Source: Lactobacillus sp. LL6
GTDB lineage: Bacteria; Bacillota; Bacilli; Lactobacillales; Lactobacillaceae
Length of the DNA stretch: 64,000 nucleotides
Assembly: GCF_007570935.1 (NCBI RefSeq)
Contig: NZ_VLLR01000002.1
Span: 1-64,000, forward strand
Direction: 5' to 3'
The first letter of the stretch is position 1. Each line of letters starts with the position of its first letter. Both the position numbers and the translations under genes were made by a program. Below the pieces are notes generated by a model. That model searched no databases. It saw nothing but the letters and a program-made list of their open reading frames with translations, and was not told where the DNA came from. Below, piece after piece: positions 1-64,000 of this stretch.

Positions 1-1
1 T

Positions 2-571
2 GATTTAAAGACAGCTTTAAAAATGCCAGTATTTTATGCATTAGCATTTGCAATGCTTGCCCTTCAATTTGTTTCAGGAAGCGTACAGCACATTTCCGGA
101 CATATTACTAATATTGGAATTTCTCCTATTACAGCAGCCACTGTAGTATCTGGAGTAATGATTGGAGCAGCAGTAGGTAAAATTTCAATCGGATATTTCT
201 TAGACAAATTTAAAACGCGCTTAGTTTTACTAGTTTATTGTATTATGGGCGTAATTGGCTGGAGTGGACTAATTGGTTTTAAATCTAGTTCTTTACTAAT
301 TTTTTCAGCATTTGTTTTAGGATTAGGACAAGGAGTTTGTTTAGTTGCTCTTCCATATATTATTCGGCAAGAATTTGGTGAAAAAGATTACAGTAATATT
401 TTATCCATTATTAATATGCTAGGCGCATTTGCTATGTCAGCCTCAGTATATCTTGTCGGTCTTTTCTTTGATCAAACAGGCTCATACAACTTGGGATGGA
501 TGATTAATACAGCTGCTTATATATTAAGCTTTATAGTTATGTTCTTAACTATTCAGAAAAATAAAGAGTAA
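2..571 (+). CDS. MFS transporter, C-terminal part (cut by window edge)
   Basis: The frame is open to the first bases of the window, so this is the last ~189 residues of a larger membrane transporter. About six hydrophobic segments alternate with short loops. The loop after the second segment (GYFLDKFKTR) fits the conserved cytoplasmic loop of the major facilitator superfamily. The glycine-rich GLGQGVCLVALPYIIR segment resembles oxalate/formate-antiporter-like members. The first visible ATG (23) is internal, not a start. Substrate unknown. A bidirectional hairpin terminator follows. Confidence 0.75.
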   Translation, partial: DLKTALKMPVFYALAFAMLALQFVSGSVQHISGHITNIGISPITAATVVSGVMIGAAVGKISIGYFLDKFKTRLVLLVYCIMGVIGWSGLIGFKSSSLLIFSAFVLGLGQGVCLVALPYIIRQEFGEKDYSNILSIINMLGAFAMSASVYLVGLFFDQTGSYNLGWMINTAAYILSFIVMFLTIQKNKE

Positions 572-615
572 ACAAAAAACAGGAGTTAAGCTGATTGCCT
601 AACTCCTGCTTTCTT
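572..615. terminator. Bidirectional hairpin terminator
   Basis: A perfect 9-bp stem (580-588 with 600-608, CAGGAGTTA/TAACTCCTG). On the minus strand it is followed by a T-rich run, so it ends leftward transcripts best. On the plus strand it lies just after the transporter stop codon. A second perfect 10-bp hairpin without a T-run lies at 658-683. The 572-806 gap holds no convincing gene. Confidence 0.6.
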
Positions 616-806
616 ATGTATGATTCTTCACCATACCATAAAGCCATAGACTAACTAATTAACAGGACACCACTCCTGTTAATTTCAAACATTAGCCTTA
701 TCCTTTTCCACCATCATCATAGCCTTCGTGTGTATTATGATGCCCCACACAGGGCACTTTTATTATACCAAACTCCTTAAAATATTCCAGAATTTTTTCA
801 AACTTT

Positions 807-1487
807 TTATGCAATTTTTTTACGTCTTTTAACGCCTAATAAACCTACGCTACTTAGAAAGAGAGCTGTTCCAATTACTATACTCTCATCATCTCTTTCA
901 CCTGTTTCTGGTAATATCTTGTATTCAGTCTCTTTAGTACTAACCTTCATTATATGCTTATCATTATCACGATTCAGTGAAGAAGTAGCAGAATTTGTTT
1001 TTAAGCGATTAACAGCTGCTTTATTAGAAAACTGACCTGAACTAATAGAAGCATGAGCATGATTAACAGCTTTTCTGGAATAATTATGAGCAGATTTTTT
1101 AGCTTTAGGAGTTGTTTCCTTTTGAGCGTGAGGTTTTACAATTCCGTTACTAGTTTGATTACCGGATGTTTCATCATAGTCGCGATCTTGGGCTTTAGTA
1201 AGAGGAGGTGCAGGTTCCCAAACAACATCCTCATTGGTATCATCGGACTTTGTTTGTTCAGTAGATGCATCTTCTAATTGGGCTTCTCCATCACTTTGAT
1301 TTGGCTCAACAATCACTTTATCAACATTACTAGTATTAGAAGAATTTTCTATGGTTGAATCTTTACTAGAAAGATTTTGGTTTTCCTCAGTCTCATCAGC
1401 TAAAACATTATTGGTAAAAAAGGTGCTTCCCATAATTGCTGATGTAATCCCTACTACTACACCATGGTATACTCTGTTTGTTTTCAT
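807..1487 (-). CDS. LPxTG cell-wall-anchored surface protein
   Basis: A 226-aa exported protein. An N-terminal signal peptide (about residues 1-30, ending near VLA|DE) is followed by a low-complexity, Ser/Thr/Asn- and acid-rich stalk without a recognisable enzyme domain. It ends with the sortase signal LPETGE, a hydrophobic segment and the positive tail KRRKK. Sortase A would attach it to peptidoglycan. It is short for a lactobacillar adhesin and may be a spacer-like or truncated surface protein. Two further small exported or basic proteins follow upstream on the same strand. Confidence 0.8.
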   Translation of the reverse strand: MKTNRVYHGVVVGITSAIMGSTFFTNNVLADETEENQNLSSKDSTIENSSNTSNVDKVIVEPNQSDGEAQLEDASTEQTKSDDTNEDVVWEPAPPLTKAQDRDYDETSGNQTSNGIVKPHAQKETTPKAKKSAHNYSRKAVNHAHASISSGQFSNKAAVNRLKTNSATSSLNRDNDKHIMKVSTKETEYKILPETGERDDESIVIGTALFLSSVGLLGVKRRKKIA

Positions 1488-1603
1488 CTCTATATCCTCA
1501 AATTATGTTTTCTTTATAAAAATAATAATAACAAACGTTATTATTATTTCAAGTATAAATACTAAAAAACTGGTATTTTCTATAAAAAACACCAGTTTAT
1601 GTT

Positions 1604-1894
1604 TTATTTTTCTTTAAGACCATTAAGTCCTATCATTTTTAATGATGGATCTGCCACATAGTCTTGATCATTTTTAGATAAAGCCGTGTCAGCTTGGACC
1701 ACTACTTTATTAATATTTTTGACTGAACCTTTTTGCATTCGATAATTTGAATTAGTATACTCATCTGCAGAATTAGATTTAGTATTTTCTTTTGCCTCTA
1801 CTTTTTCTTTATTCATGTTTGCAATTAACATCCCTGCCAATACTGAAGTTAATCCAAACGTTAAATTACGAATGATTTGACCATTTTTAACCAT
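1604..1894 (-). CDS. Small putative exported protein
   Basis: The chosen start MVKNGQ (1894) has a good ribosome site (AGGAAGG) about 10 bases upstream; a more upstream ATG lacks one. The 96-aa product has a basic start and a hydrophobic stretch (LTFGLTSVLAGMLIANM) fitting a signal peptide or anchor, then a hydrophilic, Asn/Lys-rich remainder. Its C-terminal end MIGLNGLKEK resembles the tails of its two neighbours. No known domain is recognised. Confidence 0.6.
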   Translation of the reverse strand: MVKNGQIIRNLTFGLTSVLAGMLIANMNKEKVEAKENTKSNSADEYTNSNYRMQKGSVKNINKVVVQADTALSKNDQDYVADPSLKMIGLNGLKEK

Positions 1895-2017
1895 CTGCTC
1901 TACCTTCCTGTTATGCTTTCTGAAAATGTTTTTATCTATACATATAATATCATTAACACTTAACATATTCAAAAGAATATATAAAAAAGGATATTTCTTT
2001 CGAAATATCCATCTATA

Positions 2018-2431
2018 TCACTTTTCATTAATATTGTTCTGTTTTTTCACCCCAGCCAAACCAATATTACTTAGTTTAGCAGCAGTTTCATCAATTAATT
2101 CGCTGCTAGTATCATGAGTGGACTGGGGACGCTTTTTTTGCTGATGATAACGCACACTGCCTTCTTGACTCACGCTTCCTACTACTTGTCGATGAATATC
2201 ACCGGCAAGCCCAATGTCATGTAAAGTATATTGCTTATGAACATTTAAATGACCTGGACGTTGTTCTTGAGAATTATTATGAAATTCATGATTAACATAA
2301 CTCTCTTTTGAAGAGTGAGAAGATGCCTGCTTTGACTCAGGTTCTACTTTAGGTGCGTGACCAGTAATTACAGCTAAAAATTTTTGCAAGCCTTTTTTAA
2401 TAGGGTTGCTTTTATTTTTAAATAATTTCAA
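2018..2431 (-). CDS. Hypothetical basic/hydrophilic protein
   Basis: A 137-aa protein starting at a TTG codon preceded by a weak AGGT-containing ribosome site. It has a basic N-terminus (KLFKNKSNPIKKGLQKFLAVITG) and a His-, Ser- and Gln-rich middle. Two copies of the short motif IGLAG (HDIGLAGDIH and SNIGLAGVKK) are present. There is no clear signal peptide or known domain. It belongs to the same leftward cluster of small proteins as its neighbours. Confidence 0.5.
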   Translation of the reverse strand: MKLFKNKSNPIKKGLQKFLAVITGHAPKVEPESKQASSHSSKESYVNHEFHNNSQEQRPGHLNVHKQYTLHDIGLAGDIHRQVVGSVSQEGSVRYHQQKKRPQSTHDTSSELIDETAAKLSNIGLAGVKKQNNINEK

Positions 2432-2582
2432 TCGCTTACCTACTCACTAAAATATATTATATTAGAATAGCTCCCTTATTAACTATCCCTACACATGTAT
2501 AATACCACAAAGCTTAATTAGTGATACAAACAAGCAATTAAAATATTCTAAAGATTTTATTCTAATGTTATTTATGTATTAT

Positions 2583-3194
2583 TTAGTATGGCCAATCTTT
2601 AATTCTATCTTTTTCACTGAGTTTACGAATAACCTTAGCTGGTACTCCGACTGCTAAGGAATTATCAGGAATATCATGAGTCACAACAGCACCAGCACCA
2701 ATTACACAATTATTGCCAATTGTAACTCCAGCACAAACAGTTACATTACTTGCAAGCCAGCAATTATTCCCAATTGTTATTGAAGCGCCATATTCATAAT
2801 GTCCTATCTCTCCATTTGCAAGAACTCGATCATTTCTTTGTTCAGCAAGTAAAGGATGAAGCGGAGTAGCTAGCGTAATATTAGGACCTAACATAACATT
2901 ATTTCCAATTTTCACAGGACAAGTATCAAGAATAGTTAAATTGAAGTTTGAATAAAAATTGTCTCCCACTTCAGTAAATTTTCCATAATCAATTTGAATA
3001 GGTCCTTGCAAATAAGTGTTTTTACCATGCTTTCCTAAAAGTTTATCAATAATTGTATCCCGCGCTATTTTATCAGTATCTGGAATAGCATTATATTCTT
3101 GGCACAAGCGATGAGCTTTATGAGAAATTTTACCTTGCGCTTGGCTCGGAATATACGGTTTTCCTGCTAACATATTTTCCATATTCTTATCCAT
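2583..3194 (-). CDS. maa: Maltose/galactoside O-acetyltransferase family protein
   Basis: A 203-aa acetyl-CoA-dependent acyltransferase of the LacA/Maa/NodL family. The start at 3194 (MDKNMENML) follows an AGAGAGG ribosome site. After the N-terminal maltose-transacetylase region come left-handed beta-helix hexapeptide repeats (IGNNVMLGPNITLATP, IGNNCWLASNVTVCAG, IGNNCVIGAGAVVTHD). The catalytic histidine region is LHPLL, and the family signature GVPAKVIRKL lies near the end. Cytosolic and trimeric in the family. The acceptor sugar is not predictable. Single-gene unit. Confidence 0.85.
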   Translation of the reverse strand: MDKNMENMLAGKPYIPSQAQGKISHKAHRLCQEYNAIPDTDKIARDTIIDKLLGKHGKNTYLQGPIQIDYGKFTEVGDNFYSNFNLTILDTCPVKIGNNVMLGPNITLATPLHPLLAEQRNDRVLANGEIGHYEYGASITIGNNCWLASNVTVCAGVTIGNNCVIGAGAVVTHDIPDNSLAVGVPAKVIRKLSEKDRIKDWPY

Positions 3195-3316
3195 TATTAT
3201 TCCTCTCTTTATTTTAGAAATCGCTTCCATAATTGTAACATAAATACTAAAACATTACTTATTACTTCTTAATTAGTTATAATTAAGTTGATAATATTTT
3301 TAATCGAGTTGATAAC

Positions 3317-4006
3317 ATGAAAATAGAAATACCTAGTTTTAAATTTATTAAAAACAGCTGGAACTTTAATCAGTTGCAAGATGGAATTGTTTTATATGAT
3401 GAAATTCAAGAAATTATAAAAATCTATCATGTTCAAGATTATTCAGACGCATATCGAAGACTGCGCAATGAACAAGAATCTGTTCTCAATGAACTTTATA
3501 ATGTGGAACCTTTGTTAAAAGGCTATGGTAAAAAGCCTTATATCACATGGAATGAATGGAAAAATTGGCCTTCATATAAAAAAATTGAATCATTAAGGAA
3601 AATTCATAACTTAAATTATCCAAATAAAATATTAGATTTTATGACTTATACACGTTACTGGGGTAATGATGCTACGCATGGTCATCGTTTTGAAAAATTA
3701 GCCAAAAGTAAACAAAAAGAAATGGTTTTATTAGGTCTGAATCATTTTCATGATGTTCTTACGTATTTAAGTAATATCTATGACCATCAACACAATCTGT
3801 ATACTACTGATGAAATGAGAATCATACCTCATCAAGGAAAAGATTATGAATTTCGCTCTAGTCGGAAAAAACATAGAGATCTAGATGTAAAGCCAATCCA
3901 TGAAGCAAAAAAGAGTGCGCCATCTTCTAATAAACAAAACTACATTCTTACATGCTTAATCATTATTATAATTTTACTTATTCTGATTTTTCTCTTTAAG
4001 TTATGA
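3317..4006 (+). CDS. Putative membrane-anchored protein, DUF4145-like N-terminus
   Basis: A 229-aa protein ending in a strongly hydrophobic helix (about residues 208-229), fitting a C-terminal tail anchor with the bulk of the protein in the cytosol. The soluble part contains TRYWGNDATHGHRF, reminiscent of the R-x-GN-x-x-H core of DUF4145-type proteins; this is only a resemblance. Its TGA stop lies within the ribosome site of the following glycosyltransferase, so the two genes are translationally coupled. Confidence 0.6.
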   Translation: MKIEIPSFKFIKNSWNFNQLQDGIVLYDEIQEIIKIYHVQDYSDAYRRLRNEQESVLNELYNVEPLLKGYGKKPYITWNEWKNWPSYKKIESLRKIHNLNYPNKILDFMTYTRYWGNDATHGHRFEKLAKSKQKEMVLLGLNHFHDVLTYLSNIYDHQHNLYTTDEMRIIPHQGKDYEFRSSRKKHRDLDVKPIHEAKKSAPSSNKQNYILTCLIIIIILLILIFLFKL

Positions 4007-4016
4007 GGTGATTACA

Positions 4017-5123
4017 GTGAAAATTCTAATTGTTATTGATGACTACTTCAATCAAAGCAATGGAATGTGTATCTCTACGCAACGTTTTGCTCAAGAATTC
4101 AAAAAATTAGGCCATCAAGTACGAATCATTTCTTGTGCAATTGATGGAACACCTGATTATCCGCTACCAGAGTTAATTGTTCCATTTTTTAAAAAAATAA
4201 TCGCTAAAGAAGGCTATCATTTAGCACTCCCAAAGAAAAAGATTCTTAATGAAGCAATATCATGGGCTGATATTGTAGCTATTGAAACTCCTTTTCCTGT
4301 TTCATGGAAAGCAGCAAAAATTGCAAAAGAAAGACAAAAACCAGTATATGGAACTTTCCATATTTTTCCTGGAAATATTACAGAATCTCTTCATATAAAT
4401 AATCATTTATTTAATTCATTTTTTATGCTTTTCTTTCGTAATATATCATTTAAAAATTGTGTTGCTCTACAATGTCCTACTTTAAAGGTTAAGCACCAAC
4501 TTGAAAAATATCATTTTAAACAAAAGCTATTTGTAATTTCTAATGGAATCAATGAGCAATTTATTGATAATCCTCATAAAAAAATAGTTGGTCATCCTTT
4601 TACCATTCTTTGTATTGGACGCTATTCTCGTGAAAAACATCAAGAAGTTTTATTAAAAGCTTTAAACAAACTGCCAAATTGTAAAAATATTCGTGTAATT
4701 CTGGCTGGAAAAGGTCCATTAGAAAAGATACTCCGCAAACAGGCCGCTAAATTACCTATAAAAGTTATTATGAAATTTTATACTCCAATACAATTGCGTC
4801 ACCTTATTGCTCATAGTGATCTTGTAGTTCATTGCGCAGATGTTGAAGTAGAAGGAATGGCTTGTATGGAAGCTTTTGCAGGTGGTTGTGTACCAATTAT
4901 TGCCGACAGTCCTTTATCTTCTACTGTTAGTTATGCATTATCTAAAATGAACAAATTTCCTGCGGGTAACAGCACAATTTTAGCAAAAAGAATTAATTAT
5001 TGGCTGCTCCATCCTATAGAATTAAAAGCGTGCAGAATAAAATATCGCAAGTTTGCTAAAAATTTAACTGTTAAAAAGTCCGCCCAAAAAACAATTTCTA
5101 TGATGGAAGATATATCTAAATAA
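4017..5123 (+). CDS. Glycosyltransferase family 4 (GT-B fold)
   Basis: A 368-aa GT4 glycosyltransferase starting at GTG 4017, six bases after the GAGGTG ribosome site that overlaps the previous stop. The N-terminal acceptor domain begins KILIVIDDYFNQSNGM. The C-terminal nucleotide-sugar domain has GRYSREKHQEVLLKAL, ILAGKGPLE and the acidic EVEGMACMEAFAGG segment that binds the donor. It resembles enzymes that make glucosyl-diacylglycerol or lipoteichoic-acid anchors, so a membrane lipid acceptor is plausible. The partner gene upstream encodes a membrane-anchored protein. Confidence 0.8.
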   Translation: MKILIVIDDYFNQSNGMCISTQRFAQEFKKLGHQVRIISCAIDGTPDYPLPELIVPFFKKIIAKEGYHLALPKKKILNEAISWADIVAIETPFPVSWKAAKIAKERQKPVYGTFHIFPGNITESLHINNHLFNSFFMLFFRNISFKNCVALQCPTLKVKHQLEKYHFKQKLFVISNGINEQFIDNPHKKIVGHPFTILCIGRYSREKHQEVLLKALNKLPNCKNIRVILAGKGPLEKILRKQAAKLPIKVIMKFYTPIQLRHLIAHSDLVVHCADVEVEGMACMEAFAGGCVPIIADSPLSSTVSYALSKMNKFPAGNSTILAKRINYWLLHPIELKACRIKYRKFAKNLTVKKSAQKTISMMEDISK

Positions 5124-5214
5124 CTAGATACTTCATACAAAAATTTAATAATGGTACACAGATTTTATGAATTATCTTATACTGAAAATATAAAATAAGA
5201 TAAGGAATGAAATT

Positions 5215-5712
5215 ATGACAAAGTTTTATAAATTATTGTGGTTGCCAATTTTAGCTGTTCTTTTAGTAGGATGTTCTCAGCAAAAAAATAATAAAAAAGT
5301 TTCTTCCAGTCATCATGTTTATCCAGTCAAGGTAACACAAGTTCACGGTCATCGAGGAGATATTATAATTAATGGAACTAGTACAGCTCCAAACGATTCA
5401 CAAATTGTAGTTAAACAACCCGCTGATGGTGATGGAGAATTTATGAACCATGGCTATTCTTCACACATTGGTAAAGCTAAAGCCGCAAAAGTAAAAAATA
5501 ATAAGTTTGAAGTTATAGTTCCGAGTGCTGAGCTCTCTTCAATTAGTAATGGAAATTTAAAAGCTGGTAATAATTTTTCATTAGATCTGATGGCTATTAA
5601 AGGTAAAAATAATCGTTTAGGAGTTGTAACAGATAAAAAATTACTTCAAGAAATTAAAGAAGCTAAAATTAAGCCATATAAATTTAAATTAACTCACAAA
5701 ATGGTCTTTTAA
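5215..5712 (+). CDS. Small putative lipoprotein
   Basis: A 165-aa protein with a lipoprotein signal peptide: basic MTKFYK, hydrophobic core, lipobox LVGC with the cysteine at residue 20. The mature part is Lys- and Asn-rich and predicted to be mostly beta structure. No known domain is recognised. A TAAGGA ribosome site precedes the ATG. Confidence 0.7.
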   Translation: MTKFYKLLWLPILAVLLVGCSQQKNNKKVSSSHHVYPVKVTQVHGHRGDIIINGTSTAPNDSQIVVKQPADGDGEFMNHGYSSHIGKAKAAKVKNNKFEVIVPSAELSSISNGNLKAGNNFSLDLMAIKGKNNRLGVVTDKKLLQEIKEAKIKPYKFKLTHKMVF

Positions 5713-5826
5713 ATATTAAATTTTATTTCACAATTGTTACACAAATTAAAGTTTCATTACGTCCTTTATTTTTGCATTTGTATATGCCAAAATAGTATAT
5801 AGCAAAACTTTGAAAGGACTACCGGG

Positions 5827-6237
5827 ATGCAGATAATTACTAAAATGATCAATGTAACACTCAATTCCGATTTAGTTTTTGCCGTGAAAAAGCGACTAGC
5901 AAAAATCGGTTTAAGTCAGGGAGGATTTATTAATGGCTTTATCCATTTCTTAGCAAATAATCATATTTTGCCATTTAAACGTTTAACTAAAACAGAAGAA
6001 GAAACTGCACAAAAAATTGCAACTCTTACTGCTTTAGAAAACAATGTTTGTGAATATGATAAAAAGAAGAAAATTCAAAAATCAGTAAACGATACTGCAT
6101 ATATGAAAGCGAAAGAAGTACTTTCTAGAGTAAAATTATCTATGTCACGAGCAATTAGAATGCTTTATGAAAAATTTGTTTTATCAGGTGAAATGCCATA
6201 TCAATTTATTCTAACCAGTCCAGACCCAGTATACTAA
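5827..6237 (+). CDS. RelB/DinJ-like protein with two ribbon-helix-helix segments
   Basis: A 136-aa protein with two consecutive antitoxin-like DNA-binding segments. The first is residues ~7-50 (INVTLNSDLVFAVKKRLAKIG, then a helix ending HILPF). The second is residues ~90-132 (VNDTAYMKAKEVLSRVKLSM, then a helix ending EMPYQF). Each resembles the N-terminal region of RelB/DinJ antitoxins. No toxin gene is adjacent, so it may be an orphan regulator or a fused antitoxin remnant. A possible promoter (TTGCAT, 18 bp, TATATA) lies in 5773-5802, and a terminator follows. Confidence 0.6.
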   Translation: MQIITKMINVTLNSDLVFAVKKRLAKIGLSQGGFINGFIHFLANNHILPFKRLTKTEEETAQKIATLTALENNVCEYDKKKKIQKSVNDTAYMKAKEVLSRVKLSMSRAIRMLYEKFVLSGEMPYQFILTSPDPVY

Positions 6238-6238
6238 T

Positions 6239-6270
6239 AAAGCCCTCTTGTTGTTAAGAGGGCTTTTATA
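6239..6270 (+). terminator. Rho-independent terminator
   Basis: A perfect 9-bp stem AGCCCTCTT (6241-6249) with AAGAGGGCT (6256-6264), loop of six, then a TTTATAAT tail. It ends the RHH-protein transcript and separates it from the convergent defence-like operon. Confidence 0.85.
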
Positions 6271-6322
6271 ATGCAATTTTATAAATTTAAGAAGTGAATA
6301 ATTGTGAAAAACCAAAACTATG

Positions 6323-8656
6323 TTACTGATTTTCATATTCTTCTTCTCTTAATAATTGAAGTAAGTATTTTTGAGCAATATTAATAACGGAAGTTTGAGA
6401 GAATCTTATTAATCCAGATAACAAACTTGAAAGTAATTCTTTATATCTAGTAATAATGTCAATATCCCCTTCAACTTTATAAATAGTTGGTTGGGTACCT
6501 ATATCAAGTTGAGGATTCAAAGCACCTGAACAATATAAAAGGCTTTGATTAATATAAGTATAGTTTATATCCAACAATCCTCCAAAAGTTTTAATGAATT
6601 GTCCCTCAGAATTACTTTTAGAAATAAAAAGTGGCAAATCAAATAACTCTTCTGAAATATGATTAAATGTTAGATTTAATTTAGATAACTTTTTTCCAGA
6701 TGAAGTTGAGATTATCTTACTTTTTAATTTAGTTTTTCCTTTTATAATATTTCCCAACTCAGTAATAGTTATTTCTTTATTACCAATATAAGATATTAGC
6801 TCTTGCTTAAAGGTTTCTACATTGGGAACTAGTTCCCATTGATCATAAGAATTTATCTTACTAATTAATTTCAACACATCTTCTTTATTAAATCGTTTAG
6901 AATTTAATTTAAGCTGTTTTTCAAAATAATCTTTTTCATACATTGGCTTTTCGTTAGTTTTAGTAATAAAAGCATATTTAGACACATCGTTAATATCATA
7001 AATTAACCATTGTGTATTACGATTAGTGTAATATTTTCGATATAGCTCAATAGCAAGTTGCTGTAATTGCACGTTTTTACTAAATTCTTCTTTCTTGAAT
7101 TCATGCCAAGCCATTTCATTATCAATGTATCCTCCCACAACACATGACTTATCATGTATTTCTTTTATTGTAGGATTACGTGATAATTTTGACTGTAAAC
7201 TCAAAAGAATAAATCCCCAATTTTTAAAATTATTACTTGCAAAGGCAGGTAATTCATTTTTATTTCGTAAATATTTGTACCATAATTCAATAAGGGAACT
7301 TGGCAATACATTTTTTAATTCTTCAGTTCGAAGCTTATTATTAGACTTAAAATTATAAACATGCCTATCTTTTTTAGTAGGATACAACATATTTCTTATA
7401 TCAATATGTTGTAATAAATTTGAATTTTTTAAACTCTTATCTAAATCATATGGATCGCACTGATTTTCTTCAATATCATATCGATTAGGAACAATCATTA
7501 GTGTGGGATTCTTAATTTTAGTACTATAATCACGTGTTATAAAATTAAAATTAAGATTATTCCACATTTTATTTTTTCCAAATTTTTTATCTGCCTTTTG
7601 CAATGCTTCACTAAACAACCTTTTAAATTGTTCTAGATCAAAATTCTGAGGCAAAAAGGCTTTTATTGCACCTAAATCAATATCAAAATTAAAATTAGGT
7701 AAAGTAGTTATTTCTTGCTTTACTTCAGAATATTTTGTAATATGTTTCATTTTTAATTTACTTAATTTTATAGAGCTCGATAAAAAATTAGCCAATTTAT
7801 AATTAAGTAAATTTAAAATCTTATAAATCATATTAATTCTTGTATCTGTTTCCACAGATAAAGTGGCTGCTTTAGCGAGGTTATCAGGTTTACTACCTGA
7901 AGCTTTTCCTACGGCAACAGGAGTTTGTAAATATACAATTTCATCATTATTTAGATTAGAAATATCTACAGCAGTTAAACGAGAGCTAAGAATTTGATAT
8001 GCTGTTTTTTTAGATAGTTTTTTAGATAATTTGCCTACCCTTATAGGATAAAATGCTGTCTCAGTAATTTGTATTAAAGCAGACTTGCTATCATCCCTCT
8101 CATCATTAATAAAATATACCTTATAAAAGTGATATGCTCCATTTTTATCGGTCAACGCAGAACTAGAGCTTTTTCTAGATTGAAGATTAGACCGCTGAAT
8201 ATAAAAGTTACTTCCAAATGCAGTACCATATGTCTTTAATGAGTCCATTGAAAATTCTTTTTTACGCAAATAATTTGGCATAATATTCAATAAAAAATTA
8301 TATTGATTTGCTAGAGTCATATTATCTACAATGACAAGTAATGAAATATTATCCAATTCTTCAATTTCTACTCCAGAATTAATGGTATTTTTTATCGCTA
8401 TTTCTAACTTATGTTTAGAAAGAATATTTTCTTTACCAAAAACAAATAAAGTATTTCTATTACCATCTTTATCAAAATATGTATACAAAGTTATCAAATC
8501 GCTTAATAAATCTTGATTTGACCAACTTAAATAACTAGGCAATTTTTTTGATTCATTTATTTTTACTGAAAAAATTTTAAATTCTTCCAATAACACATCT
8601 ATCAAAATGCCTTTACCGTTTACTCTATTAGTTGGAAAGCTTATTGCTTGTTCCAT
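6323..8656 (-). CDS. Large protein with Argonaute-like MID/PIWI pattern, last gene of candidate defence operon
   Basis: A 777-aa protein whose ATG directly abuts the stop of the helicase gene. I do not recognise it by whole sequence. Its second half has the layout of an Argonaute-type protein. A MID-like stretch near residues 380-410 (NPTLMIVPN, then YDLDKSLKNSNLLQHI) is followed by ILLSLQSKLSRNPT and VVGGYIDN near 500-515, where PIWI proteins have their IGxD strand. A C-terminal GTQPTIYKV segment (about 718) and a helix SVINIAQKYLLQLL match the usual GTP-x-P and PVTI-x-YA ends. A full catalytic DEDx set is not evident, so it could be an inactive or highly divergent PIWI protein, or unrelated. 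The length (777) suits long prokaryotic Argonautes. The gene is very AT-rich. Confidence 0.55.
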   Translation of the reverse strand: MEQAISFPTNRVNGKGILIDVLLEEFKIFSVKINESKKLPSYLSWSNQDLLSDLITLYTYFDKDGNRNTLFVFGKENILSKHKLEIAIKNTINSGVEIEELDNISLLVIVDNMTLANQYNFLLNIMPNYLRKKEFSMDSLKTYGTAFGSNFYIQRSNLQSRKSSSSALTDKNGAYHFYKVYFINDERDDSKSALIQITETAFYPIRVGKLSKKLSKKTAYQILSSRLTAVDISNLNNDEIVYLQTPVAVGKASGSKPDNLAKAATLSVETDTRINMIYKILNLLNYKLANFLSSSIKLSKLKMKHITKYSEVKQEITTLPNFNFDIDLGAIKAFLPQNFDLEQFKRLFSEALQKADKKFGKNKMWNNLNFNFITRDYSTKIKNPTLMIVPNRYDIEENQCDPYDLDKSLKNSNLLQHIDIRNMLYPTKKDRHVYNFKSNNKLRTEELKNVLPSSLIELWYKYLRNKNELPAFASNNFKNWGFILLSLQSKLSRNPTIKEIHDKSCVVGGYIDNEMAWHEFKKEEFSKNVQLQQLAIELYRKYYTNRNTQWLIYDINDVSKYAFITKTNEKPMYEKDYFEKQLKLNSKRFNKEDVLKLISKINSYDQWELVPNVETFKQELISYIGNKEITITELGNIIKGKTKLKSKIISTSSGKKLSKLNLTFNHISEELFDLPLFISKSNSEGQFIKTFGGLLDINYTYINQSLLYCSGALNPQLDIGTQPTIYKVEGDIDIITRYKELLSSLLSGLIRFSQTSVINIAQKYLLQLLREEEYENQ

Positions 8657-11600
8657 TTATATATTTTGTCCTTTCAAGTTATTCTCATTTAATAGATTCA
8701 TTAACTTCAAGCGTTGATATTCATATCCAGAGTTTCCTAAGAAAGTGTTATTCCCTAAATCATACAAAAATGGTATTTCATAAAAAGTAACATTAGGTAA
8801 GTCTGAAACAGTATATGGAAGTGGGATTTTAGGTTGTATATCAGCACTACGTAAAACATTCATAAATATGTAATTAACATGTTCTACACCGTCAATGGAT
8901 GCTATTTTTGCTATTTTCTTTTTTCTTCCTTTGTTAAGATATAGTTTTCTAGTTTCAAACGCATATTTCCAGGTTTTTATATCAACAAGAGTGATATTAC
9001 TTGTAGTAGAATTAGAAGTTGCAAAATCTGCTACTTCTGGAAACTCTTTCAGTATTCCATCTAAAAAAATGTCATCAGTATAATTTATAAGCTGAAGATT
9101 GTATCCTTTACCACTAAGCTTTTTAATATTTTCATTAATATATACTGCTGCTTGCTCTCCAAGAAATCCCTGTAAATCTAAATAATAAGCATGTGTAGGT
9201 AAATAGGATTGAGAAGATACGTAATTATCCCAATTTATTTTTTTATTTAAAATCGGAATCAAAAAGCTTTTACGAGTATCTTGAATTATCTTTAGTTTGT
9301 TTTGTGGGATGTTTTCAATATCTGCTCTACCCTGAATTAAAGTATTAATCTCATCTCTTGAAAGCAAACTTTTTATAGTAGGTCGATTTATATTTAGCCA
9401 GTTTAAAAAGCCGGGTATTTTTAGTAAGCTTGCTATCATACCATTATTCGTTAAATTGACATGCAGTAATTGTTTATTATTAGAATATTGGTCCTTAGTA
9501 AATGGCTCACCAAATGTAAGATCTGTTATAAGATTATCTACTTTATTTTTCAAAATCCAATATTGATTATTTTCATGAACTGTATTATTATTGTTCCCTA
9601 CTTTCAAATATGCATGTTTCAGATAATCTGCGATTAAAATATCCACACCTCTATTATTTGTTAGGCTTGAATTACTCATCATACTCATAAAGTTTTGGTA
9701 TTTCAAAAATTCATTTTTTGAAAGCATCGGATTAGCTAATATAAAAGCACGCTTAAAAGAGTTTGCAACCCATTTTTCTTTTACTAGATAGTCATAATCT
9801 TCATTTTGAATTAAGCGTTTAACTTCATCACTAGTACGCTCAGCAGCATTTAGTCTTTGAATTTTATCGTAATCTACATCCTTTTTATATAAATTAGAAA
9901 TATCCTGATTAAAATCATTTTCTGTCATTGTTTCTTTAAAAATTGCATCTTCTAAAGTAGTTAAAAAGGGTAAAGCGCGTCGAAAATCTTTGAATGAATT
10001 GAATTGTAACAGATTTATATCATTAGTCCCAACTTTTTTAGAACATAACTCTTGATCTAGAAAAACTATTTGATTTAATCTATTCTTTGTCCTATTTAGT
10101 CGTCCTAGAGCTTGAGCTACAATCGTTGTCAAAACTAATTGGATAGCTTGTCTATTATACTGCTGAAACTGTACATCTTGTTTTAACAAGCTGTTTATTA
10201 AAATTTTATTGATTTCTTTATACGTAATTCCACCAACATCATGTAAACTTTTTAAGTCTAAAAGCAATAAAAATAAACTTTTTGGTTCTTTAGGATTATA
10301 AGTATTTATTATACTTGTGGGTTGTTCTAAATAGACCATATCCCAATCCTTAGTTGTATCTTTTTCCTTATCAACAGCTAATGAAACTAATTTTTGTTCT
10401 ATAGTAGAATCGTTTGGAATATGATAGTTTACATTTTGGCCTTTTGCCATTGTTGCATAAGTGGTAAAAATTATTTTGTTTTTTCCTTGTGATAACTCGT
10501 TATTTAATACTTTTTGATAGTGAGGAATGTTATCAGAACTTAAGAGTTCAAAAGATTGCAGTTTAAAATCCTTTGCAGTCCATGATTCAATCCACTCATT
10601 TAAAAACTCATAATTATTTATTTCACTATAGATACTTGCAATAGTTTTTATAGATTGAATTTGTACTTCGGTCAATGAATTATTAATAAAGAAAATTGCA
10701 GACCGATATTCTGGATGCTGGGCCATTTGATCTAAACATCTTAAAAGTACATTTATTCTCTTAATCCACCTCAATTCTTCAAACTCACCATTCTTATTTA
10801 AATCAAAATCAATATTTATTAGCTTTTCAGTAAAAATATTGACGGTCTCTTTCCCATAAAATAACTGTGCTAGCGCCATTAATAACTTAGTCCGCTTATT
10901 TTCATTAATTTTTGAAAGTGAATTTATAAAGTTTTCTTTTTCATTCAACATAAAAACTTTATTCATAGTTTCTAACATGGTAGGCATTATAGGATTGTTT
11001 TTAATAACTTTAGGAGATAAAAGAGATTTTTCATAATTCATTTTAGCTTTAATAGCTTTATAAAGTTCTTTACTTTTCGCTATTTTAAAATGATTAAACA
11101 AGTTTGTATTTAAATACTCCATTGAAAAATTTTTAGGATTATCTCTTAAATCTCCTAATGCATCAATACTAAATACTTTATATTTACTTGTAATATCAAG
11201 CCATAAACGTTCAGCACTATTTGGAATATAACCCCATTGAATTGAAATAGCTTGCGTGGTGTATACATAAAGAGAAAATACTGAAAAGCCCTGATTATCT
11301 AAAGACTTACTTGTCGTTCTATATGCATAATTTTTATTCAAATTACTATTAGCAGTATTAGCATAAAAATTATAAATATTATCATTTAAATTTAAATCAA
11401 TTAAAAGTTTAAATAATTCTAAATTATCATCATACTGTAAATTTGGAGGCAATATCTTCTCTAATTTACGGAACTTCGATCCAAAGGCTGCTTGAGATAA
11501 TTTAATAATAGTACTTCGAGTAGCCTTATTAAGCTCCCATACCATTTGGTCAAAAGGATAAATAGAATAATTACCTTTTTTATAAATTCTATTTAATTGC

Positions 11601-13081
11601 TCAGCTTGTTTAAATATTTCTTTATCAGATTGCTTATTATCTACTAAATTATTAGTTTTGAAATTGTAATAACAAATATCACGTAAAATAAGTCTATGCT
11701 TATTTTTAGAATCTCTTGTATCAATCCAAAATCGTGAAACATACCTTTTTTTGCCATTAATTTCTATTTTTATTTTATTAGTAGATAATGGTATATTGTA
11801 TCCTGTTGTTATAAACATCGTCTGTTTTCTTTTGGCTCCTACCAACATACTTGGACCAGCAAAGATTTTATTTATTAATTTATAGTTTTTAAATACTTCT
11901 TGTAGCCTTTTGGTAGCCTTTTTAACTACTGCTTTAGTTTCGCTTTCGTCTTCTCCTATGACCCCATCTGCAATATTATTAAAAGATAGATTAGCTAAAG
12001 GTGCAGAAGCATTTATTAAATCAATAGTTGCTGTTCCTTGTTCAGCCAAAATTTCATTTAAAGTTTCTTTAGTTTCTGTAAACTCATCTATAATAATTAC
12101 TGGATCAGCTTCAGTTTCTATAGCTTCATATAAAGAAGATTTTGTTTGTAAAATTAAATTTGATGGTAAAAATAATTTTTGGGTTGTCAAAATACTAATT
12201 GGACTAAAATTAATGGCAATTTGACTATACAGATCTCGAATAACTTGAAAATTATTATAAATAAATTTATATGCTTTAGTTAAATTCAGCTTACTCCGCA
12301 GATATATAAGTTTACTACCATTCAGTCCCAGCTTAATATGCGCATAACTTATATTAGCTAAATATTTTTTACTTATTTTAAAATAGATATGTTCAGGATT
12401 CTTTTTTTGCTCATATATTAATATTTTATACATAAGATCACGTAGAATATGAGTTAATTTTTTGTATTTTTTATCAAATTGTTCTTTAGTATAGTTTTTT
12501 AATTCTTTACTATATTGTCCTATTTCAAAATGCTTACGAAATATTGCAAAGTCAAATTCAGATAATATATCCTCAAATTTCTGATATGTAGCTTGATTTT
12601 TTAAATTTAAATTTTCTAAATTATTAGATATGGGTTTATCTCTGTCATTTTCATTACCAAAATCCACATATTGCTCAAAATCTTTTAAATAATAAGTGAG
12701 ATTTGGATTATCATATTTACCACTTGATAATACTGAATGGGTATTTTTTATAAAATTAATGCTGGCATCATCTTTGCTTTTTATTTCTGTAACATATTTT
12801 TGTATTTCTGGAGTAAAATCAGTTTTTTTAACTAAATTATTTTTCTTTTTAGATACATAAATTACTTGTGGTACCGAGATACCTTGAGAAAGTGCTTTTT
12901 TCACTTTTTCTTCTCCAAAGCTTATTGCAGAATAACTTTTCCCAATTCCTGTTGGAGCAGCAAAACATATTTGTCCATAATGTCTTCCCAAACTATTTGT
13001 ATTAAGAGAATTTAAATATCCTTCCTCTTTGTTATATAACTTAAGCATCTCATTACTAGTTTCTTTTTGACTAAATAGCAT
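8657..13081 (-). CDS. Giant SF2-type helicase with C-terminal PD-(D/E)xK-like nuclease
   Basis: A 1474-aa ATPase with a strong ribosome site (AAAGGAG). Helicase motifs visible: Walker A APTGIGKS (K48), motif Ia-like PQVIYVSKKKNN, Walker B VIIIDEFTE (D332/E333), a motif V-like FTTYATMAKGQNV, and motif VI QALGRLNR (about 990-997). The C-terminal part has a nuclease-like set: GFLGE (E1309), VADF (D1352) and VDIKTW (D1367/K1369), the E...D...D-x-K order of restriction-endonuclease folds. No HD domain is present, so it is not Cas3. It is the middle gene of the operon, 15 bases after the DUF3800 gene and zero bases before the 777-aa gene. The role proposed (unwinding and cutting invader nucleic acid) is inference. 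Confidence 0.7.
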   Translation of the reverse strand: MLFSQKETSNEMLKLYNKEEGYLNSLNTNSLGRHYGQICFAAPTGIGKSYSAISFGEEKVKKALSQGISVPQVIYVSKKKNNLVKKTDFTPEIQKYVTEIKSKDDASINFIKNTHSVLSSGKYDNPNLTYYLKDFEQYVDFGNENDRDKPISNNLENLNLKNQATYQKFEDILSEFDFAIFRKHFEIGQYSKELKNYTKEQFDKKYKKLTHILRDLMYKILIYEQKKNPEHIYFKISKKYLANISYAHIKLGLNGSKLIYLRSKLNLTKAYKFIYNNFQVIRDLYSQIAINFSPISILTTQKLFLPSNLILQTKSSLYEAIETEADPVIIIDEFTETKETLNEILAEQGTATIDLINASAPLANLSFNNIADGVIGEDESETKAVVKKATKRLQEVFKNYKLINKIFAGPSMLVGAKRKQTMFITTGYNIPLSTNKIKIEINGKKRYVSRFWIDTRDSKNKHRLILRDICYYNFKTNNLVDNKQSDKEIFKQAEQLNRIYKKGNYSIYPFDQMVWELNKATRSTIIKLSQAAFGSKFRKLEKILPPNLQYDDNLELFKLLIDLNLNDNIYNFYANTANSNLNKNYAYRTTSKSLDNQGFSVFSLYVYTTQAISIQWGYIPNSAERLWLDITSKYKVFSIDALGDLRDNPKNFSMEYLNTNLFNHFKIAKSKELYKAIKAKMNYEKSLLSPKVIKNNPIMPTMLETMNKVFMLNEKENFINSLSKINENKRTKLLMALAQLFYGKETVNIFTEKLINIDFDLNKNGEFEELRWIKRINVLLRCLDQMAQHPEYRSAIFFINNSLTEVQIQSIKTIASIYSEINNYEFLNEWIESWTAKDFKLQSFELLSSDNIPHYQKVLNNELSQGKNKIIFTTYATMAKGQNVNYHIPNDSTIEQKLVSLAVDKEKDTTKDWDMVYLEQPTSIINTYNPKEPKSLFLLLLDLKSLHDVGGITYKEINKILINSLLKQDVQFQQYNRQAIQLVLTTIVAQALGRLNRTKNRLNQIVFLDQELCSKKVGTNDINLLQFNSFKDFRRALPFLTTLEDAIFKETMTENDFNQDISNLYKKDVDYDKIQRLNAAERTSDEVKRLIQNEDYDYLVKEKWVANSFKRAFILANPMLSKNEFLKYQNFMSMMSNSSLTNNRGVDILIADYLKHAYLKVGNNNNTVHENNQYWILKNKVDNLITDLTFGEPFTKDQYSNNKQLLHVNLTNNGMIASLLKIPGFLNWLNINRPTIKSLLSRDEINTLIQGRADIENIPQNKLKIIQDTRKSFLIPILNKKINWDNYVSSQSYLPTHAYYLDLQGFLGEQAAVYINENIKKLSGKGYNLQLINYTDDIFLDGILKEFPEVADFATSNSTTSNITLVDIKTWKYAFETRKLYLNKGRKKKIAKIASIDGVEHVNYIFMNVLRSADIQPKIPLPYTVSDLPNVTFYEIPFLYDLGNNTFLGNSGYEYQRLKLMNLLNENNLKGQNI

Positions 13082-13096
13082 TTTTGCCTTTCTCCT

Positions 13097-14326
13097 TTAC
13101 TTATTTAATATTTGTAAAATATTTCTATTAAAATACTTCAATCCACGATTAAAAGTGTCATACTCTTCTTTTTTTACGACCTTTTGAACACTCTCAATAT
13201 TTGTGGTGATCTGAATAATTGTTTTGTGATAGTTTTTATCTTTGACTTTATTACTAAATTGCAAAATAAACTCATTAGCGTTCAACCCATTAATTAACGC
13301 AAGCGGCTTTAAAGTTTTATTTAGCATATTAATTTCTTCTAAAATCCGCTTTCTTTTCGAACTAAGAGTTACATTATTACAATCTGTTAAGATTCTATAT
13401 GCTAAAGAAATCGTCGACGATAAATTATGATTAATTATTATTCTTTTATAGAATCTATTTATTTTTATTCTTAAACTTTTAATATTGTAATACCATTTTT
13501 GAGAATATTGGAGATTTGGGAGTTCTTCTGCGTCAGGTCCTAATAACAATCTCGTGTAAGCCACGTATCCAAATAGTTTTAAAAATATTTGATCTTGTTT
13601 TAACTTTTCTGGACCTTTTTCTAGTAAATAGGCAAAAGGAATAATCTTTACTTTTTCATTAGTTTTAATATAGCTGCACTCTTTCCTGTATGCTCCAGCT
13701 AACATATCTGCAAGTTGGATTCCATAAGATTGCTTGCTGTCAAGCACATGATAAGTAAAAATATATTTTAAATTTTGTGTCGAAATTTCATTTGCCATTT
13801 TTCCAAGCAACTCCTGACTATAACTTACATACGGATTAATTCCATTCCGGCTCGTCTGATCTATCAAAATATTAAATTTCACATAATGTGTAGTTGCATC
13901 AACTTTTATCGCTTTAACTAACCTTTTTACAGGTGCAATATATGATCTTAGATCCAACGCTAAAGATAAAGCTTGCTTATTATGTTCAAAAGAATCTAAC
14001 ATATATGCCGGGCGTGAAAAGATCAAACTTTTAGTCAAATATTTTTTACTGTTTTTTAAAATATTTCGATTTTCTTTATCAGATACATTAGTACTTTTTA
14101 TCTCTGCACCTTTTCTCGATTTATACACATATTGAAAATAATATTTATTAAATTTTTTTATATTACAAACAGGAATTACACAAAAAGCCGTAATAAATTG
14201 TTCTGGAAAAGCATGTTCGTCTATATGACGATAGGTAATACTTTCATCGATATAAATGTTATATTCTTCAGAACGCATTAATAGTAGGGGCTGTTTCAAT
14301 GTGGTAGTTAATAATTTTATTGCCAT
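13097..14326 (-). CDS. DUF3800 family protein, first gene of candidate defence operon
   Basis: A 409-aa protein with DUF3800 hallmarks: YNIYIDES (D27-E28-S29), a middle strand FNILIDQTS, and QLADMLAGAYRKE near residue 215. In this family these acidic residues form a putative RNase H-like metal site. About 190 C-terminal residues beyond the domain are helical and unrecognised. The start at 14326 is preceded by a GAGG ribosome site; the internal MRSEEY start has none. An extended -10-like TGTGATAAT lies about 50 bases upstream. DUF3800 genes often accompany mobile or defence loci. Confidence 0.75.
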   Translation of the reverse strand: MAIKLLTTTLKQPLLLMRSEEYNIYIDESITYRHIDEHAFPEQFITAFCVIPVCNIKKFNKYYFQYVYKSRKGAEIKSTNVSDKENRNILKNSKKYLTKSLIFSRPAYMLDSFEHNKQALSLALDLRSYIAPVKRLVKAIKVDATTHYVKFNILIDQTSRNGINPYVSYSQELLGKMANEISTQNLKYIFTYHVLDSKQSYGIQLADMLAGAYRKECSYIKTNEKVKIIPFAYLLEKGPEKLKQDQIFLKLFGYVAYTRLLLGPDAEELPNLQYSQKWYYNIKSLRIKINRFYKRIIINHNLSSTISLAYRILTDCNNVTLSSKRKRILEEINMLNKTLKPLALINGLNANEFILQFSNKVKDKNYHKTIIQITTNIESVQKVVKKEEYDTFNRGLKYFNRNILQILNK

Positions 14327-14680
14327 GATTATAACCTCAAATGTATGTTTGCTTTATCGCGTTCTTAAATTATCACAAATAAGTTTTTGTTTTACTAGAC
14401 TAGACATTCAATATTGTTTCTGATATATAGAACAAGTTTTCAGGAGTCATATATATTTGCTAATTTGCTATAAAATACTAAATATAGACAATTTAAAAAT
14501 ATAGTATTTAAATCCTTCTTTTTATAAAAAAATAACCCAATCACTCAAAATAGTTGTAAATAAATATCTTGAGTCATTGGATTTTTTACATAGAAAATAA
14601 ATAATTAAATCATTTTATCAAAAACAATTTATAATATTTTTCGTAATTACAATTAGCAATAAATAAAAAGGAGTAATTAT
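14327..14680. promoter_or_regulatory. Divergent intergenic region with insulating hairpin
   Basis: This 354-bp gap separates the leftward three-gene operon from the rightward 451-aa gene and must hold both promoters. It is extremely AT-rich. A 12-bp inverted repeat with one mismatch (14537-14548 with 14569-14580, 20-base loop) is flanked by T-runs on both strands. It could insulate the two units or shape a short RNA. No gene is seen. Confidence 0.45.
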
Positions 14681-16036
14681 ATGGAATCTTCAAAATATTG
14701 GTATGGAACGGTTTATTCTAAACATTTATATTCAAAAGATTTAATTAACTTTCCACAATTAGATTATGCTTTTATTGGACCAAAACATACTAATTGTAGT
14801 ACTAAGCCTTCAATAAAGTTTCCGCAAGGCAATAAAAAGGATCCACATTTTATTATCTATTTAAAGCTTAAAAATAAGCTTACTAAGCAAAAAATTATTG
14901 ATTGGTTTGAAGAAAGGAACATAATTATTAAATACTTACATAATTCCTTTGAAAATTTAGAAGCCAATAATATTATTAGATTAACTAAAGGTATTAAGCA
15001 AGGGCATCTTGAGTATTATGATTTTAGCAAAATACGTATAGTTAATAAAAGTAATGTTTTATTTGACTATCGTGAATTTTTTCCTCATCAAACTTTCACT
15101 AAAACAGCTTTAAAACGTGAACGTGATTGGACTGACAAATGTTTAACCTATTTACCAGCTTCTCATGAACGTAAAGAATTTAACTTTCAATATGGATCTG
15201 TAATGTCTGATGTATGGTCGATATATATTATTAAAAAATTAGAAGCTCAAGAGCCAATTAAATCTATTTTAGCCAAAAAACGAAGTCCTGAAGCTAAATT
15301 AAAACGAAAAAAATCGGCTAAAAAGCGTCAACAAACTATCCTTAATAAAGAAAAGCACCTGGCTGAACAATATAACGAAAAAATGATAGCTACTTATAAT
15401 TTTCTTCCTGACTTTGAACGGGAGCTCGCTCTTATTCTGGCAAAATTACAAGTTTTAAATCATTTAGCAAAATCTCTTCAAAACTGGAAAATTATTGAAA
15501 AAAGTCATCAAAAAAGTGCTAGTAAAATGATTAAAATATTAACTGAAAAATACAATTCTTCTGAAATTTATGAATTAAAAAATCAAGTTTTAAATAAAAT
15601 TTTCAATAATTATTCTCATTATCTAAAACTATGTGCATATCGTCCTGAAAAAGCTAATAAATACTTTGTACACTATTGTGATATACATAATTCTGACCGA
15701 CATTTAAGTAAAACTTCTTTATTAGACTATCTATTTGCCAATTATCAAGAAATTGATCATTGTCACAACTGTCATGTTGAAATAATTAAAGATTATTATG
15801 CTTGCTATAATTTTGAAGTTTCATTAAATCCAAACATATATTTTAATTTTCACATTCCTTATCCAGTAGGAAAAGATAACTATCCTAATCTTCACAAGCT
15901 GCCTAAAATTCGCCAAATTCCAAATGAAAACGGTCCGTATTTTTTTGGTCGAGAATCAAATAATTATGAAAATAATTATGCTGTTCATTATAATCTTTTG
16001 ACCGACATTAAAAATTGGCTCAAAAAAGCAAACTAA
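14681..16036 (+). CDS. Unknown 451-aa protein divergent from the candidate defence operon
   Basis: Start supported by an AAAGGAG ribosome site. It contains a Lys-rich predicted coiled coil near residues 190-240 (KRSPEAKLKRKKSAKKRQQ) and a Cys/His cluster near 365 (HCHNCHVEIIKDYYAC), which could bind a metal. No known domain is recognised. It is as AT-rich as the operon opposite and may belong to the same island as a regulator or accessory gene, which is inference from position only. A hairpin terminator at 16061-16092 follows. Confidence 0.6.
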   Translation: MESSKYWYGTVYSKHLYSKDLINFPQLDYAFIGPKHTNCSTKPSIKFPQGNKKDPHFIIYLKLKNKLTKQKIIDWFEERNIIIKYLHNSFENLEANNIIRLTKGIKQGHLEYYDFSKIRIVNKSNVLFDYREFFPHQTFTKTALKRERDWTDKCLTYLPASHERKEFNFQYGSVMSDVWSIYIIKKLEAQEPIKSILAKKRSPEAKLKRKKSAKKRQQTILNKEKHLAEQYNEKMIATYNFLPDFERELALILAKLQVLNHLAKSLQNWKIIEKSHQKSASKMIKILTEKYNSSEIYELKNQVLNKIFNNYSHYLKLCAYRPEKANKYFVHYCDIHNSDRHLSKTSLLDYLFANYQEIDHCHNCHVEIIKDYYACYNFEVSLNPNIYFNFHIPYPVGKDNYPNLHKLPKIRQIPNENGPYFFGRESNNYENNYAVHYNLLTDIKNWLKKAN

Positions 16037-16054
16037 AATCATTTTTACTGAAAA

Positions 16055-16105
16055 ATAAATATGAACCTTGAGTTTTCAACCTCAAAGTTCATATATATTT
16101 TTGTT
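16055..16105. terminator. Bidirectional hairpin terminator
   Basis: Stem ATGAACCTTGAG (16061-16072) with CTCAAAGTTCAT (16081-16092). The single mismatch on the plus strand becomes a G-U pair on the minus strand. T-rich tails flank both sides. It lies between the convergent unknown gene and NADH oxidase gene. Confidence 0.65.
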
Positions 16106-16116
16106 CAGAGCATTAA

Positions 16117-17484
16117 TTAAACTATTTGATTATAATTTAATGCTTTTTGAGCAGCTAAATTAATTATATTCCATTGTTTATCAAAACTTGGTGAGAAGAA
16201 GAAATCGGCTTCAGCTAAATCTTCCAAGGTCAGTTTTTCTCTAATTGCTAAGCTGAGTACATTAGCTTGTGCAGTAATATCATAGCTGGATAAAGTTGAT
16301 CCACCAAGAACTTGGTGACTTTCAGCATTATATACAATTGAAAGATATGCTTCTGGATTATCTTTTTCAGGAATATAGGCTGGTCTGAGGTGGTCTTTAA
16401 AGACTACTTCACATGCATTAATACCAGCACGTTCTGCCATTTTTTCACTTAAGCCAGTTGTAACCGCATGCATATCAAAAGCTTCTAATACTTGCGCACC
16501 AACAATTCCTGCAAAAGGACGAGACGGAGTCGTTTCAAATAAATGTTCTACAACATATTGAGCTTCATGGCGAGCTGCAATTGCTGAAGGAATTGGAACA
16601 CGACGGTTAGCAGGAATACTAAATGGAAAGACAGCGTCCCCAATTGCATAAATATCAGGAGCACTTGTTCTAAAGTATTCGTCGGTTTTAATATATCCAT
16701 TATCATATAATTCAACTGTGCCATCTAACCACTGAGTATTAGGACTAACACCAACAGCAATAATTACTAAGTCAGTCTTAATATCACCATTATTAGTCTT
16801 CACTGTATCTACTTTTTTATCACCGCCAAAACCAACAACCTTAGTTTCCATGGCTAAGTTAACACCATTTTTAGTTAAAACTTTTTCGAATACATCTGTA
16901 TATGTATTATTTAAATAATTCTCAAGTGGCTTCTTACCTGAATCAATCAAGGTTACATTTTTACCGGCTTTAGCCATTACTTCCGCAGCAGCAATACCAT
17001 TACCTGCACCAATAATTGCTACATTATGAATTGAGTCATCTTTTTGAGCAGCATCTATTTTTTTAACCCAGTCATATCCACGCATTAAGTAAATATTTTC
17101 CAAATCTGCCCCTGGTAAGGATAGTTTGGCAGGATTTACACCGGATGAAATAATTAGCTTATCATATGGAAATTTAGCTTCTTCACCAGTTTTAACATTT
17201 TTAGCAGTGACCGTATTCTCAAAGGTATTAATACTTACTGCTTTAGTATTGTTATAGAGGTGTCCATTTTTATTTTGTAATTGATTTGATCTAAAATTCC
17301 GTACATCATTAATGCCAGTAGTTTTTCCTTCTAAATAGAGCTTCATTCCACAAGACATAAATGAGACATAATCCGATTGCTCTAATAATGTAACATCTAC
17401 ATTTTGATAATGATTTAAAATTTCAAATGCGGCTTCATGACCACCATGTGAAGCACCAACAATAACTACTTTACGCTTTTCCAT
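16117..17484 (-). CDS. nox: FAD-dependent NADH oxidase / CoA-disulfide-reductase family
   Basis: A 455-aa pyridine nucleotide-disulfide oxidoreductase. The FAD-binding GASHGGHEAA lies at the N-terminus, the redox-active cysteine is C45 in SFMSCGMKLYLEG, the NADH-binding GAGNGIAAAEV is in the middle, the FAD motif YAIGDAVF is near residue 285, and a C-terminal dimerisation domain ends the protein. This is the single-cysteine class that includes water-forming NADH oxidases, which regenerate NAD+ with oxygen in lactobacilli. Start follows an AAGGGG ribosome site, 18 bases after the Rossmann-fold gene, so the two form an operon. Confidence 0.85.
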   Translation of the reverse strand: MEKRKVVIVGASHGGHEAAFEILNHYQNVDVTLLEQSDYVSFMSCGMKLYLEGKTTGINDVRNFRSNQLQNKNGHLYNNTKAVSINTFENTVTAKNVKTGEEAKFPYDKLIISSGVNPAKLSLPGADLENIYLMRGYDWVKKIDAAQKDDSIHNVAIIGAGNGIAAAEVMAKAGKNVTLIDSGKKPLENYLNNTYTDVFEKVLTKNGVNLAMETKVVGFGGDKKVDTVKTNNGDIKTDLVIIAVGVSPNTQWLDGTVELYDNGYIKTDEYFRTSAPDIYAIGDAVFPFSIPANRRVPIPSAIAARHEAQYVVEHLFETTPSRPFAGIVGAQVLEAFDMHAVTTGLSEKMAERAGINACEVVFKDHLRPAYIPEKDNPEAYLSIVYNAESHQVLGGSTLSSYDITAQANVLSLAIREKLTLEDLAEADFFFSPSFDKQWNIINLAAQKALNYNQIV

Positions 17485-17502
17485 AAAAGTTACCCCTTCT
17501 AT

Positions 17503-18150
17503 CTACTTGTTAGCTACAGTAATTCTTTCTCTTGAATGTTGTGGATCAACTATTTCTTTAATTACAACTTCAGCCATAGTTCCAGATGTTAACTTAGAAT
17601 CACCTGAGTTATTATAAAGTAATTCATCTTTACCTATAATGTAGTCAGTTGCTGGACCAGCTTCAAATTGCATTGCTGGAGAAATTCCTAACCAATCAAC
17701 ATCATTAATCCCTTCAAGATATTCAAGCTCTTTTAATTGTTGAACCGGAGTATTAATCCAAGCATCTGATCCAGGAAGAGACTTAATATCTTCAACTACT
17801 CTATGATGATCTTCACCAGTGTGAAGACTACCTGCGCCTAAAATGAAAATTACTCTAATATTGTTTCTTCTAGCAATACTAATCAATTTTTCAGCTAAAC
17901 GAAGATGCGCTGCTGCATTATCTGGAGTAGTTCCAAAAGCATCAACAATTACATCGAATTGGTTAAGCATACTTTCTGGCATATCAAGAATATCACCAGC
18001 AATTAAGTCAACATCATCACCCAATATTTCATGAGCTTTCTTTTCATTTCTAATAATTCCAACCGGAGTTAAATCTGAATTTTCTTGAGCAGCCTTGAAG
18101 ATTGCGCTGCCTGCCATGCCTGAGGCACCAATAATACCTATTCTTTTCAT
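17503..18150 (-). CDS. NAD(P)-binding Rossmann-fold protein (NmrA/atypical SDR)
   Basis: A 215-aa protein with the nucleotide-binding start RIGIIGASGMAGSAI and DVDLIAGDILD, typical of atypical short-chain dehydrogenases that act as NAD(P)H-flavin or quinone reductases or redox sensors. An AAGGAG ribosome site precedes the ATG. It is first in a two-gene unit with the NADH-oxidase-like gene, which suggests a joint role in redox balance or oxygen response (inference). Confidence 0.8.
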   Translation of the reverse strand: MKRIGIIGASGMAGSAIFKAAQENSDLTPVGIIRNEKKAHEILGDDVDLIAGDILDMPESMLNQFDVIVDAFGTTPDNAAAHLRLAEKLISIARRNNIRVIFILGAGSLHTGEDHHRVVEDIKSLPGSDAWINTPVQQLKELEYLEGINDVDWLGISPAMQFEAGPATDYIIGKDELLYNNSGDSKLTSGTMAEVVIKEIVDPQHSRERITVANK

Positions 18151-18317
18151 AATAATCTCCTTTTGTTAACGTCTTGAATACACTTTCAGCATAACACTAA
18201 TTTATCAATTTTTTTAATAATAAGCCTTAAAAGCGTTACCATTTATTAAAAAAGGTGTTAAAATAATAACTGGAGCTACTAATATAGTAACTCCTCAATT
18301 CCCATATCTTTTCAGAT

Positions 18318-18440
18318 ATATTCCATATTTTTATTTAATTCATATTTATTTTAGCAAGATTCACCTCTAAATATTGCTAAAAGTTATATCACTCATATTC
18401 ATATAAATAAAAGGAAGGCCTATGTGACCTTCCTTTTATT
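18318..18440. repeat. attL: left copy of the 123-bp attachment repeat
   Basis: Matches 61993-62115 at 122 of 123 positions (G18418 versus A62093). It contains a perfect 9-bp inverted pair TTTTAGCAA/TTGCTAAAA (18349-18357 and 18374-18382), a likely core-type binding site for the integrase. It also holds a complete terminator hairpin AAAAGGAAGG...CCTTCCTTTT near its right end. The exact crossover point within the repeat cannot be seen. Confidence 0.9.
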
Positions 18441-18575
18441 ACTCCTGCAAGGGTTTAAAGAGATTTTTAATTTTATTTTAGAAAATTATGCGAAGCCGTA
18501 ATAACTTATTTCTTAAAAATTTAAAAAATCAAAAAATTACTTTTATTCCCTCTCATTCTCCCATTTTCTATGAGC

Positions 18576-18596
18576 TTTACGGATTTTTTACGGATT
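18576..18596 (+). repeat. Integrase arm-type sites, left arm
   Basis: Two direct copies of TTTACGGATT at 18576-18585 and 18587-18596, spaced 11 bp. The same pair, with the same 11-bp step and orientation, occurs at 61890-61910 on the other prophage end. After excision both pairs flank the attP core, as expected for arm-type sites of a tyrosine integrase. Confidence 0.7.
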
Positions 18597-18667
18597 TTTA
18601 TAAACTAAAGTCAAAAATGTTCTGAAAACTTATAATTTACTAATAGTTTTAGTTTTTAATTTTTTCA

Positions 18668-18815
18668 TGCTATACTATAACTTATCTAAGTGGTAGATAC
18701 TCTAAGGAGCCTATTGCGATTGTGTGAGTCCTCAGTATCTGACTACACAATTATTAATGATACGAAAGTTACTAGTGCTTACCGTCTATTATTTAAATAG
18801 GCGGTTATTTATTTG
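18668..18815 (+). ncRNA. Candidate small RNA at the left prophage end
   Basis: An extended -10 element (TGC-TATACT, 18668-18676) is followed by a structured, ORF-free stretch and a 10-bp terminator stem (ACCGTCTATT 18781-18790 with AATAGGCGGT 18796-18805, one G-U pair) with a T-rich tail. Within it AGATACT (18695-18701) pairs with AGTATCT (18734-18740), while ATTGTGT (18719-18725) pairs with ACACAAT (18745-18751). These two helices interlock. The predicted RNA is about 130 nt. Function unknown. Confidence 0.5.
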
Positions 18816-18845
18816 ATTTGAATTTTCTATAGATAGTAAAAACAC

Positions 18846-18900
18846 AAAAAAGACCACTCCAGGGCTAGCATTGATATGAACCCCTAGAGTGGTCTTTTAT
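18846..18900 (-). terminator. Terminator of the prophage late operon
   Basis: A long stem built on AGACCACTC (18851-18859) with GAGTGGTCT (18887-18895), followed on the minus strand by a T6 run. It lies 30 bases after the endolysin stop and would end late transcription. The stem is near-symmetric, so it may also stop transcripts from the left-end sRNA. Confidence 0.8.
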
Positions 18901-18929
18901 AATATTACGGAAAATTTTAAATAACTTAC

Positions 18930-20042
18930 TTATAAAACTACGTAAGCACGATTACCAGTAACCCAAACTGTTTTTCCTTTATACTTATCCGTCAAAGCAA
19001 AGAAGCGTCCTTTTCTACCTGTTATATGGTAAATTTTGTTTGTTTCTAATGCATATACTTTTGTTGCATCTGCATCAGGACTAGCCAAAGCATGAGTATG
19101 GTCCAATACAACTTTTACACGACCTGATAAGTTAGAATTATAAAAAATTGGATTTGATTTAGTAACGCCAGCACGCCCATCAACCCATTGATTCTTGCCT
19201 AATTTTAACGCACCATCTTTTTCGTCAAGAACTTTATAACTTGATTTACGATCAAGATGGCCAATAACTTTAGCTAAATCAGAATCACTATATAGATTAC
19301 ATCCCTTTAAATTAGACACAATAAACACACGTGGGACATCCCATTTTACAATTGGATGTAATGTCAATTCCCAATCATCCTCTCTACTATCACTTAAATT
19401 ATTACTTTCACTTTTTAAAGGCAAAACATTAATGTTTCCATCAACATTTAACCCTTTCCAGTTTTGAGTAAATTGCCAGATTGCCACTCCATCCATTGAT
19501 GGAAACCAAGTAAAATCAGGAATATCAACCCTATCCATAGTTGCATATTTAGCAACCCATAAGCAATTTCCAAAAGCTTTAATGATTTTGTGAATATCAA
19601 CATGATAATTTAATACCGCTTCTCCAGAATATAGGAGCGGCTGGTATCCGGACTGCTTAATAACTTTCATTGCTTCAATAATTGCATTGGTATTAGCAAG
19701 AGTTGAGCCTTCAGTATAATTGCCGCTCCCACTTTCCCAATCTACAGCGAAATAGCTACCTTTAGGTATTCCATAAGCTTTAGCATATTTAACTGCATAA
19801 TTTGCTTCAGAAATCGCTACACTGCTATTACCACTAAACGTTCCATAAAAGTACCCCATAGTCATTAGACCCTGAGTTTTAGAACTTGAAATTTGACTTT
19901 GTGCATTTGGATTAATGTAGTTAGTTCCTTGTGTCACTTTGACGATTGCGTACTTTGTTCCATTCACAATGTAACTTGCTAGATTAGTTGATTGATAGCT
20001 TGCTACGTCGATTCCGTAAGACATTTTTGGAATTTCTATCAA
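18930..20042 (-). CDS. lys: Endolysin, GH25 muramidase with C-terminal wall-binding region
   Basis: About 370 aa. The N-terminal glycosyl hydrolase 25 domain has YGIDVASYQ, the catalytic acidic pair in SYFAVDWES, and LWVAKYA near residue 185. It cuts the MurNAc-GlcNAc bond of peptidoglycan to lyse the host. The last ~130 residues form two repeats resembling lactobacillar SLAP-type binding domains (KVIGHLDRKSSYKVL; KVYALETNKIYHIT). No signal peptide, so holin is needed. The start is uncertain: TTG at 20042 has AAAGGA at correct spacing, while the ATG at 20051 touches the ribosome site. Confidence 0.9.
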   Translation of the reverse strand: MIEIPKMSYGIDVASYQSTNLASYIVNGTKYAIVKVTQGTNYINPNAQSQISSSKTQGLMTMGYFYGTFSGNSSVAISEANYAVKYAKAYGIPKGSYFAVDWESGSGNYTEGSTLANTNAIIEAMKVIKQSGYQPLLYSGEAVLNYHVDIHKIIKAFGNCLWVAKYATMDRVDIPDFTWFPSMDGVAIWQFTQNWKGLNVDGNINVLPLKSESNNLSDSREDDWELTLHPIVKWDVPRVFIVSNLKGCNLYSDSDLAKVIGHLDRKSSYKVLDEKDGALKLGKNQWVDGRAGVTKSNPIFYNSNLSGRVKVVLDHTHALASPDADATKVYALETNKIYHITGRKGRFFALTDKYKGKTVWVTGNRAYVVL

Positions 20043-20086
20043 TTTTATCATTCCTTTCAAATGAATTAAAAACTAAGGCATTATAA

Positions 20087-20479
20087 CTAATCCTCTGTTG
20101 CATCATTTACTTCTTTATCATTTGCTAAAAATCCTACTTGAGTGGGAATTTCAGAGCCTTCATCCCCATTTTCAGTTACCTTAGCTTCATTATGCGCACG
20201 CTCAATCATACCAGCTGCAGCTTCATGGCTAACTTTAATATTATATGCATTAGCAGCTTTAACTAAGTTAGAAGTTGCTGAAAGCTTCTTTTCATCATTA
20301 GACTTGTCCAAAACTGCTTCTTGAGCTTCTAAATTTTTAGCAATTTCATACAAACCTTCCATCTTTTCAGCAAGATGTTTGTTGTGAGCTTGAGCCCATT
20401 GATAAGCATAGACAATGATTCCTGCTACTAAGAAAACATATGGCCATAAAGCTTGTGCAAACTCAATTACTTGATTCAT
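20087..20479 (-). CDS. hol: Holin, LL-H family
   Basis: A 130-aa protein with one N-terminal membrane helix (ALWPYVFLVAGIIVYAYQWA) and a long charged, helical C-terminal part with an acid-rich tail, the form of the phage LL-H holin family. It would oligomerise in the membrane and release the endolysin. It overlaps the upstream small membrane protein by 17 bases. Confidence 0.8.
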   Translation of the reverse strand: MNQVIEFAQALWPYVFLVAGIIVYAYQWAQAHNKHLAEKMEGLYEIAKNLEAQEAVLDKSNDEKKLSATSNLVKAANAYNIKVSHEAAAGMIERAHNEAKVTENGDEGSEIPTQVGFLANDKEVNDATED

Positions 20480-20690
20480 TTTTGTTTAATTCCTCTCTTA
20501 ATTTCTCATTTTCTGCAGTTAAACGTTTGTTTTCATCATTTAACCGATTATTTTCCTCTTTGATATAGTCATGACTTTCTTTGGTTTTATCATGATCTGT
20601 CTTTTTATTGCTCAGTCTCCAAGTCAGTACTCCCATTACGAAGGTTAGTAGCACTTGCAGTAGATTAGTCCATTCGTGCAAGCGTGCCAC
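20463..20690 (-). CDS. Small membrane/coiled-coil protein, holin-like
   Basis: A 75-aa protein: one membrane helix (LLQVLLTFVMGVLTWRL), then a charged coiled coil (KEENNRLNDENKRLTAENEKL). It lies between another membrane protein and the holin, so it is probably a second holin or antiholin-type partner (inference). Confidence 0.65.
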   Translation of the reverse strand: MARLHEWTNLLQVLLTFVMGVLTWRLSNKKTDHDKTKESHDYIKEENNRLNDENKRLTAENEKLREELNKNESSN

Positions 20691-20693
20691 CTC

Positions 20694-21089
20694 CTATCGC
20701 TTTGTGTTCCTATCCCTTGCAATTTGTAAGATATTTAAAACCATATAAAAGCCTAATATTGCTGGAATTCCCATTCTTAATTGACCTGCAAAAATCATAT
20801 GCATAATTTCTATTCCGGTAATCATAGTGACAAAAGCAGCGGAAATACCTAAAAGAATTCCCGCTACTTGATTATCATGAATATTCATACCAGCGTATAC
20901 AAGCAAACCAATACCAACAATTACAGCAATACCATCAATGCCATTGTCATTCATTAAAAATGCATATTGAGGTGGCCAAAAAAAGTAATCAGGTTCTGAC
21001 CACAAATCTAGTCCCATTAACAGCATTGCCAATCCAAGGTTAGTGTACTTACTGTTCTTGGTTAATAAATTGTGAATCAGCTTTATCAT
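20694..21089 (-). CDS. Small polytopic membrane protein of the lysis module
   Basis: About 131 aa with three to four hydrophobic segments (AVIVGIGLLVYAGMNI; GILLGISAAFVTMITGIEIM; GIPAILGFYMVLNIL). It overlaps the XkdX-like gene upstream and sits before the holin pair. I do not recognise the family. The start is not certain: ATG 21089, GTG 21098 or an internal ATG are possible. Confidence 0.6.
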   Translation of the reverse strand: MIKLIHNLLTKNSKYTNLGLAMLLMGLDLWSEPDYFFWPPQYAFLMNDNGIDGIAVIVGIGLLVYAGMNIHDNQVAGILLGISAAFVTMITGIEIMHMIFAGQLRMGIPAILGFYMVLNILQIARDRNTKR

Positions 21090-21231
21090 AGTCTTCACCC
21101 AAGATTCTCTTATAACCAGCCTTAGTAAGAATTCCCATGGTCACATAGGAACGAAGGTCTTGCTTAGTAATCATGCTAAATTCATATTCCATTTGATAAG
21201 TTGGAGTCATATCTAAATCAAAAGTTAACAT
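21049..21231 (-). CDS. XkdX-like tail-associated small protein
   Basis: A 60-aa protein with the XkdX-type pattern RSYVTMGILTKAGYKRILGEDY. XkdX-like proteins are encoded between tail-fibre and lysis genes in many Firmicute phages. It starts immediately after an AAGGAG ribosome site inside the end of the preceding gene. Confidence 0.75.
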   Translation of the reverse strand: MLTFDLDMTPTYQMEYEFSMITKQDLRSYVTMGILTKAGYKRILGEDYDKADSQFINQEQ

Positions 21232-21845
21232 TATCTACCATCTCCTTCCTTAACATTGTCAGCTGCCTGTGTTGCATCTTCTGGCTTAGAATCAGATGAA
21301 TCATCTGACTTAGTATCCTTGATTTCAGGTTGAGTAGGTTTATTAAGTTGATTAATAGTAGCAGTTAATTTAGCTACAGATTCTGTAATTTTACCAGTAT
21401 TCATATTAGTCATAGTTATCATCTTAACTAAATTATCAAATTTAGCATCATTATCAGCAACACTTTTAGCTTGAGTTTGTTGAGTCGTAGTAATTTTATC
21501 TACTGATTTAGTAACTTCTTCAATTTTCTTATTAACTGCAGTAAATTGTCTTCCAATAGCTGTAGCTTCATTTTCAATCCAAGCCATGTTTTTCCAATCA
21601 TACTTTGGAGATTTTAAACTCGTATCTGGCTTTTCTTTAATAAATGGATAGTAGGTTTCCCCTTCAAAAGTCAAAGTAGTGATAATTTCTTCACAAGGAT
21701 GATCATCATTACTTAAATAATAAGTGTGAAAAATATCAGACTTAATGAGTTGATTATTATCTGTAGTATTTGCTACAGGTTCCGTAGTTAGTTGAGCATT
21801 TGCTGCAGTAATTGCAGTGGTTTGTGTATTTTCGTTATTATCCAT
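21231..21845 (-). CDS. Tail/baseplate accessory protein with coiled coil
   Basis: About 204 aa, start chosen at MDNNEN behind GGAAAGG. The middle contains YYPFIKEKPDT and a helical heptad stretch (VNKKIEEVTKSVDKI), ending in a Ser/Asp-rich tail. Position between the receptor-binding genes and XkdX suggests a baseplate or fibre accessory. No known domain is recognised. Confidence 0.6.
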   Translation of the reverse strand: MDNNENTQTTAITAANAQLTTEPVANTTDNNQLIKSDIFHTYYLSNDDHPCEEIITTLTFEGETYYPFIKEKPDTSLKSPKYDWKNMAWIENEATAIGRQFTAVNKKIEEVTKSVDKITTTQQTQAKSVADNDAKFDNLVKMITMTNMNTGKITESVAKLTATINQLNKPTQPEIKDTKSDDSSDSKPEDATQAADNVKEGDGR

Positions 21846-21859
21846 AACAATTTCCTTTC

Positions 21860-21895
21860 CATCAAAAAAGCCCACTCTTTTTGAGTGAGCCTAAC
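21860..21895 (-). terminator. Hairpin terminator between tail genes
   Basis: On the minus strand GCTCACTC pairs with GAGTGGGC (21870-21877 with 21883-21890, one G-U pair) around an A5 loop, then T6. It probably reduces expression of the downstream tail accessory and lysis genes. Confidence 0.7.
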
Positions 21896-21924
21896 TATTA
21901 GGGCGGTTTTATGACTTGCCCAGG

Positions 21925-22188
21925 TCAGCTTATTTCTTCAAAGTCGTATTTATCTATGATTAAACCATCACCGACGTAATAAGTAATATTTCCATTTTCA
22001 CGCCACTGTATTCCAGTTAAAACATGAATTTCTCCGGGATAATAATTAGTTACCTGCATGCCATCGCTTGGGCGAGTAATTGAAGCGGATCTAATTATTT
22101 TTATTTTTCTTGGGAAATATTCTTTACCAAAAATTGTATTACCTATAGCAATCTTAGTTACTTCTTTATTACCAATTTTAAGCGTCAC
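21925..22188 (-). CDS. Small tail protein
   Basis: An 87-aa, mostly beta-strand protein starting at GTG behind GGGGG. It follows the receptor-binding protein gene by 11 bases. Probably a small baseplate or fibre-tip component; no family recognised. Confidence 0.55.
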   Translation of the reverse strand: MTLKIGNKEVTKIAIGNTIFGKEYFPRKIKIIRSASITRPSDGMQVTNYYPGEIHVLTGIQWRENGNITYYVGDGLIIDKYDFEEIS

Positions 22189-22199
22189 AATTATTCCCC

Positions 22200-24911
22200 C
22201 TAGTCTGTAATGTAATAAATAGTATTGCCATCTTTATTACCAATAGTATTATATTGAGCCATTGTTCCAGTCCAAGTCTTTTTAGTCTGATTTCTTAGTG
22301 CATTTAGTTGATTTTGGAGGTTATTTGTATCACTCTTCCATGCTATATCTTCATGCCATGTTGGTGCATTACCATTTCCTCCACCAATTCTAGCTGTATG
22401 ATTACCATATGATACTTCCAAAAATCCCTTAGTGTCAGCACCACCAAATGCAACACCTGCGCTGTAATTTCCTAATAGGTTATTCATAGCTTTATTGGTA
22501 TTGCCCCTAAATGCAACTAAAGCTTGACTATTGTTTCCAAAGCCTAAGATATCTCCCCAATTATTTCCTGCTGAAGCCATATGGAAAAGGGGCCCATTTA
22601 AATTAACGGTATCAGCATTAATTAGCTGCTTCCATGGTCTCCATGTATTATCTACTTTAATTCTCCAATACATTGAGTTGCCATTATCCGCCATATATGT
22701 TTGAGTTATTCGACTACCAGAACCATTTACTACCAGTACACCCCAGTTTTGAGCAGGATAGTTGGGGGCTCCATTAGGCTGAACAATATAACTGCCACTA
22801 TCAGTTAAAGTGTTAGCATCAACTTTATTTTTCCAAATAACACCAGATAAATTCCTGATATGATCAGCAATTTGTCCTAAAACTTGCTGATCAACCATCC
22901 AATAATTGCTAAAAGCTCTACTTCCATTTGTAGGCTTTTTATTTATAAAATCATATCCTAACGTAACAGTTTGCATTGGCAAATTTACATTGCCACTAGG
23001 ATCTGGACTAACTCCTTGAACTCGTTTAACTTGACCAGCAGTAGCTATTTTTTGATCAATCTCTTCTTTAGTGTAAGAGTCGAGTCTTTTCCAAGAACTC
23101 CATCTATTAGTAGTTGACCATCCTCTTACAAATATAGCTCCATCATTAGTGTCAGTATAAGTTTGGTACCCATTTGTAGTACCGTGCCAATTATTTAATG
23201 GAACTACACGCAGAATTGCAACATGGTCAGAATACGGAGCATTAATTACATTTTTTGCAAATGACAAATCATAGTTTCCCACTTCTTTATAGTTATTTAA
23301 ATCAATATCACTATTTGGAACGCTATTTATTTTAGCTAATGGAGATAAATCGGTGTCCAAATTAGGCGCCCAACCACTAGCAATATTTCCTGCTTCTAGC
23401 ATAAGATTAGCATAATACATTGATCCTCCTGGAGTAGATGTATCTGACCAATCTACTATGCGCCATCCACCATAATTTCCTGCTTCTTTTACTGTGAAAT
23501 TGAAATTAAATTCTTGCCACTGATTACTATAATCTTTTGTTTTGGCTAATGGTATTCCTCCATTTTTATCAGAAATATCACTAAATAATCCTAATTGATG
23601 ACCAGAAATAGGACCATTTGCTCTTGCAATAAAGCTTAAAGTATAACTTCCAGGTACTAAATACAGAGAATCAACCAAAGAAATACCAGCTGACTTTAAC
23701 GTTTTTCCCCAAGCATGAAAAATCTTGGTTCTAATTAAATTAGAGTTATTGTCTTTTTGATGATTGGTCACATCTTCAATGGAATATCCATGACCATCAT
23801 CCTTAATACCAGATTCCCAATTTTTCCAGCCAACTAAATAACGAGTATTAGGCAATAAGTTTGTTCCACTTATACTTAAATTGCTTTCAGAAACAAAATT
23901 TGTAAAATCAATGCCACTAAACTGCTTTAACAAATTAGTCATTTGTGCTTGAGTATCGGTAAGCTGTTTTTTAACTGCATCAATATTCTGATTTTGGGCA
24001 TTAATACTATCAGTGATTTGTTTAGCTTTTGAATTAAAATCATCAATAGTTTTAACTTTCCAAGCATCATAATCTACCTGTAAATCATGCAATTTTTTGC
24101 TGAAATTATCATTAGCATTTTTAATTGCAGAATCTTTAGCAGAATTTATAGCGTTAATAGCATCAGTACGAGCTTTATCATCAGCGGCTTTGTCTGCATT
24201 TCTTTGATCATCAGCAGCTTTCTTTAAAGCTGCTTTTTGATTGTCTGCATCTTGTTGAATTTTTTGTTTTTGAGCGTTCCATTCATTCTGAAGATTATTA
24301 TATTTCTTTTGATAATCGTTATATTGATTTCTCAATTGATTCAACGTATTAACAGCATTATTTTTTGATTCGTTAATAGCATTAATAGCATCTTGCTTTG
24401 CTTTATTAGATGTGTTTCTCAAATCATTTGATAATGCATTAATATCTTGTTCTGCTTTTTGAGTGACGCCTCTAAAATGATTTTCTAGTGCTTCAAGAGT
24501 AGAAACGTAGTTATCATTATTAATATGAATATTAGCTTGTTTAAGAACCTTAAATTTAAAATTTTTAGTAGTATCAACTACAGTTGTACCAGATACTATT
24601 TCAAACCAAGCTTCCCCACTAGCGCTATAGATATCAGCCTGTAAAACGTAATTGAATCGACCAGCTTTTTCATCTATCATCTGGATTTGACCAGAATGTT
24701 CACCAGAACCATCATCAATTATTACTTTGCCTTCTTCTTTGTTCTCTGAAAAGACTATTTTTTTATTAGTTAAATCATAGGCAGATCCATTAGCGTCAAT
24801 CAAAGTCACTGGCAAAATTAACCCCTTTTCAGATTGACGTAAAGTTCTAATATTATTGTTTACCACTGTAACCGACTTGTTTGTTGGTAGCGTAATCATT
24901 TCCAGTGACAT
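22200..24911 (-). CDS. Baseplate/receptor-binding protein with BppU-type N-terminus
   Basis: A 903-aa protein. Residues ~1-130 match the BppU N-terminal fold (GLILPVTLIDANGSAYDLTN, then VDTTKNFKFKV). A long Lys/Gln/Asn-rich coiled coil spans ~140-330. A carbohydrate-binding-like jelly-roll lies near 350-510. A pyocin-knob-like domain near 700-780 (DSGSYIVQPNG; YWRIKVDNTWRPW) leads to a C-terminal head. It would bind the host cell-wall sugar. An AAAGGAGG site precedes the ATG. Confidence 0.8.
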   Translation of the reverse strand: MSLEMITLPTNKSVTVVNNNIRTLRQSEKGLILPVTLIDANGSAYDLTNKKIVFSENKEEGKVIIDDGSGEHSGQIQMIDEKAGRFNYVLQADIYSASGEAWFEIVSGTTVVDTTKNFKFKVLKQANIHINNDNYVSTLEALENHFRGVTQKAEQDINALSNDLRNTSNKAKQDAINAINESKNNAVNTLNQLRNQYNDYQKKYNNLQNEWNAQKQKIQQDADNQKAALKKAADDQRNADKAADDKARTDAINAINSAKDSAIKNANDNFSKKLHDLQVDYDAWKVKTIDDFNSKAKQITDSINAQNQNIDAVKKQLTDTQAQMTNLLKQFSGIDFTNFVSESNLSISGTNLLPNTRYLVGWKNWESGIKDDGHGYSIEDVTNHQKDNNSNLIRTKIFHAWGKTLKSAGISLVDSLYLVPGSYTLSFIARANGPISGHQLGLFSDISDKNGGIPLAKTKDYSNQWQEFNFNFTVKEAGNYGGWRIVDWSDTSTPGGSMYYANLMLEAGNIASGWAPNLDTDLSPLAKINSVPNSDIDLNNYKEVGNYDLSFAKNVINAPYSDHVAILRVVPLNNWHGTTNGYQTYTDTNDGAIFVRGWSTTNRWSSWKRLDSYTKEEIDQKIATAGQVKRVQGVSPDPSGNVNLPMQTVTLGYDFINKKPTNGSRAFSNYWMVDQQVLGQIADHIRNLSGVIWKNKVDANTLTDSGSYIVQPNGAPNYPAQNWGVLVVNGSGSRITQTYMADNGNSMYWRIKVDNTWRPWKQLINADTVNLNGPLFHMASAGNNWGDILGFGNNSQALVAFRGNTNKAMNNLLGNYSAGVAFGGADTKGFLEVSYGNHTARIGGGNGNAPTWHEDIAWKSDTNNLQNQLNALRNQTKKTWTGTMAQYNTIGNKDGNTIYYITD

Positions 24912-25074
24912 TTGTATCCTCCTTTCTTTGTGAATCTAATGCTTCTTGTAATTTTGCATTACGAATTTTCAATTGTTCATTTTCTACTTGTAGTTTTGCA
25001 ATTGTTACATTACAACTACCAATAATATTAGCCATGTTGGTTGCTATATTTAATGCTTCTTGATTTTGATTCAT
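24853..25074 (-). CDS. Small coiled-coil protein of the baseplate module
   Basis: A 73-aa helical protein (VTIAKLQVENEQLKIRNAKL), overlapping the start of the receptor-binding protein gene by 59 bases, which implies translational coupling. Likely a small adaptor; no family recognised. Confidence 0.6.
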   Translation of the reverse strand: MNQNQEALNIATNMANIIGSCNVTIAKLQVENEQLKIRNAKLQEALDSQRKEDTNVTGNDYATNKQVGYSGKQ

Positions 25075-25083
25075 ATCATTTAC

Positions 25084-28000
25084 CTACAATCCGTGATAAT
25101 ACTTAGAACTAAAGTGAGCCTTTATAAAATCAGTTAAATTTGTATATTGGCTTCCTGAACTTATTAAATGTTGACCATTACTTAAAGGTGTATCCCAGTT
25201 ATCAGCTCTTAAAACAACTGCACCACCAACTGTAATTCCTGATGGCCTGATTTCAGTTCTTTGCCATCCGTTATCTGAAACTGCTAGTTGTCCAGAAGAT
25301 AACATCGAGCTGTATGAAGGTGATGTCAACCAAATAACTTTACCTCCATTATCAGGAGTAAGGTTAGTACCATATGGCTGATTAGTACCAATATAGATAT
25401 TCATTCCACCTTCAGTGCCAATAGTTAAGGCGGATTCAACTAAACAGGAACGAATATTAACTGCTTCAATTGTTCCAGCTTTAATGGAATCAGCATAAAT
25501 CATTCCCCGACTGTCTATTCCAGCCCTAGGGCGTTGATTACCCCATTCATCATAGAAAACCAACCCATTACCAGTAAAAGCCATAGTTCCACCATCGCCA
25601 GTTTTTGCAGTTAGTTCTGTAGGATTTTGCCAATTAGGAACAGCTCTAATAACTCCAGAACTACCATTGGTCACCCAATCCTTCATTTCTTGAGCAGACT
25701 GAGCAATACTATTCATTCGCTCTTCAAAATTTTTATTAGTAACTAGTTGTGTCGCAATATCCTTTCCATTTTTATCAACTCTATGTTGAACTAGACCCAA
25801 ATCATCCATAAGCTTCTTTTCAGCTTGCTTTCGACTTGCCCCTTCTTGCTTCAACATATAATCGTATTGATTAAGCAAGCCATTCATATGACCCTTAAGA
25901 GCATTAGTTGCACCACTTACTCGTTCGTTGCTCTTTTTATCTGCAGCTTGAAGCAGTAGGTGTTCATAAGTCTCAGGTAAATCACCAATAGTTACACTTG
26001 CATAATGTTGTGCTAAACAGTCCCAAACAGTAGCATTCACTTCTGCTTGCTCCTGAATACCATATTTCGGAAAGAATACAGTTACATAGTCATACATGCT
26101 TAATTGAGTAAAATCAGCATGAATTCCTGACATCTCCTGATAACCGACTGTACAACTTACTTGAGGATGGCCATATTTATGTTCAATCAAGTAGTTATTA
26201 CCAATTTGAGTAGCTTGGTCAATATCAGCTTGAGTAGCTACAAATGAACCATCAGCTTGCTGACCAGACAAATCTTGGTCATCATGCTTAAAATAAGAAC
26301 TAATGTCAACTGTATTAACTTTATCAATGTTAGGGTCAATACCATATCCCTCTGCATAAAGAGGACCAACTACAACTTTTACTTCTTTTTGTGATTGGTC
26401 AACACTAGCTTTACTAGTTTCTGGAGCATTATCTGACGAATCTGGAGCATTTAATTTTGATTTATTAGAGTCAATATTTTCTTCTGGAAGCCAACCGGTT
26501 TTACCATGATAAGTTACTTGAACATAAGTCTTACCATCTCCGCCTTTAGCTTCATGACCATTAACAATATCAAAACTTTCACCATTAGGAATTGACCAAT
26601 TGAGCGCTTTAGTTTTATCAGGAGTAGCATAAATTTCCACTTTAGAGTGGTCTTTGATTTGACTCTTTAAGTATGAACTTGCTGAAAATTGTGGCTTAAC
26701 ACTACCATCTTTTTTATAGCTGATTGAACTAGACCTAACCCACCCATACTTAGTATGATGATAAGTTATTCCACCTTGGACGATTGTCTTATCAATCGTG
26801 GCCATACCTTTTTTAGCTTTAACTTTGACCTTTTTTTGAGTTTCTTTCCAGTAAGCCTTATTAGCAACCTTGTGTCGATTTTTACCTTTTCCAACATAAC
26901 GATAAGCCTTTTTAGACTTGCTTGCTACATTAACCGTTTTAGTAGTTGCTACCATCTCATGCTTTTTATTCATGTGATAGATAACAGCTTTATCAGTAAG
27001 ATAGCCCCAGCCAGAGTTACTGAATGATTGATATGAACCGTCTTGACTTACTGAAAGGTGTGGACCATAAAGCCAATTATGTTTACTTACTCGATACCAC
27101 AAATCTCCATTTTGATTTCGTTCAACCATGTCATAATGGATTCTTTCACCATTTTTATAAGTTTTGCCATTACGATAATGAGTTTCTCCTACTTCTGGAG
27201 AATAGTATCCATGAATCGAACCACCTTTTTTATAAGCAACTACTGCATAACCCGAAATGCTTACACGACTTCCGGCACCACTTTCATCATGTGGATCTGC
27301 AGCCTTAACAGTTACATGACCTTGAACATTAGTAACTAAATAAGTGCCTGTAGCATCAAAATTAAGCCAATTAGCATCAATCCAGCCGCCACCATCTTCT
27401 GGAGCAATGGGATACCAAGTATCACTATTAACAGTGTTAATTTGAAGCTTACCATCTGGAGTAAAACTTTGGTCTGCAACAGCTTGACCTAAATGAATTT
27501 TTTGACCATTTCTTAAAGTTGCAATTTGATGCTGTCCTTCAACTGGAGAATCATAAATTGAAACTGAACCACCAGCTAAATAAGTTTTGGCCACATTAGA
27601 ATAAGTTGTTGGCCAATTATTCCAATCAACATTAGTTTCAGTAGCAATTGCTTGACCCGGAGTATATGTTGCTACAAATACTGCACCGGTATACATATTC
27701 TCAATATTACGATCTTGTGTAATAGACTGAATATTTTTACCGTAAGCAACTACAATGCCAGAATCACTACCAGCATGTTTACTATGATGAATATCAAAAT
27801 TATCAAATTCTAATTCTCCATCAAAAAGACCAAGAACGGATTGCGTTGCAGTATCTCCTTCTTGGTCTGGATCTATTAGAATTGCACCTGCTTGTTGGCC
27901 ACCCTGAACATTAATATTTTGAACAGAACTAACTTCACTATCAAAGCTAAAACCTTTGGGCGGTTGCATCGTATTCAAAACTTGATTCATTAAATCTTGC

Positions 28001-28395
28001 GCTGAGCCATTAGCAAACTGAATGTCATCAGGAACTGTAGCATCATTTAAAGTTGCTGCAATATGTTCCGCATCAACCACTACATTATCAAGTTCATCTT
28101 GAGTATGAGTAATTTTAAAAATCTGATGTACAAATTTACGATTGATATCTGCTAAAATATACCGATTCTCTTCAATTTCTGACATATGTACCCCATTAAG
28201 GGGATACGTCATTTTAAGTGTAGGGAACTGGTTAGCACTCCATGTTACTTGACACGTAAGCGCATCCCTTAATGGAATTCCTGGAGTAGTAAAGTCATCA
28301 TTAATGCTTTTAAATAATCTAGGACAATCAAGCAAGTCAGTATAAACTTGATAATCAACTTCTGGAATTCTACCAACTATATCAATTCTTGCCAC
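25084..28395 (-). CDS. tal: Tail-associated protein (Tal), prophage tail endopeptidase family
   Basis: A 1103-aa protein; GTG start at 28395 behind GGAGGAGG, overlapping the Dit stop. The N-terminal ~350 residues have the prophage endopeptidase-tail (gp27-like hub) pattern. Several SH3/SLAP-like wall-binding stretches are inserted in the middle (YYSPEVGETHYRNGKTY; HNWLYGPHLSVSQDG; IYATPDKTKALNW). The rest carries the hub sequence again and a C-terminal fibre-like domain. It forms the tail tip and may help cut or bind peptidoglycan during infection. Confidence 0.8.
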   Translation of the reverse strand: MARIDIVGRIPEVDYQVYTDLLDCPRLFKSINDDFTTPGIPLRDALTCQVTWSANQFPTLKMTYPLNGVHMSEIEENRYILADINRKFVHQIFKITHTQDELDNVVVDAEHIAATLNDATVPDDIQFANGSAQDLMNQVLNTMQPPKGFSFDSEVSSVQNINVQGGQQAGAILIDPDQEGDTATQSVLGLFDGELEFDNFDIHHSKHAGSDSGIVVAYGKNIQSITQDRNIENMYTGAVFVATYTPGQAIATETNVDWNNWPTTYSNVAKTYLAGGSVSIYDSPVEGQHQIATLRNGQKIHLGQAVADQSFTPDGKLQINTVNSDTWYPIAPEDGGGWIDANWLNFDATGTYLVTNVQGHVTVKAADPHDESGAGSRVSISGYAVVAYKKGGSIHGYYSPEVGETHYRNGKTYKNGERIHYDMVERNQNGDLWYRVSKHNWLYGPHLSVSQDGSYQSFSNSGWGYLTDKAVIYHMNKKHEMVATTKTVNVASKSKKAYRYVGKGKNRHKVANKAYWKETQKKVKVKAKKGMATIDKTIVQGGITYHHTKYGWVRSSSISYKKDGSVKPQFSASSYLKSQIKDHSKVEIYATPDKTKALNWSIPNGESFDIVNGHEAKGGDGKTYVQVTYHGKTGWLPEENIDSNKSKLNAPDSSDNAPETSKASVDQSQKEVKVVVGPLYAEGYGIDPNIDKVNTVDISSYFKHDDQDLSGQQADGSFVATQADIDQATQIGNNYLIEHKYGHPQVSCTVGYQEMSGIHADFTQLSMYDYVTVFFPKYGIQEQAEVNATVWDCLAQHYASVTIGDLPETYEHLLLQAADKKSNERVSGATNALKGHMNGLLNQYDYMLKQEGASRKQAEKKLMDDLGLVQHRVDKNGKDIATQLVTNKNFEERMNSIAQSAQEMKDWVTNGSSGVIRAVPNWQNPTELTAKTGDGGTMAFTGNGLVFYDEWGNQRPRAGIDSRGMIYADSIKAGTIEAVNIRSCLVESALTIGTEGGMNIYIGTNQPYGTNLTPDNGGKVIWLTSPSYSSMLSSGQLAVSDNGWQRTEIRPSGITVGGAVVLRADNWDTPLSNGQHLISSGSQYTNLTDFIKAHFSSKYYHGL

Positions 28396-29168
28396 TAAAT
28401 CAACCTCCTCCATTTAGGCTTATATTCTGCTTTAGAAATTGTGGTTCCTGACTCTGCAGTAATACTAATGTCATTTTTACCTGGATAAAGAACTGGAGCA
28501 ACCAAATTAGGGAAATGAGTTTGATTATTATAGTAGTGATTCTGTGAGTCATAAGTATCACTAGTATCACCACTAAGCCAAAATTCACCTTCCATGTTGT
28601 CAAATTCATATTGCAAATTATTTATATTTAAAGTAAATGTCCCGTTTGCGATGAAATGCCAATCAGGTATGGCAGTTCTAGGTTCTGTGTTATAAACAAC
28701 TCCGCTATTAGGTAAGTCACTGTATGTAATGCCATCTATTCGATATTGATATGGCTCACAATAAAATGGAATTGTTCCAGTTACCTTAAATGGATCAGTT
28801 GCATCCCAGGTAAAAGTGGGTGGTGTAGTTACTACAGCTCTAAAAGCATAATCAGGATCATAATCAAATTGCAGATATTCATACTGTCTAACATCATCAA
28901 TTAAAGGTGGCGCTAGCCAGTCAATAACTTTGCGCTCCCAATCATTTTGAGTAGTATTAGCATCTCTATAGCCAATCACATTAAAAGTCTCTGTGACATT
29001 TTGATAGGAGCCATTATCTTGAAGAAAATCACCATTACGTCCTTTAATATGAGTGGGTTCAATATCAGGAGTTGCATGAACAATATTAAAAGGATATTCA
29101 ACCATCATTCCAAAATCACTAGATTTATAATTTTGAAAAATCAAATTTGCCAAATTAGAATCTTCCAC
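28395..29168 (-). CDS. dit: Distal tail protein (Dit)
   Basis: A 257-aa protein of the siphovirus Dit family: N-terminal SDFGMMVEYPFNI, the insertion GRNGDFLQDNGSY, and a C-terminal galectin-like beta domain (PVLYPGKNDISITAESGT). It links the tail tube to the Tal hub. It overlaps the tape-measure gene by 14 bases. Confidence 0.85.
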   Translation of the reverse strand: MEDSNLANLIFQNYKSSDFGMMVEYPFNIVHATPDIEPTHIKGRNGDFLQDNGSYQNVTETFNVIGYRDANTTQNDWERKVIDWLAPPLIDDVRQYEYLQFDYDPDYAFRAVVTTPPTFTWDATDPFKVTGTIPFYCEPYQYRIDGITYSDLPNSGVVYNTEPRTAIPDWHFIANGTFTLNINNLQYEFDNMEGEFWLSGDTSDTYDSQNHYYNNQTHFPNLVAPVLYPGKNDISITAESGTTISKAEYKPKWRRLI

Positions 29169-32100
29169 TTAATCCTTTCCTCCTTTTAATTTCATCTGCT
29201 CTTTGGTCTGCCTTTGAGAATGGCTTGACCACTTCCCAAAGTGCACGACCTTCTGGGGTGGTAACTTTCATATCAATTGAGCCATCTTTACCAGCAATTT
29301 GTTGCAAAAGTAAAAGCACGGATTTCATAAATTCGTGCTCTTCTTTTCTATCTTCCTGAGTTTGTACTTGCTGATTCAAATCAGATTGTCCAGCAAGAAT
29401 TGTTGCTGTCTTACCAAGTAGTTCATAGGCTCTGGTAGATTTACCTGGAATTAATGGAATTGCCATTTCAGGACCTGCCTCACCAAAAATTGATGGCTTG
29501 TTGGCAATACCACCGTTAGCATAGCCAAGGATCTTTGCTGCAGTTAATCCACCCTTGATGTGAGCGTCATCATGACCACCAACTTCGTACTCTCTAGAAA
29601 ATCTACCAGCAAGAGAAGCAACTGAACCATGCCCTTCAAGAATCTCTTTAAAAAGTCCACTTGAGCTATCAGCATTTAAAGCATAATTGATTTGTGCCGC
29701 TGGATTTTTCCAACTCATATTATGCTTATTAGCATAACTTCTTAAAGCTGCAGCTCTACCAAATGCAAATTGCCATAAACCAGTTGCACCAATTTCATTA
29801 ACAATAGCAGGATTTAAGCTAGACTCAGCAATTGAGTTACCAATTACTGCAGCAATACCATGTTCAGTTGCTTTAGGGTCTGCCTTTTTCAAGGCTTTAG
29901 CTAATGCTTTAACTCTAGCTGTTTCAGTAGCCCCTAACTTAAATGCACCTAATAATCCACCTTGGTCACCGTATTTATCTGCAATTTTTTTAATTGTTTT
30001 CCAAAATCCTGGACCAACTTGTGGCTTAATAAATTTTTGAAGTGTATTACTAGTTTTGACTTTGACATTTTCATCTTTATCAGAATCAGAACTTGAACTA
30101 CTAATTCCTTTAAATCTACCAAATGTAGGTTTAACTCCAGGAACTGAAGTTTTAATTGAGTGAATACCAATGTCAGGATGAGCGTTTGGTGAAAATGCTG
30201 ACCAGTACTTATCTCCACCAATATAAATACCTACGTGATCATCAGGCAACCAAAAAACAGGATCTCCAGGCTTAGCTTCAGAACGTGAAATTTCAGTCGC
30301 ATGTGTCCAAAGGCCAGCCACATTCATACGTCCCCAACCTTTATGATAAAGATTTTGAATAGCTCTAGATACTAGTCCAGAACAGTCATAAGTACTTGGT
30401 CCCCAAGTACCCAAAACATATTTTTTACCTTTACCTAATTTTTCAACTTCTTTAAGAAGTCCAGTTGCAGGTCCAAGGTCATCATCATTAACCTTATTTT
30501 CAACCATAGTCCAAAGTTGCTCCCACCATTCAAGAGCTTGACCTTGAGCCTCTTTTTGCATCCCTTGAGCTAAAGAGTTAACTGCACCCTTTAAGCCAGT
30601 AACTTTACCAAAGTTTGCATTACCAGTTTTAGAAGGATTCTTCCAATTCTTTTTAGCAATTTCATAAAGTTGCTTAAGTGCACCAGTACCTGTAGCAAAA
30701 TGAGTGAATCCTAACATTTTGGACTCAGTAGCATTTAATACTTCTTGACCAGGATGAAGCAAGAATGGTACATTTCTGCCTTGAACCACACCAAATTTTC
30801 CAGTATTAGTATCCCAAATAGTTTCACGGTTACTAGTTTCAGGAGAATCATTACCATCATTAAGAATAGCAAGAGTAGGCTTGGTAATAGCACGGCGAAC
30901 ACCACCAAGTGCACCGGTACCTGTAGCCAGTTTTGAAACTTTATGGACAGCATTTTTATTACCGCCAAATTCACCAACTACTGTATCAATTTTACTAATA
31001 CCAGAGTTCAATACTCCAATAACATCATTTAAGCCACTTCTAGCTTTACTCTTCATATGTGACCAAAAATGGCTATATGAAGATTCAACTCCAGAATTTA
31101 AATTATTCCATCCATGTTTAAACTTAGTAGAAAAACTAGATAAATCACTGATAACTTTATGTTGGCCAGTACTTGAAGTCTTTTCAATATTATTCCACAT
31201 GGCTTTAAATTCTTTTTTAGAATTATTAACCATGCTGGCTAAATCTTTCTTAAACTTCTTAACCATTGAATCAAATTGCTTAGCAAAGTTGCCCTTACCT
31301 TTTAGAGATTTAACGGCTTCCTCAGCTTGCTTTTTAATTGCATCTCCAAACTTTTCCTTTTTCAATGCTTTAAAAAGCGAGTTGACTCTACTATGGACTG
31401 AGGTAACTCTAGATCCTAATGATTTAAGAGCTTTACCAGCACTATTGCTGCTAGACTTTATACTCTTAAATCGACTTGAAGTAGACTTGATTGACTTGGA
31501 CAATCTATCAAATGAAAGTTTAGCTTTATAAGTACCAGAGTACTTAACTTTTAAACTGATAGTTTTATACTTTTTGCTTTTAAGCTTTCCAATTGACCCG
31601 ATTAAACGATCGATTGATTTTTTAGCTTTATATGTTCCCGAATAAGTAACTTTAAAGCTTGCTTTATGGCTCCCAGATACTTTCTTAAATGCTTTACTTA
31701 ATCCTTCTAAGTTTTTAGTACCACTTGGCTTAGTAATTGCTACAGTAGCATGGTGAGTACCGGCAATGTATTTTAATAACTTAGCTAACTCAGTTAAGGA
31801 TTTACCGCCCTTAACTGTTGTACTTACGACAGCACTACGTCTAGTAACTGAAGCTCTTGAAGTTGTTCGTCTTCTAGTAGAACTTTTGCGCCTTGAACTA
31901 CTTGAACGCCTACGAGTTGAACTAGTGGACTTTCTTCGAGTTGAAGATTTCCTCTTACGTCTAGTCTTTCTAGTAATTCTTACTGCTTTAGGTGCAGTAG
32001 TTAATCTTTTGAAAACCGCATTACTAATCCAAACAGCTTGCCCCACTCGATGACTAGCACCAGTTAGTAGACCTTTATCTACTAAAGTTTGACCTTTATG

Positions 32101-34870
32101 AGGATTCTTGTCTTTTTTCTCTTTACGCTTCTTATTTTCATCATGACGCTTTTTATCTTCCTCATATTTTTTCTTACGTTTTTCAGCATTATCTTTAAGT
32201 AACTCATATTGTTTTCTAGTAAGAGTAACAAGTTCTTTTTCATGATGATTATTAAGAGTTACAGTTCCATTTGCAAAATGAACTACATTACGTTTAAGAA
32301 GCTTAGCAGTATCACGAGCGTTGATTACATCTTCACCTGGCAGTAAAGCGCGCTTTAGGTTAGGAATATTTGGCAAAAGTTCCCAGCTTCCATTTGCATG
32401 AATAATAGATTCACGGTTATTAGTTTCTGGTGAATCCTGACCATCGTTAAGAATTGCAGGAATAGGTCTACGTGATTTCCAGTCAGTACCTGTAGCAAAA
32501 TGGATGTCGCCCCAGTCGCCACTAAATACTTTTCCAATATTATCGCCAACTTTACCCAAGCTATCAGAAATTTTGCCGATAGTTTTAGCAATTGGACCAA
32601 AAACATTATCAAACGTCTTCTTAATGCCATCTAGAAGATCACTAAACCAAGAAGTAACTCCTTTCCAAGCTCCCTTTAAAGCACCGACAGTATTTTTACC
32701 TATTTTTCCAAAGAAACTTGTCATTCCTGACCAAGCTTTTTGAACTCCTTTAACAATTCCAGAGAACCAGGAAGTAATAGTTTTCCAAATAACTTTATAG
32801 CCTCTAATTTCCATTTGGGCTATACGTTTAAACCAACCAGTAAGGATATTCCACGCTTTTTTAACACCTTTAGCAATTAAACTAAAGAAGCTTGTTATTC
32901 CTTTCCAAACAACTTTAACTCCTCGAACTTCTGCTTTAGCAATCTTTTTAAACCAGCCTGTAAGAACATTCCAAGCTTTTTTAACACCTTTAGCCAAGGT
33001 GCTAAAGAACTTAGTAATATGCTTCCAGGAGCTCTTAACTCCCTTAACCATATTTTTACCTAATTTGGTAAACCACTTCGTCATGCCTTTCCAAGATTTT
33101 TGGACTGATTTACCTAAATTAGAAAACCACTTTTTAATACCCTTCCAAGCATTCTTTAGACCCTTAACCATATTTTTGCCAAGTTTAGAGAACCATTTAG
33201 TCATGCCCTTCCAAGATTTTTGAATCGATTTACCTAAATTAGAGAACCATTTAGCTATACCTTTCCAAGCATTTTTAAAACCTTTAACTAAGCCATCTAC
33301 CCACTTATGGAATTTTTTATTATGTTTATATAAAGAATTAATCGCACCGGCTAATGGACTAATTAAATAAACACCAATTTCCTTCCAGTTTTTCCTAAAC
33401 CATTTAATAGTATTAGAAACACCTTTAGTAAAGCCATTCCACATATTATGTGCAGAATAGCCCATGTTTTCTAAAGACCAAAAGTTTTTTGGTGGCTTTT
33501 TAGCATTCCAGCCTTTTTGAAAGTTTTTAGCAGCATCGCCAGCCCATTTACCAACTTTGCCACCAATCATAGATCCAACAGCAGCACCAGCTGGGCCACC
33601 AAACCAAAGTCCGATAGCTCCACCGATTCCTTTTCCTGCTGCAGTTCCGATATTTTCATACTGCTTACGTGATCCAGCTTTATCTTTAATTGCTTTAACA
33701 ATTGAAGTTGCTGTATCAACTGCTACACCTGCACCAGCTGCAACAGTTCCAACTTTACCCGCAGTGGATAAATTTTTAAAACCTCCAGCAGAGTGAGCTG
33801 ACTGCATTAAGCCATTTAATTTACCAGCTCCATTACCTTTACCGAATAAGCCTTTGCTCAAGTCAACTGATTTAGTAAATCCAGCTTTTAACTGTCTACC
33901 TAAAAAGCGCCCTGCAGAAGCTGCCTCCTTACCAACAGTTTTTGCAGCTTTAAGAAGACCGCTTCCTATACCTTTAATTCCTTGACCTAAAAGTTTTATT
34001 TGCTTAAGGAATGCTTTTCCCATTTCTTTAGCTGCAAAAGCAATTCCTCGACCAGTAGCTTTAAATGCTTTACCTAGACCTTTAAGAATCTTGCCTGCTC
34101 TAGTTTTGCCATTACTTAGGCGAATTAGCATTTTATCCCAACCATTAGTTAATTGTGTTGAAAATTTACCTGCTAATCCTAATTCTTTTAAGGCAATTCT
34201 AGTTGCATTAATTTGTTGAACTAATTTAGCAAATTTAACCACACTGAATCCAGCTGCAAGTGCAATACCGATAGCTTTCATTGTACCAGTATGCTTGCTT
34301 GCCCATTCAATGAAAGCTACCAGTGCATTAGCAAACTTACCTACAACATCTGCTACATTTTTTTGGAATTTTTGGCCATCTTTTGAAGTTAAGAATTTTG
34401 CCATCTTATTACCGGCTTCGTTAATTGCTGGTAAAAAAGCAGACCCTAAATCCATCGTAAATGCATTCATTGTCTGCTTAAAACGGTCCATTTGTACTTT
34501 GGCTGTTTGTGAGTTTTTAGAAGCTAATTCACTGACATACTTACCAGATTTACCAGCTTTAAGGGTTTTAGCACTTAATTTATCTAAATCCTTAGCATTT
34601 TCAGCTAAAATTAACCCAGCTTGCTGACCTGTAGTACCAAACAAGCTGTTCATGATGTCAACTTTATCTGTCTTAGATAAACCCTTCATATGGTCACCTA
34701 AGACACCCATGATAGTTGAAATACTTTTAAGTTCACCCTTGGAGTCCATCAAATCTGATTTCTTGATTCCTAATGCTTTAAGCGGTGACTTCTTGCTATT
34801 AATATTTCCAATTGCAGTATTAAGGCTGTTAAGTACTTTACGTAACCCTGTACCTGCCTTGTCTGCTTCT
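29155..34870 (-). CDS. tmp: Tape measure protein, exon 2 (C-terminal ~1905 residues)
   Basis: This is the downstream exon of the intron-split tape-measure gene. Its first complete codons read EADKAGTGLRKVLNSL, the expected continuation of exon 1. Joined product 2373 aa. After the membrane-like and helical part come Trp-rich repeats (KNAWKGIKKWFSNLGKS type, about residues 990-1225 of the joined protein) and an Arg/Ser-rich stretch (about 1430-1475). An NlpC/P60-like peptidase (YDCSGLVSRAIQ and DDHVGIYIGG, about 1945-2030) and a lysozyme-like domain (AVIGNSIAESSLNPA; TGLWQFAFGRA, about 2125-2245) follow. It sets tail length and aids DNA passage through the wall. Confidence 0.9.
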
Positions 34871-36302
34871 CAAATTTGTTATCGTATAAGCTCTTTATCT
34901 CATACTTCTATATGTTTCCATATAGTTCAGACTATCTCTCAACTCCCAACATTACTTGGTAGAGTTATCCGTCTTCGTGGACATTTTATCAATATAAAAA
35001 ATTTAGATATTTAAATTTTTATTACTTAGATTACTTTGTCTAGTCGTTACGCCTTTTTCAGTTTTCACTGAAACTTGGTTCGGGATCAACTTGCGATCTA
35101 AATAGAATTTGACTATCTTCTTTACTGAATTAAAAGAAGATCTTTTCTTTTTACATGAAATTTCTATTAAAGGAATGTGGTTGGCTTTACACCAATTTCT
35201 TTTAATTTCATCCCGATGTTTTCTTTCATTCAATGTATCATTTTTATCAAATAACTCATTATGCTCATAATGCTGTACACCTTGATATTCAATTAAAGCT
35301 TCAAGCTTTTTATTATGATATATTCCAAAATCAAATGGTAAGGGTCTTTGATTCCTACAACTATCAAATTTAACTTGTTCTTTAAATTCAAAACCATGCT
35401 TAATTAAATATTCTCGAACTGCTTTTTCTCCTTTAGAACTTGAACAGTATGGGCATCCTGTTTCTAATCTTACTAGTTGAGTAGGTTTTGCTTTAAAAAT
35501 ATGACCACAAAGCGTATGTAAAAATACAGCATTGTGCGTCGCACTTTTATATTCCTTTACATACTTGTATTCATCATTAGTACCTTTAAGTAACATTCTT
35601 TTCATTTGTGATAAAGGCATTGAATTACTTTTAGCAGCCCTTTTACGAGCCTCATAAGGACACCTTTGATTATTGTGCATAAAAGCTTTTGGCGTCATTT
35701 CAAAAATATGACCACATGTTTTATGTAATATTTTTACTGGGGTATGTGATGTAACTATCGATCCAATCAGTTCATAACCATTGGCATTATCTTTAATATA
35801 ATTTTTTAAAATTTCATCAGTTACCTTTGCTTTGTTAGCACAACTAGGGCAATCATGCCCATTATATACTAAGTATGGCTGTGTTTTCCATGTATAATTA
35901 CACTTTTTGCAGTGCATTTTTATTTTAGTTCTCGCTCCTTGGTAGCTTTCTACCATTTCTATTTTATGGTTAGAAGCTTTATTAATTCTTTCCTTAACTT
36001 CTTTCTCAGTTAAAGTTAGATGATGGTTACAATCTTTGCCCATTCTCTTTTCCATTAAAGTTCTTGAATACAAGGACATAATTTTTGAGCATTTTAAGCA
36101 CTTAACTTTAATTTTAGTATTTCTATTAATATATTTTTCTAATATTTTATATTGACTATGCTGAATCTTATCAACACGTCTTTCAAATTCTTCTTGTGTT
36201 AGTCGTTTCATACTAACAATTATATAACTAAATCGTTTAGTCTTCCCCGAGTTAACGGATTTTAATTACCTAAAAATTACTTTTTAGGAGGCCAGTTTCC
36301 AG
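34871..36302 (-). ncRNA. Group I intron in the tape-measure gene (1432 nt)
   Basis: Removing this segment joins ...AATGGGCT to AGAAGCAGAC and restores NNGLEADKAGTGL. The 5' exon end GGGCU pairs with intron GGCCU, giving the U-G wobble of a P1 helix. A P2 hairpin follows (CCTAAAAA/TTTTTAGG), and CTCGGGGAAGAC resembles the P4 region. At the 3' side are AGATAGTCTGAAC (S element), a P9 hairpin CTATAT-GGAAAC-ATATAG, and a terminal G at 34871. The endonuclease gene lies inside. Confidence 0.88.
35003..36211 (-). CDS. Intron-encoded homing endonuclease, Vsr/EDxHD-like
   Basis: A 402-aa protein within the group I intron. The N-terminal ~250 residues are a row of zinc-ribbon-like repeats (VKCLKCSKIM; MHCKKCNYTW, HDCPSC; HKTCGHIFEMTP; HTLCGHIFKAKP, GCPYC), which probably grip DNA. 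The C-terminal ~110 residues form a Vsr-like nuclease: GEKAVREYL, PFDFGIYH, LIEYQGVQHY, RDEIKRNWC, PLIEI. It should cut intron-less tape-measure alleles and so spread the intron. There is no strong ribosome site. Confidence 0.85.
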   Translation of the reverse strand: MKRLTQEEFERRVDKIQHSQYKILEKYINRNTKIKVKCLKCSKIMSLYSRTLMEKRMGKDCNHHLTLTEKEVKERINKASNHKIEMVESYQGARTKIKMHCKKCNYTWKTQPYLVYNGHDCPSCANKAKVTDEILKNYIKDNANGYELIGSIVTSHTPVKILHKTCGHIFEMTPKAFMHNNQRCPYEARKRAAKSNSMPLSQMKRMLLKGTNDEYKYVKEYKSATHNAVFLHTLCGHIFKAKPTQLVRLETGCPYCSSSKGEKAVREYLIKHGFEFKEQVKFDSCRNQRPLPFDFGIYHNKKLEALIEYQGVQHYEHNELFDKNDTLNERKHRDEIKRNWCKANHIPLIEISCKKKRSSFNSVKKIVKFYLDRKLIPNQVSVKTEKGVTTRQSNLSNKNLNI

Positions 36303-37708
36303 AGCCCATTATTGGAAAGTATCCCCATAGCAGAAGCTGTTTCAGATAAACTGAAACCCATTTGGTGTGCAGTAGAGCCAACGTAGGACATCCCTACACC
36401 CAAATCACTAAATCCAGTTGAGGTCATGTCAGCCGCATAAGCAAGTTCATTAACTACCCTCTTTGTGTTGCTTGTCATTTTAGCTGTTGTATCAGCTCTC
36501 ATGCCAAATGATTCAAGAGTTTGTGATGAAACTTTAACAACATCAGCAAATTTATCACCAGACGCAACAGAACCTTGGAGCTCAGTTCTCATAGCCCCTA
36601 AAGCTTGAGCAGAAGTATAACCTCTTTTAACCAAATCTTCGTAACCTTCTGCAATTTCTTGCTGTGACTTGCCGTACTCAATCGACATATCACGACCTTC
36701 TTTTTGCATCTTGGTCACATTTTTAGTTACTTCTGCCTGATGCTCACCACCAGTTATAAGCAAGTTATTAATTTCCTTATAACTTTGTTGCAAGTCAGCC
36801 GACTTTTTAGCACCAGACACTGCAGCTGCACCAACTGCAGCAATGCCAGCTGCAGCAGTAGTTGCACCAGTTTTGATACCGTTCCAAGCTTTATGGATTC
36901 CTGACTTCATCTTGTCACTAGCAGTAGTGACTTTTTTCATTCCATTTGCAATTTTATTGAAGCCTGTAGGCTTTAATCTATTGATTTCACTTTGAGATGC
37001 CTTAATTTTTTGATTAAGTCTATTGATACTAGTAGCTGTCTTATTTACTCTAACTTCTTGACGCTGATATGCTTGACTAGATTTTCCAGATTCAGAGGCA
37101 ATTTTGCGTAGTTCCTGCTCTTGAATTTTCTGTTGTTTAGTCAAATTGGCAACTGCAGATTTATAGCCATCTTGCTTAGTCTTTAAAGCATCATATTCCT
37201 TACCTTCTGACTTTAAACGTTCAACATAAGAACGAGTTACTTCTGAACTAGCTTTTAATTTTTTCTGTGCTTCAGCTAATCCAGACTTGTAGTAATCCAT
37301 TGACTTTTTAGCACGTTCTTGCTGACTTGTGAGGGACGCAAGACGTGTAGTGGCACGATTTAACTGAGTTTCTGTCTTTTTGAGAGCTTCAGAAGCATTT
37401 TCATAATCGTGCTTGCCTTCTTTAGTTCTAGTATCAGCTTCTCTTTGAACTTGAGTATATCTCTTTAATTCGCTTTGAAGTTTTTCAACTAATGTTTTTT
37501 GCTTGCCAATTGCATCAGATAAACCTTTATATTTTGCAACTGCAGCTTCAGTTGATTGGCCAGCTGAACGAAGTTCTGCTTGTTGAGCTTTCCAAGCACT
37601 AGTTGCACTGCTAACTGCTTGACGCAATTCGCGTAAGCTTTTAACAGCTTTGATATTATCAAGATCAATATCAGTAACAATTTTACCTGCTGGAATTTTT
37701 CCTGCCAT
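36303..37708 (-). CDS. tmp: Tape measure protein, exon 1 (N-terminal 468 residues)
   Basis: Start with a strong AAGGAGG site. The product begins AGKIPAGKIVTDIDLDNIK, continues as a long coiled coil (residues ~30-240), then a TP901-type tape-measure core (SADLQQSYKEINNLLITGG; GFSLSETASAMGILSNNG). Without splicing it would read five more codons (ending WKLAS) and stop. The exon boundary falls in a conserved coding position, a usual target for homing introns. Confidence 0.9.
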
Positions 37709-37712
37709 TTAT

Positions 37713-37979
37713 TTACCTCCTTCCTACTCCATCTACCATGTCTGCTAAATCCCAAAGAGTCTTTGGACGGTCTTCACGAGATCTAGCACTCATAACTTCA
37801 ATCAATCTAAAGTAGTCGGTATTTTCTAACTCATCTAGAGACATATGAACATTGATTATCATTTGCTGTTCTTGATAATCGAAATCCTCAATCATTTGAT
37901 TCCATTCACGAATCGGGTCATACCCTCTACTTTTCATCTCCTGTTTCACTGTCGCTACTTTTTGATTCGTCTTGTCCAC
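37713..37979 (-). CDS. Tail assembly chaperone, T part (frameshift extension)
   Basis: An 88-codon frame overlapping the end of the G-type chaperone gene by 53 bases, with a poor start (GTG). Such pairs are usually made as G and a G-T fusion by programmed ribosomal frameshifting. Here the T frame is +1 (or -2) relative to G. An A5 run on the minus strand (37959-37963, codons AAA-AGT) could allow a +1 slip. The product binds the tape measure during tail assembly. Confidence 0.75.
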   Translation of the reverse strand: MDKTNQKVATVKQEMKSRGYDPIREWNQMIEDFDYQEQQMIINVHMSLDELENTDYFRLIEVMSARSREDRPKTLWDLADMVDGVGRR

Positions 37980-38289
37980 CCATTAAGTCTTGTGACAACT
38001 TAATAATGAAATCAGTAACAGCATCAGGATTAGAATCTTCAACTTTTTCTACTTGAGTCTTAGTTAGCTTTAAAACGTCTTTTAGATAAGCAACTTCTTC
38101 ATCAAGCAATTCAACTTGAGAATTTAAAAGTGCCAAAATATCAGCATCGGTATCAGTATGCTTAAGCTTTGCATTTGCCTCAGCAAAATGTTTTTGTGCA
38201 ACTAGTGATCTACGCACCGTCTTAAAAGTTGCTTTAACTTCTAATTCGCCTAAACCAATTTTTGAACCATCAATTTTTACTACTGTCAT
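37927..38289 (-). CDS. Tail assembly chaperone, G part
   Basis: A 120-aa acidic, helical protein (NAKLKHTDTDADILALLNSQ; DAVTDFIIKLSQDLMGG) between the major tail protein and tape measure, the usual place of the chaperone pair. The ribosome site AAAGGA fits. Its end overlaps the T frame. Confidence 0.8.
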   Translation of the reverse strand: MTVVKIDGSKIGLGELEVKATFKTVRRSLVAQKHFAEANAKLKHTDTDADILALLNSQVELLDEEVAYLKDVLKLTKTQVEKVEDSNPDAVTDFIIKLSQDLMGGQDESKSSDSETGDEK

Positions 38290-38304
38290 AATTTATCCTT
38301 TCGA

Positions 38305-38340
38305 AAGAAAAGAACGGCCATAATTGACCGTTCTTTAAAA
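38305..38340 (-). terminator. Intra-operon terminator after the major tail protein
   Basis: A 9-bp stem (AAAGAACGG 38309-38317 with CCGTTCTTT 38328-38336), T-rich tail on the minus strand. It probably lowers expression of tape measure and chaperones relative to the abundant major tail protein. Confidence 0.7.
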
Positions 38341-38387
38341 ATAGCTATTAAGAATTATTTACCAACCCCTACCACCCAAACTTTCTA

Positions 38388-39038
38388 TTACTTACCTTGA
38401 GGAGTTGGGTCAGCTTGCTTATGAGTTGGATCTTCAACTTGAGCACCAGTAATGTAACCAATCATACTAGTGTAATCAAAGTCCTTCTCATCTGAATAGA
38501 ACTTTTCATACAAAAGCATATCAGTGCCACGAGCTTGTGCTTGAAGTGTTAATGCATCGTGAACCTTACTTGGGTTTTCATTGTTGGTTTGAAGATTCAA
38601 TTCGCCTGGCGTAAACGTACCGTTAGGAAATGCCATATATAAGTCAATATTCTTGTTGGGATTTCTAGAGTGAATAATACATCCACCATTAACTGCAAAA
38701 TTATCTTTTTTAGCATATCCCCCAAACTTGTCTTTAACTAATCCAGCAAAACTATCATAAACAGTATGAGGAATATCATTTGCAGCTAAAGCAACTTGTG
38801 GGTTTGCCGTACCAACACTAATTTCAGCAACTGCATCAGAACCATAAACCTTTTGCGCAGAAGGTGCCAACCCTGTGATATTTGCTTGAGTAGCACCTTT
38901 AGATGACTGCAAATCAACTTTAAATACACCAGGAATACCACAATTAGTTTGCAAGCCTCCATTTTCTGGGTCTGTTAAGAGCTTACCTGAAGCATCATAT
39001 CTCCAAATTAAAAAATCGCTTAAACCTTCAAGTTCCAT
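38388..39038 (-). CDS. Major tail protein
   Basis: A 216-aa tail-tube protein of the phi13-type family, seen from LEGLSDFLIWRYDASGKL and the beta-rich body. It lies after the tail terminator gene and before the chaperones, and is followed by an intra-operon terminator, fitting a highly expressed tube subunit. Confidence 0.85.
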   Translation of the reverse strand: MELEGLSDFLIWRYDASGKLLTDPENGGLQTNCGIPGVFKVDLQSSKGATQANITGLAPSAQKVYGSDAVAEISVGTANPQVALAANDIPHTVYDSFAGLVKDKFGGYAKKDNFAVNGGCIIHSRNPNKNIDLYMAFPNGTFTPGELNLQTNNENPSKVHDALTLQAQARGTDMLLYEKFYSDEKDFDYTSMIGYITGAQVEDPTHKQADPTPQGK

Positions 39039-39046
39039 GAATTAAT

Positions 39047-39418
39047 TCATCCCTTCTTAAATTGTAAAATTTTAGTAATTTGCCCAGTTTCTGGATCAGG
39101 ATACCGACCACCACTAGGCAACTCTCGCCAATTTTTTTGTAATAAAAAAGACGAAATAGAATTTTCTACTTCATCTTGTGACACATGGTTCTGTGAACCA
39201 TACATAATATTCAACTGAATAACATTGTTTCTAGTTGTAAATTCATTGCTTCCATATTCTGCCGGCTCAGAACTCACATCAGAAACATAAATTTCATTAT
39301 TTCCTATTGCTACTGGAACACTTTGTGGAATGTAGTATGAATACACTCTTTTAATTCCAAAAGAATTAAGTTTTTCCCAGTTATTCAGCAATTTAGTTAC
39401 TTCAGCTACTACTGTCAT
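39047..39418 (-). CDS. Tail terminator/tail component (DUF806-like)
   Basis: A 123-aa protein resembling DUF806-type tail components (FGIKRVYSYYIPQSVP; NNVIQLNIMYG). It overlaps the HK97 gp10-like gene by four bases and precedes the major tail protein, the usual place of the tail terminator that caps the tube. Confidence 0.7.
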   Translation of the reverse strand: MTVVAEVTKLLNNWEKLNSFGIKRVYSYYIPQSVPVAIGNNEIYVSDVSSEPAEYGSNEFTTRNNVIQLNIMYGSQNHVSQDEVENSISSFLLQKNWRELPSGGRYPDPETGQITKILQFKKG

Positions 39419-39861
39419 AAGCCAGTTACCTTTTTATACATTGCTGCATTAGCTTTCAAAACTGCATCTTTTGCTTCAATTTCAGCTCTGTCCTTAAAGT
39501 GCATATTTTTTACTTCTTTAGCTGACATTTCCCTTGTCCCATTATTAACGAAACTTGCAACCAAATCTTGATAAGGGCTGTCAAAGCCAACTGCAGTATC
39601 ACCAGTATGCAATTTATCACTGGTATAACCAGGCCTAAATGTAATGGACTCATTCAAGTGCTTAGTTTTGCGTCCATTAGCACGACCAACTTTTCTACCA
39701 GACTTGTAACTCTCAGTAGAACGTGGCGTGTTTTCTTTAAGAACTTTTGCATAAACTGCAGCCCCTGCTCCAGTAATTGCTGATTTTTGACTAGTGGTCA
39801 AACTAATTGTTTCAGCAACATCTTTCATCCACTTATCTAAGCCTTCTGCTAAGTCAACCAT
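39415..39861 (-). CDS. HK97 gp10-like head-tail protein
   Basis: A 148-aa protein with the gp10-family pattern: A-x-VYAKVLKENTPRSTESYKSG, HLNESITF, and AVGFDSPYQDLVASFVNNGT. It acts at the head-tail junction. It overlaps both neighbours by a few bases. Confidence 0.8.
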   Translation of the reverse strand: MVDLAEGLDKWMKDVAETISLTTSQKSAITGAGAAVYAKVLKENTPRSTESYKSGRKVGRANGRKTKHLNESITFRPGYTSDKLHTGDTAVGFDSPYQDLVASFVNNGTREMSAKEVKNMHFKDRAEIEAKDAVLKANAAMYKKVTGL

Positions 39862-40207
39862 TTTTAATCACCTTGCTTAAAGTTACTCGATCATAAGCCG
39901 TAGGATTGCGATAAGGATCAGTGTCAACTCGAATGATTTTATAAATTTGTTTGCCAATTTTAGCATTTTGTATTTCGTCCCAATCGCTCTGCGGTCTATG
40001 TCGAACAATATAAATTTCAGTACCTGCTTGGTTATTACCAGCTAATTCAATCAAGTTTTGTAAGCTTAGTTGCCACGGACCTCCACGAGCTTTAAACTTT
40101 GATACAAAAGTTAGAAAGCTGACACCATTTTCATCTTCTTCGGACATCCCTTGATACCCAAAATCAATGACCATGTTCAATCTATCAGCGTTTTGCAGTT
40201 GTACCAT
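39854..40207 (-). CDS. Head-tail adaptor/head closure protein (SPP1 gp16-like)
   Basis: A 117-aa beta-barrel-type protein (FLTFVSKFKARGGPW; IYIVRHRPQSDW; QIYKIIRVDTDPYRN), third in the connector gene series. It closes the portal-adaptor channel after DNA packaging in related phages. Confidence 0.75.
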   Translation of the reverse strand: MVQLQNADRLNMVIDFGYQGMSEEDENGVSFLTFVSKFKARGGPWQLSLQNLIELAGNNQAGTEIYIVRHRPQSDWDEIQNAKIGKQIYKIIRVDTDPYRNPTAYDRVTLSKVIKNG

Positions 40208-40529
40208 CGTCTTCTACCTCACTTAAGTCATAAGAGCCACGTAATTGACCAATTATTTGCTTAGCAGTTGTACTTGATACTGCACTAGTTGGATGATTGA
40301 ACCAATTGGCAGCAATTGCATTACATGCTAGCTTATATAAATCTTTGATTTCATCTTTTTTATAGAAATCTGAATTTTCTTGACCAATTGCTCCTTGAAC
40401 ATAAAACTCAGCTGCAACTAATGCATCTGTCATTCTTTTCAAAGTAGCATCATCAAGCAAGCTATCATCATCAAGATAGCCACATGCTCTTTTCAAACCA
40501 TCATCAATTGATAAATAAGTTGCTGACAT
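40185..40529 (-). CDS. Head-tail connector (gp6-like)
   Basis: A 114-aa helical protein of the HK97 gp6/SPP1 gp15 adaptor group (LSIDDGLKRACGYLDDDSLLDD; LYKLACNAIAANWFNHPT). It sits under the portal ring. It directly follows the capsid gene and overlaps the closure gene. Confidence 0.8.
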   Translation of the reverse strand: MSATYLSIDDGLKRACGYLDDDSLLDDATLKRMTDALVAAEFYVQGAIGQENSDFYKKDEIKDLYKLACNAIAANWFNHPTSAVSSTTAKQIIGQLRGSYDLSEVEDDGTTAKR

Positions 40530-40547
40530 ATTAAATCAGCTCCTTAA

Positions 40548-41843
40548 TTACTTATTTTGTTCATTTGCTTGAACACTTACACTTTGAAATAAAGCTGGCT
40601 GACTTTCTACTTTATCAAATGAACCAGATACAATAGCTTCACTATCCCAAATCTTAGTATCAAAGCGGTTGATAGCTCTAATTGCAGTTTGATTGCGAGT
40701 AAAGGCATTACCAGCAATATTTGAAGTAAGCAAATTAAGTTGCTGGCGATCAAACAAGTGAATAAATTCCTTGAAGTTACCAAAGTAAAATGGATGACTT
40801 TGATACTTACCGGCTGATGTTTGATTATCAGGAAGCCACATATCTTCAACAACTCTAACATTGAAGTATTGCATACCATCCATATTAAATTGTGTTTGAT
40901 TAGTACGTGGATCAACCGTCATTGCACGTGAACCATCTGACATTCGAACTTTTGCCAAAGTCAAGAAACCTGACTTATTTGTAAGTAAGGTTGCTCCGCC
41001 CCAAAGAGCCATATTCAATTGACCCATAGCATCAATAATGTCATCAAGCTTAGTAATAGTTGCCTTCTTTTGAGAATTTGGAAGTAAATTAACAATTTTA
41101 TTGTTATAAGTAACTACGTTCTTGCGTGCAATATGAGTATTTAGCCAAGCATTGATGTTAGCAGTTGAATCATTAATCAAGTCGTTAGGTGCATAGAAAA
41201 TATCACCATAATCATGAATTTGATAACTAATTTGACTTACTGTTGGATTGTCACCCGTCTTAATTTCTTGGTCTTGCCAATCATAAGTAGCACTCTGAGT
41301 AGAATCATCTTTAATATCATCCAATTGATCCATTGGCTTAATATCTGAAAATTTTTCAATATTACGAGTACCGCGGTCAGTGCCAACATTTTCAACAGTT
41401 ACTAAATCACGCAAATCATCATATTGACGCATTAAAGTATTGATTTGAGTTTGTTGATCATCAGGAATAGTTAAACCTGCTTTAGTATTATCGTCACGGG
41501 ATGATGTAGCCATATTTTCCATGTACTTAGCTGGATTACGCAACATATCCTTAAAAGAATTAGCAAGCTTATCAGCATTATCTTTTGGTGATTGTCCAAC
41601 CGGTTGAGGTTTAGCATTCTCTGCAGCATTCAATGCTTCTCGAGCATCTTCATAATTTTGTTTTGCTAAATCACGAGCCGCTACTGCCTTCTTATATGAT
41701 TCCGCAATATTTTTAATTTCATCTAATGAAACTGAATCAGGGTCAGCCTTATACTTTTCATTTAAAGCAATCTTTTTTTCTAAAAGATCTTGGACTTTGC
41801 TACCTGCTTCAATCCATTCATCATGTAATTGATTAGGATCCAT
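40548..41843 (-). CDS. Major capsid protein, HK97 fold
   Basis: A 431-aa protein. The N-terminal ~100 residues are a charged coiled coil (scaffold-like delta domain) expected to be removed by the adjacent protease. The remainder has HK97-type capsid features (YDWQDQEIKTGDNP; ITKLDDIIDAMGQLN; NMDGMQYFNVRVVEDMWLPD). AAGGAGGA ribosome site. It follows the ClpP-type protease gene. Confidence 0.85.
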   Translation of the reverse strand: MDPNQLHDEWIEAGSKVQDLLEKKIALNEKYKADPDSVSLDEIKNIAESYKKAVAARDLAKQNYEDAREALNAAENAKPQPVGQSPKDNADKLANSFKDMLRNPAKYMENMATSSRDDNTKAGLTIPDDQQTQINTLMRQYDDLRDLVTVENVGTDRGTRNIEKFSDIKPMDQLDDIKDDSTQSATYDWQDQEIKTGDNPTVSQISYQIHDYGDIFYAPNDLINDSTANINAWLNTHIARKNVVTYNNKIVNLLPNSQKKATITKLDDIIDAMGQLNMALWGGATLLTNKSGFLTLAKVRMSDGSRAMTVDPRTNQTQFNMDGMQYFNVRVVEDMWLPDNQTSAGKYQSHPFYFGNFKEFIHLFDRQQLNLLTSNIAGNAFTRNQTAIRAINRFDTKIWDSEAIVSGSFDKVESQPALFQSVSVQANEQNK

Positions 41844-41852
41844 AGTTCCTCC

Positions 41853-42560
41853 TTAATTCCATAACAAAAGAGACAAGTTATTTTTATCTTGCCCCTCTTT
41901 ACTATTATCTTTTTTGTTTTGTGTGGGTTTATTGTCATCACCGGACATTTTGCTCTTAGCAATCAGATTTTTAACTTTATTAATCATGCTTGGACTGATT
42001 GATAAAGAACCATCGGCATTTGTCATTGCCAGTTCATTTTCAAACATGATTTCATCAGCAAAGCCATTTTCAACTGCTTCTTTTGCATTCATCCAAGTAG
42101 TCTTACACATCATTTGATAAATTTCTTGTGCAGACTTACCTGTCTTTTTAGCATATAAATCAACAAATGCTGAATCCATTGAATCTAAGCTATGCAATGC
42201 ACTAGCCATATCGTCAGAGTTACCTGCAGAAGCTGTTGAAGCTCTATGAATCATCATTTGTGCAGCTGGTGATATTGCTACATGATCTGCAGCTAGTGCA
42301 ATCCAACTTGCACTTGAACAAGCTTGACCAACAATATTTGCTGTGATTTTTCCAGAATAATTTTTTAAAGCTGTGTAAATTTCACTACCCGAATCAACAT
42401 ACCCTCCAGGTGAGTTTATTTCTAAAGTCACATCTTGTCCACCAGCTTCTGCTAGTGCATCATTGACGGATTTTGGAGAACACCCCTCATAACCAAAAAA
42501 ATCATAAACGTCTTGATAGTCAGTTGGAATAATTTCCCCTTTAATTGGAATTGTTACCAT
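41853..42560 (-). CDS. Prohead protease, ClpP family
   Basis: A 235-aa serine protease. The ClpP-like core has TLEINSPGGYVDSG, the nucleophile region GQACSSASWIALAADH and the histidine motif AAQMMIHRAS. It trims the capsid delta domain during head assembly. The start MVTIPIKG lies behind AAGGAGGTG, and the gene overlaps the end of the portal gene by 20 bases. Confidence 0.85.
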   Translation of the reverse strand: MVTIPIKGEIIPTDYQDVYDFFGYEGCSPKSVNDALAEAGGQDVTLEINSPGGYVDSGSEIYTALKNYSGKITANIVGQACSSASWIALAADHVAISPAAQMMIHRASTASAGNSDDMASALHSLDSMDSAFVDLYAKKTGKSAQEIYQMMCKTTWMNAKEAVENGFADEIMFENELAMTNADGSLSISPSMINKVKNLIAKSKMSGDDNKPTQNKKDNSKEGQDKNNLSLLLWN

Positions 42561-43701
42561 TCTCTTCACCTCCTTCCATTGGAATTATTGGTGAACTGAT
42601 TTCAGGATCAGGTAAATCATCTGGTAAGAAGTCCATTCGTTGTAGAACATATCTTGCTTGATTTTTAGCCAGAACCCCTGAACTAGTTAAATTATTAACT
42701 GCAGTAGCATATTCATCACCCATTGCATCAACAACTGAGCGCATATCATAAGTCACACTGCAGTTAAGCTTAGAATTCAATTCACTAACAATTGGTTTTA
42801 CATATCTATGCAATGCTTTAGCATATTGACCACTAATTTGAGTCACGTTTGATTGTTGATCACCTTGACCATTTAAATAACTATCAGGTATCCCATAAAC
42901 TTTAGCAATTTGTTTACCTGTCCAATCAGCTTGTGACAACAATTTAGCAACATCACCTTTAACTTCAAGGGGCTGATAAGTTTCAAGGTCATCAAGAACA
43001 ACCGGACCACCTCTAGAATTACTAACTTGCTTCATAAATTGACGTGATCTAGCTGACTTTTTCTTCCAATCAAGCAAACCACCCCCTGTAATCGACAGAA
43101 TTCCAGGTGCTTCAACTGACTTATTTAAAGCATTTAAAGTCAATTTATTACTTGATTGCTTAATATTTAGTTCACTAGTTAAAGCTTCGAGTGGTGAAAC
43201 ACCAGTCATTCCACCATTTTTAGACATTAATCGCAAGTGAATCATGTCTGCTTGAGAAACACCTTGTTTATAAGGAATATCAGGTTCATCAAAGTTTAAA
43301 TTATAAACTAACCCAGACCCATCATTTAAAAGCTGAGCTTCAACTTGAGATGGTCTTAAATACTCCCAGCGTAAATCAACTCCGTTAATGTTTCGCCAGC
43401 GATAAGCATATGCATTCCCATCTAGTAGCAATTGAGCAAACATAGCTTGCCAAAAAGAAAAGCCGTTACTAGTTGTTGAAGGATCATCAATCAGTGACTG
43501 CAAACGACTTCTACTTGCTTTATAGCTAACAAGTGCTAAATCTCCAGATAGCTGAGCAATTAAAGAAAAAATATCAGAATTTTTAAGTGCTTCACTTGCT
43601 GAAACATATTCTTTGCTATCAGAATTCAAAAAATTAATGATAGTTTCATCATCACTTAACCCTATTCCTTGCTTAGAGGAACTTAAATTAAAAATCGGCA
43701 T
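42541..43701 (-). CDS. Portal protein
   Basis: A 386-aa HK97-type portal (phage_portal family): NLSSSKQGIGL at the start, DGNAYAYRWRNINGVD, SPLEALTSELNIKQSSNK, and YGIPDSYLNGQGDQQSNVTQ. It forms the dodecameric DNA channel and docks terminase. Good ribosome site GGAGGTG. Confidence 0.9.
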   Translation of the reverse strand: MPIFNLSSSKQGIGLSDDETIINFLNSDSKEYVSASEALKNSDIFSLIAQLSGDLALVSYKASRSRLQSLIDDPSTTSNGFSFWQAMFAQLLLDGNAYAYRWRNINGVDLRWEYLRPSQVEAQLLNDGSGLVYNLNFDEPDIPYKQGVSQADMIHLRLMSKNGGMTGVSPLEALTSELNIKQSSNKLTLNALNKSVEAPGILSITGGGLLDWKKKSARSRQFMKQVSNSRGGPVVLDDLETYQPLEVKGDVAKLLSQADWTGKQIAKVYGIPDSYLNGQGDQQSNVTQISGQYAKALHRYVKPIVSELNSKLNCSVTYDMRSVVDAMGDEYATAVNNLTSSGVLAKNQARYVLQRMDFLPDDLPDPEISSPIIPMEGGEENGNNSN

Positions 43702-43703
43702 TA

Positions 43704-43892
43704 TTATTCACCTCCCTTACCCTGCGGGATAAGCTCAATAAGTAATGCCGATATAATAAATGAAATTCCTAATCCAATAAAACCTGCAATAAAATTCCAG
43801 TTAAATAATCCAATAACCACAAATAGCATCCCTAAAAAGTAAAAAATCACATCTAGAAAATGCCATATTTGTTTAAAAAATTGAATCATCAT
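43704..43892 (-). CDS. Small membrane protein between terminase and portal
   Basis: About 62 aa with two hydrophobic helices (IFYFLGMLFVVIGLFNW; IAGFIGLGISFIISALLI). Such a short membrane protein between terL and portal is frequent in Lactobacillus phages; function unknown. It overlaps the terminase end. Confidence 0.65.
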   Translation of the reverse strand: MMIQFFKQIWHFLDVIFYFLGMLFVVIGLFNWNFIAGFIGLGISFIISALLIELIPQGKGGE

Positions 43893-45783
43893 CACTATCA
43901 CCTCCTAAAAGTCCTGAATCAGGATTATTAAACCAATCTAGCACTTGTTGCTGTGTCATACGCTCAACTTCCGTAGATTTATCATTAATCAAACCATATT
44001 CTTCAAAGTGATCCATTCCCCGATAAAAAGCATCAATTAAAGCATCAACTACATCAATTTTTAGAGTAGCTTTATTTTTATCAACCTGAATCCCAATTTT
44101 ATCTTCTTTGATAACTGCATTAAGCAGAGCTTTTTCCATCACTAAATCATCTTGACGTGTGATTTTACCAGTAGTAAATGCTTCTTGCATAAACTTAGTA
44201 GGATTACCAAGCTCGCTTGTCTTTTGTGCTACATCTTGAATAAGCCAATTCGTGTTAGTGTTTAGACTTTCAGTAATATTTTTCACTTGATAAGAACCAA
44301 AACGGTCATAGCCAAAGAATATTACTTTCAAATTATGTTTTTGAACATAATCTAAAATCCATTTATAAACCTGCTCAGGATTAATAATACCTTGAGGATG
44401 TGCCGTAATTGTGCAATATCCTTTCTTTTCAAGCTCACGATAAGGTAGACCATCCTGGTTTTCTTTAGCTTCAATTGAACCAGCTTGTTGCCATGGAATA
44501 AAGCTGTGCTGTCTAATATGCCAACGTGGGGCACCACTATCAGCATCCCTATAGGGGAAAACAAAACCAACTGCAGTGTTATCACTAAACATTGAATAGT
44601 CAAAACCTAAGTAGCATTCTCTGCCATCAATATTGAAATCCGGGTCAACTGCATCTTCAACATCTTTTAAGTTTAAGTAACTTGCAGTTGATTGCTTAAG
44701 CCACAAATTTAAATTCTTATTTTGAAATTTATGAAGTGTATTATTCAGTAACGCTTGATCACGCTGCTTAATCAAATTATCAGTTCTACGTTCTTGCTCT
44801 TCTTCTGATAATCCAATTAAAGGATTAGATTTTCCCCAAGTTTCAGGCTTGTAAGTTTCGTCCAAACTATCTTGTGCCCAAACTAAACATAAAGAATTAT
44901 CTCCTTCACGGCTATAATCTTGTTCCATGATTCTTTGCATTGTAATTTGTTCTTGATGAAAAGGACTAGTTGGATCTGGATATGCTGAAGAAATTTTAAT
45001 AAATTGATGATATGGAACTACTTGCCCTTGTCCATCAGTAATATCAGACATTCTATCATAAGTATCAAGTGCTCCAGTTTCATCATAAATTGCTAAAACG
45101 TTGTGAGTTGAATCATACTTATCAGCTTCATAAGAAATTTTCCAAATTTTATTGTTGGTAACTTTTTCAATAACTTGATTAGCTTGTAAGTCCAAACCTG
45201 TTTCTTTGGCCAAAGTCTTAAAAGGTTCAATTTTAATTACTGCTTCCATCATCTTCTTAACATAACCAAAAAGCTTAGTTGATTGGTCACTGGTATTAGC
45301 AGTAATCAAGAAGTCTTTATTTGTATAAGAAAGCGTATCAAGTAGAACTGCCTTGCACATTTGAATACCCGCAATCTGTGTTTTTCCTTGGCCACGTCCT
45401 ACTGATATGTGATTATCAGTAAATCTACGTTCACCTTTTAAATCTTTCCAACCATTAATCATAGCTAAAGTAAATTTTTGCCAAAGCATGAGCGGCAATG
45501 GCTTATGTAAATCAACGTCTGGAACTATTGCAGCAAACTTAAAAGTACCTCTAACTTCTTTTAAGTCATAGCAATAAGGAAAATCTGCATCCCCCTGACG
45601 TTGTAAATCACGTAAATGACGAAAACAAGCAAGTTTCATCATGTAACCTGCCATAATTTTTTTATCTAAAACTTGAAAACAATATTCAGTTCCATCATCA
45701 GTATACTTTTTTCTGATTTCACTAAAATCTGTGTCCTTATACGCTCCATCAACATCATGAGTCTGTGTTAAGTCAATCTTCAT
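43873..45783 (-). CDS. terL: Terminase large subunit
   Basis: A 636-aa packaging motor. The ATPase domain has Walker A VGRGQGKTQIAG (near residue 125) and Walker B LAIYDETGAL. The C-terminal nuclease domain has YLGFDYSMFSDNTAVGF and VDALIDAFYR. Terminase_1 family, used by cos phages with HK97-type heads. Follows the small subunit and a small membrane protein. Confidence 0.9.
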   Translation of the reverse strand: MKIDLTQTHDVDGAYKDTDFSEIRKKYTDDGTEYCFQVLDKKIMAGYMMKLACFRHLRDLQRQGDADFPYCYDLKEVRGTFKFAAIVPDVDLHKPLPLMLWQKFTLAMINGWKDLKGERRFTDNHISVGRGQGKTQIAGIQMCKAVLLDTLSYTNKDFLITANTSDQSTKLFGYVKKMMEAVIKIEPFKTLAKETGLDLQANQVIEKVTNNKIWKISYEADKYDSTHNVLAIYDETGALDTYDRMSDITDGQGQVVPYHQFIKISSAYPDPTSPFHQEQITMQRIMEQDYSREGDNSLCLVWAQDSLDETYKPETWGKSNPLIGLSEEEQERRTDNLIKQRDQALLNNTLHKFQNKNLNLWLKQSTASYLNLKDVEDAVDPDFNIDGRECYLGFDYSMFSDNTAVGFVFPYRDADSGAPRWHIRQHSFIPWQQAGSIEAKENQDGLPYRELEKKGYCTITAHPQGIINPEQVYKWILDYVQKHNLKVIFFGYDRFGSYQVKNITESLNTNTNWLIQDVAQKTSELGNPTKFMQEAFTTGKITRQDDLVMEKALLNAVIKEDKIGIQVDKNKATLKIDVVDALIDAFYRGMDHFEEYGLINDKSTEVERMTQQQVLDWFNNPDSGLLGGDSDDDSIF

Positions 45784-45853
45784 TATTGCCCACCCTTCAT
45801 AATCAGTTCTAATACTAAAAGTAGCAAAACTATTGCCAAAATCTGCTGAAACA

Positions 45854-46036
45854 TTATTGATAAAACAACTTAAAAGCTAAATAAATTATGCCAATATTAA
45901 TGGTTCTATTTACCACACCTGCAAAGAAAGAGCTGATTCTACTCAATGATTTATAGCCATTCAAGCCATACCTATAATTAGCAATTGAGATTAAATAAAG
46001 TAAAACAAAAAGTAAGCTTCCTAAAAAATGTAGCAT
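45854..46036 (-). CDS. Small membrane protein between terminase subunits
   Basis: A 60-aa protein with two hydrophobic segments (LLFVLLYLISIANY; NIGIIYLAFKLF). GGGAG ribosome site. Function unknown. Confidence 0.6.
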   Translation of the reverse strand: MLHFLGSLLFVLLYLISIANYRYGLNGYKSLSRISSFFAGVVNRTINIGIIYLAFKLFYQ

Positions 46037-46037
46037 T

Positions 46038-46496
46038 TTATTCTCCCATAAACTTCTTCATTGCTTCTTTCAAAGAAGTTCCCTTCTTTTCTTCATCAGG
46101 CGACTTGTAAGACATCATCTCAGACCGTGCTTTTGGACTTAATCCTAACTCACGACCAATAGCATTCATCTTTGATAGTGAATCAGACATCATTTGATAA
46201 GCCGGGTTCTTACGATAACCAGCAAAATCTTTAGATACAATTGTCCCATCAACAGGAGAAATTGTAGTTTTAAAGATTTTTTGCTGAATACCATTTTCTT
46301 GAAGGTCATCGTAAGCAATTCGGTAGATGTCATAAGTTGAACAGTACTGCTGAACTAAATACTCATCTGCACGCAAAATTTTAGAGTTTTTATTGAGATA
46401 ATTTGCTAGCTTTGGATACAAATATTTGCCGTAAGTTCCAAGCCATTTCGGAGCTTGAGTAGGTACTTTCGGCGTTGATAAATCAACTTTTATCAA
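46038..46496 (-). CDS. terS: Terminase small subunit, P27 family
   Basis: A 152-aa P27-type small terminase (APKWLGTYGKYLYPKLANYL; RADEYLVQQYCSTYDIYR; SKMNAIGRELGLSPKAR). It recognises the packaging site and guides TerL. The start is a TTG behind a G-rich ribosome site. Confidence 0.85.
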   Translation of the reverse strand: MIKVDLSTPKVPTQAPKWLGTYGKYLYPKLANYLNKNSKILRADEYLVQQYCSTYDIYRIAYDDLQENGIQQKIFKTTISPVDGTIVSKDFAGYRKNPAYQMMSDSLSKMNAIGRELGLSPKARSEMMSYKSPDEEKKGTSLKEAMKKFMGE

Positions 46497-46499
46497 CTT

Positions 46500-46610
46500 T
46501 TACCCCCCCTATCAAAAAAGTTCAGAAATATGTCTTTCACACAAGATGATGCCAACTGGTGGGCTCCCTGCCAGCGAAAACATAGGGCGGGGGCTTTTTT
46601 AACATCAATT
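46500..46610. other. Candidate cos region
   Basis: The gap between the HNH gene and terS has GC-rich tracts unusual in this AT-rich phage: a C7 run at 46503-46509, GGGCTCCCTGCCAGCG at 46561-46576 and AGGGCGGGGGC at 46584-46594. Phages with HNH and P27-type terminase place their cos site here. No cut position can be read from the sequence. Confidence 0.4.
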
Positions 46611-46626
46611 GCGCATAAATTTAACT

Positions 46627-47193
46627 TTAAAAAATAAAATTCTTCTCACCGCTTTTATTTGCGTTCTCACGAGTTTGCTTTTTTAGGTTTGCCGTAAGCT
46701 TAGCAATTAATTTTATATCGCTTAGAGCCGGATTATCTGTAGCTTCATGGTGCAAACCTGTTCCATAGTATTGCTCTTCCCAGCGAGTTTTCCAATAGTG
46801 ACAATCTCTACAACAAGTCACTAAGTTTTTACCATCCCTCATATGCTCTGGAAACTTTTCAACTGGCAAAATATGATCAACCACATTGCCTTCATTCTGT
46901 AGTCCCATAGCCTTACAATACTGACATAAGTAGTAGTCACGTTTAAGGATTACTTCACGCATAGTACGCCATTCTTTAGTGTGATAAAAACGATTTTGCT
47001 CAGTTTTAATTGGATTGCGCTTGCGGATGACTTGATTATAATATTTTGTCTTCTTTGGATTCTTTTTATTAAAGACTTGCTGACGCTTCTTTTCATATTC
47101 AACTTCATATTTTGTATGAACACTGCAGTAATGCTTTGGGACATAAGCAGGCTTTTTGCAATCATGATAACGGCATTGTCTAATTCTGGGCAT
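46627..47193 (-). CDS. HNH endonuclease of the packaging module
   Basis: A 188-aa protein; start MPRIRQC behind GGAGGG. The HNH motif lies in the middle: YLCQYCKAMG, NVVDHILPVEKF, MRDGKNLVTCCRDCH, with additional Cys pairs near the N-terminus (CRYHDCKKPAY; HYCSVH). HNH proteins adjacent to terS assist cos cleavage in this phage type. Confidence 0.9.
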   Translation of the reverse strand: MPRIRQCRYHDCKKPAYVPKHYCSVHTKYEVEYEKKRQQVFNKKNPKKTKYYNQVIRKRNPIKTEQNRFYHTKEWRTMREVILKRDYYLCQYCKAMGLQNEGNVVDHILPVEKFPEHMRDGKNLVTCCRDCHYWKTRWEEQYYGTGLHHEATDNPALSDIKLIAKLTANLKKQTRENANKSGEKNFIF

Positions 47194-47258
47194 CGTACAT
47201 CCCTCCAACTAATAGTTATTCAAACAAAAATAAATTTATTATTTTTTCTTTTTATTCA

Positions 47259-47314
47259 TTGACACGTGTTTAAGCACGTGTTATTATAATATATGTAAGG
47301 CGTATTATAATACG
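47259..47314 (+). promoter_or_regulatory. hicAB promoter with two palindromic operators
   Basis: TTGACA (47259-47264), 17-bp spacer, TATTAT. The spacer lies inside the palindrome ACACGTG-6-CACGTGT (47262-47281). A second palindrome CGTATTATAATACG is at 47301-47314. This fits autorepression by the HicB antitoxin or the HicAB complex. Confidence 0.7.
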
Positions 47315-47335
47315 TGTTGCTAGAAAGGATAGCCA

Positions 47336-47518
47336 ATGGATTCAAGAGTTATTATTAAGAGACTTAAACATGAAGGTTGGTTCGTTGCCCGTGTAACTGG
47401 TGACCACTATCAGTTTAAGCATCCCACCAAGAAAGGAATTGTAACAGTTACTCATCCGAGAAAAGATATTCCTAAAGGAACTCTTAATAGTATTTATAAG
47501 CAAGCGGGTTGGAAATAA
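47336..47518 (+). CDS. hicA: HicA-type mRNA interferase toxin
   Basis: A 60-aa double-stranded-RNA-binding-fold toxin: VIIKRLKHEGWFVARVTGDHYQFKHP with the catalytic-type histidine, followed by VTVTHPRKDIPKGTL. It cleaves mRNA when free of HicB. AAAGGA ribosome site; the antitoxin gene follows by 64 bases. Confidence 0.9.
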   Translation: MDSRVIIKRLKHEGWFVARVTGDHYQFKHPTKKGIVTVTHPRKDIPKGTLNSIYKQAGWK

Positions 47519-47582
47519 CCCGTTTGTTTTAGTACTTTGAATTAATGACTATCACTTTATAAATGATTTTGGAGGCTAACCT

Positions 47583-47981
47583 ATGGTACTTTATTTTGCA
47601 AAATTTCATAAGAATAAAAACAATCAATATGAAGTTTCTTTCCCCGACTTGGAACCCAATGCTGCAACATACGGTGATACCCTTGAAGAAGCATTGCAAA
47701 GTGCACACGATTCTTTAACTGGTTATCTATTAACTCAAGAAGACTTTGATGAAGAAGTTCCTGAACCCACCGATAACCCAGATAAGTTTAATATTGTAGC
47801 ACCAGACTTTTTAGTTCCTGTACAAGTTGACTTAAAACTTGAACGAGAAAAGGAACAAAATAAATTTGTTAAAAAGACTTTAACTATACCTGCTTTTGTA
47901 AATACATTAGCAAAAGAAGCTAATATTAACTTTTCAGCAACTCTTACAGATGCATTGAAAGAAAAGCTAAATCTACAATAA
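47583..47981 (+). CDS. hicB: HicB-type antitoxin
   Basis: A 132-aa protein: N-terminal partially degraded RNase H-like HicB fold (YEVSFPDLEPNAATYGDTLEEAL) and a C-terminal ribbon-helix-helix-like DNA-binding tail (KTLTIPAFVNTLAKEANINF). It neutralises HicA and represses the operon through the upstream palindromes. GGAGG ribosome site. The pair is on the strand opposite the surrounding phage genes. Confidence 0.9.
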   Translation: MVLYFAKFHKNKNNQYEVSFPDLEPNAATYGDTLEEALQSAHDSLTGYLLTQEDFDEEVPEPTDNPDKFNIVAPDFLVPVQVDLKLEREKEQNKFVKKTLTIPAFVNTLAKEANINFSATLTDALKEKLNLQ

Positions 47982-48003
47982 ACATTTAAATAATTTTACT
48001 CAT

Positions 48004-48036
48004 AAGGGATGCATATCAAAGTGCATTCCTTTTTGA
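48004..48036 (+). terminator. Terminator of hicAB
   Basis: Stem AAGGGATGCA (48004-48013) with TGCATTCCTT (48022-48031), one G-U pair, followed by T-run. Located 23 bases after the hicB stop. Confidence 0.8.
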
Positions 48037-48039
48037 TAG

Positions 48040-48068
48040 TAAAAAAGCAGCGACATCACACGCTGCTC
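48040..48068 (-). terminator. Terminator of the tRNA-like transcript
   Basis: On the minus strand AGCAGCG pairs with CGCTGCT (48046-48052 with 48061-48067), followed by T6. It ends leftward transcription coming from the tRNA-like RNA region. Confidence 0.8.
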
Positions 48069-48135
48069 CATAAGTTAAACAAGTATTTTATTATCTATAA
48101 TCCTTATAAGATAACGTGCCTACTAAGTAGGCTAA

Positions 48136-48202
48136 GAGAACTGCTGGACTTGAACCAGCATTATCGCAATGTTTGATGTGTTACCTGTTACACTAAGCTC
48201 TC
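48136..48202 (-). ncRNA. Defective tRNA-like RNA in a structured noncoding region
   Basis: The minus strand reads as a tRNA with a 7-bp acceptor stem (GAGAGCT/AGTTCTC), TA at positions 8-9, a 4-bp D stem with GG in the loop, and a canonical T arm (GCTGG-TTCAAGT-CCAGC). Between the D stem and T arm only 18 bases remain instead of about 22, and no 5-bp anticodon stem with U33 can be drawn. It therefore looks like a tRNA mimic or decayed tRNA. GCCTAC/GTAGGC follows as a small hairpin. The surrounding 47982-48429 gap has no ORF. Confidence 0.65.
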
Positions 48203-48329
48203 ATTAATGATAAGTAATAGTGAAATACTATTGCTTATCACCTATATCACATAAAGAAAAAAACTAGGTTTTAGTACCATTGGTATTAACCATCAGCATG
48301 AACTTGATCTCTCATTCATCAAATCCACA

Positions 48330-48420
48330 ATAACATAATACACTGATAGCTCCCTCATCAGTTAATCAACATTCAATCAATAATTAATCACAATTCAATC
48401 ATCAATTAATCAGTCAAGAG
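48330..48420 (-). promoter_or_regulatory. 22-bp iterons and possible ArpU-controlled late promoter
   Basis: Units beginning TTAATCA occur at 48362, 48384 and 48406 (22-bp step; two full and one partial). They lie just downstream of the ArpU-type gene and upstream, on the minus strand, of a TATTAT -10-like element. They are plausible binding sites for the late regulator; binding is inferred. Confidence 0.45.
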
Positions 48421-48429
48421 CAAAAATAA

Positions 48430-48882
48430 TTACGATTGATACTCAACCAAAGAGTCGAGCCAATCGCAATTATGTTTACTATTATTCTTTTGATGATTTA
48501 ACCTTATTGCAAAGTCAACTAGTGCATCTGTTTTACGTCTAGTAATAGTAGCAGTAGATACATTATAGTATCTAGCTATCTCAATATCTCGCCACTTATC
48601 AAAATAATATTTGATAAATATATCTTGCTCATCATTTTGCTTAGTAATTCTATGAGCTGCAGCATGTACTGCTTCAACTACCGCATTAGCCGCCCAATAA
48701 TCATCTAGTTTATTTTCTTGATGATTAACTCCGTTTTGATGTCCACCTTCACTCGATAGCTGAGGACTAGATAAAGAAGTTAAGTCTTTATCAGCCATGC
48801 TTATATACATCGGCAGTTCAGCATCAAGAAATATTCTCGCATTAAATGCTGTCATAGTTTTATCAATTATTTTTGGTCTCAC
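48430..48882 (-). CDS. ArpU/RinA-family late transcriptional regulator
   Basis: A 150-aa protein with the C-terminal sigma-like HTH of the ArpU group: IFIKYYFDKWRDIEIARYYNVSTATITRRKTDAL. These proteins activate packaging and lysis genes late in infection. GTG start behind GAGGG. It is the last early gene before the late block. Confidence 0.85.
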   Translation of the reverse strand: MRPKIIDKTMTAFNARIFLDAELPMYISMADKDLTSLSSPQLSSEGGHQNGVNHQENKLDDYWAANAVVEAVHAAAHRITKQNDEQDIFIKYYFDKWRDIEIARYYNVSTATITRRKTDALVDFAIRLNHQKNNSKHNCDWLDSLVEYQS

Positions 48883-48950
48883 TTTGCATCCCTCACTATT
48901 AACAAAATCCAGACTCTTCTATTATGACAGCATTAGAGCAATCTCACCAA

Positions 48951-49502
48951 TTACTCAAACTTAAAGCTATCTTCACCTTGTTTTTGATAAAAATGCTTAT
49001 GCTGGCTAGTTTTATAGTAATCACCATCAGCAATATTCTTCCAATATCTTTTTCCTCTTGTTAATTTCCATCCTAATCTGTGCAAATAGATTTTTGCAGA
49101 AGAAACAGTGCTAAACTTTGCGGATGTTTTAGTTTCACTAAAAATAGGTGTTAGATCCTTAATTCTTCCAAAATAATAACTGGGTTTTCCTTTCTGTTCA
49201 ATTTTGTAATTGAAAGTAGGCTTAAAAAATACTCCTTCTTCATTTGCTACAGTTTTAACGACTACATCAGAGCATTTTACAAATTTAGCTATTCTACTTG
49301 GAGGATAGCCATCAGCGATGTAAGAAATAATTCTTTGCCGTTCATCAAAGTTAAGCTTTTTTGATTTACTATGATTTCCATCTTCTCCAAGAAGAAATCT
49401 AACTTTTTGCAAATCTGTGTCAGTTTCAGGACAATTCCCAATTGAACCATACTTTTGTTCTATTTTGATTATAAGTACTAAAGCTTCATCATACTTACTC
49501 AT
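48951..49502 (-). CDS. Phage protein with HTH-like segment
   Basis: A 183-aa basic protein; a helix-turn-helix-like segment (DERQRIISYIADGYPPSRIAKFVKCSDVVV, about residues 53-85) precedes a basic C-terminal half rich in Tyr and Lys. It may be a DNA-binding early regulator. No family recognised. Confidence 0.6.
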   Translation of the reverse strand: MSKYDEALVLIIKIEQKYGSIGNCPETDTDLQKVRFLLGEDGNHSKSKKLNFDERQRIISYIADGYPPSRIAKFVKCSDVVVKTVANEEGVFFKPTFNYKIEQKGKPSYYFGRIKDLTPIFSETKTSAKFSTVSSAKIYLHRLGWKLTRGKRYWKNIADGDYYKTSQHKHFYQKQGEDSFKFE

Positions 49503-49510
49503 AGAATCAC

Positions 49511-49732
49511 CTAATTTTCTAGATTATAGTTAGGAATATACCAATTAGGATTTTGAAAAACTAACGGATGATTGATTGGTGACAATATCTTAAAATCTTC
49601 TTGATCGGTGTTAATTGCAACAGCTCTGCCATCTTTCCATAAAGTAAGACCTACTTTTTCTAGGTCTTCTTTACTATATCTTTCAAATAAGTCTTTAGGG
49701 ATGTATTTCTTTCCTGGAATCAATTTGATCAT
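49511..49732 (-). CDS. Small early phage protein
   Basis: 73 aa, starting behind GAGGAG; KYIPKDLFERYSKEDLEK is the only distinctive segment. Part of the closely packed early operon. Function unknown. Confidence 0.6.
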   Translation of the reverse strand: MIKLIPGKKYIPKDLFERYSKEDLEKVGLTLWKDGRAVAINTDQEDFKILSPINHPLVFQNPNWYIPNYNLEN

Positions 49733-49737
49733 TAGTT

Positions 49738-50034
49738 TTACTCCTCTGTTTTTTTAATATCTTTTTTTAGTAAATCAGCAAGAATTGCATCGTGAAATCT
49801 AAATTTTTCTTGAATGTCACTGCCTTTTTCATGCATCCCTTCCTTAATTTTTTCGATTAAATCAATTGAGGTTTCTTGCTGACGACTCACAGAATTAAGT
49901 TTATAAGAAATTTTATGATTCATTTGCTCCAGATGCTTAACTCTATCAGCAAGACTAGCAATTAATGCTAAACATGCTAGAATTACAAAAAACAACAAGC
50001 AAATAAATCCAAAAATAATATCACTTGGCGCCAT
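49738..50034 (-). CDS. Small membrane-anchored coiled-coil protein
   Basis: 98 aa; an N-terminal membrane helix (DIIFGFICLLFFVILACLAL) followed by charged helices (RVKHLEQMNHKISYKLNSVS). AAAGGAG site. Overlaps the preceding gene by 14 bases. Function unknown. Confidence 0.6.
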   Translation of the reverse strand: MAPSDIIFGFICLLFFVILACLALIASLADRVKHLEQMNHKISYKLNSVSRQQETSIDLIEKIKEGMHEKGSDIQEKFRFHDAILADLLKKDIKKTEE

Positions 50035-50302
50035 TAAAGTCTCCTTTTACATTGAAAATTGCAGTATTATCAGTAGAATTACGCATCATTTCTTTTAAGT
50101 CGCTCATAGTTGCGTGATCTTTAACAACTTCTATTAATTTTCCTTCTAGAGGGTAAAAGTCACCCATAAACCAATCACCATAAACATCATTTTCCTTTGT
50201 AGGGATGAAGTATTCATTGACTGCAGAAGATTTAACAATAGAATCAGCAAAAACAGGGCTGCCATTTTTGTCATGAGAAACCACTTTAATAGTTTTATTC
50301 AT
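50021..50302 (-). CDS. Small early phage protein
   Basis: 93 aa from the MNKTIKV start behind AAAGGT. Acidic; contains FIPTKENDVYGDWFMGDFYP. Overlaps both neighbours by a few bases. No family recognised. Confidence 0.6.
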   Translation of the reverse strand: MNKTIKVVSHDKNGSPVFADSIVKSSAVNEYFIPTKENDVYGDWFMGDFYPLEGKLIEVVKDHATMSDLKEMMRNSTDNTAIFNVKGDFNGAK

Positions 50303-50549
50303 TATTTTTCTTACCTTTCTTATTTTCATCAAACAATTCTGTTTGACCTTCTGCAGTCTTGTCGTCCAAATTCAACTCTTCTTGATCACTGTAAAGAATC
50401 ACAGTACAACTTGCAATATCACGAATCTTGTCAAGCAAGTTATAATCAAAATCCTTAGCCTTTCCTTCTAAAGTTAACTTCAATTGATTTTTACTGGCAC
50501 TATTAAAACTTTTAATATTTGCGTGCCATATAATCTTTTTCTTAGCCAT
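50295..50549 (-). CDS. Small early phage protein
   Basis: 84 aa; basic start (MAKKKIIWHANIKSF), acidic end. AAAAGGA site overlapping the end of the previous small gene. Function unknown. Confidence 0.6.
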   Translation of the reverse strand: MAKKKIIWHANIKSFNSASKNQLKLTLEGKAKDFDYNLLDKIRDIASCTVILYSDQEELNLDDKTAEGQTELFDENKKGKKNNE

Positions 50550-50552
50550 TAT

Positions 50553-50723
50553 TTACATCCTTTTCAAAATATCAAACATTTCAGGACTAACTTTGTGCAT
50601 TGCTAGTTCAGTTAAATATGATTTTTCTGGCTCTGAAACATTTCGTTCAACTAAGCCAGCCATTGTCATTATCCCTAAGCGTTTGCCATCTGTTACTGTT
50701 TCATTATTACCAATTGCTAACAT
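50553..50723 (-). CDS. Short early phage protein (56 aa)
   Basis: A small gene with a perfect AGGAGGAAA ribosome site, starting inside the end of the upstream 114-aa gene and ending three bases before the next start. The product begins MLAIGNNETVTDGKRLG and ends FDILKRM. The tight overlaps and ribosome site support it despite its size. Confidence 0.7.
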   Translation of the reverse strand: MLAIGNNETVTDGKRLGIMTMAGLVERNVSEPEKSYLTELAMHKVSPEMFDILKRM

Positions 50724-51061
50724 TTATATTTCCTCCTAGTTCTAGCGGCCAATATGAGTTTCTTTAGTTCCATTGGTGTGCACTCAAATCTAAAACAATG
50801 TAATTCCTTATGCTTTTGCATTTTATTATGAATTTTTTGCCCTAATTTAGTATTTAAGTCCACTAGAATACCAACACCTTCGAAAGCAGAACAATTTTTA
50901 ATTCTAAAATTAGCTTTTGGTGCATAAAAAAATCTTTTATAAGTTTTTAGTCCTAATTGCTTTGAAACTAAATAACTTTCATCACGTTCACAAACTATAT
51001 CAACTTTTGCATCAGAATCTAACACTTGAAGTGCTTCAAGTGTTTCAAAAATACTAGTCAT
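50717..51061 (-). CDS. Early phage protein of unknown function
   Basis: 114 aa, basic C-terminus (LKKLILAARTRRKYKC). Start overlaps the preceding gene by eight bases. No domain recognised. Confidence 0.6.
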   Translation of the reverse strand: MTSIFETLEALQVLDSDAKVDIVCERDESYLVSKQLGLKTYKRFFYAPKANFRIKNCSAFEGVGILVDLNTKLGQKIHNKMQKHKELHCFRFECTPMELKKLILAARTRRKYKC

Positions 51062-51383
51062 CCTTTTTATCTTCCTCCTGACTTATAACTTTCACATCCC
51101 ATCTGCGATTGCCCAAATATCTAACAGCAAAATTTGATTTTTTTATTGCCGAATATGATTGCTTACCAAAAATTCCCTCATATTTCAGCTGTAAAGTAGT
51201 AAAAGTGCCTTCTGCATTCTGAACGGCCGTAACATAATCATTTTCATACCAACCGTTCTCTTCAAGAATTGTTGAACGAAAAATCTTTTTAAGTTCAGCA
51301 ACTTTCACCCAATTCAAAGACTTTAACAGCTTTTCACCATCAATGGTGTCTAAGTCAAAGTCAACTTTTTTAGCGATTCTCAT
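51054..51383 (-). CDS. Early phage protein of unknown function
   Basis: 109 aa from MRIAKKV, chosen for its GGAGGTG site; a longer frame lacks one. Mixed alpha/beta, with YLGNRRWDVKVI near the end. Overlaps neighbours on both sides. No family recognised. Confidence 0.6.
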   Translation of the reverse strand: MRIAKKVDFDLDTIDGEKLLKSLNWVKVAELKKIFRSTILEENGWYENDYVTAVQNAEGTFTTLQLKYEGIFGKQSYSAIKKSNFAVRYLGNRRWDVKVISQEEDKKDD

Positions 51384-51726
51384 AAACTGCACCTCCATTT
51401 TTATAAAATCTAAAAGGCTTGTAATAAGTGACATACCCTAAATTTATTTCTCCGCCACCTGTTAATTCCAACCAGCGCTCACCAGATTCATGTAATGCTG
51501 AATAAACATCATTGACTGTATAATCTTTAGTTCTAAACACAGAACCATCAATCATTTTGAATTGTGTTCCTTCAACATAATCATCCTGATTTTTCTCCGG
51601 CTTAAGCTTGTATGCTTGCTTATCCAAACTCTTATAGTGATCTGGATTAGTATCCAGCTTCTTATAATTGCTGAAATGGGATGCATTGTTAGTTTTGTGA
51701 CTATTAAAGTGCCATCTTGTACTCAT
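51370..51726 (-). CDS. Early phage protein of unknown function
   Basis: 118 aa, Asn/Lys/Tyr-rich, contains MIDGSVFRTKDYTVNDVYSAL. GAGGAG site. Its ATG overlaps the stop of the replication gene by one base, so it is co-translated. No family recognised. Confidence 0.6.
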   Translation of the reverse strand: MSTRWHFNSHKTNNASHFSNYKKLDTNPDHYKSLDKQAYKLKPEKNQDDYVEGTQFKMIDGSVFRTKDYTVNDVYSALHESGERWLELTGGGEINLGYVTYYKPFRFYKNGGAVYENR

Positions 51727-52703
51727 TAATCATTCTCCTCAATACCATATTTTTCGATAACTCTTTCATAAACATTATTTGGATCTATGCCTAAATCTTC
51801 AGCAAGCTTTCCAAATAATGCTGAAATTATCGTATCTTGTTGCCCCTTATTCATTCCTGGAATCGAACTAACCGCTAAACAAAAACATGCAGCTATATCA
51901 TCAACAATTAAGTCATGAAATTTATCATCTTCAATTTTCATTATTTTTCTCCATTCTTTTCTTTGTAGCGATAAGTCTACTTCTTGAGCTTCCACTTCAT
52001 TCATTAGTGCAGCAATCACATAAGCAACTGGTGACCTCTTAGAGGACCAATCAACTTCCCAAAATCTGTTGATGAAATCCCTCACGTGTTTATAATTCAA
52101 TTGCTGATAATAACTTTGAATACGATCTAGTTGTGTTTTATCTGCCACTTCTAATGCTGGCATAATTGGCGCTGCAAAACTTGGCCACCATTCGCGATGG
52201 TCTGCTTTGTCTTGCTCTTGTGGGTCAACTGTTTGCTTACTTGGAGTAGCTGCTACTTCGTGTTGTTCAGCTTTCCCGAACTGAACATCATTAACAGCTT
52301 CATCCATTTCTTGATTAACTATCTGAATGATATTGGAATCATCACTACTGCTATAACTCATCTGAGTATCTTTCTTTTTATCTTTTACTGTTTTGACATT
52401 TTTACCAGTGATTTTTTCAGTAAATTTGTAAATGCCAGCTTTACGCTTTCTTGCAGTAAAATAGATAAAGCCTTTCTTAACAAGGGATGCACGAACTCGC
52501 TTGATTTTGGATTCTGAACCCCAAGCAGTGAGATTCAGCAGCAGCTGATTGCGTGGTGTAAACTCTTCTGGCCAGTGCCACATATCAGCAGCTTTAGCTA
52601 AAGCATCGAGAAATTGGATTTCTTGGCTTGTTAATTGTTCTTTTTCATTTTTTTCGTGCACTAAGATTCTCAGCATATTGTTGTTATAGCGATTAAGGTC
52701 CAT
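51726..52703 (-). CDS. Phage replisome organiser/DnaD-like replication protein
   Basis: A 325-aa protein with a winged-helix-like N-terminus (LLLNLTAWGSESKIKRVRASLVKKG), an acidic Gln-rich linker (~110-180), and a helical C-terminal region (FINRFWEVDWSSKRSPVAYVIAAL) resembling DnaD-type domains. It would bind the phage origin and recruit the host helicase. It is the only clear replication gene in the prophage. Confidence 0.7.
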   Translation of the reverse strand: MDLNRYNNNMLRILVHEKNEKEQLTSQEIQFLDALAKAADMWHWPEEFTPRNQLLLNLTAWGSESKIKRVRASLVKKGFIYFTARKRKAGIYKFTEKITGKNVKTVKDKKKDTQMSYSSSDDSNIIQIVNQEMDEAVNDVQFGKAEQHEVAATPSKQTVDPQEQDKADHREWWPSFAAPIMPALEVADKTQLDRIQSYYQQLNYKHVRDFINRFWEVDWSSKRSPVAYVIAALMNEVEAQEVDLSLQRKEWRKIMKIEDDKFHDLIVDDIAACFCLAVSSIPGMNKGQQDTIISALFGKLAEDLGIDPNNVYERVIEKYGIEEND

Positions 52704-52767
52704 GTGATGTCACCCTTATATTTTTCTCTTTAATTAACATTTCTCTTCTTTATGTGATATACTTGTT

Positions 52768-52926
52768 CTAGTGTAAACATTCTAAAGAGCTTGATTCTTC
52801 TAATGATTGAATCTTGCTCTTTTTTATTTTGTCTAGCAGACTTTCTTTTGGAAAAATCTTGTTATTACGGTCGAACAAGGAATTGCTATTAAGCCATAGC
52901 TTAATCTGTGCTTCTGTTTGTAGCAT
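52768..52926 (-). CDS. Short early phage protein (52 aa)
   Basis: Starts MLQTEAQIKLWLNSNS behind AAGGAG, eleven bases after the previous stop, and ends LECLH. An inverted repeat (GAGC...GCTC) lies within its 3' half. Function unknown. Confidence 0.6.
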   Translation of the reverse strand: MLQTEAQIKLWLNSNSLFDRNNKIFPKESLLDKIKKSKIQSLEESSSLECLH

Positions 52927-52936
52927 TTACTTCTCC

Positions 52937-53107
52937 TTATGCAATTTTAATTAGGAAATCAATGAACATGTAGCTGAAAAGCATAAATACCAAAGCACTT
53001 ACGCCTACACATACAATTAGTTCAGGTAATCCAAACCAATCTTTTCCTTTAGTTTCAATTGTTTCTTTTGGTGGACGGTTAAATTGAACATTTTTTGGTC
53101 TTGTCAT
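52937..53107 (-). CDS. Short membrane protein (56 aa)
   Basis: Starts MTRPKNVQFNRPPKETIE behind GGAGGAAAAG and carries one C-terminal membrane helix (VCVGVSALVFMLFSYMFIDF). Part of the early operon. Function unknown. Confidence 0.65.
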   Translation of the reverse strand: MTRPKNVQFNRPPKETIETKGKDWFGLPELIVCVGVSALVFMLFSYMFIDFLIKIA

Positions 53108-53138
53108 TTTCTTTTCCTCCGTAATACTTTTTTCAACA

Positions 53139-53372
53139 CTAGAGCGCCCTCAAATGAGGATCTAGTGTTTTTTGTTTATGTTCTTGAGCTTTATATTTCA
53201 AAAATTGTTGCCATTTAGGTTCAACAACGTAAGTTACTCTTTCAGATACACGAATGATTGCATCTTTGTAAGGGGATGCCTCACATTCAGCACGCCATTT
53301 TGCAAAAGTTTTTGGCTGAATGCTATAGTCTTTTTGAATTTCTTTAGCAGTTCGCCAATCATTTAGCATCAT
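53139..53372 (-). CDS. Small DNA-binding protein, DUF771/excisionase-like
   Basis: 77 aa from MMLNDWRTAKEIQ. The pattern WRTAKEIQKDYSIQPKTFAKWRAECEAS matches short winged-helix proteins of the DUF771/excisionase-like group found in Lactobacillus phage early operons. It might act in excision or gene control. Confidence 0.65.
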   Translation of the reverse strand: MMLNDWRTAKEIQKDYSIQPKTFAKWRAECEASPYKDAIIRVSERVTYVVEPKWQQFLKYKAQEHKQKTLDPHLRAL

Positions 53373-53802
53373 TCTCACTTCTTTCATATTGCATTAAGCT
53401 AATAACCATCAGCTTAGTAGCATTAATTACTTCGTTTTTAGTTAAATTACAGAAGGGATGTAAGGTAGAAAAACCCACAAATAATGTTTCATCATCCCCA
53501 AGCCAGTCTAAAGAATCTGCAAAATCTATTTCACCAATTGCACTAGGAAATATCATATTTACTAGTGAATAATAGTCTTCAAGATTCTTAGCAAACTTAT
53601 AAGCTTTATCAGTAGGCTTTACTTCAACATATCCGCAAAACCAATGCGTCCCTTTTAGACCTAAGTCATCCCTTTTAGGTGGAAACCAATGCTCTTCAAC
53701 GACAATGCGCCGACCTTTTAACTTTTCATCAAAAATAGTTTTATCAAGCTTAATGATATTGCCATTTTCATCTTTGAAGATGGAATCTGTTTCTAATGAC
53801 AT
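53359..53802 (-). CDS. Early phage protein of unknown function
   Basis: 147 aa, acidic, with EEHWFPPKRDDLGLKGTHWF and the Trp-rich DWLGDDETLFVGFSTLHPF. AAGGAG site. It overlaps the DUF771-like gene. No family recognised. Confidence 0.6.
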   Translation of the reverse strand: MSLETDSIFKDENGNIIKLDKTIFDEKLKGRRIVVEEHWFPPKRDDLGLKGTHWFCGYVEVKPTDKAYKFAKNLEDYYSLVNMIFPSAIGEIDFADSLDWLGDDETLFVGFSTLHPFCNLTKNEVINATKLMVISLMQYERSENDAK

Positions 53803-53816
53803 ATAAGCTCCTTCTA

Positions 53817-53909
53817 TTAATAACCCATTACTGCTAAAATAATACTTGCAATAGCGAGAACAACAGCTATTACTGCTGTAACTACTCGCATAACATCAAT
53901 AAAATCCAT
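53817..53909 (-). CDS. Possible 30-aa membrane peptide
   Basis: Encodes MDFIDVMRVVTAVIAVVLAI and ten more mostly hydrophobic residues ending AVMGY, i.e. one membrane helix. The ribosome site is weak or distant. It lies between the early operon and the divergent plus-strand gene. Tentative. Confidence 0.35.
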   Translation of the reverse strand: MDFIDVMRVVTAVIAVVLAIASIILAVMGY

Positions 53910-53919
53910 GAGGTGAATT

Positions 53920-54414
53920 ATGACTCCTTCCGTAATAATCGCATTACTATCATTTCTAGTGTCTGCTGCTTCATTCTTCTTTTCGTTCTATGAATGGTTA
54001 ATAAGACCAAAAGTCCAAATTCAATGGATCTATACAGTTAATTTTGGTGAAAAGTCGCAATATAACGTTTGCTTAATGATTACTAACATGTCATCAAGAG
54101 CAGCAAACATTACTGATTTACGACTTCGCACTGTATACTCCGATAGCAAATCTTCATACTATCCAGTAAGATTAACTTCTAATATGAATGAGGATAAAAT
54201 TTCATATTCGGATTGCATCCCTTTAAATATCCCTGCAAGAAATGCTAAAACATTTATAATTGCATTTCCTAACTTAAGTGAGGATGATATGGAATTACCT
54301 GAAACTACTCTTACTCTTAAGATGAATAGAAGAACTATTACTAAAACTTTCAAGAACGTTAAGCAACTTAAACAAAATAATTTCATAGCAGCACTAGAGC
54401 ATAGACAAAAATAA
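53920..54414 (+). CDS. Membrane-anchored moron protein
   Basis: 164 aa on the strand opposite the early operon. One N-terminal helix (VIIALLSFLVSAASFFFSFY) is followed by a beta-rich domain (YNVCLMITNMSSRAANITDLRL). It has its own terminator, so it is an independent unit, probably expressed in the lysogen. A surface or superinfection-exclusion role is possible but unproven. Confidence 0.65.
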   Translation: MTPSVIIALLSFLVSAASFFFSFYEWLIRPKVQIQWIYTVNFGEKSQYNVCLMITNMSSRAANITDLRLRTVYSDSKSSYYPVRLTSNMNEDKISYSDCIPLNIPARNAKTFIIAFPNLSEDDMELPETTLTLKMNRRTITKTFKNVKQLKQNNFIAALEHRQK

Positions 54415-54420
54415 TTTCTT

Positions 54421-54589
54421 TCATGTTAGGGACTTGGAAACCTTAAAACTTCCAAGTCTTTTTTTGTTATGAGGCTAGAAATTCTGATATTTTAACCGAA
54501 CGTAAGAAGATTTTCTAATGTGTTACGAATTTTTGTGCTTGTCAGATAATTCGACCAGAAGCTTTAAGGCTTTCAGGTCCCCAACATGA
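54421..54589. repeat. Imperfect long inverted repeat, copy 1, with terminator
   Basis: The left arm 54421-54458 (ATGTTAGGGACTTGGAAACC...) and right arm 54553-54589 are imperfect inverted copies about 95 bp apart. The left arm alone forms a plus-strand terminator (GACTTGGAA/TTCCAAGTC plus T7). A close relative lies at 56824-57013. Confidence 0.6.
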
Positions 54590-54598
54590 TTCTTTTAA

Positions 54599-55351
54599 TT
54601 ATTGAACGTCTTCGCGCTCGATCAGCGGCAAGATACCTTTATGTTCTTTCAGAACATCGTAGATTAACTTGCGCCCTTTTTGTGTCCAATAGGTTGCCAC
54701 ACGACTATGCATTTCGCCATGATTATCAAAATAAGTATGAGTAATCGGTGTAGTATAGCCATCACTCATATAAACCTTATATAAGATCCATTGACCATGA
54801 ACACGATGCTGAATACCTATTTCTTGCAATAATTTGTTAAAGCTTACTGCACTATAACCGTAGTCTGCAGCAATCTGAGTAACTGCAATTGCATCTTTGG
54901 TATTCAAGATAATATCTAGATAAGTCGCTCGCTTATTTGCTTCATCAAGCTGAGTGTTTAAGTTCTTATTCTCAATCTTAAGTTGCTGATTCTGCTCAAG
55001 TAGAAGTGAATAACCACGCTTGATTATTTCAACTGGGCTGTTCCATTTCTTTTCTACTTCAATTAGGTATTTACGATATTCTTTACCCTTTTTGGTTCGA
55101 CTCATTAAGCAGAGTTGTTTTGCCATGTCTAAGGTTAGGTAGTAGTCATCGTAATATCTATGTGCACCATTTCCAATTTGAACAACCGTACCTTTAGGTA
55201 CACTAGTAAAATCTTGATTTTCTACAAATTCTTTGAAGTTTTGTCCAACCCAATCTGAAAATTTTTTCTTTAAGCCCAGTCCCTTATGAAGTTCCCTTGC
55301 TGAAACCAATTGCTGGTCATTTTGTACTTTAATGTTTATTAATTCTTCCAT
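54599..55351 (-). CDS. Phage antirepressor (AntA plus KilAC domains)
   Basis: 250 aa. The N-terminal AntA/AntB domain has LVSARELHKGLGLKKKFSDWV and DYYLTLDMAKQLCLMSRTKKG; the C-terminal KilAC/ANT domain has NTKDAIAVTQIAADYGYSAVSFNKLL and TQKGRKLIYDVL. Antirepressors of this type counter the phage repressor and favour lytic growth. Start MEELIN behind GAGGTG; overlaps the HTH gene upstream. Confidence 0.85.
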   Translation of the reverse strand: MEELINIKVQNDQQLVSARELHKGLGLKKKFSDWVGQNFKEFVENQDFTSVPKGTVVQIGNGAHRYYDDYYLTLDMAKQLCLMSRTKKGKEYRKYLIEVEKKWNSPVEIIKRGYSLLLEQNQQLKIENKNLNTQLDEANKRATYLDIILNTKDAIAVTQIAADYGYSAVSFNKLLQEIGIQHRVHGQWILYKVYMSDGYTTPITHTYFDNHGEMHSRVATYWTQKGRKLIYDVLKEHKGILPLIEREDVQ

Positions 55352-55547
55352 TTTTATCACCTCTCAAATCATCTAAGCTAACACCCAATGCGTCAGCAAT
55401 CTTGCAAGCATTACTGTAGCTTGGGATAGTTTCTTTAAATTTATACATTCTTAAAGTCGCATCTGGAACATCTGCAATTATAGAAAAATGATGTAACGAC
55501 CAACTTTTACTATCTAAAATTTTTTGAACTTTTTCCCATGAAAACAT
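55329..55547 (-). CDS. XRE-family HTH regulator, paralogue 1
   Basis: 72 aa with a Cro/C1-type helix-turn-helix (WSLHHFSIIADVPDATLRMYKF), ending CKIADALGVSLDDLRGD. ATG behind GGAG. Its 3' end is nearly identical in DNA to that of the HTH gene at 56060-56287 (about 44 bp, 55364 and 56095), so one is a duplicate of the other. It overlaps the antirepressor gene. Confidence 0.75.
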   Translation of the reverse strand: MFSWEKVQKILDSKSWSLHHFSIIADVPDATLRMYKFKETIPSYSNACKIADALGVSLDDLRGDKNGRINKH

Positions 55548-55564
55548 GTGTTTCACTCCAATTC

Positions 55565-55588
55565 ATGATATTTCATACAAAATGTGGT
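55565..55588 (+). CDS. Possible 5' exon of the small-intron gene
   Basis: ATG at 55565 opens eight codons (MIFHTKCG) that are in phase with the downstream exon at 55830 after splicing. There is no ribosome site. The frame agreement could be chance (one in three). The same bases contain a promoter-like TATACT, so they may instead be a promoter. Confidence 0.25.
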
Positions 55589-55829
55589 ATACTTTAAAAG
55601 TATTGCCCATCAGTACAGTGATGTACTGACTGTCACCGAGTGAATTCAAGGAAAACCTAAGTTACAGTAGTAATATGGCAACCCTGAGCCAAGCTTAATT
55701 GAAGGTGCAACGCATAGGATCTCACACATCCCACGAGCGCTCGGCAACTCACTGAGTTGAAAAGATATGCTGAACTACTAGGAAACTAGTAGAAGTTAAA
55801 GATAAAAAACTTTAACGATAACAAAATTG
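55589..55829 (+). ncRNA. Small group I intron without ORF (about 241 nt)
   Basis: Helices: P1 GGUAUACUU/AAGUAUUGCC with a U-G pair at U55588; P2 CAGTAC/GTACTG (55611-55628); P3 CCGAG/CTCGG (55636-55640, 55740-55744); P-Q region CAAGGAAAACC and CAACCCTGAGCC; P7 GCATA/TATGC (55712-55716, 55766-55770); P8 CAACTC/GAGTTG; P9 CTACTA-GGAAAC-TAGTAG; a further GTTAAAG/CTTTAAC hairpin; terminal G 55829. The 3' end CGATAACAAAATTG is nearly that of the tape-measure intron. The 5' end is less sure than the 3' end. Confidence 0.8.
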
Positions 55830-56153
55830 AAACTTGACCCTGCAGCTAAGATTGATACTAACTCATACAATATTGGTGCTTCAGTAACTTCACCACTTAA
55901 GATTACTGGTACAATTGACAAGTTAAACAAATCAGTTAATGTAGAAGGAGTTGGTAACGCTATGGCACAATTTAACGAAATGGCCAAGAAGCTCAACTCC
56001 GCAAATTCAGCATTTAATGTTGCAACTCAAGCGGACCAAATCGGTAATACTTTTCAATTTCAAGGCAACTTTTTAGTTGCCTTGTTTTTTATTCTCAAAT
56101 CATCTAAGCTAACACCCAATGCGTCAGCAATTTTGCAAATCGTATCAAAGTAA
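55830..56153 (+). CDS. 3' exon following the small group I intron
   Basis: An open frame of 107 codons starting directly after the intron: KLDPAAKIDTNSYNIG, ITGTIDKLNKSVNVEGVG, NEMAKKLNSANSAFNV. It reads through a strong terminator at 56061-56090, so the original stop may be lost and the true product shorter. I do not recognise the protein. It could be a fragment of a phage gene carried in with the intron. Confidence 0.4.
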   Translation, partial: KLDPAAKIDTNSYNIGASVTSPLKITGTIDKLNKSVNVEGVGNAMAQFNEMAKKLNSANSAFNVATQADQIGNTFQFQGNFLVALFFILKSSKLTPNASAILQIVSK

Positions 56154-56287
56154 GGTCTTGCACCTGCATATTTATAATTTTCCAAAGTTGACATTGAAAC
56201 ATTTGCTTCAGTAGCCAACTTTTTTAATGACCATTTTCGCTTATCCAATTCAACCTGAATGGACTTCCAATTAAACATCTTTTGCAT
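56060..56287 (-). CDS. XRE-family HTH regulator, paralogue 2
   Basis: 75 aa: WSLKKLATEANVSMSTLENYKYAG is the helix-turn-helix, and the end CKIADALGVSLDDLRIK matches paralogue 1. AAAGG site at correct spacing. Together with paralogue 1 it flanks the intron cassette. Confidence 0.75.
   Translation of the reverse strand: MQKMFNWKSIQVELDKRKWSLKKLATEANVSMSTLENYKYAGARPYFDTICKIADALGVSLDDLRIKNKATKKLP
56061..56090 (+). terminator. Terminator of the intron cassette
   Basis: Perfect 9-bp stem CAAGGCAAC (56061-56069) with GTTGCCTTG (56076-56084), then T6. It ends the plus-strand unit that starts before the small group I intron and overlaps the end of the HTH gene on the other strand. Confidence 0.85.
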
Positions 56288-56348
56288 TTGTTGTGCCTTT
56301 CTAAGCGTGATATAATCAAAAACATCTCACAATTTGGAGGTGAATAAT

Positions 56349-56591
56349 ATGAGCAAAATTGTATTTACATTAGAATTTGCTGGTACAAACTCTAATGAAC
56401 TTGCTAATGAATATCTTCAAAAAGGCTGGATATTACTTTCTGTCGGTCCAAAATGTGTTGGAACTCTTAACAACACTGATGACCAAGCAGATTATGAAAC
56501 AGCTTATGTTGTTGGTGCTACTCAACAACAATATGAAGAATATAAAGCTGAATTAGCAGATGGAAAAAAACAATGGGATGAATTTTTATAA
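56349..56591 (+). CDS. Small phage protein, DUF1737-like
   Basis: 80 aa from MSKIVFTLEF behind GGAGGTG. The body NELANEYLQKGWILLSVGPK resembles short proteins built around a conserved NxxLxxGW segment. A promoter fits upstream (TTGTTG, 17 bp, TATAAT, 56289-56317). It is a plus-strand unit within the leftward early region. Function unknown. Confidence 0.65.
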   Translation: MSKIVFTLEFAGTNSNELANEYLQKGWILLSVGPKCVGTLNNTDDQADYETAYVVGATQQQYEEYKAELADGKKQWDEFL

Positions 56592-56599
56592 GATGACTT

Positions 56600-56800
56600 T
56601 TAATATGTTGTATCCATTGTTTTCTTCAAAAGCACTTGATTTGCATAATCGAGTGCTTTTTTTGCTTTTAAATAAGACATGGAGTTATTAATAGCAAGTT
56701 TTTTAATTTCAGTAACCATCTCTTTAATATCAGTATCTTCATCAATTAATTTATTAAGCTGATATTTATTTTCTTCTTCATCAAAAATTACTCTATACAT
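56600..56800 (-). CDS. Small early phage protein
   Basis: 66 aa, helical and acidic (EEENKYQLNKLIDEDTDIKEMV). AAAGGAG site. Function unknown. Confidence 0.6.
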   Translation of the reverse strand: MYRVIFDEEENKYQLNKLIDEDTDIKEMVTEIKKLAINNSMSYLKAKKALDYANQVLLKKTMDTTY

Positions 56801-56823
56801 CACTTACTCCTTTCATAATCTTT

Positions 56824-57013
56824 ATATCAGGGACTTGGAAACCCTAAAGCTTCCAAGTCTTTTTAAGTTCTGCGGACAATTGATTCTGAATTTTTTAAAC
56901 CTTTTTAAGGATTTAATTTGTAAATGACAAATCTTGAACACTTTGGAGTTTTTATAATTTAAACAGTTACTTAATTTCACTTAGAAACTTTAAGGCTTCC
57001 AAGTCCCTGATAT
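56824..57013. repeat. Long inverted repeat, copy 2, with terminator
   Basis: Arms 56824-56853 and 56984-57013 are inverted copies with 3 mismatches in 30, about 130 bp apart. The left arm forms a plus-strand terminator hairpin (GACTTGGAA/TTCCAAGTC). The 56801-57123 gap has no gene. Homologous to 54421-54589. Confidence 0.6.
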
Positions 57014-57123
57014 GTTTTTTGTTTATTGAGAGAACTTATAAGTTATTCTCAATAAAAAATTGTATTAAGTTTATCTGACTACTACATTCACCTTTATAAC
57101 AAGGTCACTTAAAAGTGCCCTTG

Positions 57124-57363
57124 TTAATCTTGTTCGTTTTTGGGAACATTTTGGGTAAAAAATAATGAAACTTTATCTTTACCATATCCTAACACTTTAA
57201 GCATTCTTGCTAATTCCGTAACTGATATGTTAACAACGCCTTTTTCTCGTTTTAAATAGCTTGTTCTGCTCATACCAATTTTATTAGCAAATTGCTGTTG
57301 ATCCATCCCTTTTGCAATTCTTTCTGCTTTTAATCTATTTAAATCTAATTTAAGTTCTGGCAT
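57124..57363 (-). CDS. cro: Cro-like XRE repressor
   Basis: 79 aa from MPELKLDLNRLK behind AAGGGG. HTH: MDQQQFANKIGMSRTSYLKREKG. It is first in the leftward lytic direction, divergent from cI, with repressor operators between them. One operator (TGTTC-6-GGGAACA, 57131-57148) lies in its own 3' end. Confidence 0.8.
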   Translation of the reverse strand: MPELKLDLNRLKAERIAKGMDQQQFANKIGMSRTSYLKREKGVVNISVTELARMLKVLGYGKDKVSLFFTQNVPKNEQD

Positions 57364-57393
57364 TCTATCACACCCCTTCAATCCGTTCATTTT

Positions 57394-57492
57394 CGGGAAC
57401 AATTAAATATTAGCATCTTGGTTCCCACATGTCAACAAAAAATTATATTTTTTTCACTTTAAATATCAATTTGGGAACAATAGAGTTATAAT
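57394..57492. promoter_or_regulatory. Lysogeny switch: divergent promoters with GGGAACA operators
   Basis: The leftward promoter is near-consensus: TTGACA (57435-57430), 17-bp spacer, TAATAT (57412-57407), with operator GGTTCCCA inside the spacer. The rightward cI promoter has TATAAT at 57487-57492 with TTGGGAACAA (57471-57480) just upstream. A third GGGAACAA is at 57395-57402. CI binding would shut the lytic promoter. Confidence 0.75.
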
Positions 57493-57525
57493 AATAACTA
57501 TAAATTTACTTTATAAGGAGAAAAA

Positions 57526-57894
57526 ATGAGGAACAACGACGAGATCATTGCTTATCTTGATAAATTACGAAAGCAACAAGATTTATCATTAAATGAGCTT
57601 GCAAGGGAAACTGGAATGGCTAAATCTAGTCTTTCAAGATATTTCAATAAAACTAGAGAATTTCCAATTAATAAAGTTCATCTTTTTGCTAAAGCACTAC
57701 ATACAACATCAGAAAATATATTAGGGTTCAATACTTCTAATCAAGATTCTATTGCCGACTTAAACAGCCCTATTTTAGCTTTGGATGGACATAAGATTAC
57801 AGGTGAAGAAGCAGATAATATAAGGCGCTATGCTCACTTTCTTATGCAAGACAAAAAAGAAAAGAAACAAAAAAATACTAATTCAGATGACTAG
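57526..57894 (+). CDS. cI: CI-type prophage repressor
   Basis: 122 aa with an N-terminal XRE helix-turn-helix (LSLNELARETGMAKSSLSRYF) and a short C-terminal part without a LexA-like peptidase. Repressors of this form are usually inactivated by an ImmA-type metalloprotease, which is encoded next and overlaps by eight bases. AAGGAG site. Confidence 0.85.
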   Translation: MRNNDEIIAYLDKLRKQQDLSLNELARETGMAKSSLSRYFNKTREFPINKVHLFAKALHTTSENILGFNTSNQDSIADLNSPILALDGHKITGEEADNIRRYAHFLMQDKKEKKQKNTNSDD

Positions 57895-58339
57895 TACAAA
57901 TGAATTAGTTAAAAAATTTATTGATGGATTTGCTAGTAATAATGATATTGCAGTACTTAAACAAATTTACGTTACAACTTGTTCTCTTGTAGATGACAGA
58001 ATTGTAATGCTAAATATTGCTGAAGTCCCTAAGCGTCAGCATCCCTTCTCAATAGCCCATGAGATAGCTCATATCGTTGGACATGACGTTTATTTTGACG
58101 GGGTAGCTGGATATATAACAGAAAGTGATGCCGACTACTACGCCGTTAAATTGCTTTATGATTATTGCCGTAGTATTAATTTGAAATTCAACTCTACTTT
58201 AGACTTTATAACTCAAGTTGGGATACCGACGCGCTGCTTCAATATTGCAGAAGTTGTACTTCATCCAGAACAGAAGTTAGTCTTGATATTATTTTCAAGG
58301 TATTCAAAAGATTCCTGGATAGTTAAAGCTCACCCATGA
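57887..58339 (+). CDS. immA: ImmA/IrrE-family metallopeptidase
   Basis: 150 aa; start ATG 57887 overlaps the cI stop (translational coupling). The zinc protease motif is H58-E-I-A-H62 in FSIAHEIAHIVGHD, with the third ligand region ESDADYYAVKLL. It probably cleaves CI on DNA damage and induces the prophage. Its last codons lie inside the first repeat of the iteron array. Confidence 0.85.
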   Translation: MTSTNELVKKFIDGFASNNDIAVLKQIYVTTCSLVDDRIVMLNIAEVPKRQHPFSIAHEIAHIVGHDVYFDGVAGYITESDADYYAVKLLYDYCRSINLKFNSTLDFITQVGIPTRCFNIAEVVLHPEQKLVLILFSRYSKDSWIVKAHP

Positions 58340-58457
58340 ACCCTAAAATGCTTAAAGCTCATGGATGAACCCTAACTATGATTTTACACAGGGTTATCCA
58401 CAGAATTAGAGCTCATGAGTGAACCCTAAAAAAGTTAAAGCTCACGGGTGAGCTACC
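58323..58457 (+). repeat. Four iterons with a perfect DnaA box (candidate origin)
   Basis: Units of the form TTAAAGCTCA-4-TGAACCCTAA begin at 58323, 58352, 58406 and 58435. Each has a GCTCA-4-TGA(A/G)C dyad, perfect in the fourth. The gaps are 29, 54 and 29 bp, and the perfect DnaA box TTATCCACA (58394-58402) is in the central gap. An AT-rich stretch follows. The layout is like a replication origin or a multi-site operator. Confidence 0.55.
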
Positions 58458-58570
58458 TATTCCATCTAGAAGAGATAGAAATATAAATAAATAATAAATA
58501 CGCGCGCGTGCGCGCGAATAACATAATTAAATTAATTTGTCTAGTAAAATTATTAAATATTATAAATTAG

Positions 58571-58668
58571 TTGACACGTGCTACTTAACTTGATAAACTT
58601 TAATTAATCAAGTTAAGTGGTTGCTATGCGACCGTACCGAAAAGGGCATGTGTAGACATGCCCTTTTT
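58571..58668 (+). ncRNA. Leader/sRNA before the AbiF-family gene, with terminator
   Basis: TTGACA (58571-58576), 17-bp spacer, TAAACT. Across the start is a perfect 12-bp inverted repeat ACTTAACTTGAT/ATCAAGTTAAGT (58583-58594, 58607-58618). About 60 nt later is a perfect 10-bp terminator AAGGGCATGT/ACATGCCCTT (58642-58651, 58656-58665) with T-run. Most transcripts should stop before the downstream gene. Confidence 0.55.
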
Positions 58669-58689
58669 GTGTTACTGAAAGGAGAATTC

Positions 58690-59721
58690 ATGGCATCCCC
58701 CGATAAACCATTTCTTACAATAGATCAACAAATAGCATTATTAAAAAGTAGAAATTTACTAATTCCTAATGAACAAGAAGCAAGTAGAAACTTATTAAGC
58801 TATGGCTATTATGAGATAATCAATGGCTATAAAGACTGCTTTTTAGACTCTTCCTCAGATAATGAAGAAATATTTAAAAGTGAAACAACTTTTGATCATG
58901 TTTTTGCACTGTTTACTTTGGATAGAAATATTAGAACTCAAGTTATGGCTGCATTAGAAAACTTTGAAGCTAATTTAAGACAAGCTATTGCTTATACTAT
59001 TTCTGAAGATTTCTCATACAAACAAGATGAATACCTTAAACGTACTTTATACAGAACTGGACGGCGACAATATTCGAGGTCGGAGCACAGACAAGCTTAT
59101 CCAATTGATACTCTTTTAAATGTACTAAATGGAATTACTCATTCAAATACGGAACCATTTAAACATTATAGAGAACATTATCAAAATATTCCTCCTTGGA
59201 TAATCATTAAAAAATTGAATTTTGGAAACCTAATTTGGTGGTTTAGATTACTAAAAAATCCTCAAAAACTAAAAGTAATATCTAGATTAACTGGAATGGA
59301 AATTCCAATAGTTGAAGAAATACCTAACTTTTCAGACGGAATATCTTCCCTTTTATCACTGTATTTAAATTATAGAAATACTGCTGCTCATGGTGGAAGA
59401 ATATTTAGCAATACTTCTGAAAGGCATGCCTTAGAATATAATCAAGTAATACATAATTTACTTAATGTTACTCCCGCTGACTACAGAGCTGGTAAAGGAA
59501 AAAGCAGATTAGGTGTGATGGCGAATTCTTTATATCTGTTTCAAGATAAAACTGCTTATAGTGAATTGAAAATTGGACTAAATGTTTATGTTAAGCAATA
59601 TCTGCAGTTTCATCCCGAGGATAAGGAATACTTATTAACAAAAATGGAACTAGATGATGAATACTTCAATTTATCTCTTCCAGGAAATTCAGAGACCAAT
59701 TCGGATGATATCCTAGAATAA
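58690..59721 (+). CDS. Abi_2/AbiF-family HEPN protein
   Basis: 343 aa; ATG behind AAAGGAG. Family signature near the start: LTIDQQIALLKSRNLLIPNEQEA-type lead and LLSYGYYEIINGYKD; then LDRNIRTQVMAALENFEANLRQAI; the HEPN active site R229-NTAA-H234 in NYRNTAAHGGR. AbiD/AbiF proteins abort phage growth, and HEPN members act as RNases. As far as I know AbiF-type proteins are linked to a nearby structured RNA and to the origin of Cas13. Candidate RNAs flank it on both sides. Confidence 0.85.
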   Translation: MASPDKPFLTIDQQIALLKSRNLLIPNEQEASRNLLSYGYYEIINGYKDCFLDSSSDNEEIFKSETTFDHVFALFTLDRNIRTQVMAALENFEANLRQAIAYTISEDFSYKQDEYLKRTLYRTGRRQYSRSEHRQAYPIDTLLNVLNGITHSNTEPFKHYREHYQNIPPWIIIKKLNFGNLIWWFRLLKNPQKLKVISRLTGMEIPIVEEIPNFSDGISSLLSLYLNYRNTAAHGGRIFSNTSERHALEYNQVIHNLLNVTPADYRAGKGKSRLGVMANSLYLFQDKTAYSELKIGLNVYVKQYLQFHPEDKEYLLTKMELDDEYFNLSLPGNSETNSDDILE

Positions 59722-59727
59722 TGGCAA

Positions 59728-59811
59728 AATAAAAAGCCCTTACGCAAAGCGCAAGAGCAATTGATTTGGGTCAAACCCAAACCCGCTGTCTTAGATGATG
59801 CTTTAATTATA
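59728..59811 (-). ncRNA. Minus-strand sRNA behind the AbiF-family gene
   Basis: The minus strand has an extended -10 (TGC-TATAAT, box at 59811-59806). Then come a perfect hairpin TTTGGGT-TTG-ACCCAAA (59781-59765) and a 10-bp terminator (59758-59749 with 59745-59736) with T-run. The stem has two mismatches on the plus strand that become G-U pairs on the minus strand, so the RNA is minus-strand. Length about 72 nt. It may be the AbiF-linked RNA. Confidence 0.6.
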
Positions 59812-59893
59812 GCATATCACTTAATAAGCGGAAACTTGTCCAATATCCTGAAGACAATAAAAGCTGGAAAATTAAACTTTGGAGGTTCATTCA

Positions 59894-60592
59894 ATGAACA
59901 AGAAATTAATTATAAGCACTGTGGCTTCAATTGCATTAGTAAGTAGTTTTAACTTCATGGCAAACATGCCATCAGAAAACACTAAAGTTGTCCAAGCTGC
60001 TAAAACCAAAAAGCAACGTTACTCTAACAAATTTTACAAAGTAAAAGTAACTAAAAAAACTGCTTATTATAAACTAAGCAAAAATAAAAAAGGAGCTAAA
60101 GTTGGCTATTTAAAACCAGGAAAAGTTATTTTTATTCGAGCTAATGGTAGCAAAGTTGGATGGAAAGTTGGCAAGAATAATAAATATTGCGTAATGAGAA
60201 GTTCAAAAGACTATTCATGGTTTACTACTAACCTTAAAAGTAAACACACAACGACCAAAGTAATTACAACAACTAAGGTCATTGAAGAACTTCCAAACAC
60301 AGAAGTCGAAGCAGAAGAAAATACTTCAACTACCCCGTCAGCACCATTACTTTCAACTGAAGAAATTAATTTTTTAAAAAATCCAAGTGTAGGAAATATT
60401 GAAAAATTTGATAAAGTTTTAGCAATGCCAACTAAAAAACGCCATGCTGCAGAAAATATTTTGATGGAGCAAATGGGTTTAACCCAAGGTAATTGGTCTG
60501 CGGTTTCTTATGATCAATTTGAAAAACAAATTATGCACATATCAAATTCTGCAAATAGTATTAAAAACACTATTTTAGGAAATAACCAATAA
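59894..60592 (+). CDS. Secreted SLAP-like moron protein
   Basis: 232 aa; ATG behind GGAGG. Signal peptide ~1-35 (LIISTVASIALVSSFNFMA ... VQAA). An SLAP/SH3-like domain follows (FYKVKVTKKTAYYKLSKNKK; VGYLKPGKVIFIRANGS), then a Thr-rich linker and a helical C-terminal part. It is probably expressed in the lysogen and sits at the cell surface. Function unknown. Confidence 0.7.
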   Translation: MNKKLIISTVASIALVSSFNFMANMPSENTKVVQAAKTKKQRYSNKFYKVKVTKKTAYYKLSKNKKGAKVGYLKPGKVIFIRANGSKVGWKVGKNNKYCVMRSSKDYSWFTTNLKSKHTTTKVITTTKVIEELPNTEVEAEENTSTTPSAPLLSTEEINFLKNPSVGNIEKFDKVLAMPTKKRHAAENILMEQMGLTQGNWSAVSYDQFEKQIMHISNSANSIKNTILGNNQ

Positions 60593-60593
60593 C

Positions 60594-60705
60594 AAAAAAT
60601 CCCACGGTACGGGAATACCATGGGACAATGACCTGGTGCGGGAACACCAGAACTAAATCGTAATCAGAAAAAATTGTCAGCAACTTTTTCTGCCCTTTTA
60701 TTATA
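60594..60705 (-). ncRNA. Minus-strand sRNA behind the secreted-protein gene
   Basis: Extended -10 TGA-TATAAT (box 60705-60700). Three hairpins: CAGAAAAA/TTTTTCTG; CTGGTG/CACCAG (60650-60633); and a terminator CCCATGGTA/TACCGTGGG (60624-60616 with 60609-60601) followed by T6. The terminator stem has a C-A mismatch on the plus strand but a U-G pair on the minus strand. The last two hairpins both display TTCCCG in the loop. About 100 nt. Confidence 0.6.
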
Positions 60706-60761
60706 TCAAAGAGCAGTTAATTTTGTTGTACATTTTTGATATTTTAAAAGGAGTTTTTATT

Positions 60762-61925
60762 ATGTGGACTCAAAAGCTCAAAAATGGCAAAGTTAGTTTT
60801 CGTGAAAATTGGAAGAATCCTCTCACCGGTAAATGGCAACAAGTCAGTGTAAGGTATGCTAAAGATACACGGAGAACACGAAAAGAAGCACAATTAATTC
60901 TAGACGAAAAGATTCGAAAAAAATTAGATGGTGTTCAAAACAATAATACCGATATCATTTTTCATGATCTTAAAAATAAATATCTTAAGCTTGCAAAAAA
61001 ACAATTGTCTCCCACTTCCTATAAACTCTATTACTCTAACCTAAATAGAATAGACAAAGATTGGGGTAAAGGAATTATTGTTAAAAATATAACCAATCAA
61101 TTTTTAAATAAGTATTTTGAAGGATTGCTTTATAATCGTGGCTTATCCAATGGTGCTACCAAAGTTTGTATTCACGCTCTAAGTAGCTGTTTTAACTTTG
61201 GAGTTAAGTATGGCTATATTAACCAAAATACGGTTCACAACATAAAAATTAGCTTTAAAAACGAAGCTCAAGAAAAAAATGCTGAAATTCAAAACAAATA
61301 TTTGGAAGATTCAGAATTTCAAAAAATATTAAAGTTTTGTGATAAACATAAACGAAAAGACGTAAAAGATGTGGTCCTTTGGATATATCTCACTGGTATG
61401 AGATTTGGAGAAGTAGCAGCACTACAAAAGAAAAATATTTTTAAAGATGCTGATGGTCACTGGTATGCTACTGTTTGTGGTACTCTTTATTATGACTCTA
61501 ACCTTAAGAAATGGATAAAAAGTAAAAATGCAAAATCCGCTGCCGGAAATCGCGAAGTTTTACTATCAGACGAAGCTTTACAATTAGCAAAAGCACATTG
61601 TAAAAATAAAAAAGCTGATGAATTTATTTTTAAAAACCGATATAATCGAGTCTGGCAAACAACAAGTCTAGATGTTTACTTAAAAAAGGTTCAATCTGAA
61701 ACTCATATACGCAAAAGACTTACAACCCATATCTTTAGACATACTCATGTTTCAAAATTAGCTGATATGGGCATTCCTCTTTATGTTATCCAAAGACGTG
61801 TTGGCCATGGAAGTTCTAGAATTACAGAGCAAATTTATCTTCATGTTACTAAACATGCCAAAAATAATTTAGCTTCAAAACTAGAAAGTTTTACGGATTC
61901 TTTACGGATTTCAGGTAAAAAATAA
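60762..61925 (+). CDS. int: Tyrosine integrase
   Basis: 387 aa; ATG behind AAAAGGAG. N-terminal AP2-like arm-binding domain (KNGKVSFRENWKNPLTGKW), core-binding domain (~60-165), catalytic domain with R214 (TGMRFGE), H323-x-x-R326 (HIFRHTH), H349 (VGHGS) and nucleophile Y359 (EQIYLH). It recombines attP and attB. Its 3' end contains the right-arm sites TTTACGGATT, so coding and binding sites overlap. Confidence 0.93.
   Translation: MWTQKLKNGKVSFRENWKNPLTGKWQQVSVRYAKDTRRTRKEAQLILDEKIRKKLDGVQNNNTDIIFHDLKNKYLKLAKKQLSPTSYKLYYSNLNRIDKDWGKGIIVKNITNQFLNKYFEGLLYNRGLSNGATKVCIHALSSCFNFGVKYGYINQNTVHNIKISFKNEAQEKNAEIQNKYLEDSEFQKILKFCDKHKRKDVKDVVLWIYLTGMRFGEVAALQKKNIFKDADGHWYATVCGTLYYDSNLKKWIKSKNAKSAAGNREVLLSDEALQLAKAHCKNKKADEFIFKNRYNRVWQTTSLDVYLKKVQSETHIRKRLTTHIFRHTHVSKLADMGIPLYVIQRRVGHGSSRITEQIYLHVTKHAKNNLASKLESFTDSLRISGKK
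61890..61910 (+). repeat. Integrase arm-type sites, right arm
   Basis: Two direct TTTACGGATT copies (61890-61899, 61901-61910), same 11-bp step as on the left arm at 18576-18596. They lie within the last codons of int, 83 bp before attR. Confidence 0.7.
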
Positions 61926-61992
61926 AGCAAATCATTTCTTTAAATCATTGAGCCCGTAAGGCTGAATAAAAAATCAAGTCTAAACTTAATAC

Positions 61993-62115
61993 ATATTCCA
62001 TATTTTTATTTAATTCATATTTATTTTAGCAAGATTCACCTCTAAATATTGCTAAAAGTTATATCACTCATATTCATATAAATAAAAGGAAGACCTATGT
62101 GACCTTCCTTTTATT
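61993..62115. repeat. attR: right copy of the 123-bp attachment repeat
   Basis: Direct repeat of 18318-18440 with one mismatch. Its right end carries the hairpin AAAAGGAAG...CTTCCTTTT, which serves as the terminator of cas2 ten bases away. Confidence 0.9.
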
Positions 62116-62124
62116 TATATTGGT

Positions 62125-62409
62125 TTAAAAGAAGTTATCGGTTAATTCACTCAAATCTGTACCCATAAATTCTTTTTTCAACCATTTTTTATTATTATTC
62201 TTAAAAATAATAACTGAATCAATATCCTTACGAAGCCAGTTATCAAGTTCTGACTTTAGTTTTTCTAACTGTGCTTTTGTTAATTCTCCTTCAAAAACTG
62301 ATTTCTGAACATGACTTAAATATTTTTTACATATTTTAAAAACATGTCGAGATACCTTAGCTCCCAGTTTATCCTCCAATGAAATATCATAAACTAATAT
62401 TATATACAT
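62125..62409 (-). CDS. cas2: CRISPR-associated endonuclease Cas2
   Basis: 94 aa with the ferredoxin-like Cas2 core: MYIILVYDIS (catalytic-type Asp), CKKYLSHVQKSVFEGELTKAQ, SVIIFKNNNKKW. It forms the integration complex with Cas1. The start MYIILVYD is chosen over an upstream codon because the family begins there. Three bases after cas1; followed by the att repeat. Confidence 0.9.
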   Translation of the reverse strand: MYIILVYDISLEDKLGAKVSRHVFKICKKYLSHVQKSVFEGELTKAQLEKLKSELDNWLRKDIDSVIIFKNNNKKWLKKEFMGTDLSELTDNFF

Positions 62410-62411
62410 AA

Positions 62412-63401
62412 TTACCACCAAATTTTAAATGGTTCATAGACCTCACCCTCAATTAAAGATTTAATTATTTTATAGCATTCTAATCTAATCAAATGGCGAT
62501 ATGAAATCTCTCGGTGTAAGGTCCGATGACGTATTTTATTTTTTAAATAATTATCATATTCACGTAAAATCTTTTGCTTTCCTTTAGTCTTTAAATAACA
62601 GTAATTAGATTTTTGTTCAAAATCCTTTTCAGTAATTATTTTTTTATTAATCAAAGAAAAAATCAACCTGTCTACAATAAGTGGCTTAAATATTTCTGAT
62701 ATATCTAAGCATAATGAAAATCGACGTTCCATAGTGGTATGAAGATAACTAATTGTTGGATTAAGTTGCGTAACGTAAATCTCCGATATACAAGTTGTAT
62801 ACATTAATGTATTTAAAAAGGAAATCAATGTGTTTACCATATTATCTGGTGGTCGTCTAATACGCTTAATAAAATCTGCCTTTCCATTGAAGATAGTATT
62901 CCAGGCACTATAATATGACTTATGAATTAAACCTTCTAATCCCATTAGTTCTTTAATATTTTGTACGCTATTAATTCTTCTCTGCAACTCTTCTATATCA
63001 TTAATATAAGATTTTAAATCAAATTTCTTTCGATTATAATATTTTAAATTTCTAAGCAAATTTTGTGTAGCTCCCAGTACAAACTTCTTAGCATAATATA
63101 ATCGTCTTGTACTATTTTCATAAGCCATCACTTGTCTAATTAACAGGGTACCGGATACATTCTGTTCTCGAGGATAAAATGAACCTGTATAATAACCATA
63201 ATAGTTGAAAAAGTGAATCGGAATTTTATTTTGAGATAAATAATTCAAGCAATCTGTATTCACTTGTAATTTACCAAATATATAAATATCTCTTGTAACT
63301 TCTATTTTTAAATCTTTATATTTACCATCATCTTTAATCATTCTGATAGTATTATCTTTTCTTTCGAGTTTTCCGCTTGAAAATAAATAATAATCTTCCA
63401 T
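62412..63401 (-). CDS. cas1: CRISPR-associated integrase Cas1
   Basis: About 329 aa. Catalytic triad region: E near residue 155 (MGLEGLIHKSYY), H near 219 (TISYLHTTMERRFSL) and the acidic DISEIFKP near 232. It inserts new spacers with Cas2. GTG at 63413, overlapping the cas4 stop, is an alternative start. The style resembles type I-B, but the subtype cannot be fixed without effector genes. Confidence 0.92.
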   Translation of the reverse strand: MEDYYLFSSGKLERKDNTIRMIKDDGKYKDLKIEVTRDIYIFGKLQVNTDCLNYLSQNKIPIHFFNYYGYYTGSFYPREQNVSGTLLIRQVMAYENSTRRLYYAKKFVLGATQNLLRNLKYYNRKKFDLKSYINDIEELQRRINSVQNIKELMGLEGLIHKSYYSAWNTIFNGKADFIKRIRRPPDNMVNTLISFLNTLMYTTCISEIYVTQLNPTISYLHTTMERRFSLCLDISEIFKPLIVDRLIFSLINKKIITEKDFEQKSNYCYLKTKGKQKILREYDNYLKNKIRHRTLHREISYRHLIRLECYKIIKSLIEGEVYEPFKIWW

Positions 63402-63409
63402 AATTGAAC

Positions 63410-63904
63410 TCACTTAGAAAAACAGTATTCATAAAATGCACATGACTTACATATTGGCATAAGATGGGGCTTTTCAGGCTTTTTTTGTTCACAAATATAT
63501 TTTATATCTGCAATATATTTTTCCATTTGTCTCTGATCATTATCCATATAATCAACTTTCACACACTTTTTAAGCAAAGGATAATCTAATAACCCCTTTG
63601 AAATATTTATCCCTTTTTTACGTAAATAATAAATGTAATACTTTAATTGCCAAATAGCTGCTGGCTCAATTGCATTACTTTTCTTAACTTCATGAACAGT
63701 TTGCCAATTTTGAATTAAATCAATATTCACTTGATTATCCATAGCAACATGGTGAAGCCCTTCATTTACATAACTTGTTTTATCAAGTATGTTTCCAAGT
63801 TGAACTTTTTGACTAGTCTCTTCAAATTGAATTTGATGAGTAAAGAGCCATAACTTTCTTTTACAAACAAAATAGTAATTTACCATATTTCCAGTAACAC
63901 GCAT
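63410..63904 (-). CDS. cas4: CRISPR-associated exonuclease Cas4
   Basis: 164 aa; start MRVTGNMVNYY. First cysteine in VCKRKLWLF, nuclease motif with HEVKKS, and C-terminal CKSCAFYEYC; together the cysteines hold an iron-sulfur cluster. Cas4 trims prespacers and checks the PAM for Cas1-Cas2. First visible gene of the adaptation operon; a TATAAT box lies upstream within the last 100 bases of the window. Confidence 0.9.
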   Translation of the reverse strand: MRVTGNMVNYYFVCKRKLWLFTHQIQFEETSQKVQLGNILDKTSYVNEGLHHVAMDNQVNIDLIQNWQTVHEVKKSNAIEPAAIWQLKYYIYYLRKKGINISKGLLDYPLLKKCVKVDYMDNDQRQMEKYIADIKYICEQKKPEKPHLMPICKSCAFYEYCFSK

Positions 63905-64000
63905 TTTTGTATTCGCCTTCTTTTTATAGCACATTATAATGCGCTTCCATATAATTATTACACAACATTAAGAAAATTACGAATAACTGTACATAGAAGT

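Follow-up and report, generated by a model that had tools for sequence, protein, structure and literature searches.

Operon organization and genomic context

The locus at positions 6,323 to 14,326 of the window, the whole 64,000-nucleotide stretch of Lactobacillus sp. LL6 DNA analysed here, raises the question of whether its three genes form a new defence system, as a sequence-only reading had proposed, or a variant of a known one. We consider it probable that the operon is a divergent DdmDE-type anti-plasmid system carried by a Lactobacillus megaplasmid that is circular and about 316 kb in size. This assignment draws on DdmD membership, motifs, gene order and replicon type, all taken from direct observation, and on DdmE membership at the profile level. 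The proposal was therefore retained as to a defence-type operon but not as to a new kind of system, because the helicase and its partner correspond to a divergent DdmDE pair.

All three open reading frames (ORFs) lie on the minus strand and follow the order of transcription DUF3800 protein (409 aa, 13097..14326), helicase-nuclease (1474 aa, 8657..13081) and putative Argonaute-like guide-binding partner (777 aa, 6323..8656), separated by 15 and 0 bases, respectively. The genes had been described as packed and more AT-rich than their flanks, and the ORF list and base composition confirmed this, with GC contents of 26.1, 26.9 and 28.0% for the 777-aa, 1474-aa and 409-aa genes against 31.2% in the left flank (1-6237), 33.8% in the right flank (16117-24000) and 32.8% over the remainder of the contig. 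Sequence comparison indicates that the three ORFs are real genes, since each has homologues in other Lactobacillus genomes. The DUF3800 and helicase-nuclease genes are probably co-transcribed, given their shared strand and the 15 bases between them. A strong hairpin with T-runs on both strands (14522..14591) was predicted within the 354-bp gap between the DUF3800 gene and a divergent 451-aa gene (-25.9 kcal/mol, z -5.1; RNA fold of 14500-14610, minus strand). It matched no Rfam family at gathering score (Rfam on 1-20000 and 12900-14800), and a second copy was not found in the DNA examined for it. A tblastn search of the 451-aa protein against plasmids yielded nothing useful.

Several sequence features mark the contig (315,680 bp) as a circular megaplasmid: it encodes Rep and ParA, lacks tRNAs (none in the 14 stretches making up the contig) and has a 407-aa open frame running across its ends. 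Its Rep and ParA matched those of a 319-kb L. intestinalis plasmid at 85% and 92%, respectively, and this sibling plasmid has a different DdmDE. A prophage was also observed near the operon on the megaplasmid.

The helicase-nuclease and its partner

Profile and motif comparisons identify the 1474-aa protein as a divergent DdmD, an SF2 helicase with a C-terminal PD-(D/E)xK nuclease, in agreement with the SF2-type ATPase and PD-(D/E)xK-like end noted earlier. Matches were observed to solved DdmD-type chains (E 4e-7, phmmer) and to the PADLOC DdmD model (E 5.5e-9), while hmmscan of the operon proteins against PADLOC returned no match. A 14-row DdmD profile from which the protein was excluded scored it at 3.4e-42 in a search of 246 ORFs, where only DdmD genes and pieces passed 1e-3, and aligned to its residues 33-1132 and 1361-1441. 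The profile-profile check suggested in the sequence-only reading also pointed to DdmD, with hhalign giving 99.7% over residues 593-1446. Helicase motifs were located at 42-49 (APTGIGKS), 332-334 (DEF) and 990-997 (QALGRLNR), and the nuclease residues are E1309, D1352 and D1367-I-K1369. These helicase and nuclease residues are conserved among the DdmD rows. Two observations count against the assignment: the SAT motif of the helicase reads DAL, and the protein is 15-19% identical to the DdmD rows outside its own clade; the position of its Walker A motif is similar in most rows and near 218 in one (L007). Pfam gave a sub-threshold Helicase_C_2 and one chance-level match. At E 1e-10, a search of 397 genomes from the family recovered the protein only in its own genome, and neither related-locus searches in genomes and viral contigs nor tblastn in plasmids and phages gave anything useful.

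The 777-aa gene lies directly downstream of DdmD, as at other DdmDE loci, and its product appears to be a divergent, Argonaute-like DdmE, a membership established at the profile level that upholds the earlier suggestion of an Argonaute-type partner. A long-Argonaute fold that lacks catalytic activity is characteristic of known DdmE. Against a 19-row DdmE profile built without the protein, hhalign gave 97.5% globally (1-777) and 91.3% locally (558-774), with controls at 0.6% or less, and related DdmE rows match the solved DdmE structures 9iw3 (1e-197) and 8u0j (3e-25). The DdmE profile did not list the protein at E 1e-3 under the default filters of hmmsearch, and reached 4.3e-9 with all HMMER filters off in a two-protein search. 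The single-sequence AF2 model had a pLDDT of 32, Pfam returned 0 families at E up to 5, and the protein was found only in its own genome among 395 genomes of the order at 1e-4. Nothing useful came from its related-locus search (genomes) or tblastn (plasmids), from a relative's DdmE against viral contigs, or from a PDB search with the DdmE pair.

A system of the ApsAB type, in which a helicase-nuclease of the same superfamily acts with an ApsB-like partner carrying a guide-binding MID motif, was the strongest of the alternatives that we weighed, and we judge it unlikely. PMC11096173 presents ApsA as grading into DdmD without a break, and the ApsAB proteins are close in length to their counterparts here, with ApsA reaching at least residue 1444 and ApsB at least residue 743 against 1474 and 777 aa. 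Residues Y462-x3-K466, Q488 and K541 of the 777-aa protein, in an LYRKYY context, resemble the MID motif, but QS replaces the QG of ApsB, the spacings differ, and the loose Y-x3-K..Q..K pattern is common by chance (18 occurrences in this protein and 1-33 in 14 other full-length rows). The protein matches the DdmE profile, whereas ApsB is reported there to lack sequence similarity to DdmE. The helicases differ as well, with 41 aa preceding APTGIGKS in the 1474-aa protein and 217 aa preceding GFGKS in ApsA as described there, placing Walker A at 42-49 versus 218.

Distribution of the gene pair

The nearest relative of the DdmDE pair, 27% identical, was found in one other Lactobacillus genome (G1122). 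The 1474-aa protein matches there over nearly its whole length in two frames (27% and 33%), and the 777-aa protein matches the start of the next gene (E 2.3e-9, two-protein search). In the tree, the clade uniting the divergent pair with its same-genus relative was supported at 100/100, and its placement relative to other groups was weak (56/39) and carries a long-branch warning. DdmDE extends beyond what the PADLOC model detects, as that model found 3 DdmD in 75 Lactobacillus genomes and the profile built here found 9. Four of these nine are rows of the searching profile or, for G1125, equal to one; five are thus independent, including one that is also PADLOC-positive. Two further profile matches (G1118 and G1155) were dropped from the original 11 because no ORF there matches the DdmD profile at 1e-3, the G1118 match being, as read from sequence, a Cas3-like gene with Cas-type genes after it. 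Similarly, G219 (E 8.4e-5, 167-aa frame) was dropped from the PADLOC matches: at its locus (L042), neither the DdmD nor the DdmE profile matches any ORF. Five of the nine relatives in the genus are broken, so activity of the operon cannot be assumed. Occurrence on plasmids does not mean enrichment, as it was a plasmid collection that was searched.

The sequence-only reading had asked whether the three genes co-occur across genomes. The helicase/Argonaute pair recurs across loci, but a DUF3800 gene was observed directly beside it only here, and by this comparison the three genes do not form a conserved set.

The DUF3800 gene

The DUF3800 assignment made earlier was substantiated by Pfam PF12686 (E 2.5e-7; 31.9 bits versus a gathering score of 21). 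The 409-aa protein shares 30-36% identity with five DUF3800 proteins encoded elsewhere in the genus Lactobacillus, and D27, E28, D83, D156, D196 and D207 are invariant in the six-row alignment that includes it. It is a probable RNase H-fold nuclease by analogy with DUF3800 proteins beside some Cas12a2 and VI-F loci, whose fold is taken from PMC10910872 and PMC12669027. A single-sequence AF2 model of residues 16-255 had a pLDDT of 35, and PDB sequence matches were at chance level (E 0.07 or worse). Searches of viral contigs with the protein and its alignment, and tblastn in phages, gave nothing useful; Rfam on six DUF3800 loci returned nothing beyond FMN riboswitches and part of a group II intron.

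This nuclease could be a required third component, for example by producing the guides that the DdmE-like protein uses, or by trimming them. Its gene is 15 bases away on the same strand, and DUF3800 proteins have been described as accessories to other systems guided by nucleic acids (PMC10910872 and PMC12669027). Of 75 Lactobacillus genomes, 9 have DdmD, 12 have DUF3800 and 4 have both (one-sided Fisher p 0.03), but p rises to 0.09 once two near-identical loci are merged, and DdmD is missing in 8 of the 12 DUF3800 genomes (G1118's Cas3-like match left out). Among the nine DdmD genomes, DUF3800 is adjacent in one (this one), about 2 kb away in two, on another contig in one and absent at E 1e-5 in five, one of them G1122, whose DdmDE is the closest; no relative turned up at E 0.1 among the ORFs from 18 other loci. 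We consider it unlikely that DUF3800 supplies or trims guides as part of a three-part DdmDE variant by which the megaplasmid excludes rival plasmids; if true, this would parallel DUF3800 beside Cas12a2. The DUF3800 protein is probably an optional neighbour nuclease and not a core component of the DdmDE-type system.

Proposed function

Because our proposal for the divergent DdmDE pair is modelled on known DdmDE, guide use, plasmid targeting and plasmid competition are stated by analogy. In PMC12409362, which also cites a paper on L. casei DdmDE, an Argonaute-like protein guides the helicase-nuclease to destroy plasmids; the guides of this family are called uncharacterised in PMC11096173. The 777-aa DdmE-like protein would take up short nucleic-acid guides, locate complementary plasmid DNA and recruit the 1474-aa DdmD-like protein, which would load on the displaced strand, move by its SF2 motor and cut or nick the plasmid with its C-terminal nuclease. 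The operon would in this way clear smaller rival plasmids and stabilise its carrier, and we infer that its role is likely that of a megaplasmid weapon against competing plasmids. The different DdmDE lineages on sibling megaplasmids make plasmid-versus-plasmid defence and self-sparing of the carrier directly testable, and the locus allows one to ask whether a DUF3800 nuclease aids an Argonaute-type system.

Other Argonaute systems act on phages, and with a prophage near the operon the pair might be mainly anti-phage. We give this little credence, since described DdmDE and ApsAB target plasmids and ApsAB was inactive against eight phages (PMC12409362 and PMC11096173). A conjugation or competence operon was rejected, as none of the three proteins matches such a family. 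The earlier comparison with pPIWI-RE islands has next to no chance of being right, as the resemblance lies only in the idea of a PIWI-type protein with a helicase and a nuclease, whereas those islands would be expected to carry the nuclease on a separate gene and here it is fused to the helicase, no Pfam family was matched in the 777-aa protein, and the pair has DdmD/DdmE homology.

Comparison with known systems

ApsAB of Escherichia coli ST38 likewise pairs a helicase-nuclease of similar length, from a family continuous with DdmD, with an Argonaute-like partner; the comparison with the operon draws on its published description (PMC11096173). Some Cas12a2 (V-A2) and VI-F loci also combine a DUF3800 nuclease with a neighbouring effector guided by nucleic acids (PMC10910872 and PMC12669027), but the Cas12a2 accessories described there are TPR-DUF3800 proteins of CRISPR systems, whereas in this operon DdmDE is the guided module and Pfam matched no TPR family. 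The repeat scan bearing on CRISPR arrays covered 14300-14700.

With DdmDE the operon shares the gene pair and its order, an SF2 helicase fused to a PD-(D/E)xK nuclease, and a DdmE-type partner by profile. The sequence-only reading knew of no matching standard operon and had named such a match as a test of its own claim; the pair matches this known anti-plasmid defence operon. The structures compared were PDB 9ix4/9iw3, which we take to be L. casei DdmDE, and 9ezy, 8u0u, 8u3k and 8u0j from Vibrio cholerae. The DdmD described here exceeds the solved DdmD (1190-1195 aa) by about 280 aa, its inserts being concentrated between motifs I and II and ahead of the nuclease, and the DdmE is 62-100 aa longer than the solved chains (677-715 aa). 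The upstream DUF3800 gene and the megaplasmid location further distinguish the operon from known DdmDE.

Operon organization and identity of the helicase-nuclease

The operon carried on this megaplasmid is probably a divergent DdmDE-type anti-plasmid system, in which a helicase-nuclease (DdmD) is paired with an Argonaute-like partner (DdmE). The three ORFs of the sequence-only reading were recovered at the same positions, all on the minus strand and separated by gaps of 15 and 0 bases: a 409-aa DUF3800 protein (13097-14326), a 1474-aa protein (8657-13081) and a 777-aa protein (6323-8656). Their reported AT-richness was also confirmed, with 26-28% GC compared to 31-34% alongside and 33% in the remaining contig. 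A divergent 451-aa ORF beside the operon (14681-16036) is equally AT-rich (26.8% GC), so the low-GC block spans about 6 to 16 kb; searches with this ORF in Pfam, NCBIfam, PADLOC, PHROGs and plasmids gave no convincing match. A strong hairpin (14522-14591, z -5.1) with T-runs on both strands lies between the two divergent genes, and a scan of Rfam, which includes the families DUF3800-I and DUF3800-IX, assigned it to no family at the gathering score. We also observed a 136-aa ORF (5827-6237) with two RelB/DinJ-like stretches, resembling a tandem antitoxin.

By homology, the 1474-aa protein is a divergent DdmD. A phmmer search (E below 0.01) matched five near-identical PDB chains over aa 827-1011 (best 4e-7), all titled only Helicase/UvrB; three of them belong to entries that also contain a chain named DdmE (8u3k, 9bgk, 9ezy), and we take all five to be DdmD. 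Searching with the protein also found a same-phylum relative (7e-6) that is itself a PADLOC DdmD (4e-40), with a DdmE-like gene following it. The PADLOC DdmD model detected the gene in a genome search (5.5e-9), while hmmscan of the protein against the PADLOC models missed it. A 14-row DdmD profile with the window protein left out spanned aa 33-1132 and the nuclease end at 1361-1441, and when a DdmD profile was run over 246 ORFs only DdmD genes or pieces fell below 1e-3, including the 1474-aa gene at 3.4e-42. The hhalign value against the DdmD profile was 99.7% (aa 593-1446). Within a 16-row DdmD alignment (window numbering) the invariant residues included G881, N883, Q990, G993, R994, R997 and E1309, with D332, E333, D1352, D1367 and K1369 near-invariant; these represent the DExx box, motif VI and a PD-(D/E)xK site. 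The SAT motif common to most DdmD rows is DAL in the window protein and DAT in its nearest relative. The earlier proposal of an SF2-type ATPase with a PD-(D/E)xK-like end agrees with the DdmD homology and these conserved residues.

Identification of the 777-aa protein

We infer that the 777-aa protein is a divergent DdmE. Single-sequence searches gave no meaningful match, and the assignment comes from hhalign against a 19-row DdmE profile built without it, with values of 91.3% locally (558-774) and 97.5% globally (1-777). Controls reached at most 0.6%, comprising the reversed sequence, five shuffles and 11 non-DdmE proteins of 691-918 aa (eight unrelated, three DdmD or DdmD pieces); the run of 25 proteins held these 11, the query and 13 DdmE rows from the profile itself. 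Seventeen DdmE rows matched solved DdmE (9iw3, 1e-197; 8u0j, 3e-25). With hmmsearch the protein scored 4.3e-9 only in a two-protein search with filters off and was absent at 1e-3 among 246 ORFs under default filters, which slightly reduces our confidence in the DdmDE explanation. Structure prediction was uninformative (pLDDT 32). The Argonaute-type partner proposed from sequence therefore stands by family, through the DdmE profile match, from which the fold itself is deduced.

Distribution of DdmDE

Of 301 genomes in the family, 13 had a match to the PADLOC DdmD model at E 0.001, including that of the window. A whole DdmE ORF adjoined DdmD in nine of 12 other fetched loci; of the remaining three, L039 had DdmE in two frames, L035 ended at a contig end and L042 held neither gene. 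Within the genus, a DdmD profile that includes the window protein (A1) gave matches in 11 of 75 genomes; two of the matches were not DdmD, leaving nine, of which four are themselves represented in A1 (the window, G1122, G210 and G1125, the last through the identical row from the L. intestinalis plasmid). The PADLOC model had found three of these nine. In five of the nine (G210, G311, G376, G392, G1122) the DdmDE genes were broken by frame changes or stops: DdmD was split between frames in G311, G376, G392 and G1122, and DdmE between two frames in G210 and G392. This suggests that the genes are often lost or that the assemblies contain errors. The pair most closely related to that of the window was in G1122 (DdmD identity 27% and 33% in its two frames), and the two DdmDs formed a clade with 100/100 support and a long stem.

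The L. intestinalis plasmid DdmD (L005 8728-12141; NZ_CP072985 121908-125321) may be annotated too short, with a tblastn match that begins 291 bases further upstream, at 121617. Plasmid p6 of Cetobacterium somerae (L007 6997-13647) encodes a DdmDE-like pair whose DdmD is long (an ORF of 1377 aa); a 235-aa ORF without a Pfam match follows directly and may be another third component.

Association with DUF3800

The 409-aa protein passed the Pfam cut-off for DUF3800 and is probably co-transcribed with the DdmDE genes. Two reports (PMC10910872, PMC12669027) describe DUF3800 as an RNase H nuclease fold accompanying Cas12a2 (V-A2) and VI-F loci, with a suggested part in interference or in crRNA biogenesis or degradation. 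Relatives (E 1e-5) occurred in 12 of 75 Lactobacillus genomes, including four of the nine with DdmD and none of the other five. The overlap had a one-sided Fisher p of 0.03, or 0.09 once two near-identical loci were merged. The check suggested in the sequence-only reading, whether the three genes co-occur across genomes, showed DUF3800 adjoining DdmDE only in the window; in G210 and G1153 about 2 kb separated the two, with DUF3800 on the opposite strand, and in G376 they were on different contigs. None of the ORFs at 18 other loci was a relative at E 0.1. Among nine fetched DUF3800 loci, DdmDE genes were present only at G210 and G1153, and the others lay beside housekeeping genes or, as read from sequence, defence-looking ORFs (type I methylase-like, SIR2-like). 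More distant relatives (27-32% identity, about half length) occurred on 10 plasmids (200-214 kb) from Ligilactobacillus and Lactobacillus. Because it is mostly absent or apart from DdmDE in relatives, we treat DUF3800 as an optional neighbour. Searches of open-licence literature listed no paper with both DUF3800 and DdmD.

Replicon context

The contig, of which the window is positions 1-64000, is a circular megaplasmid of 315,680 bp, as it has no tRNA gene (whole contig, scanned as 14 pieces), encodes a plasmid-type Rep and ParA, and has a 407-aa open frame running across its joined ends. By Rep (85% identity) and ParA (92%) it is a sibling of plasmid unnamed2 of L. intestinalis DSM 6629, whose Rep in turn has relatives (80%) on L. 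amylolyticus plasmids of 200 and 214 kb. A different DdmDE is present on the L. intestinalis plasmid, adjoining rep and near parA, so the two siblings carry two DdmDE lineages, for which plasmid-against-plasmid competition would be the natural reading. An FAD oxidoreductase gene (16117-17484) has a counterpart about 6 kb beyond the L. intestinalis DdmE (77% DNA identity). The megaplasmid also holds a tailed-phage-type prophage (18930-about 55000, limits guessed from ORF layout) with a large terminase (43873-45783), a portal (42541-43701) and an HNH/homing-type endonuclease (35003-36211).

Comparison with known systems

An ApsAB-type rather than DdmDE-type system is unlikely. As described in PMC11096173, E. 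coli ApsAB pairs a helicase-nuclease with a partner, both similar in length to the window's proteins, and belongs to the same continuum as DdmDE; the likeness is drawn from that published description. The Y462/K466/Q488/K541 pattern of the 777-aa protein leaves room for ApsAB or an intermediate, but DdmDE is favoured both by the match of this protein to the DdmE profile and by a Walker A motif lying early in the 1474-aa protein. In characterized DdmDE, according to PMC12409362, DdmE binds single-stranded DNA guides and recruits the dimeric, autoinhibited DdmD, which travels along the non-target strand and cuts. This mechanism is compatible with the motor and nuclease residues conserved in the 1474-aa DdmD; under it, the DdmE-like protein would load a guide and recruit DdmD, and DdmD would move on the non-target strand and cut.
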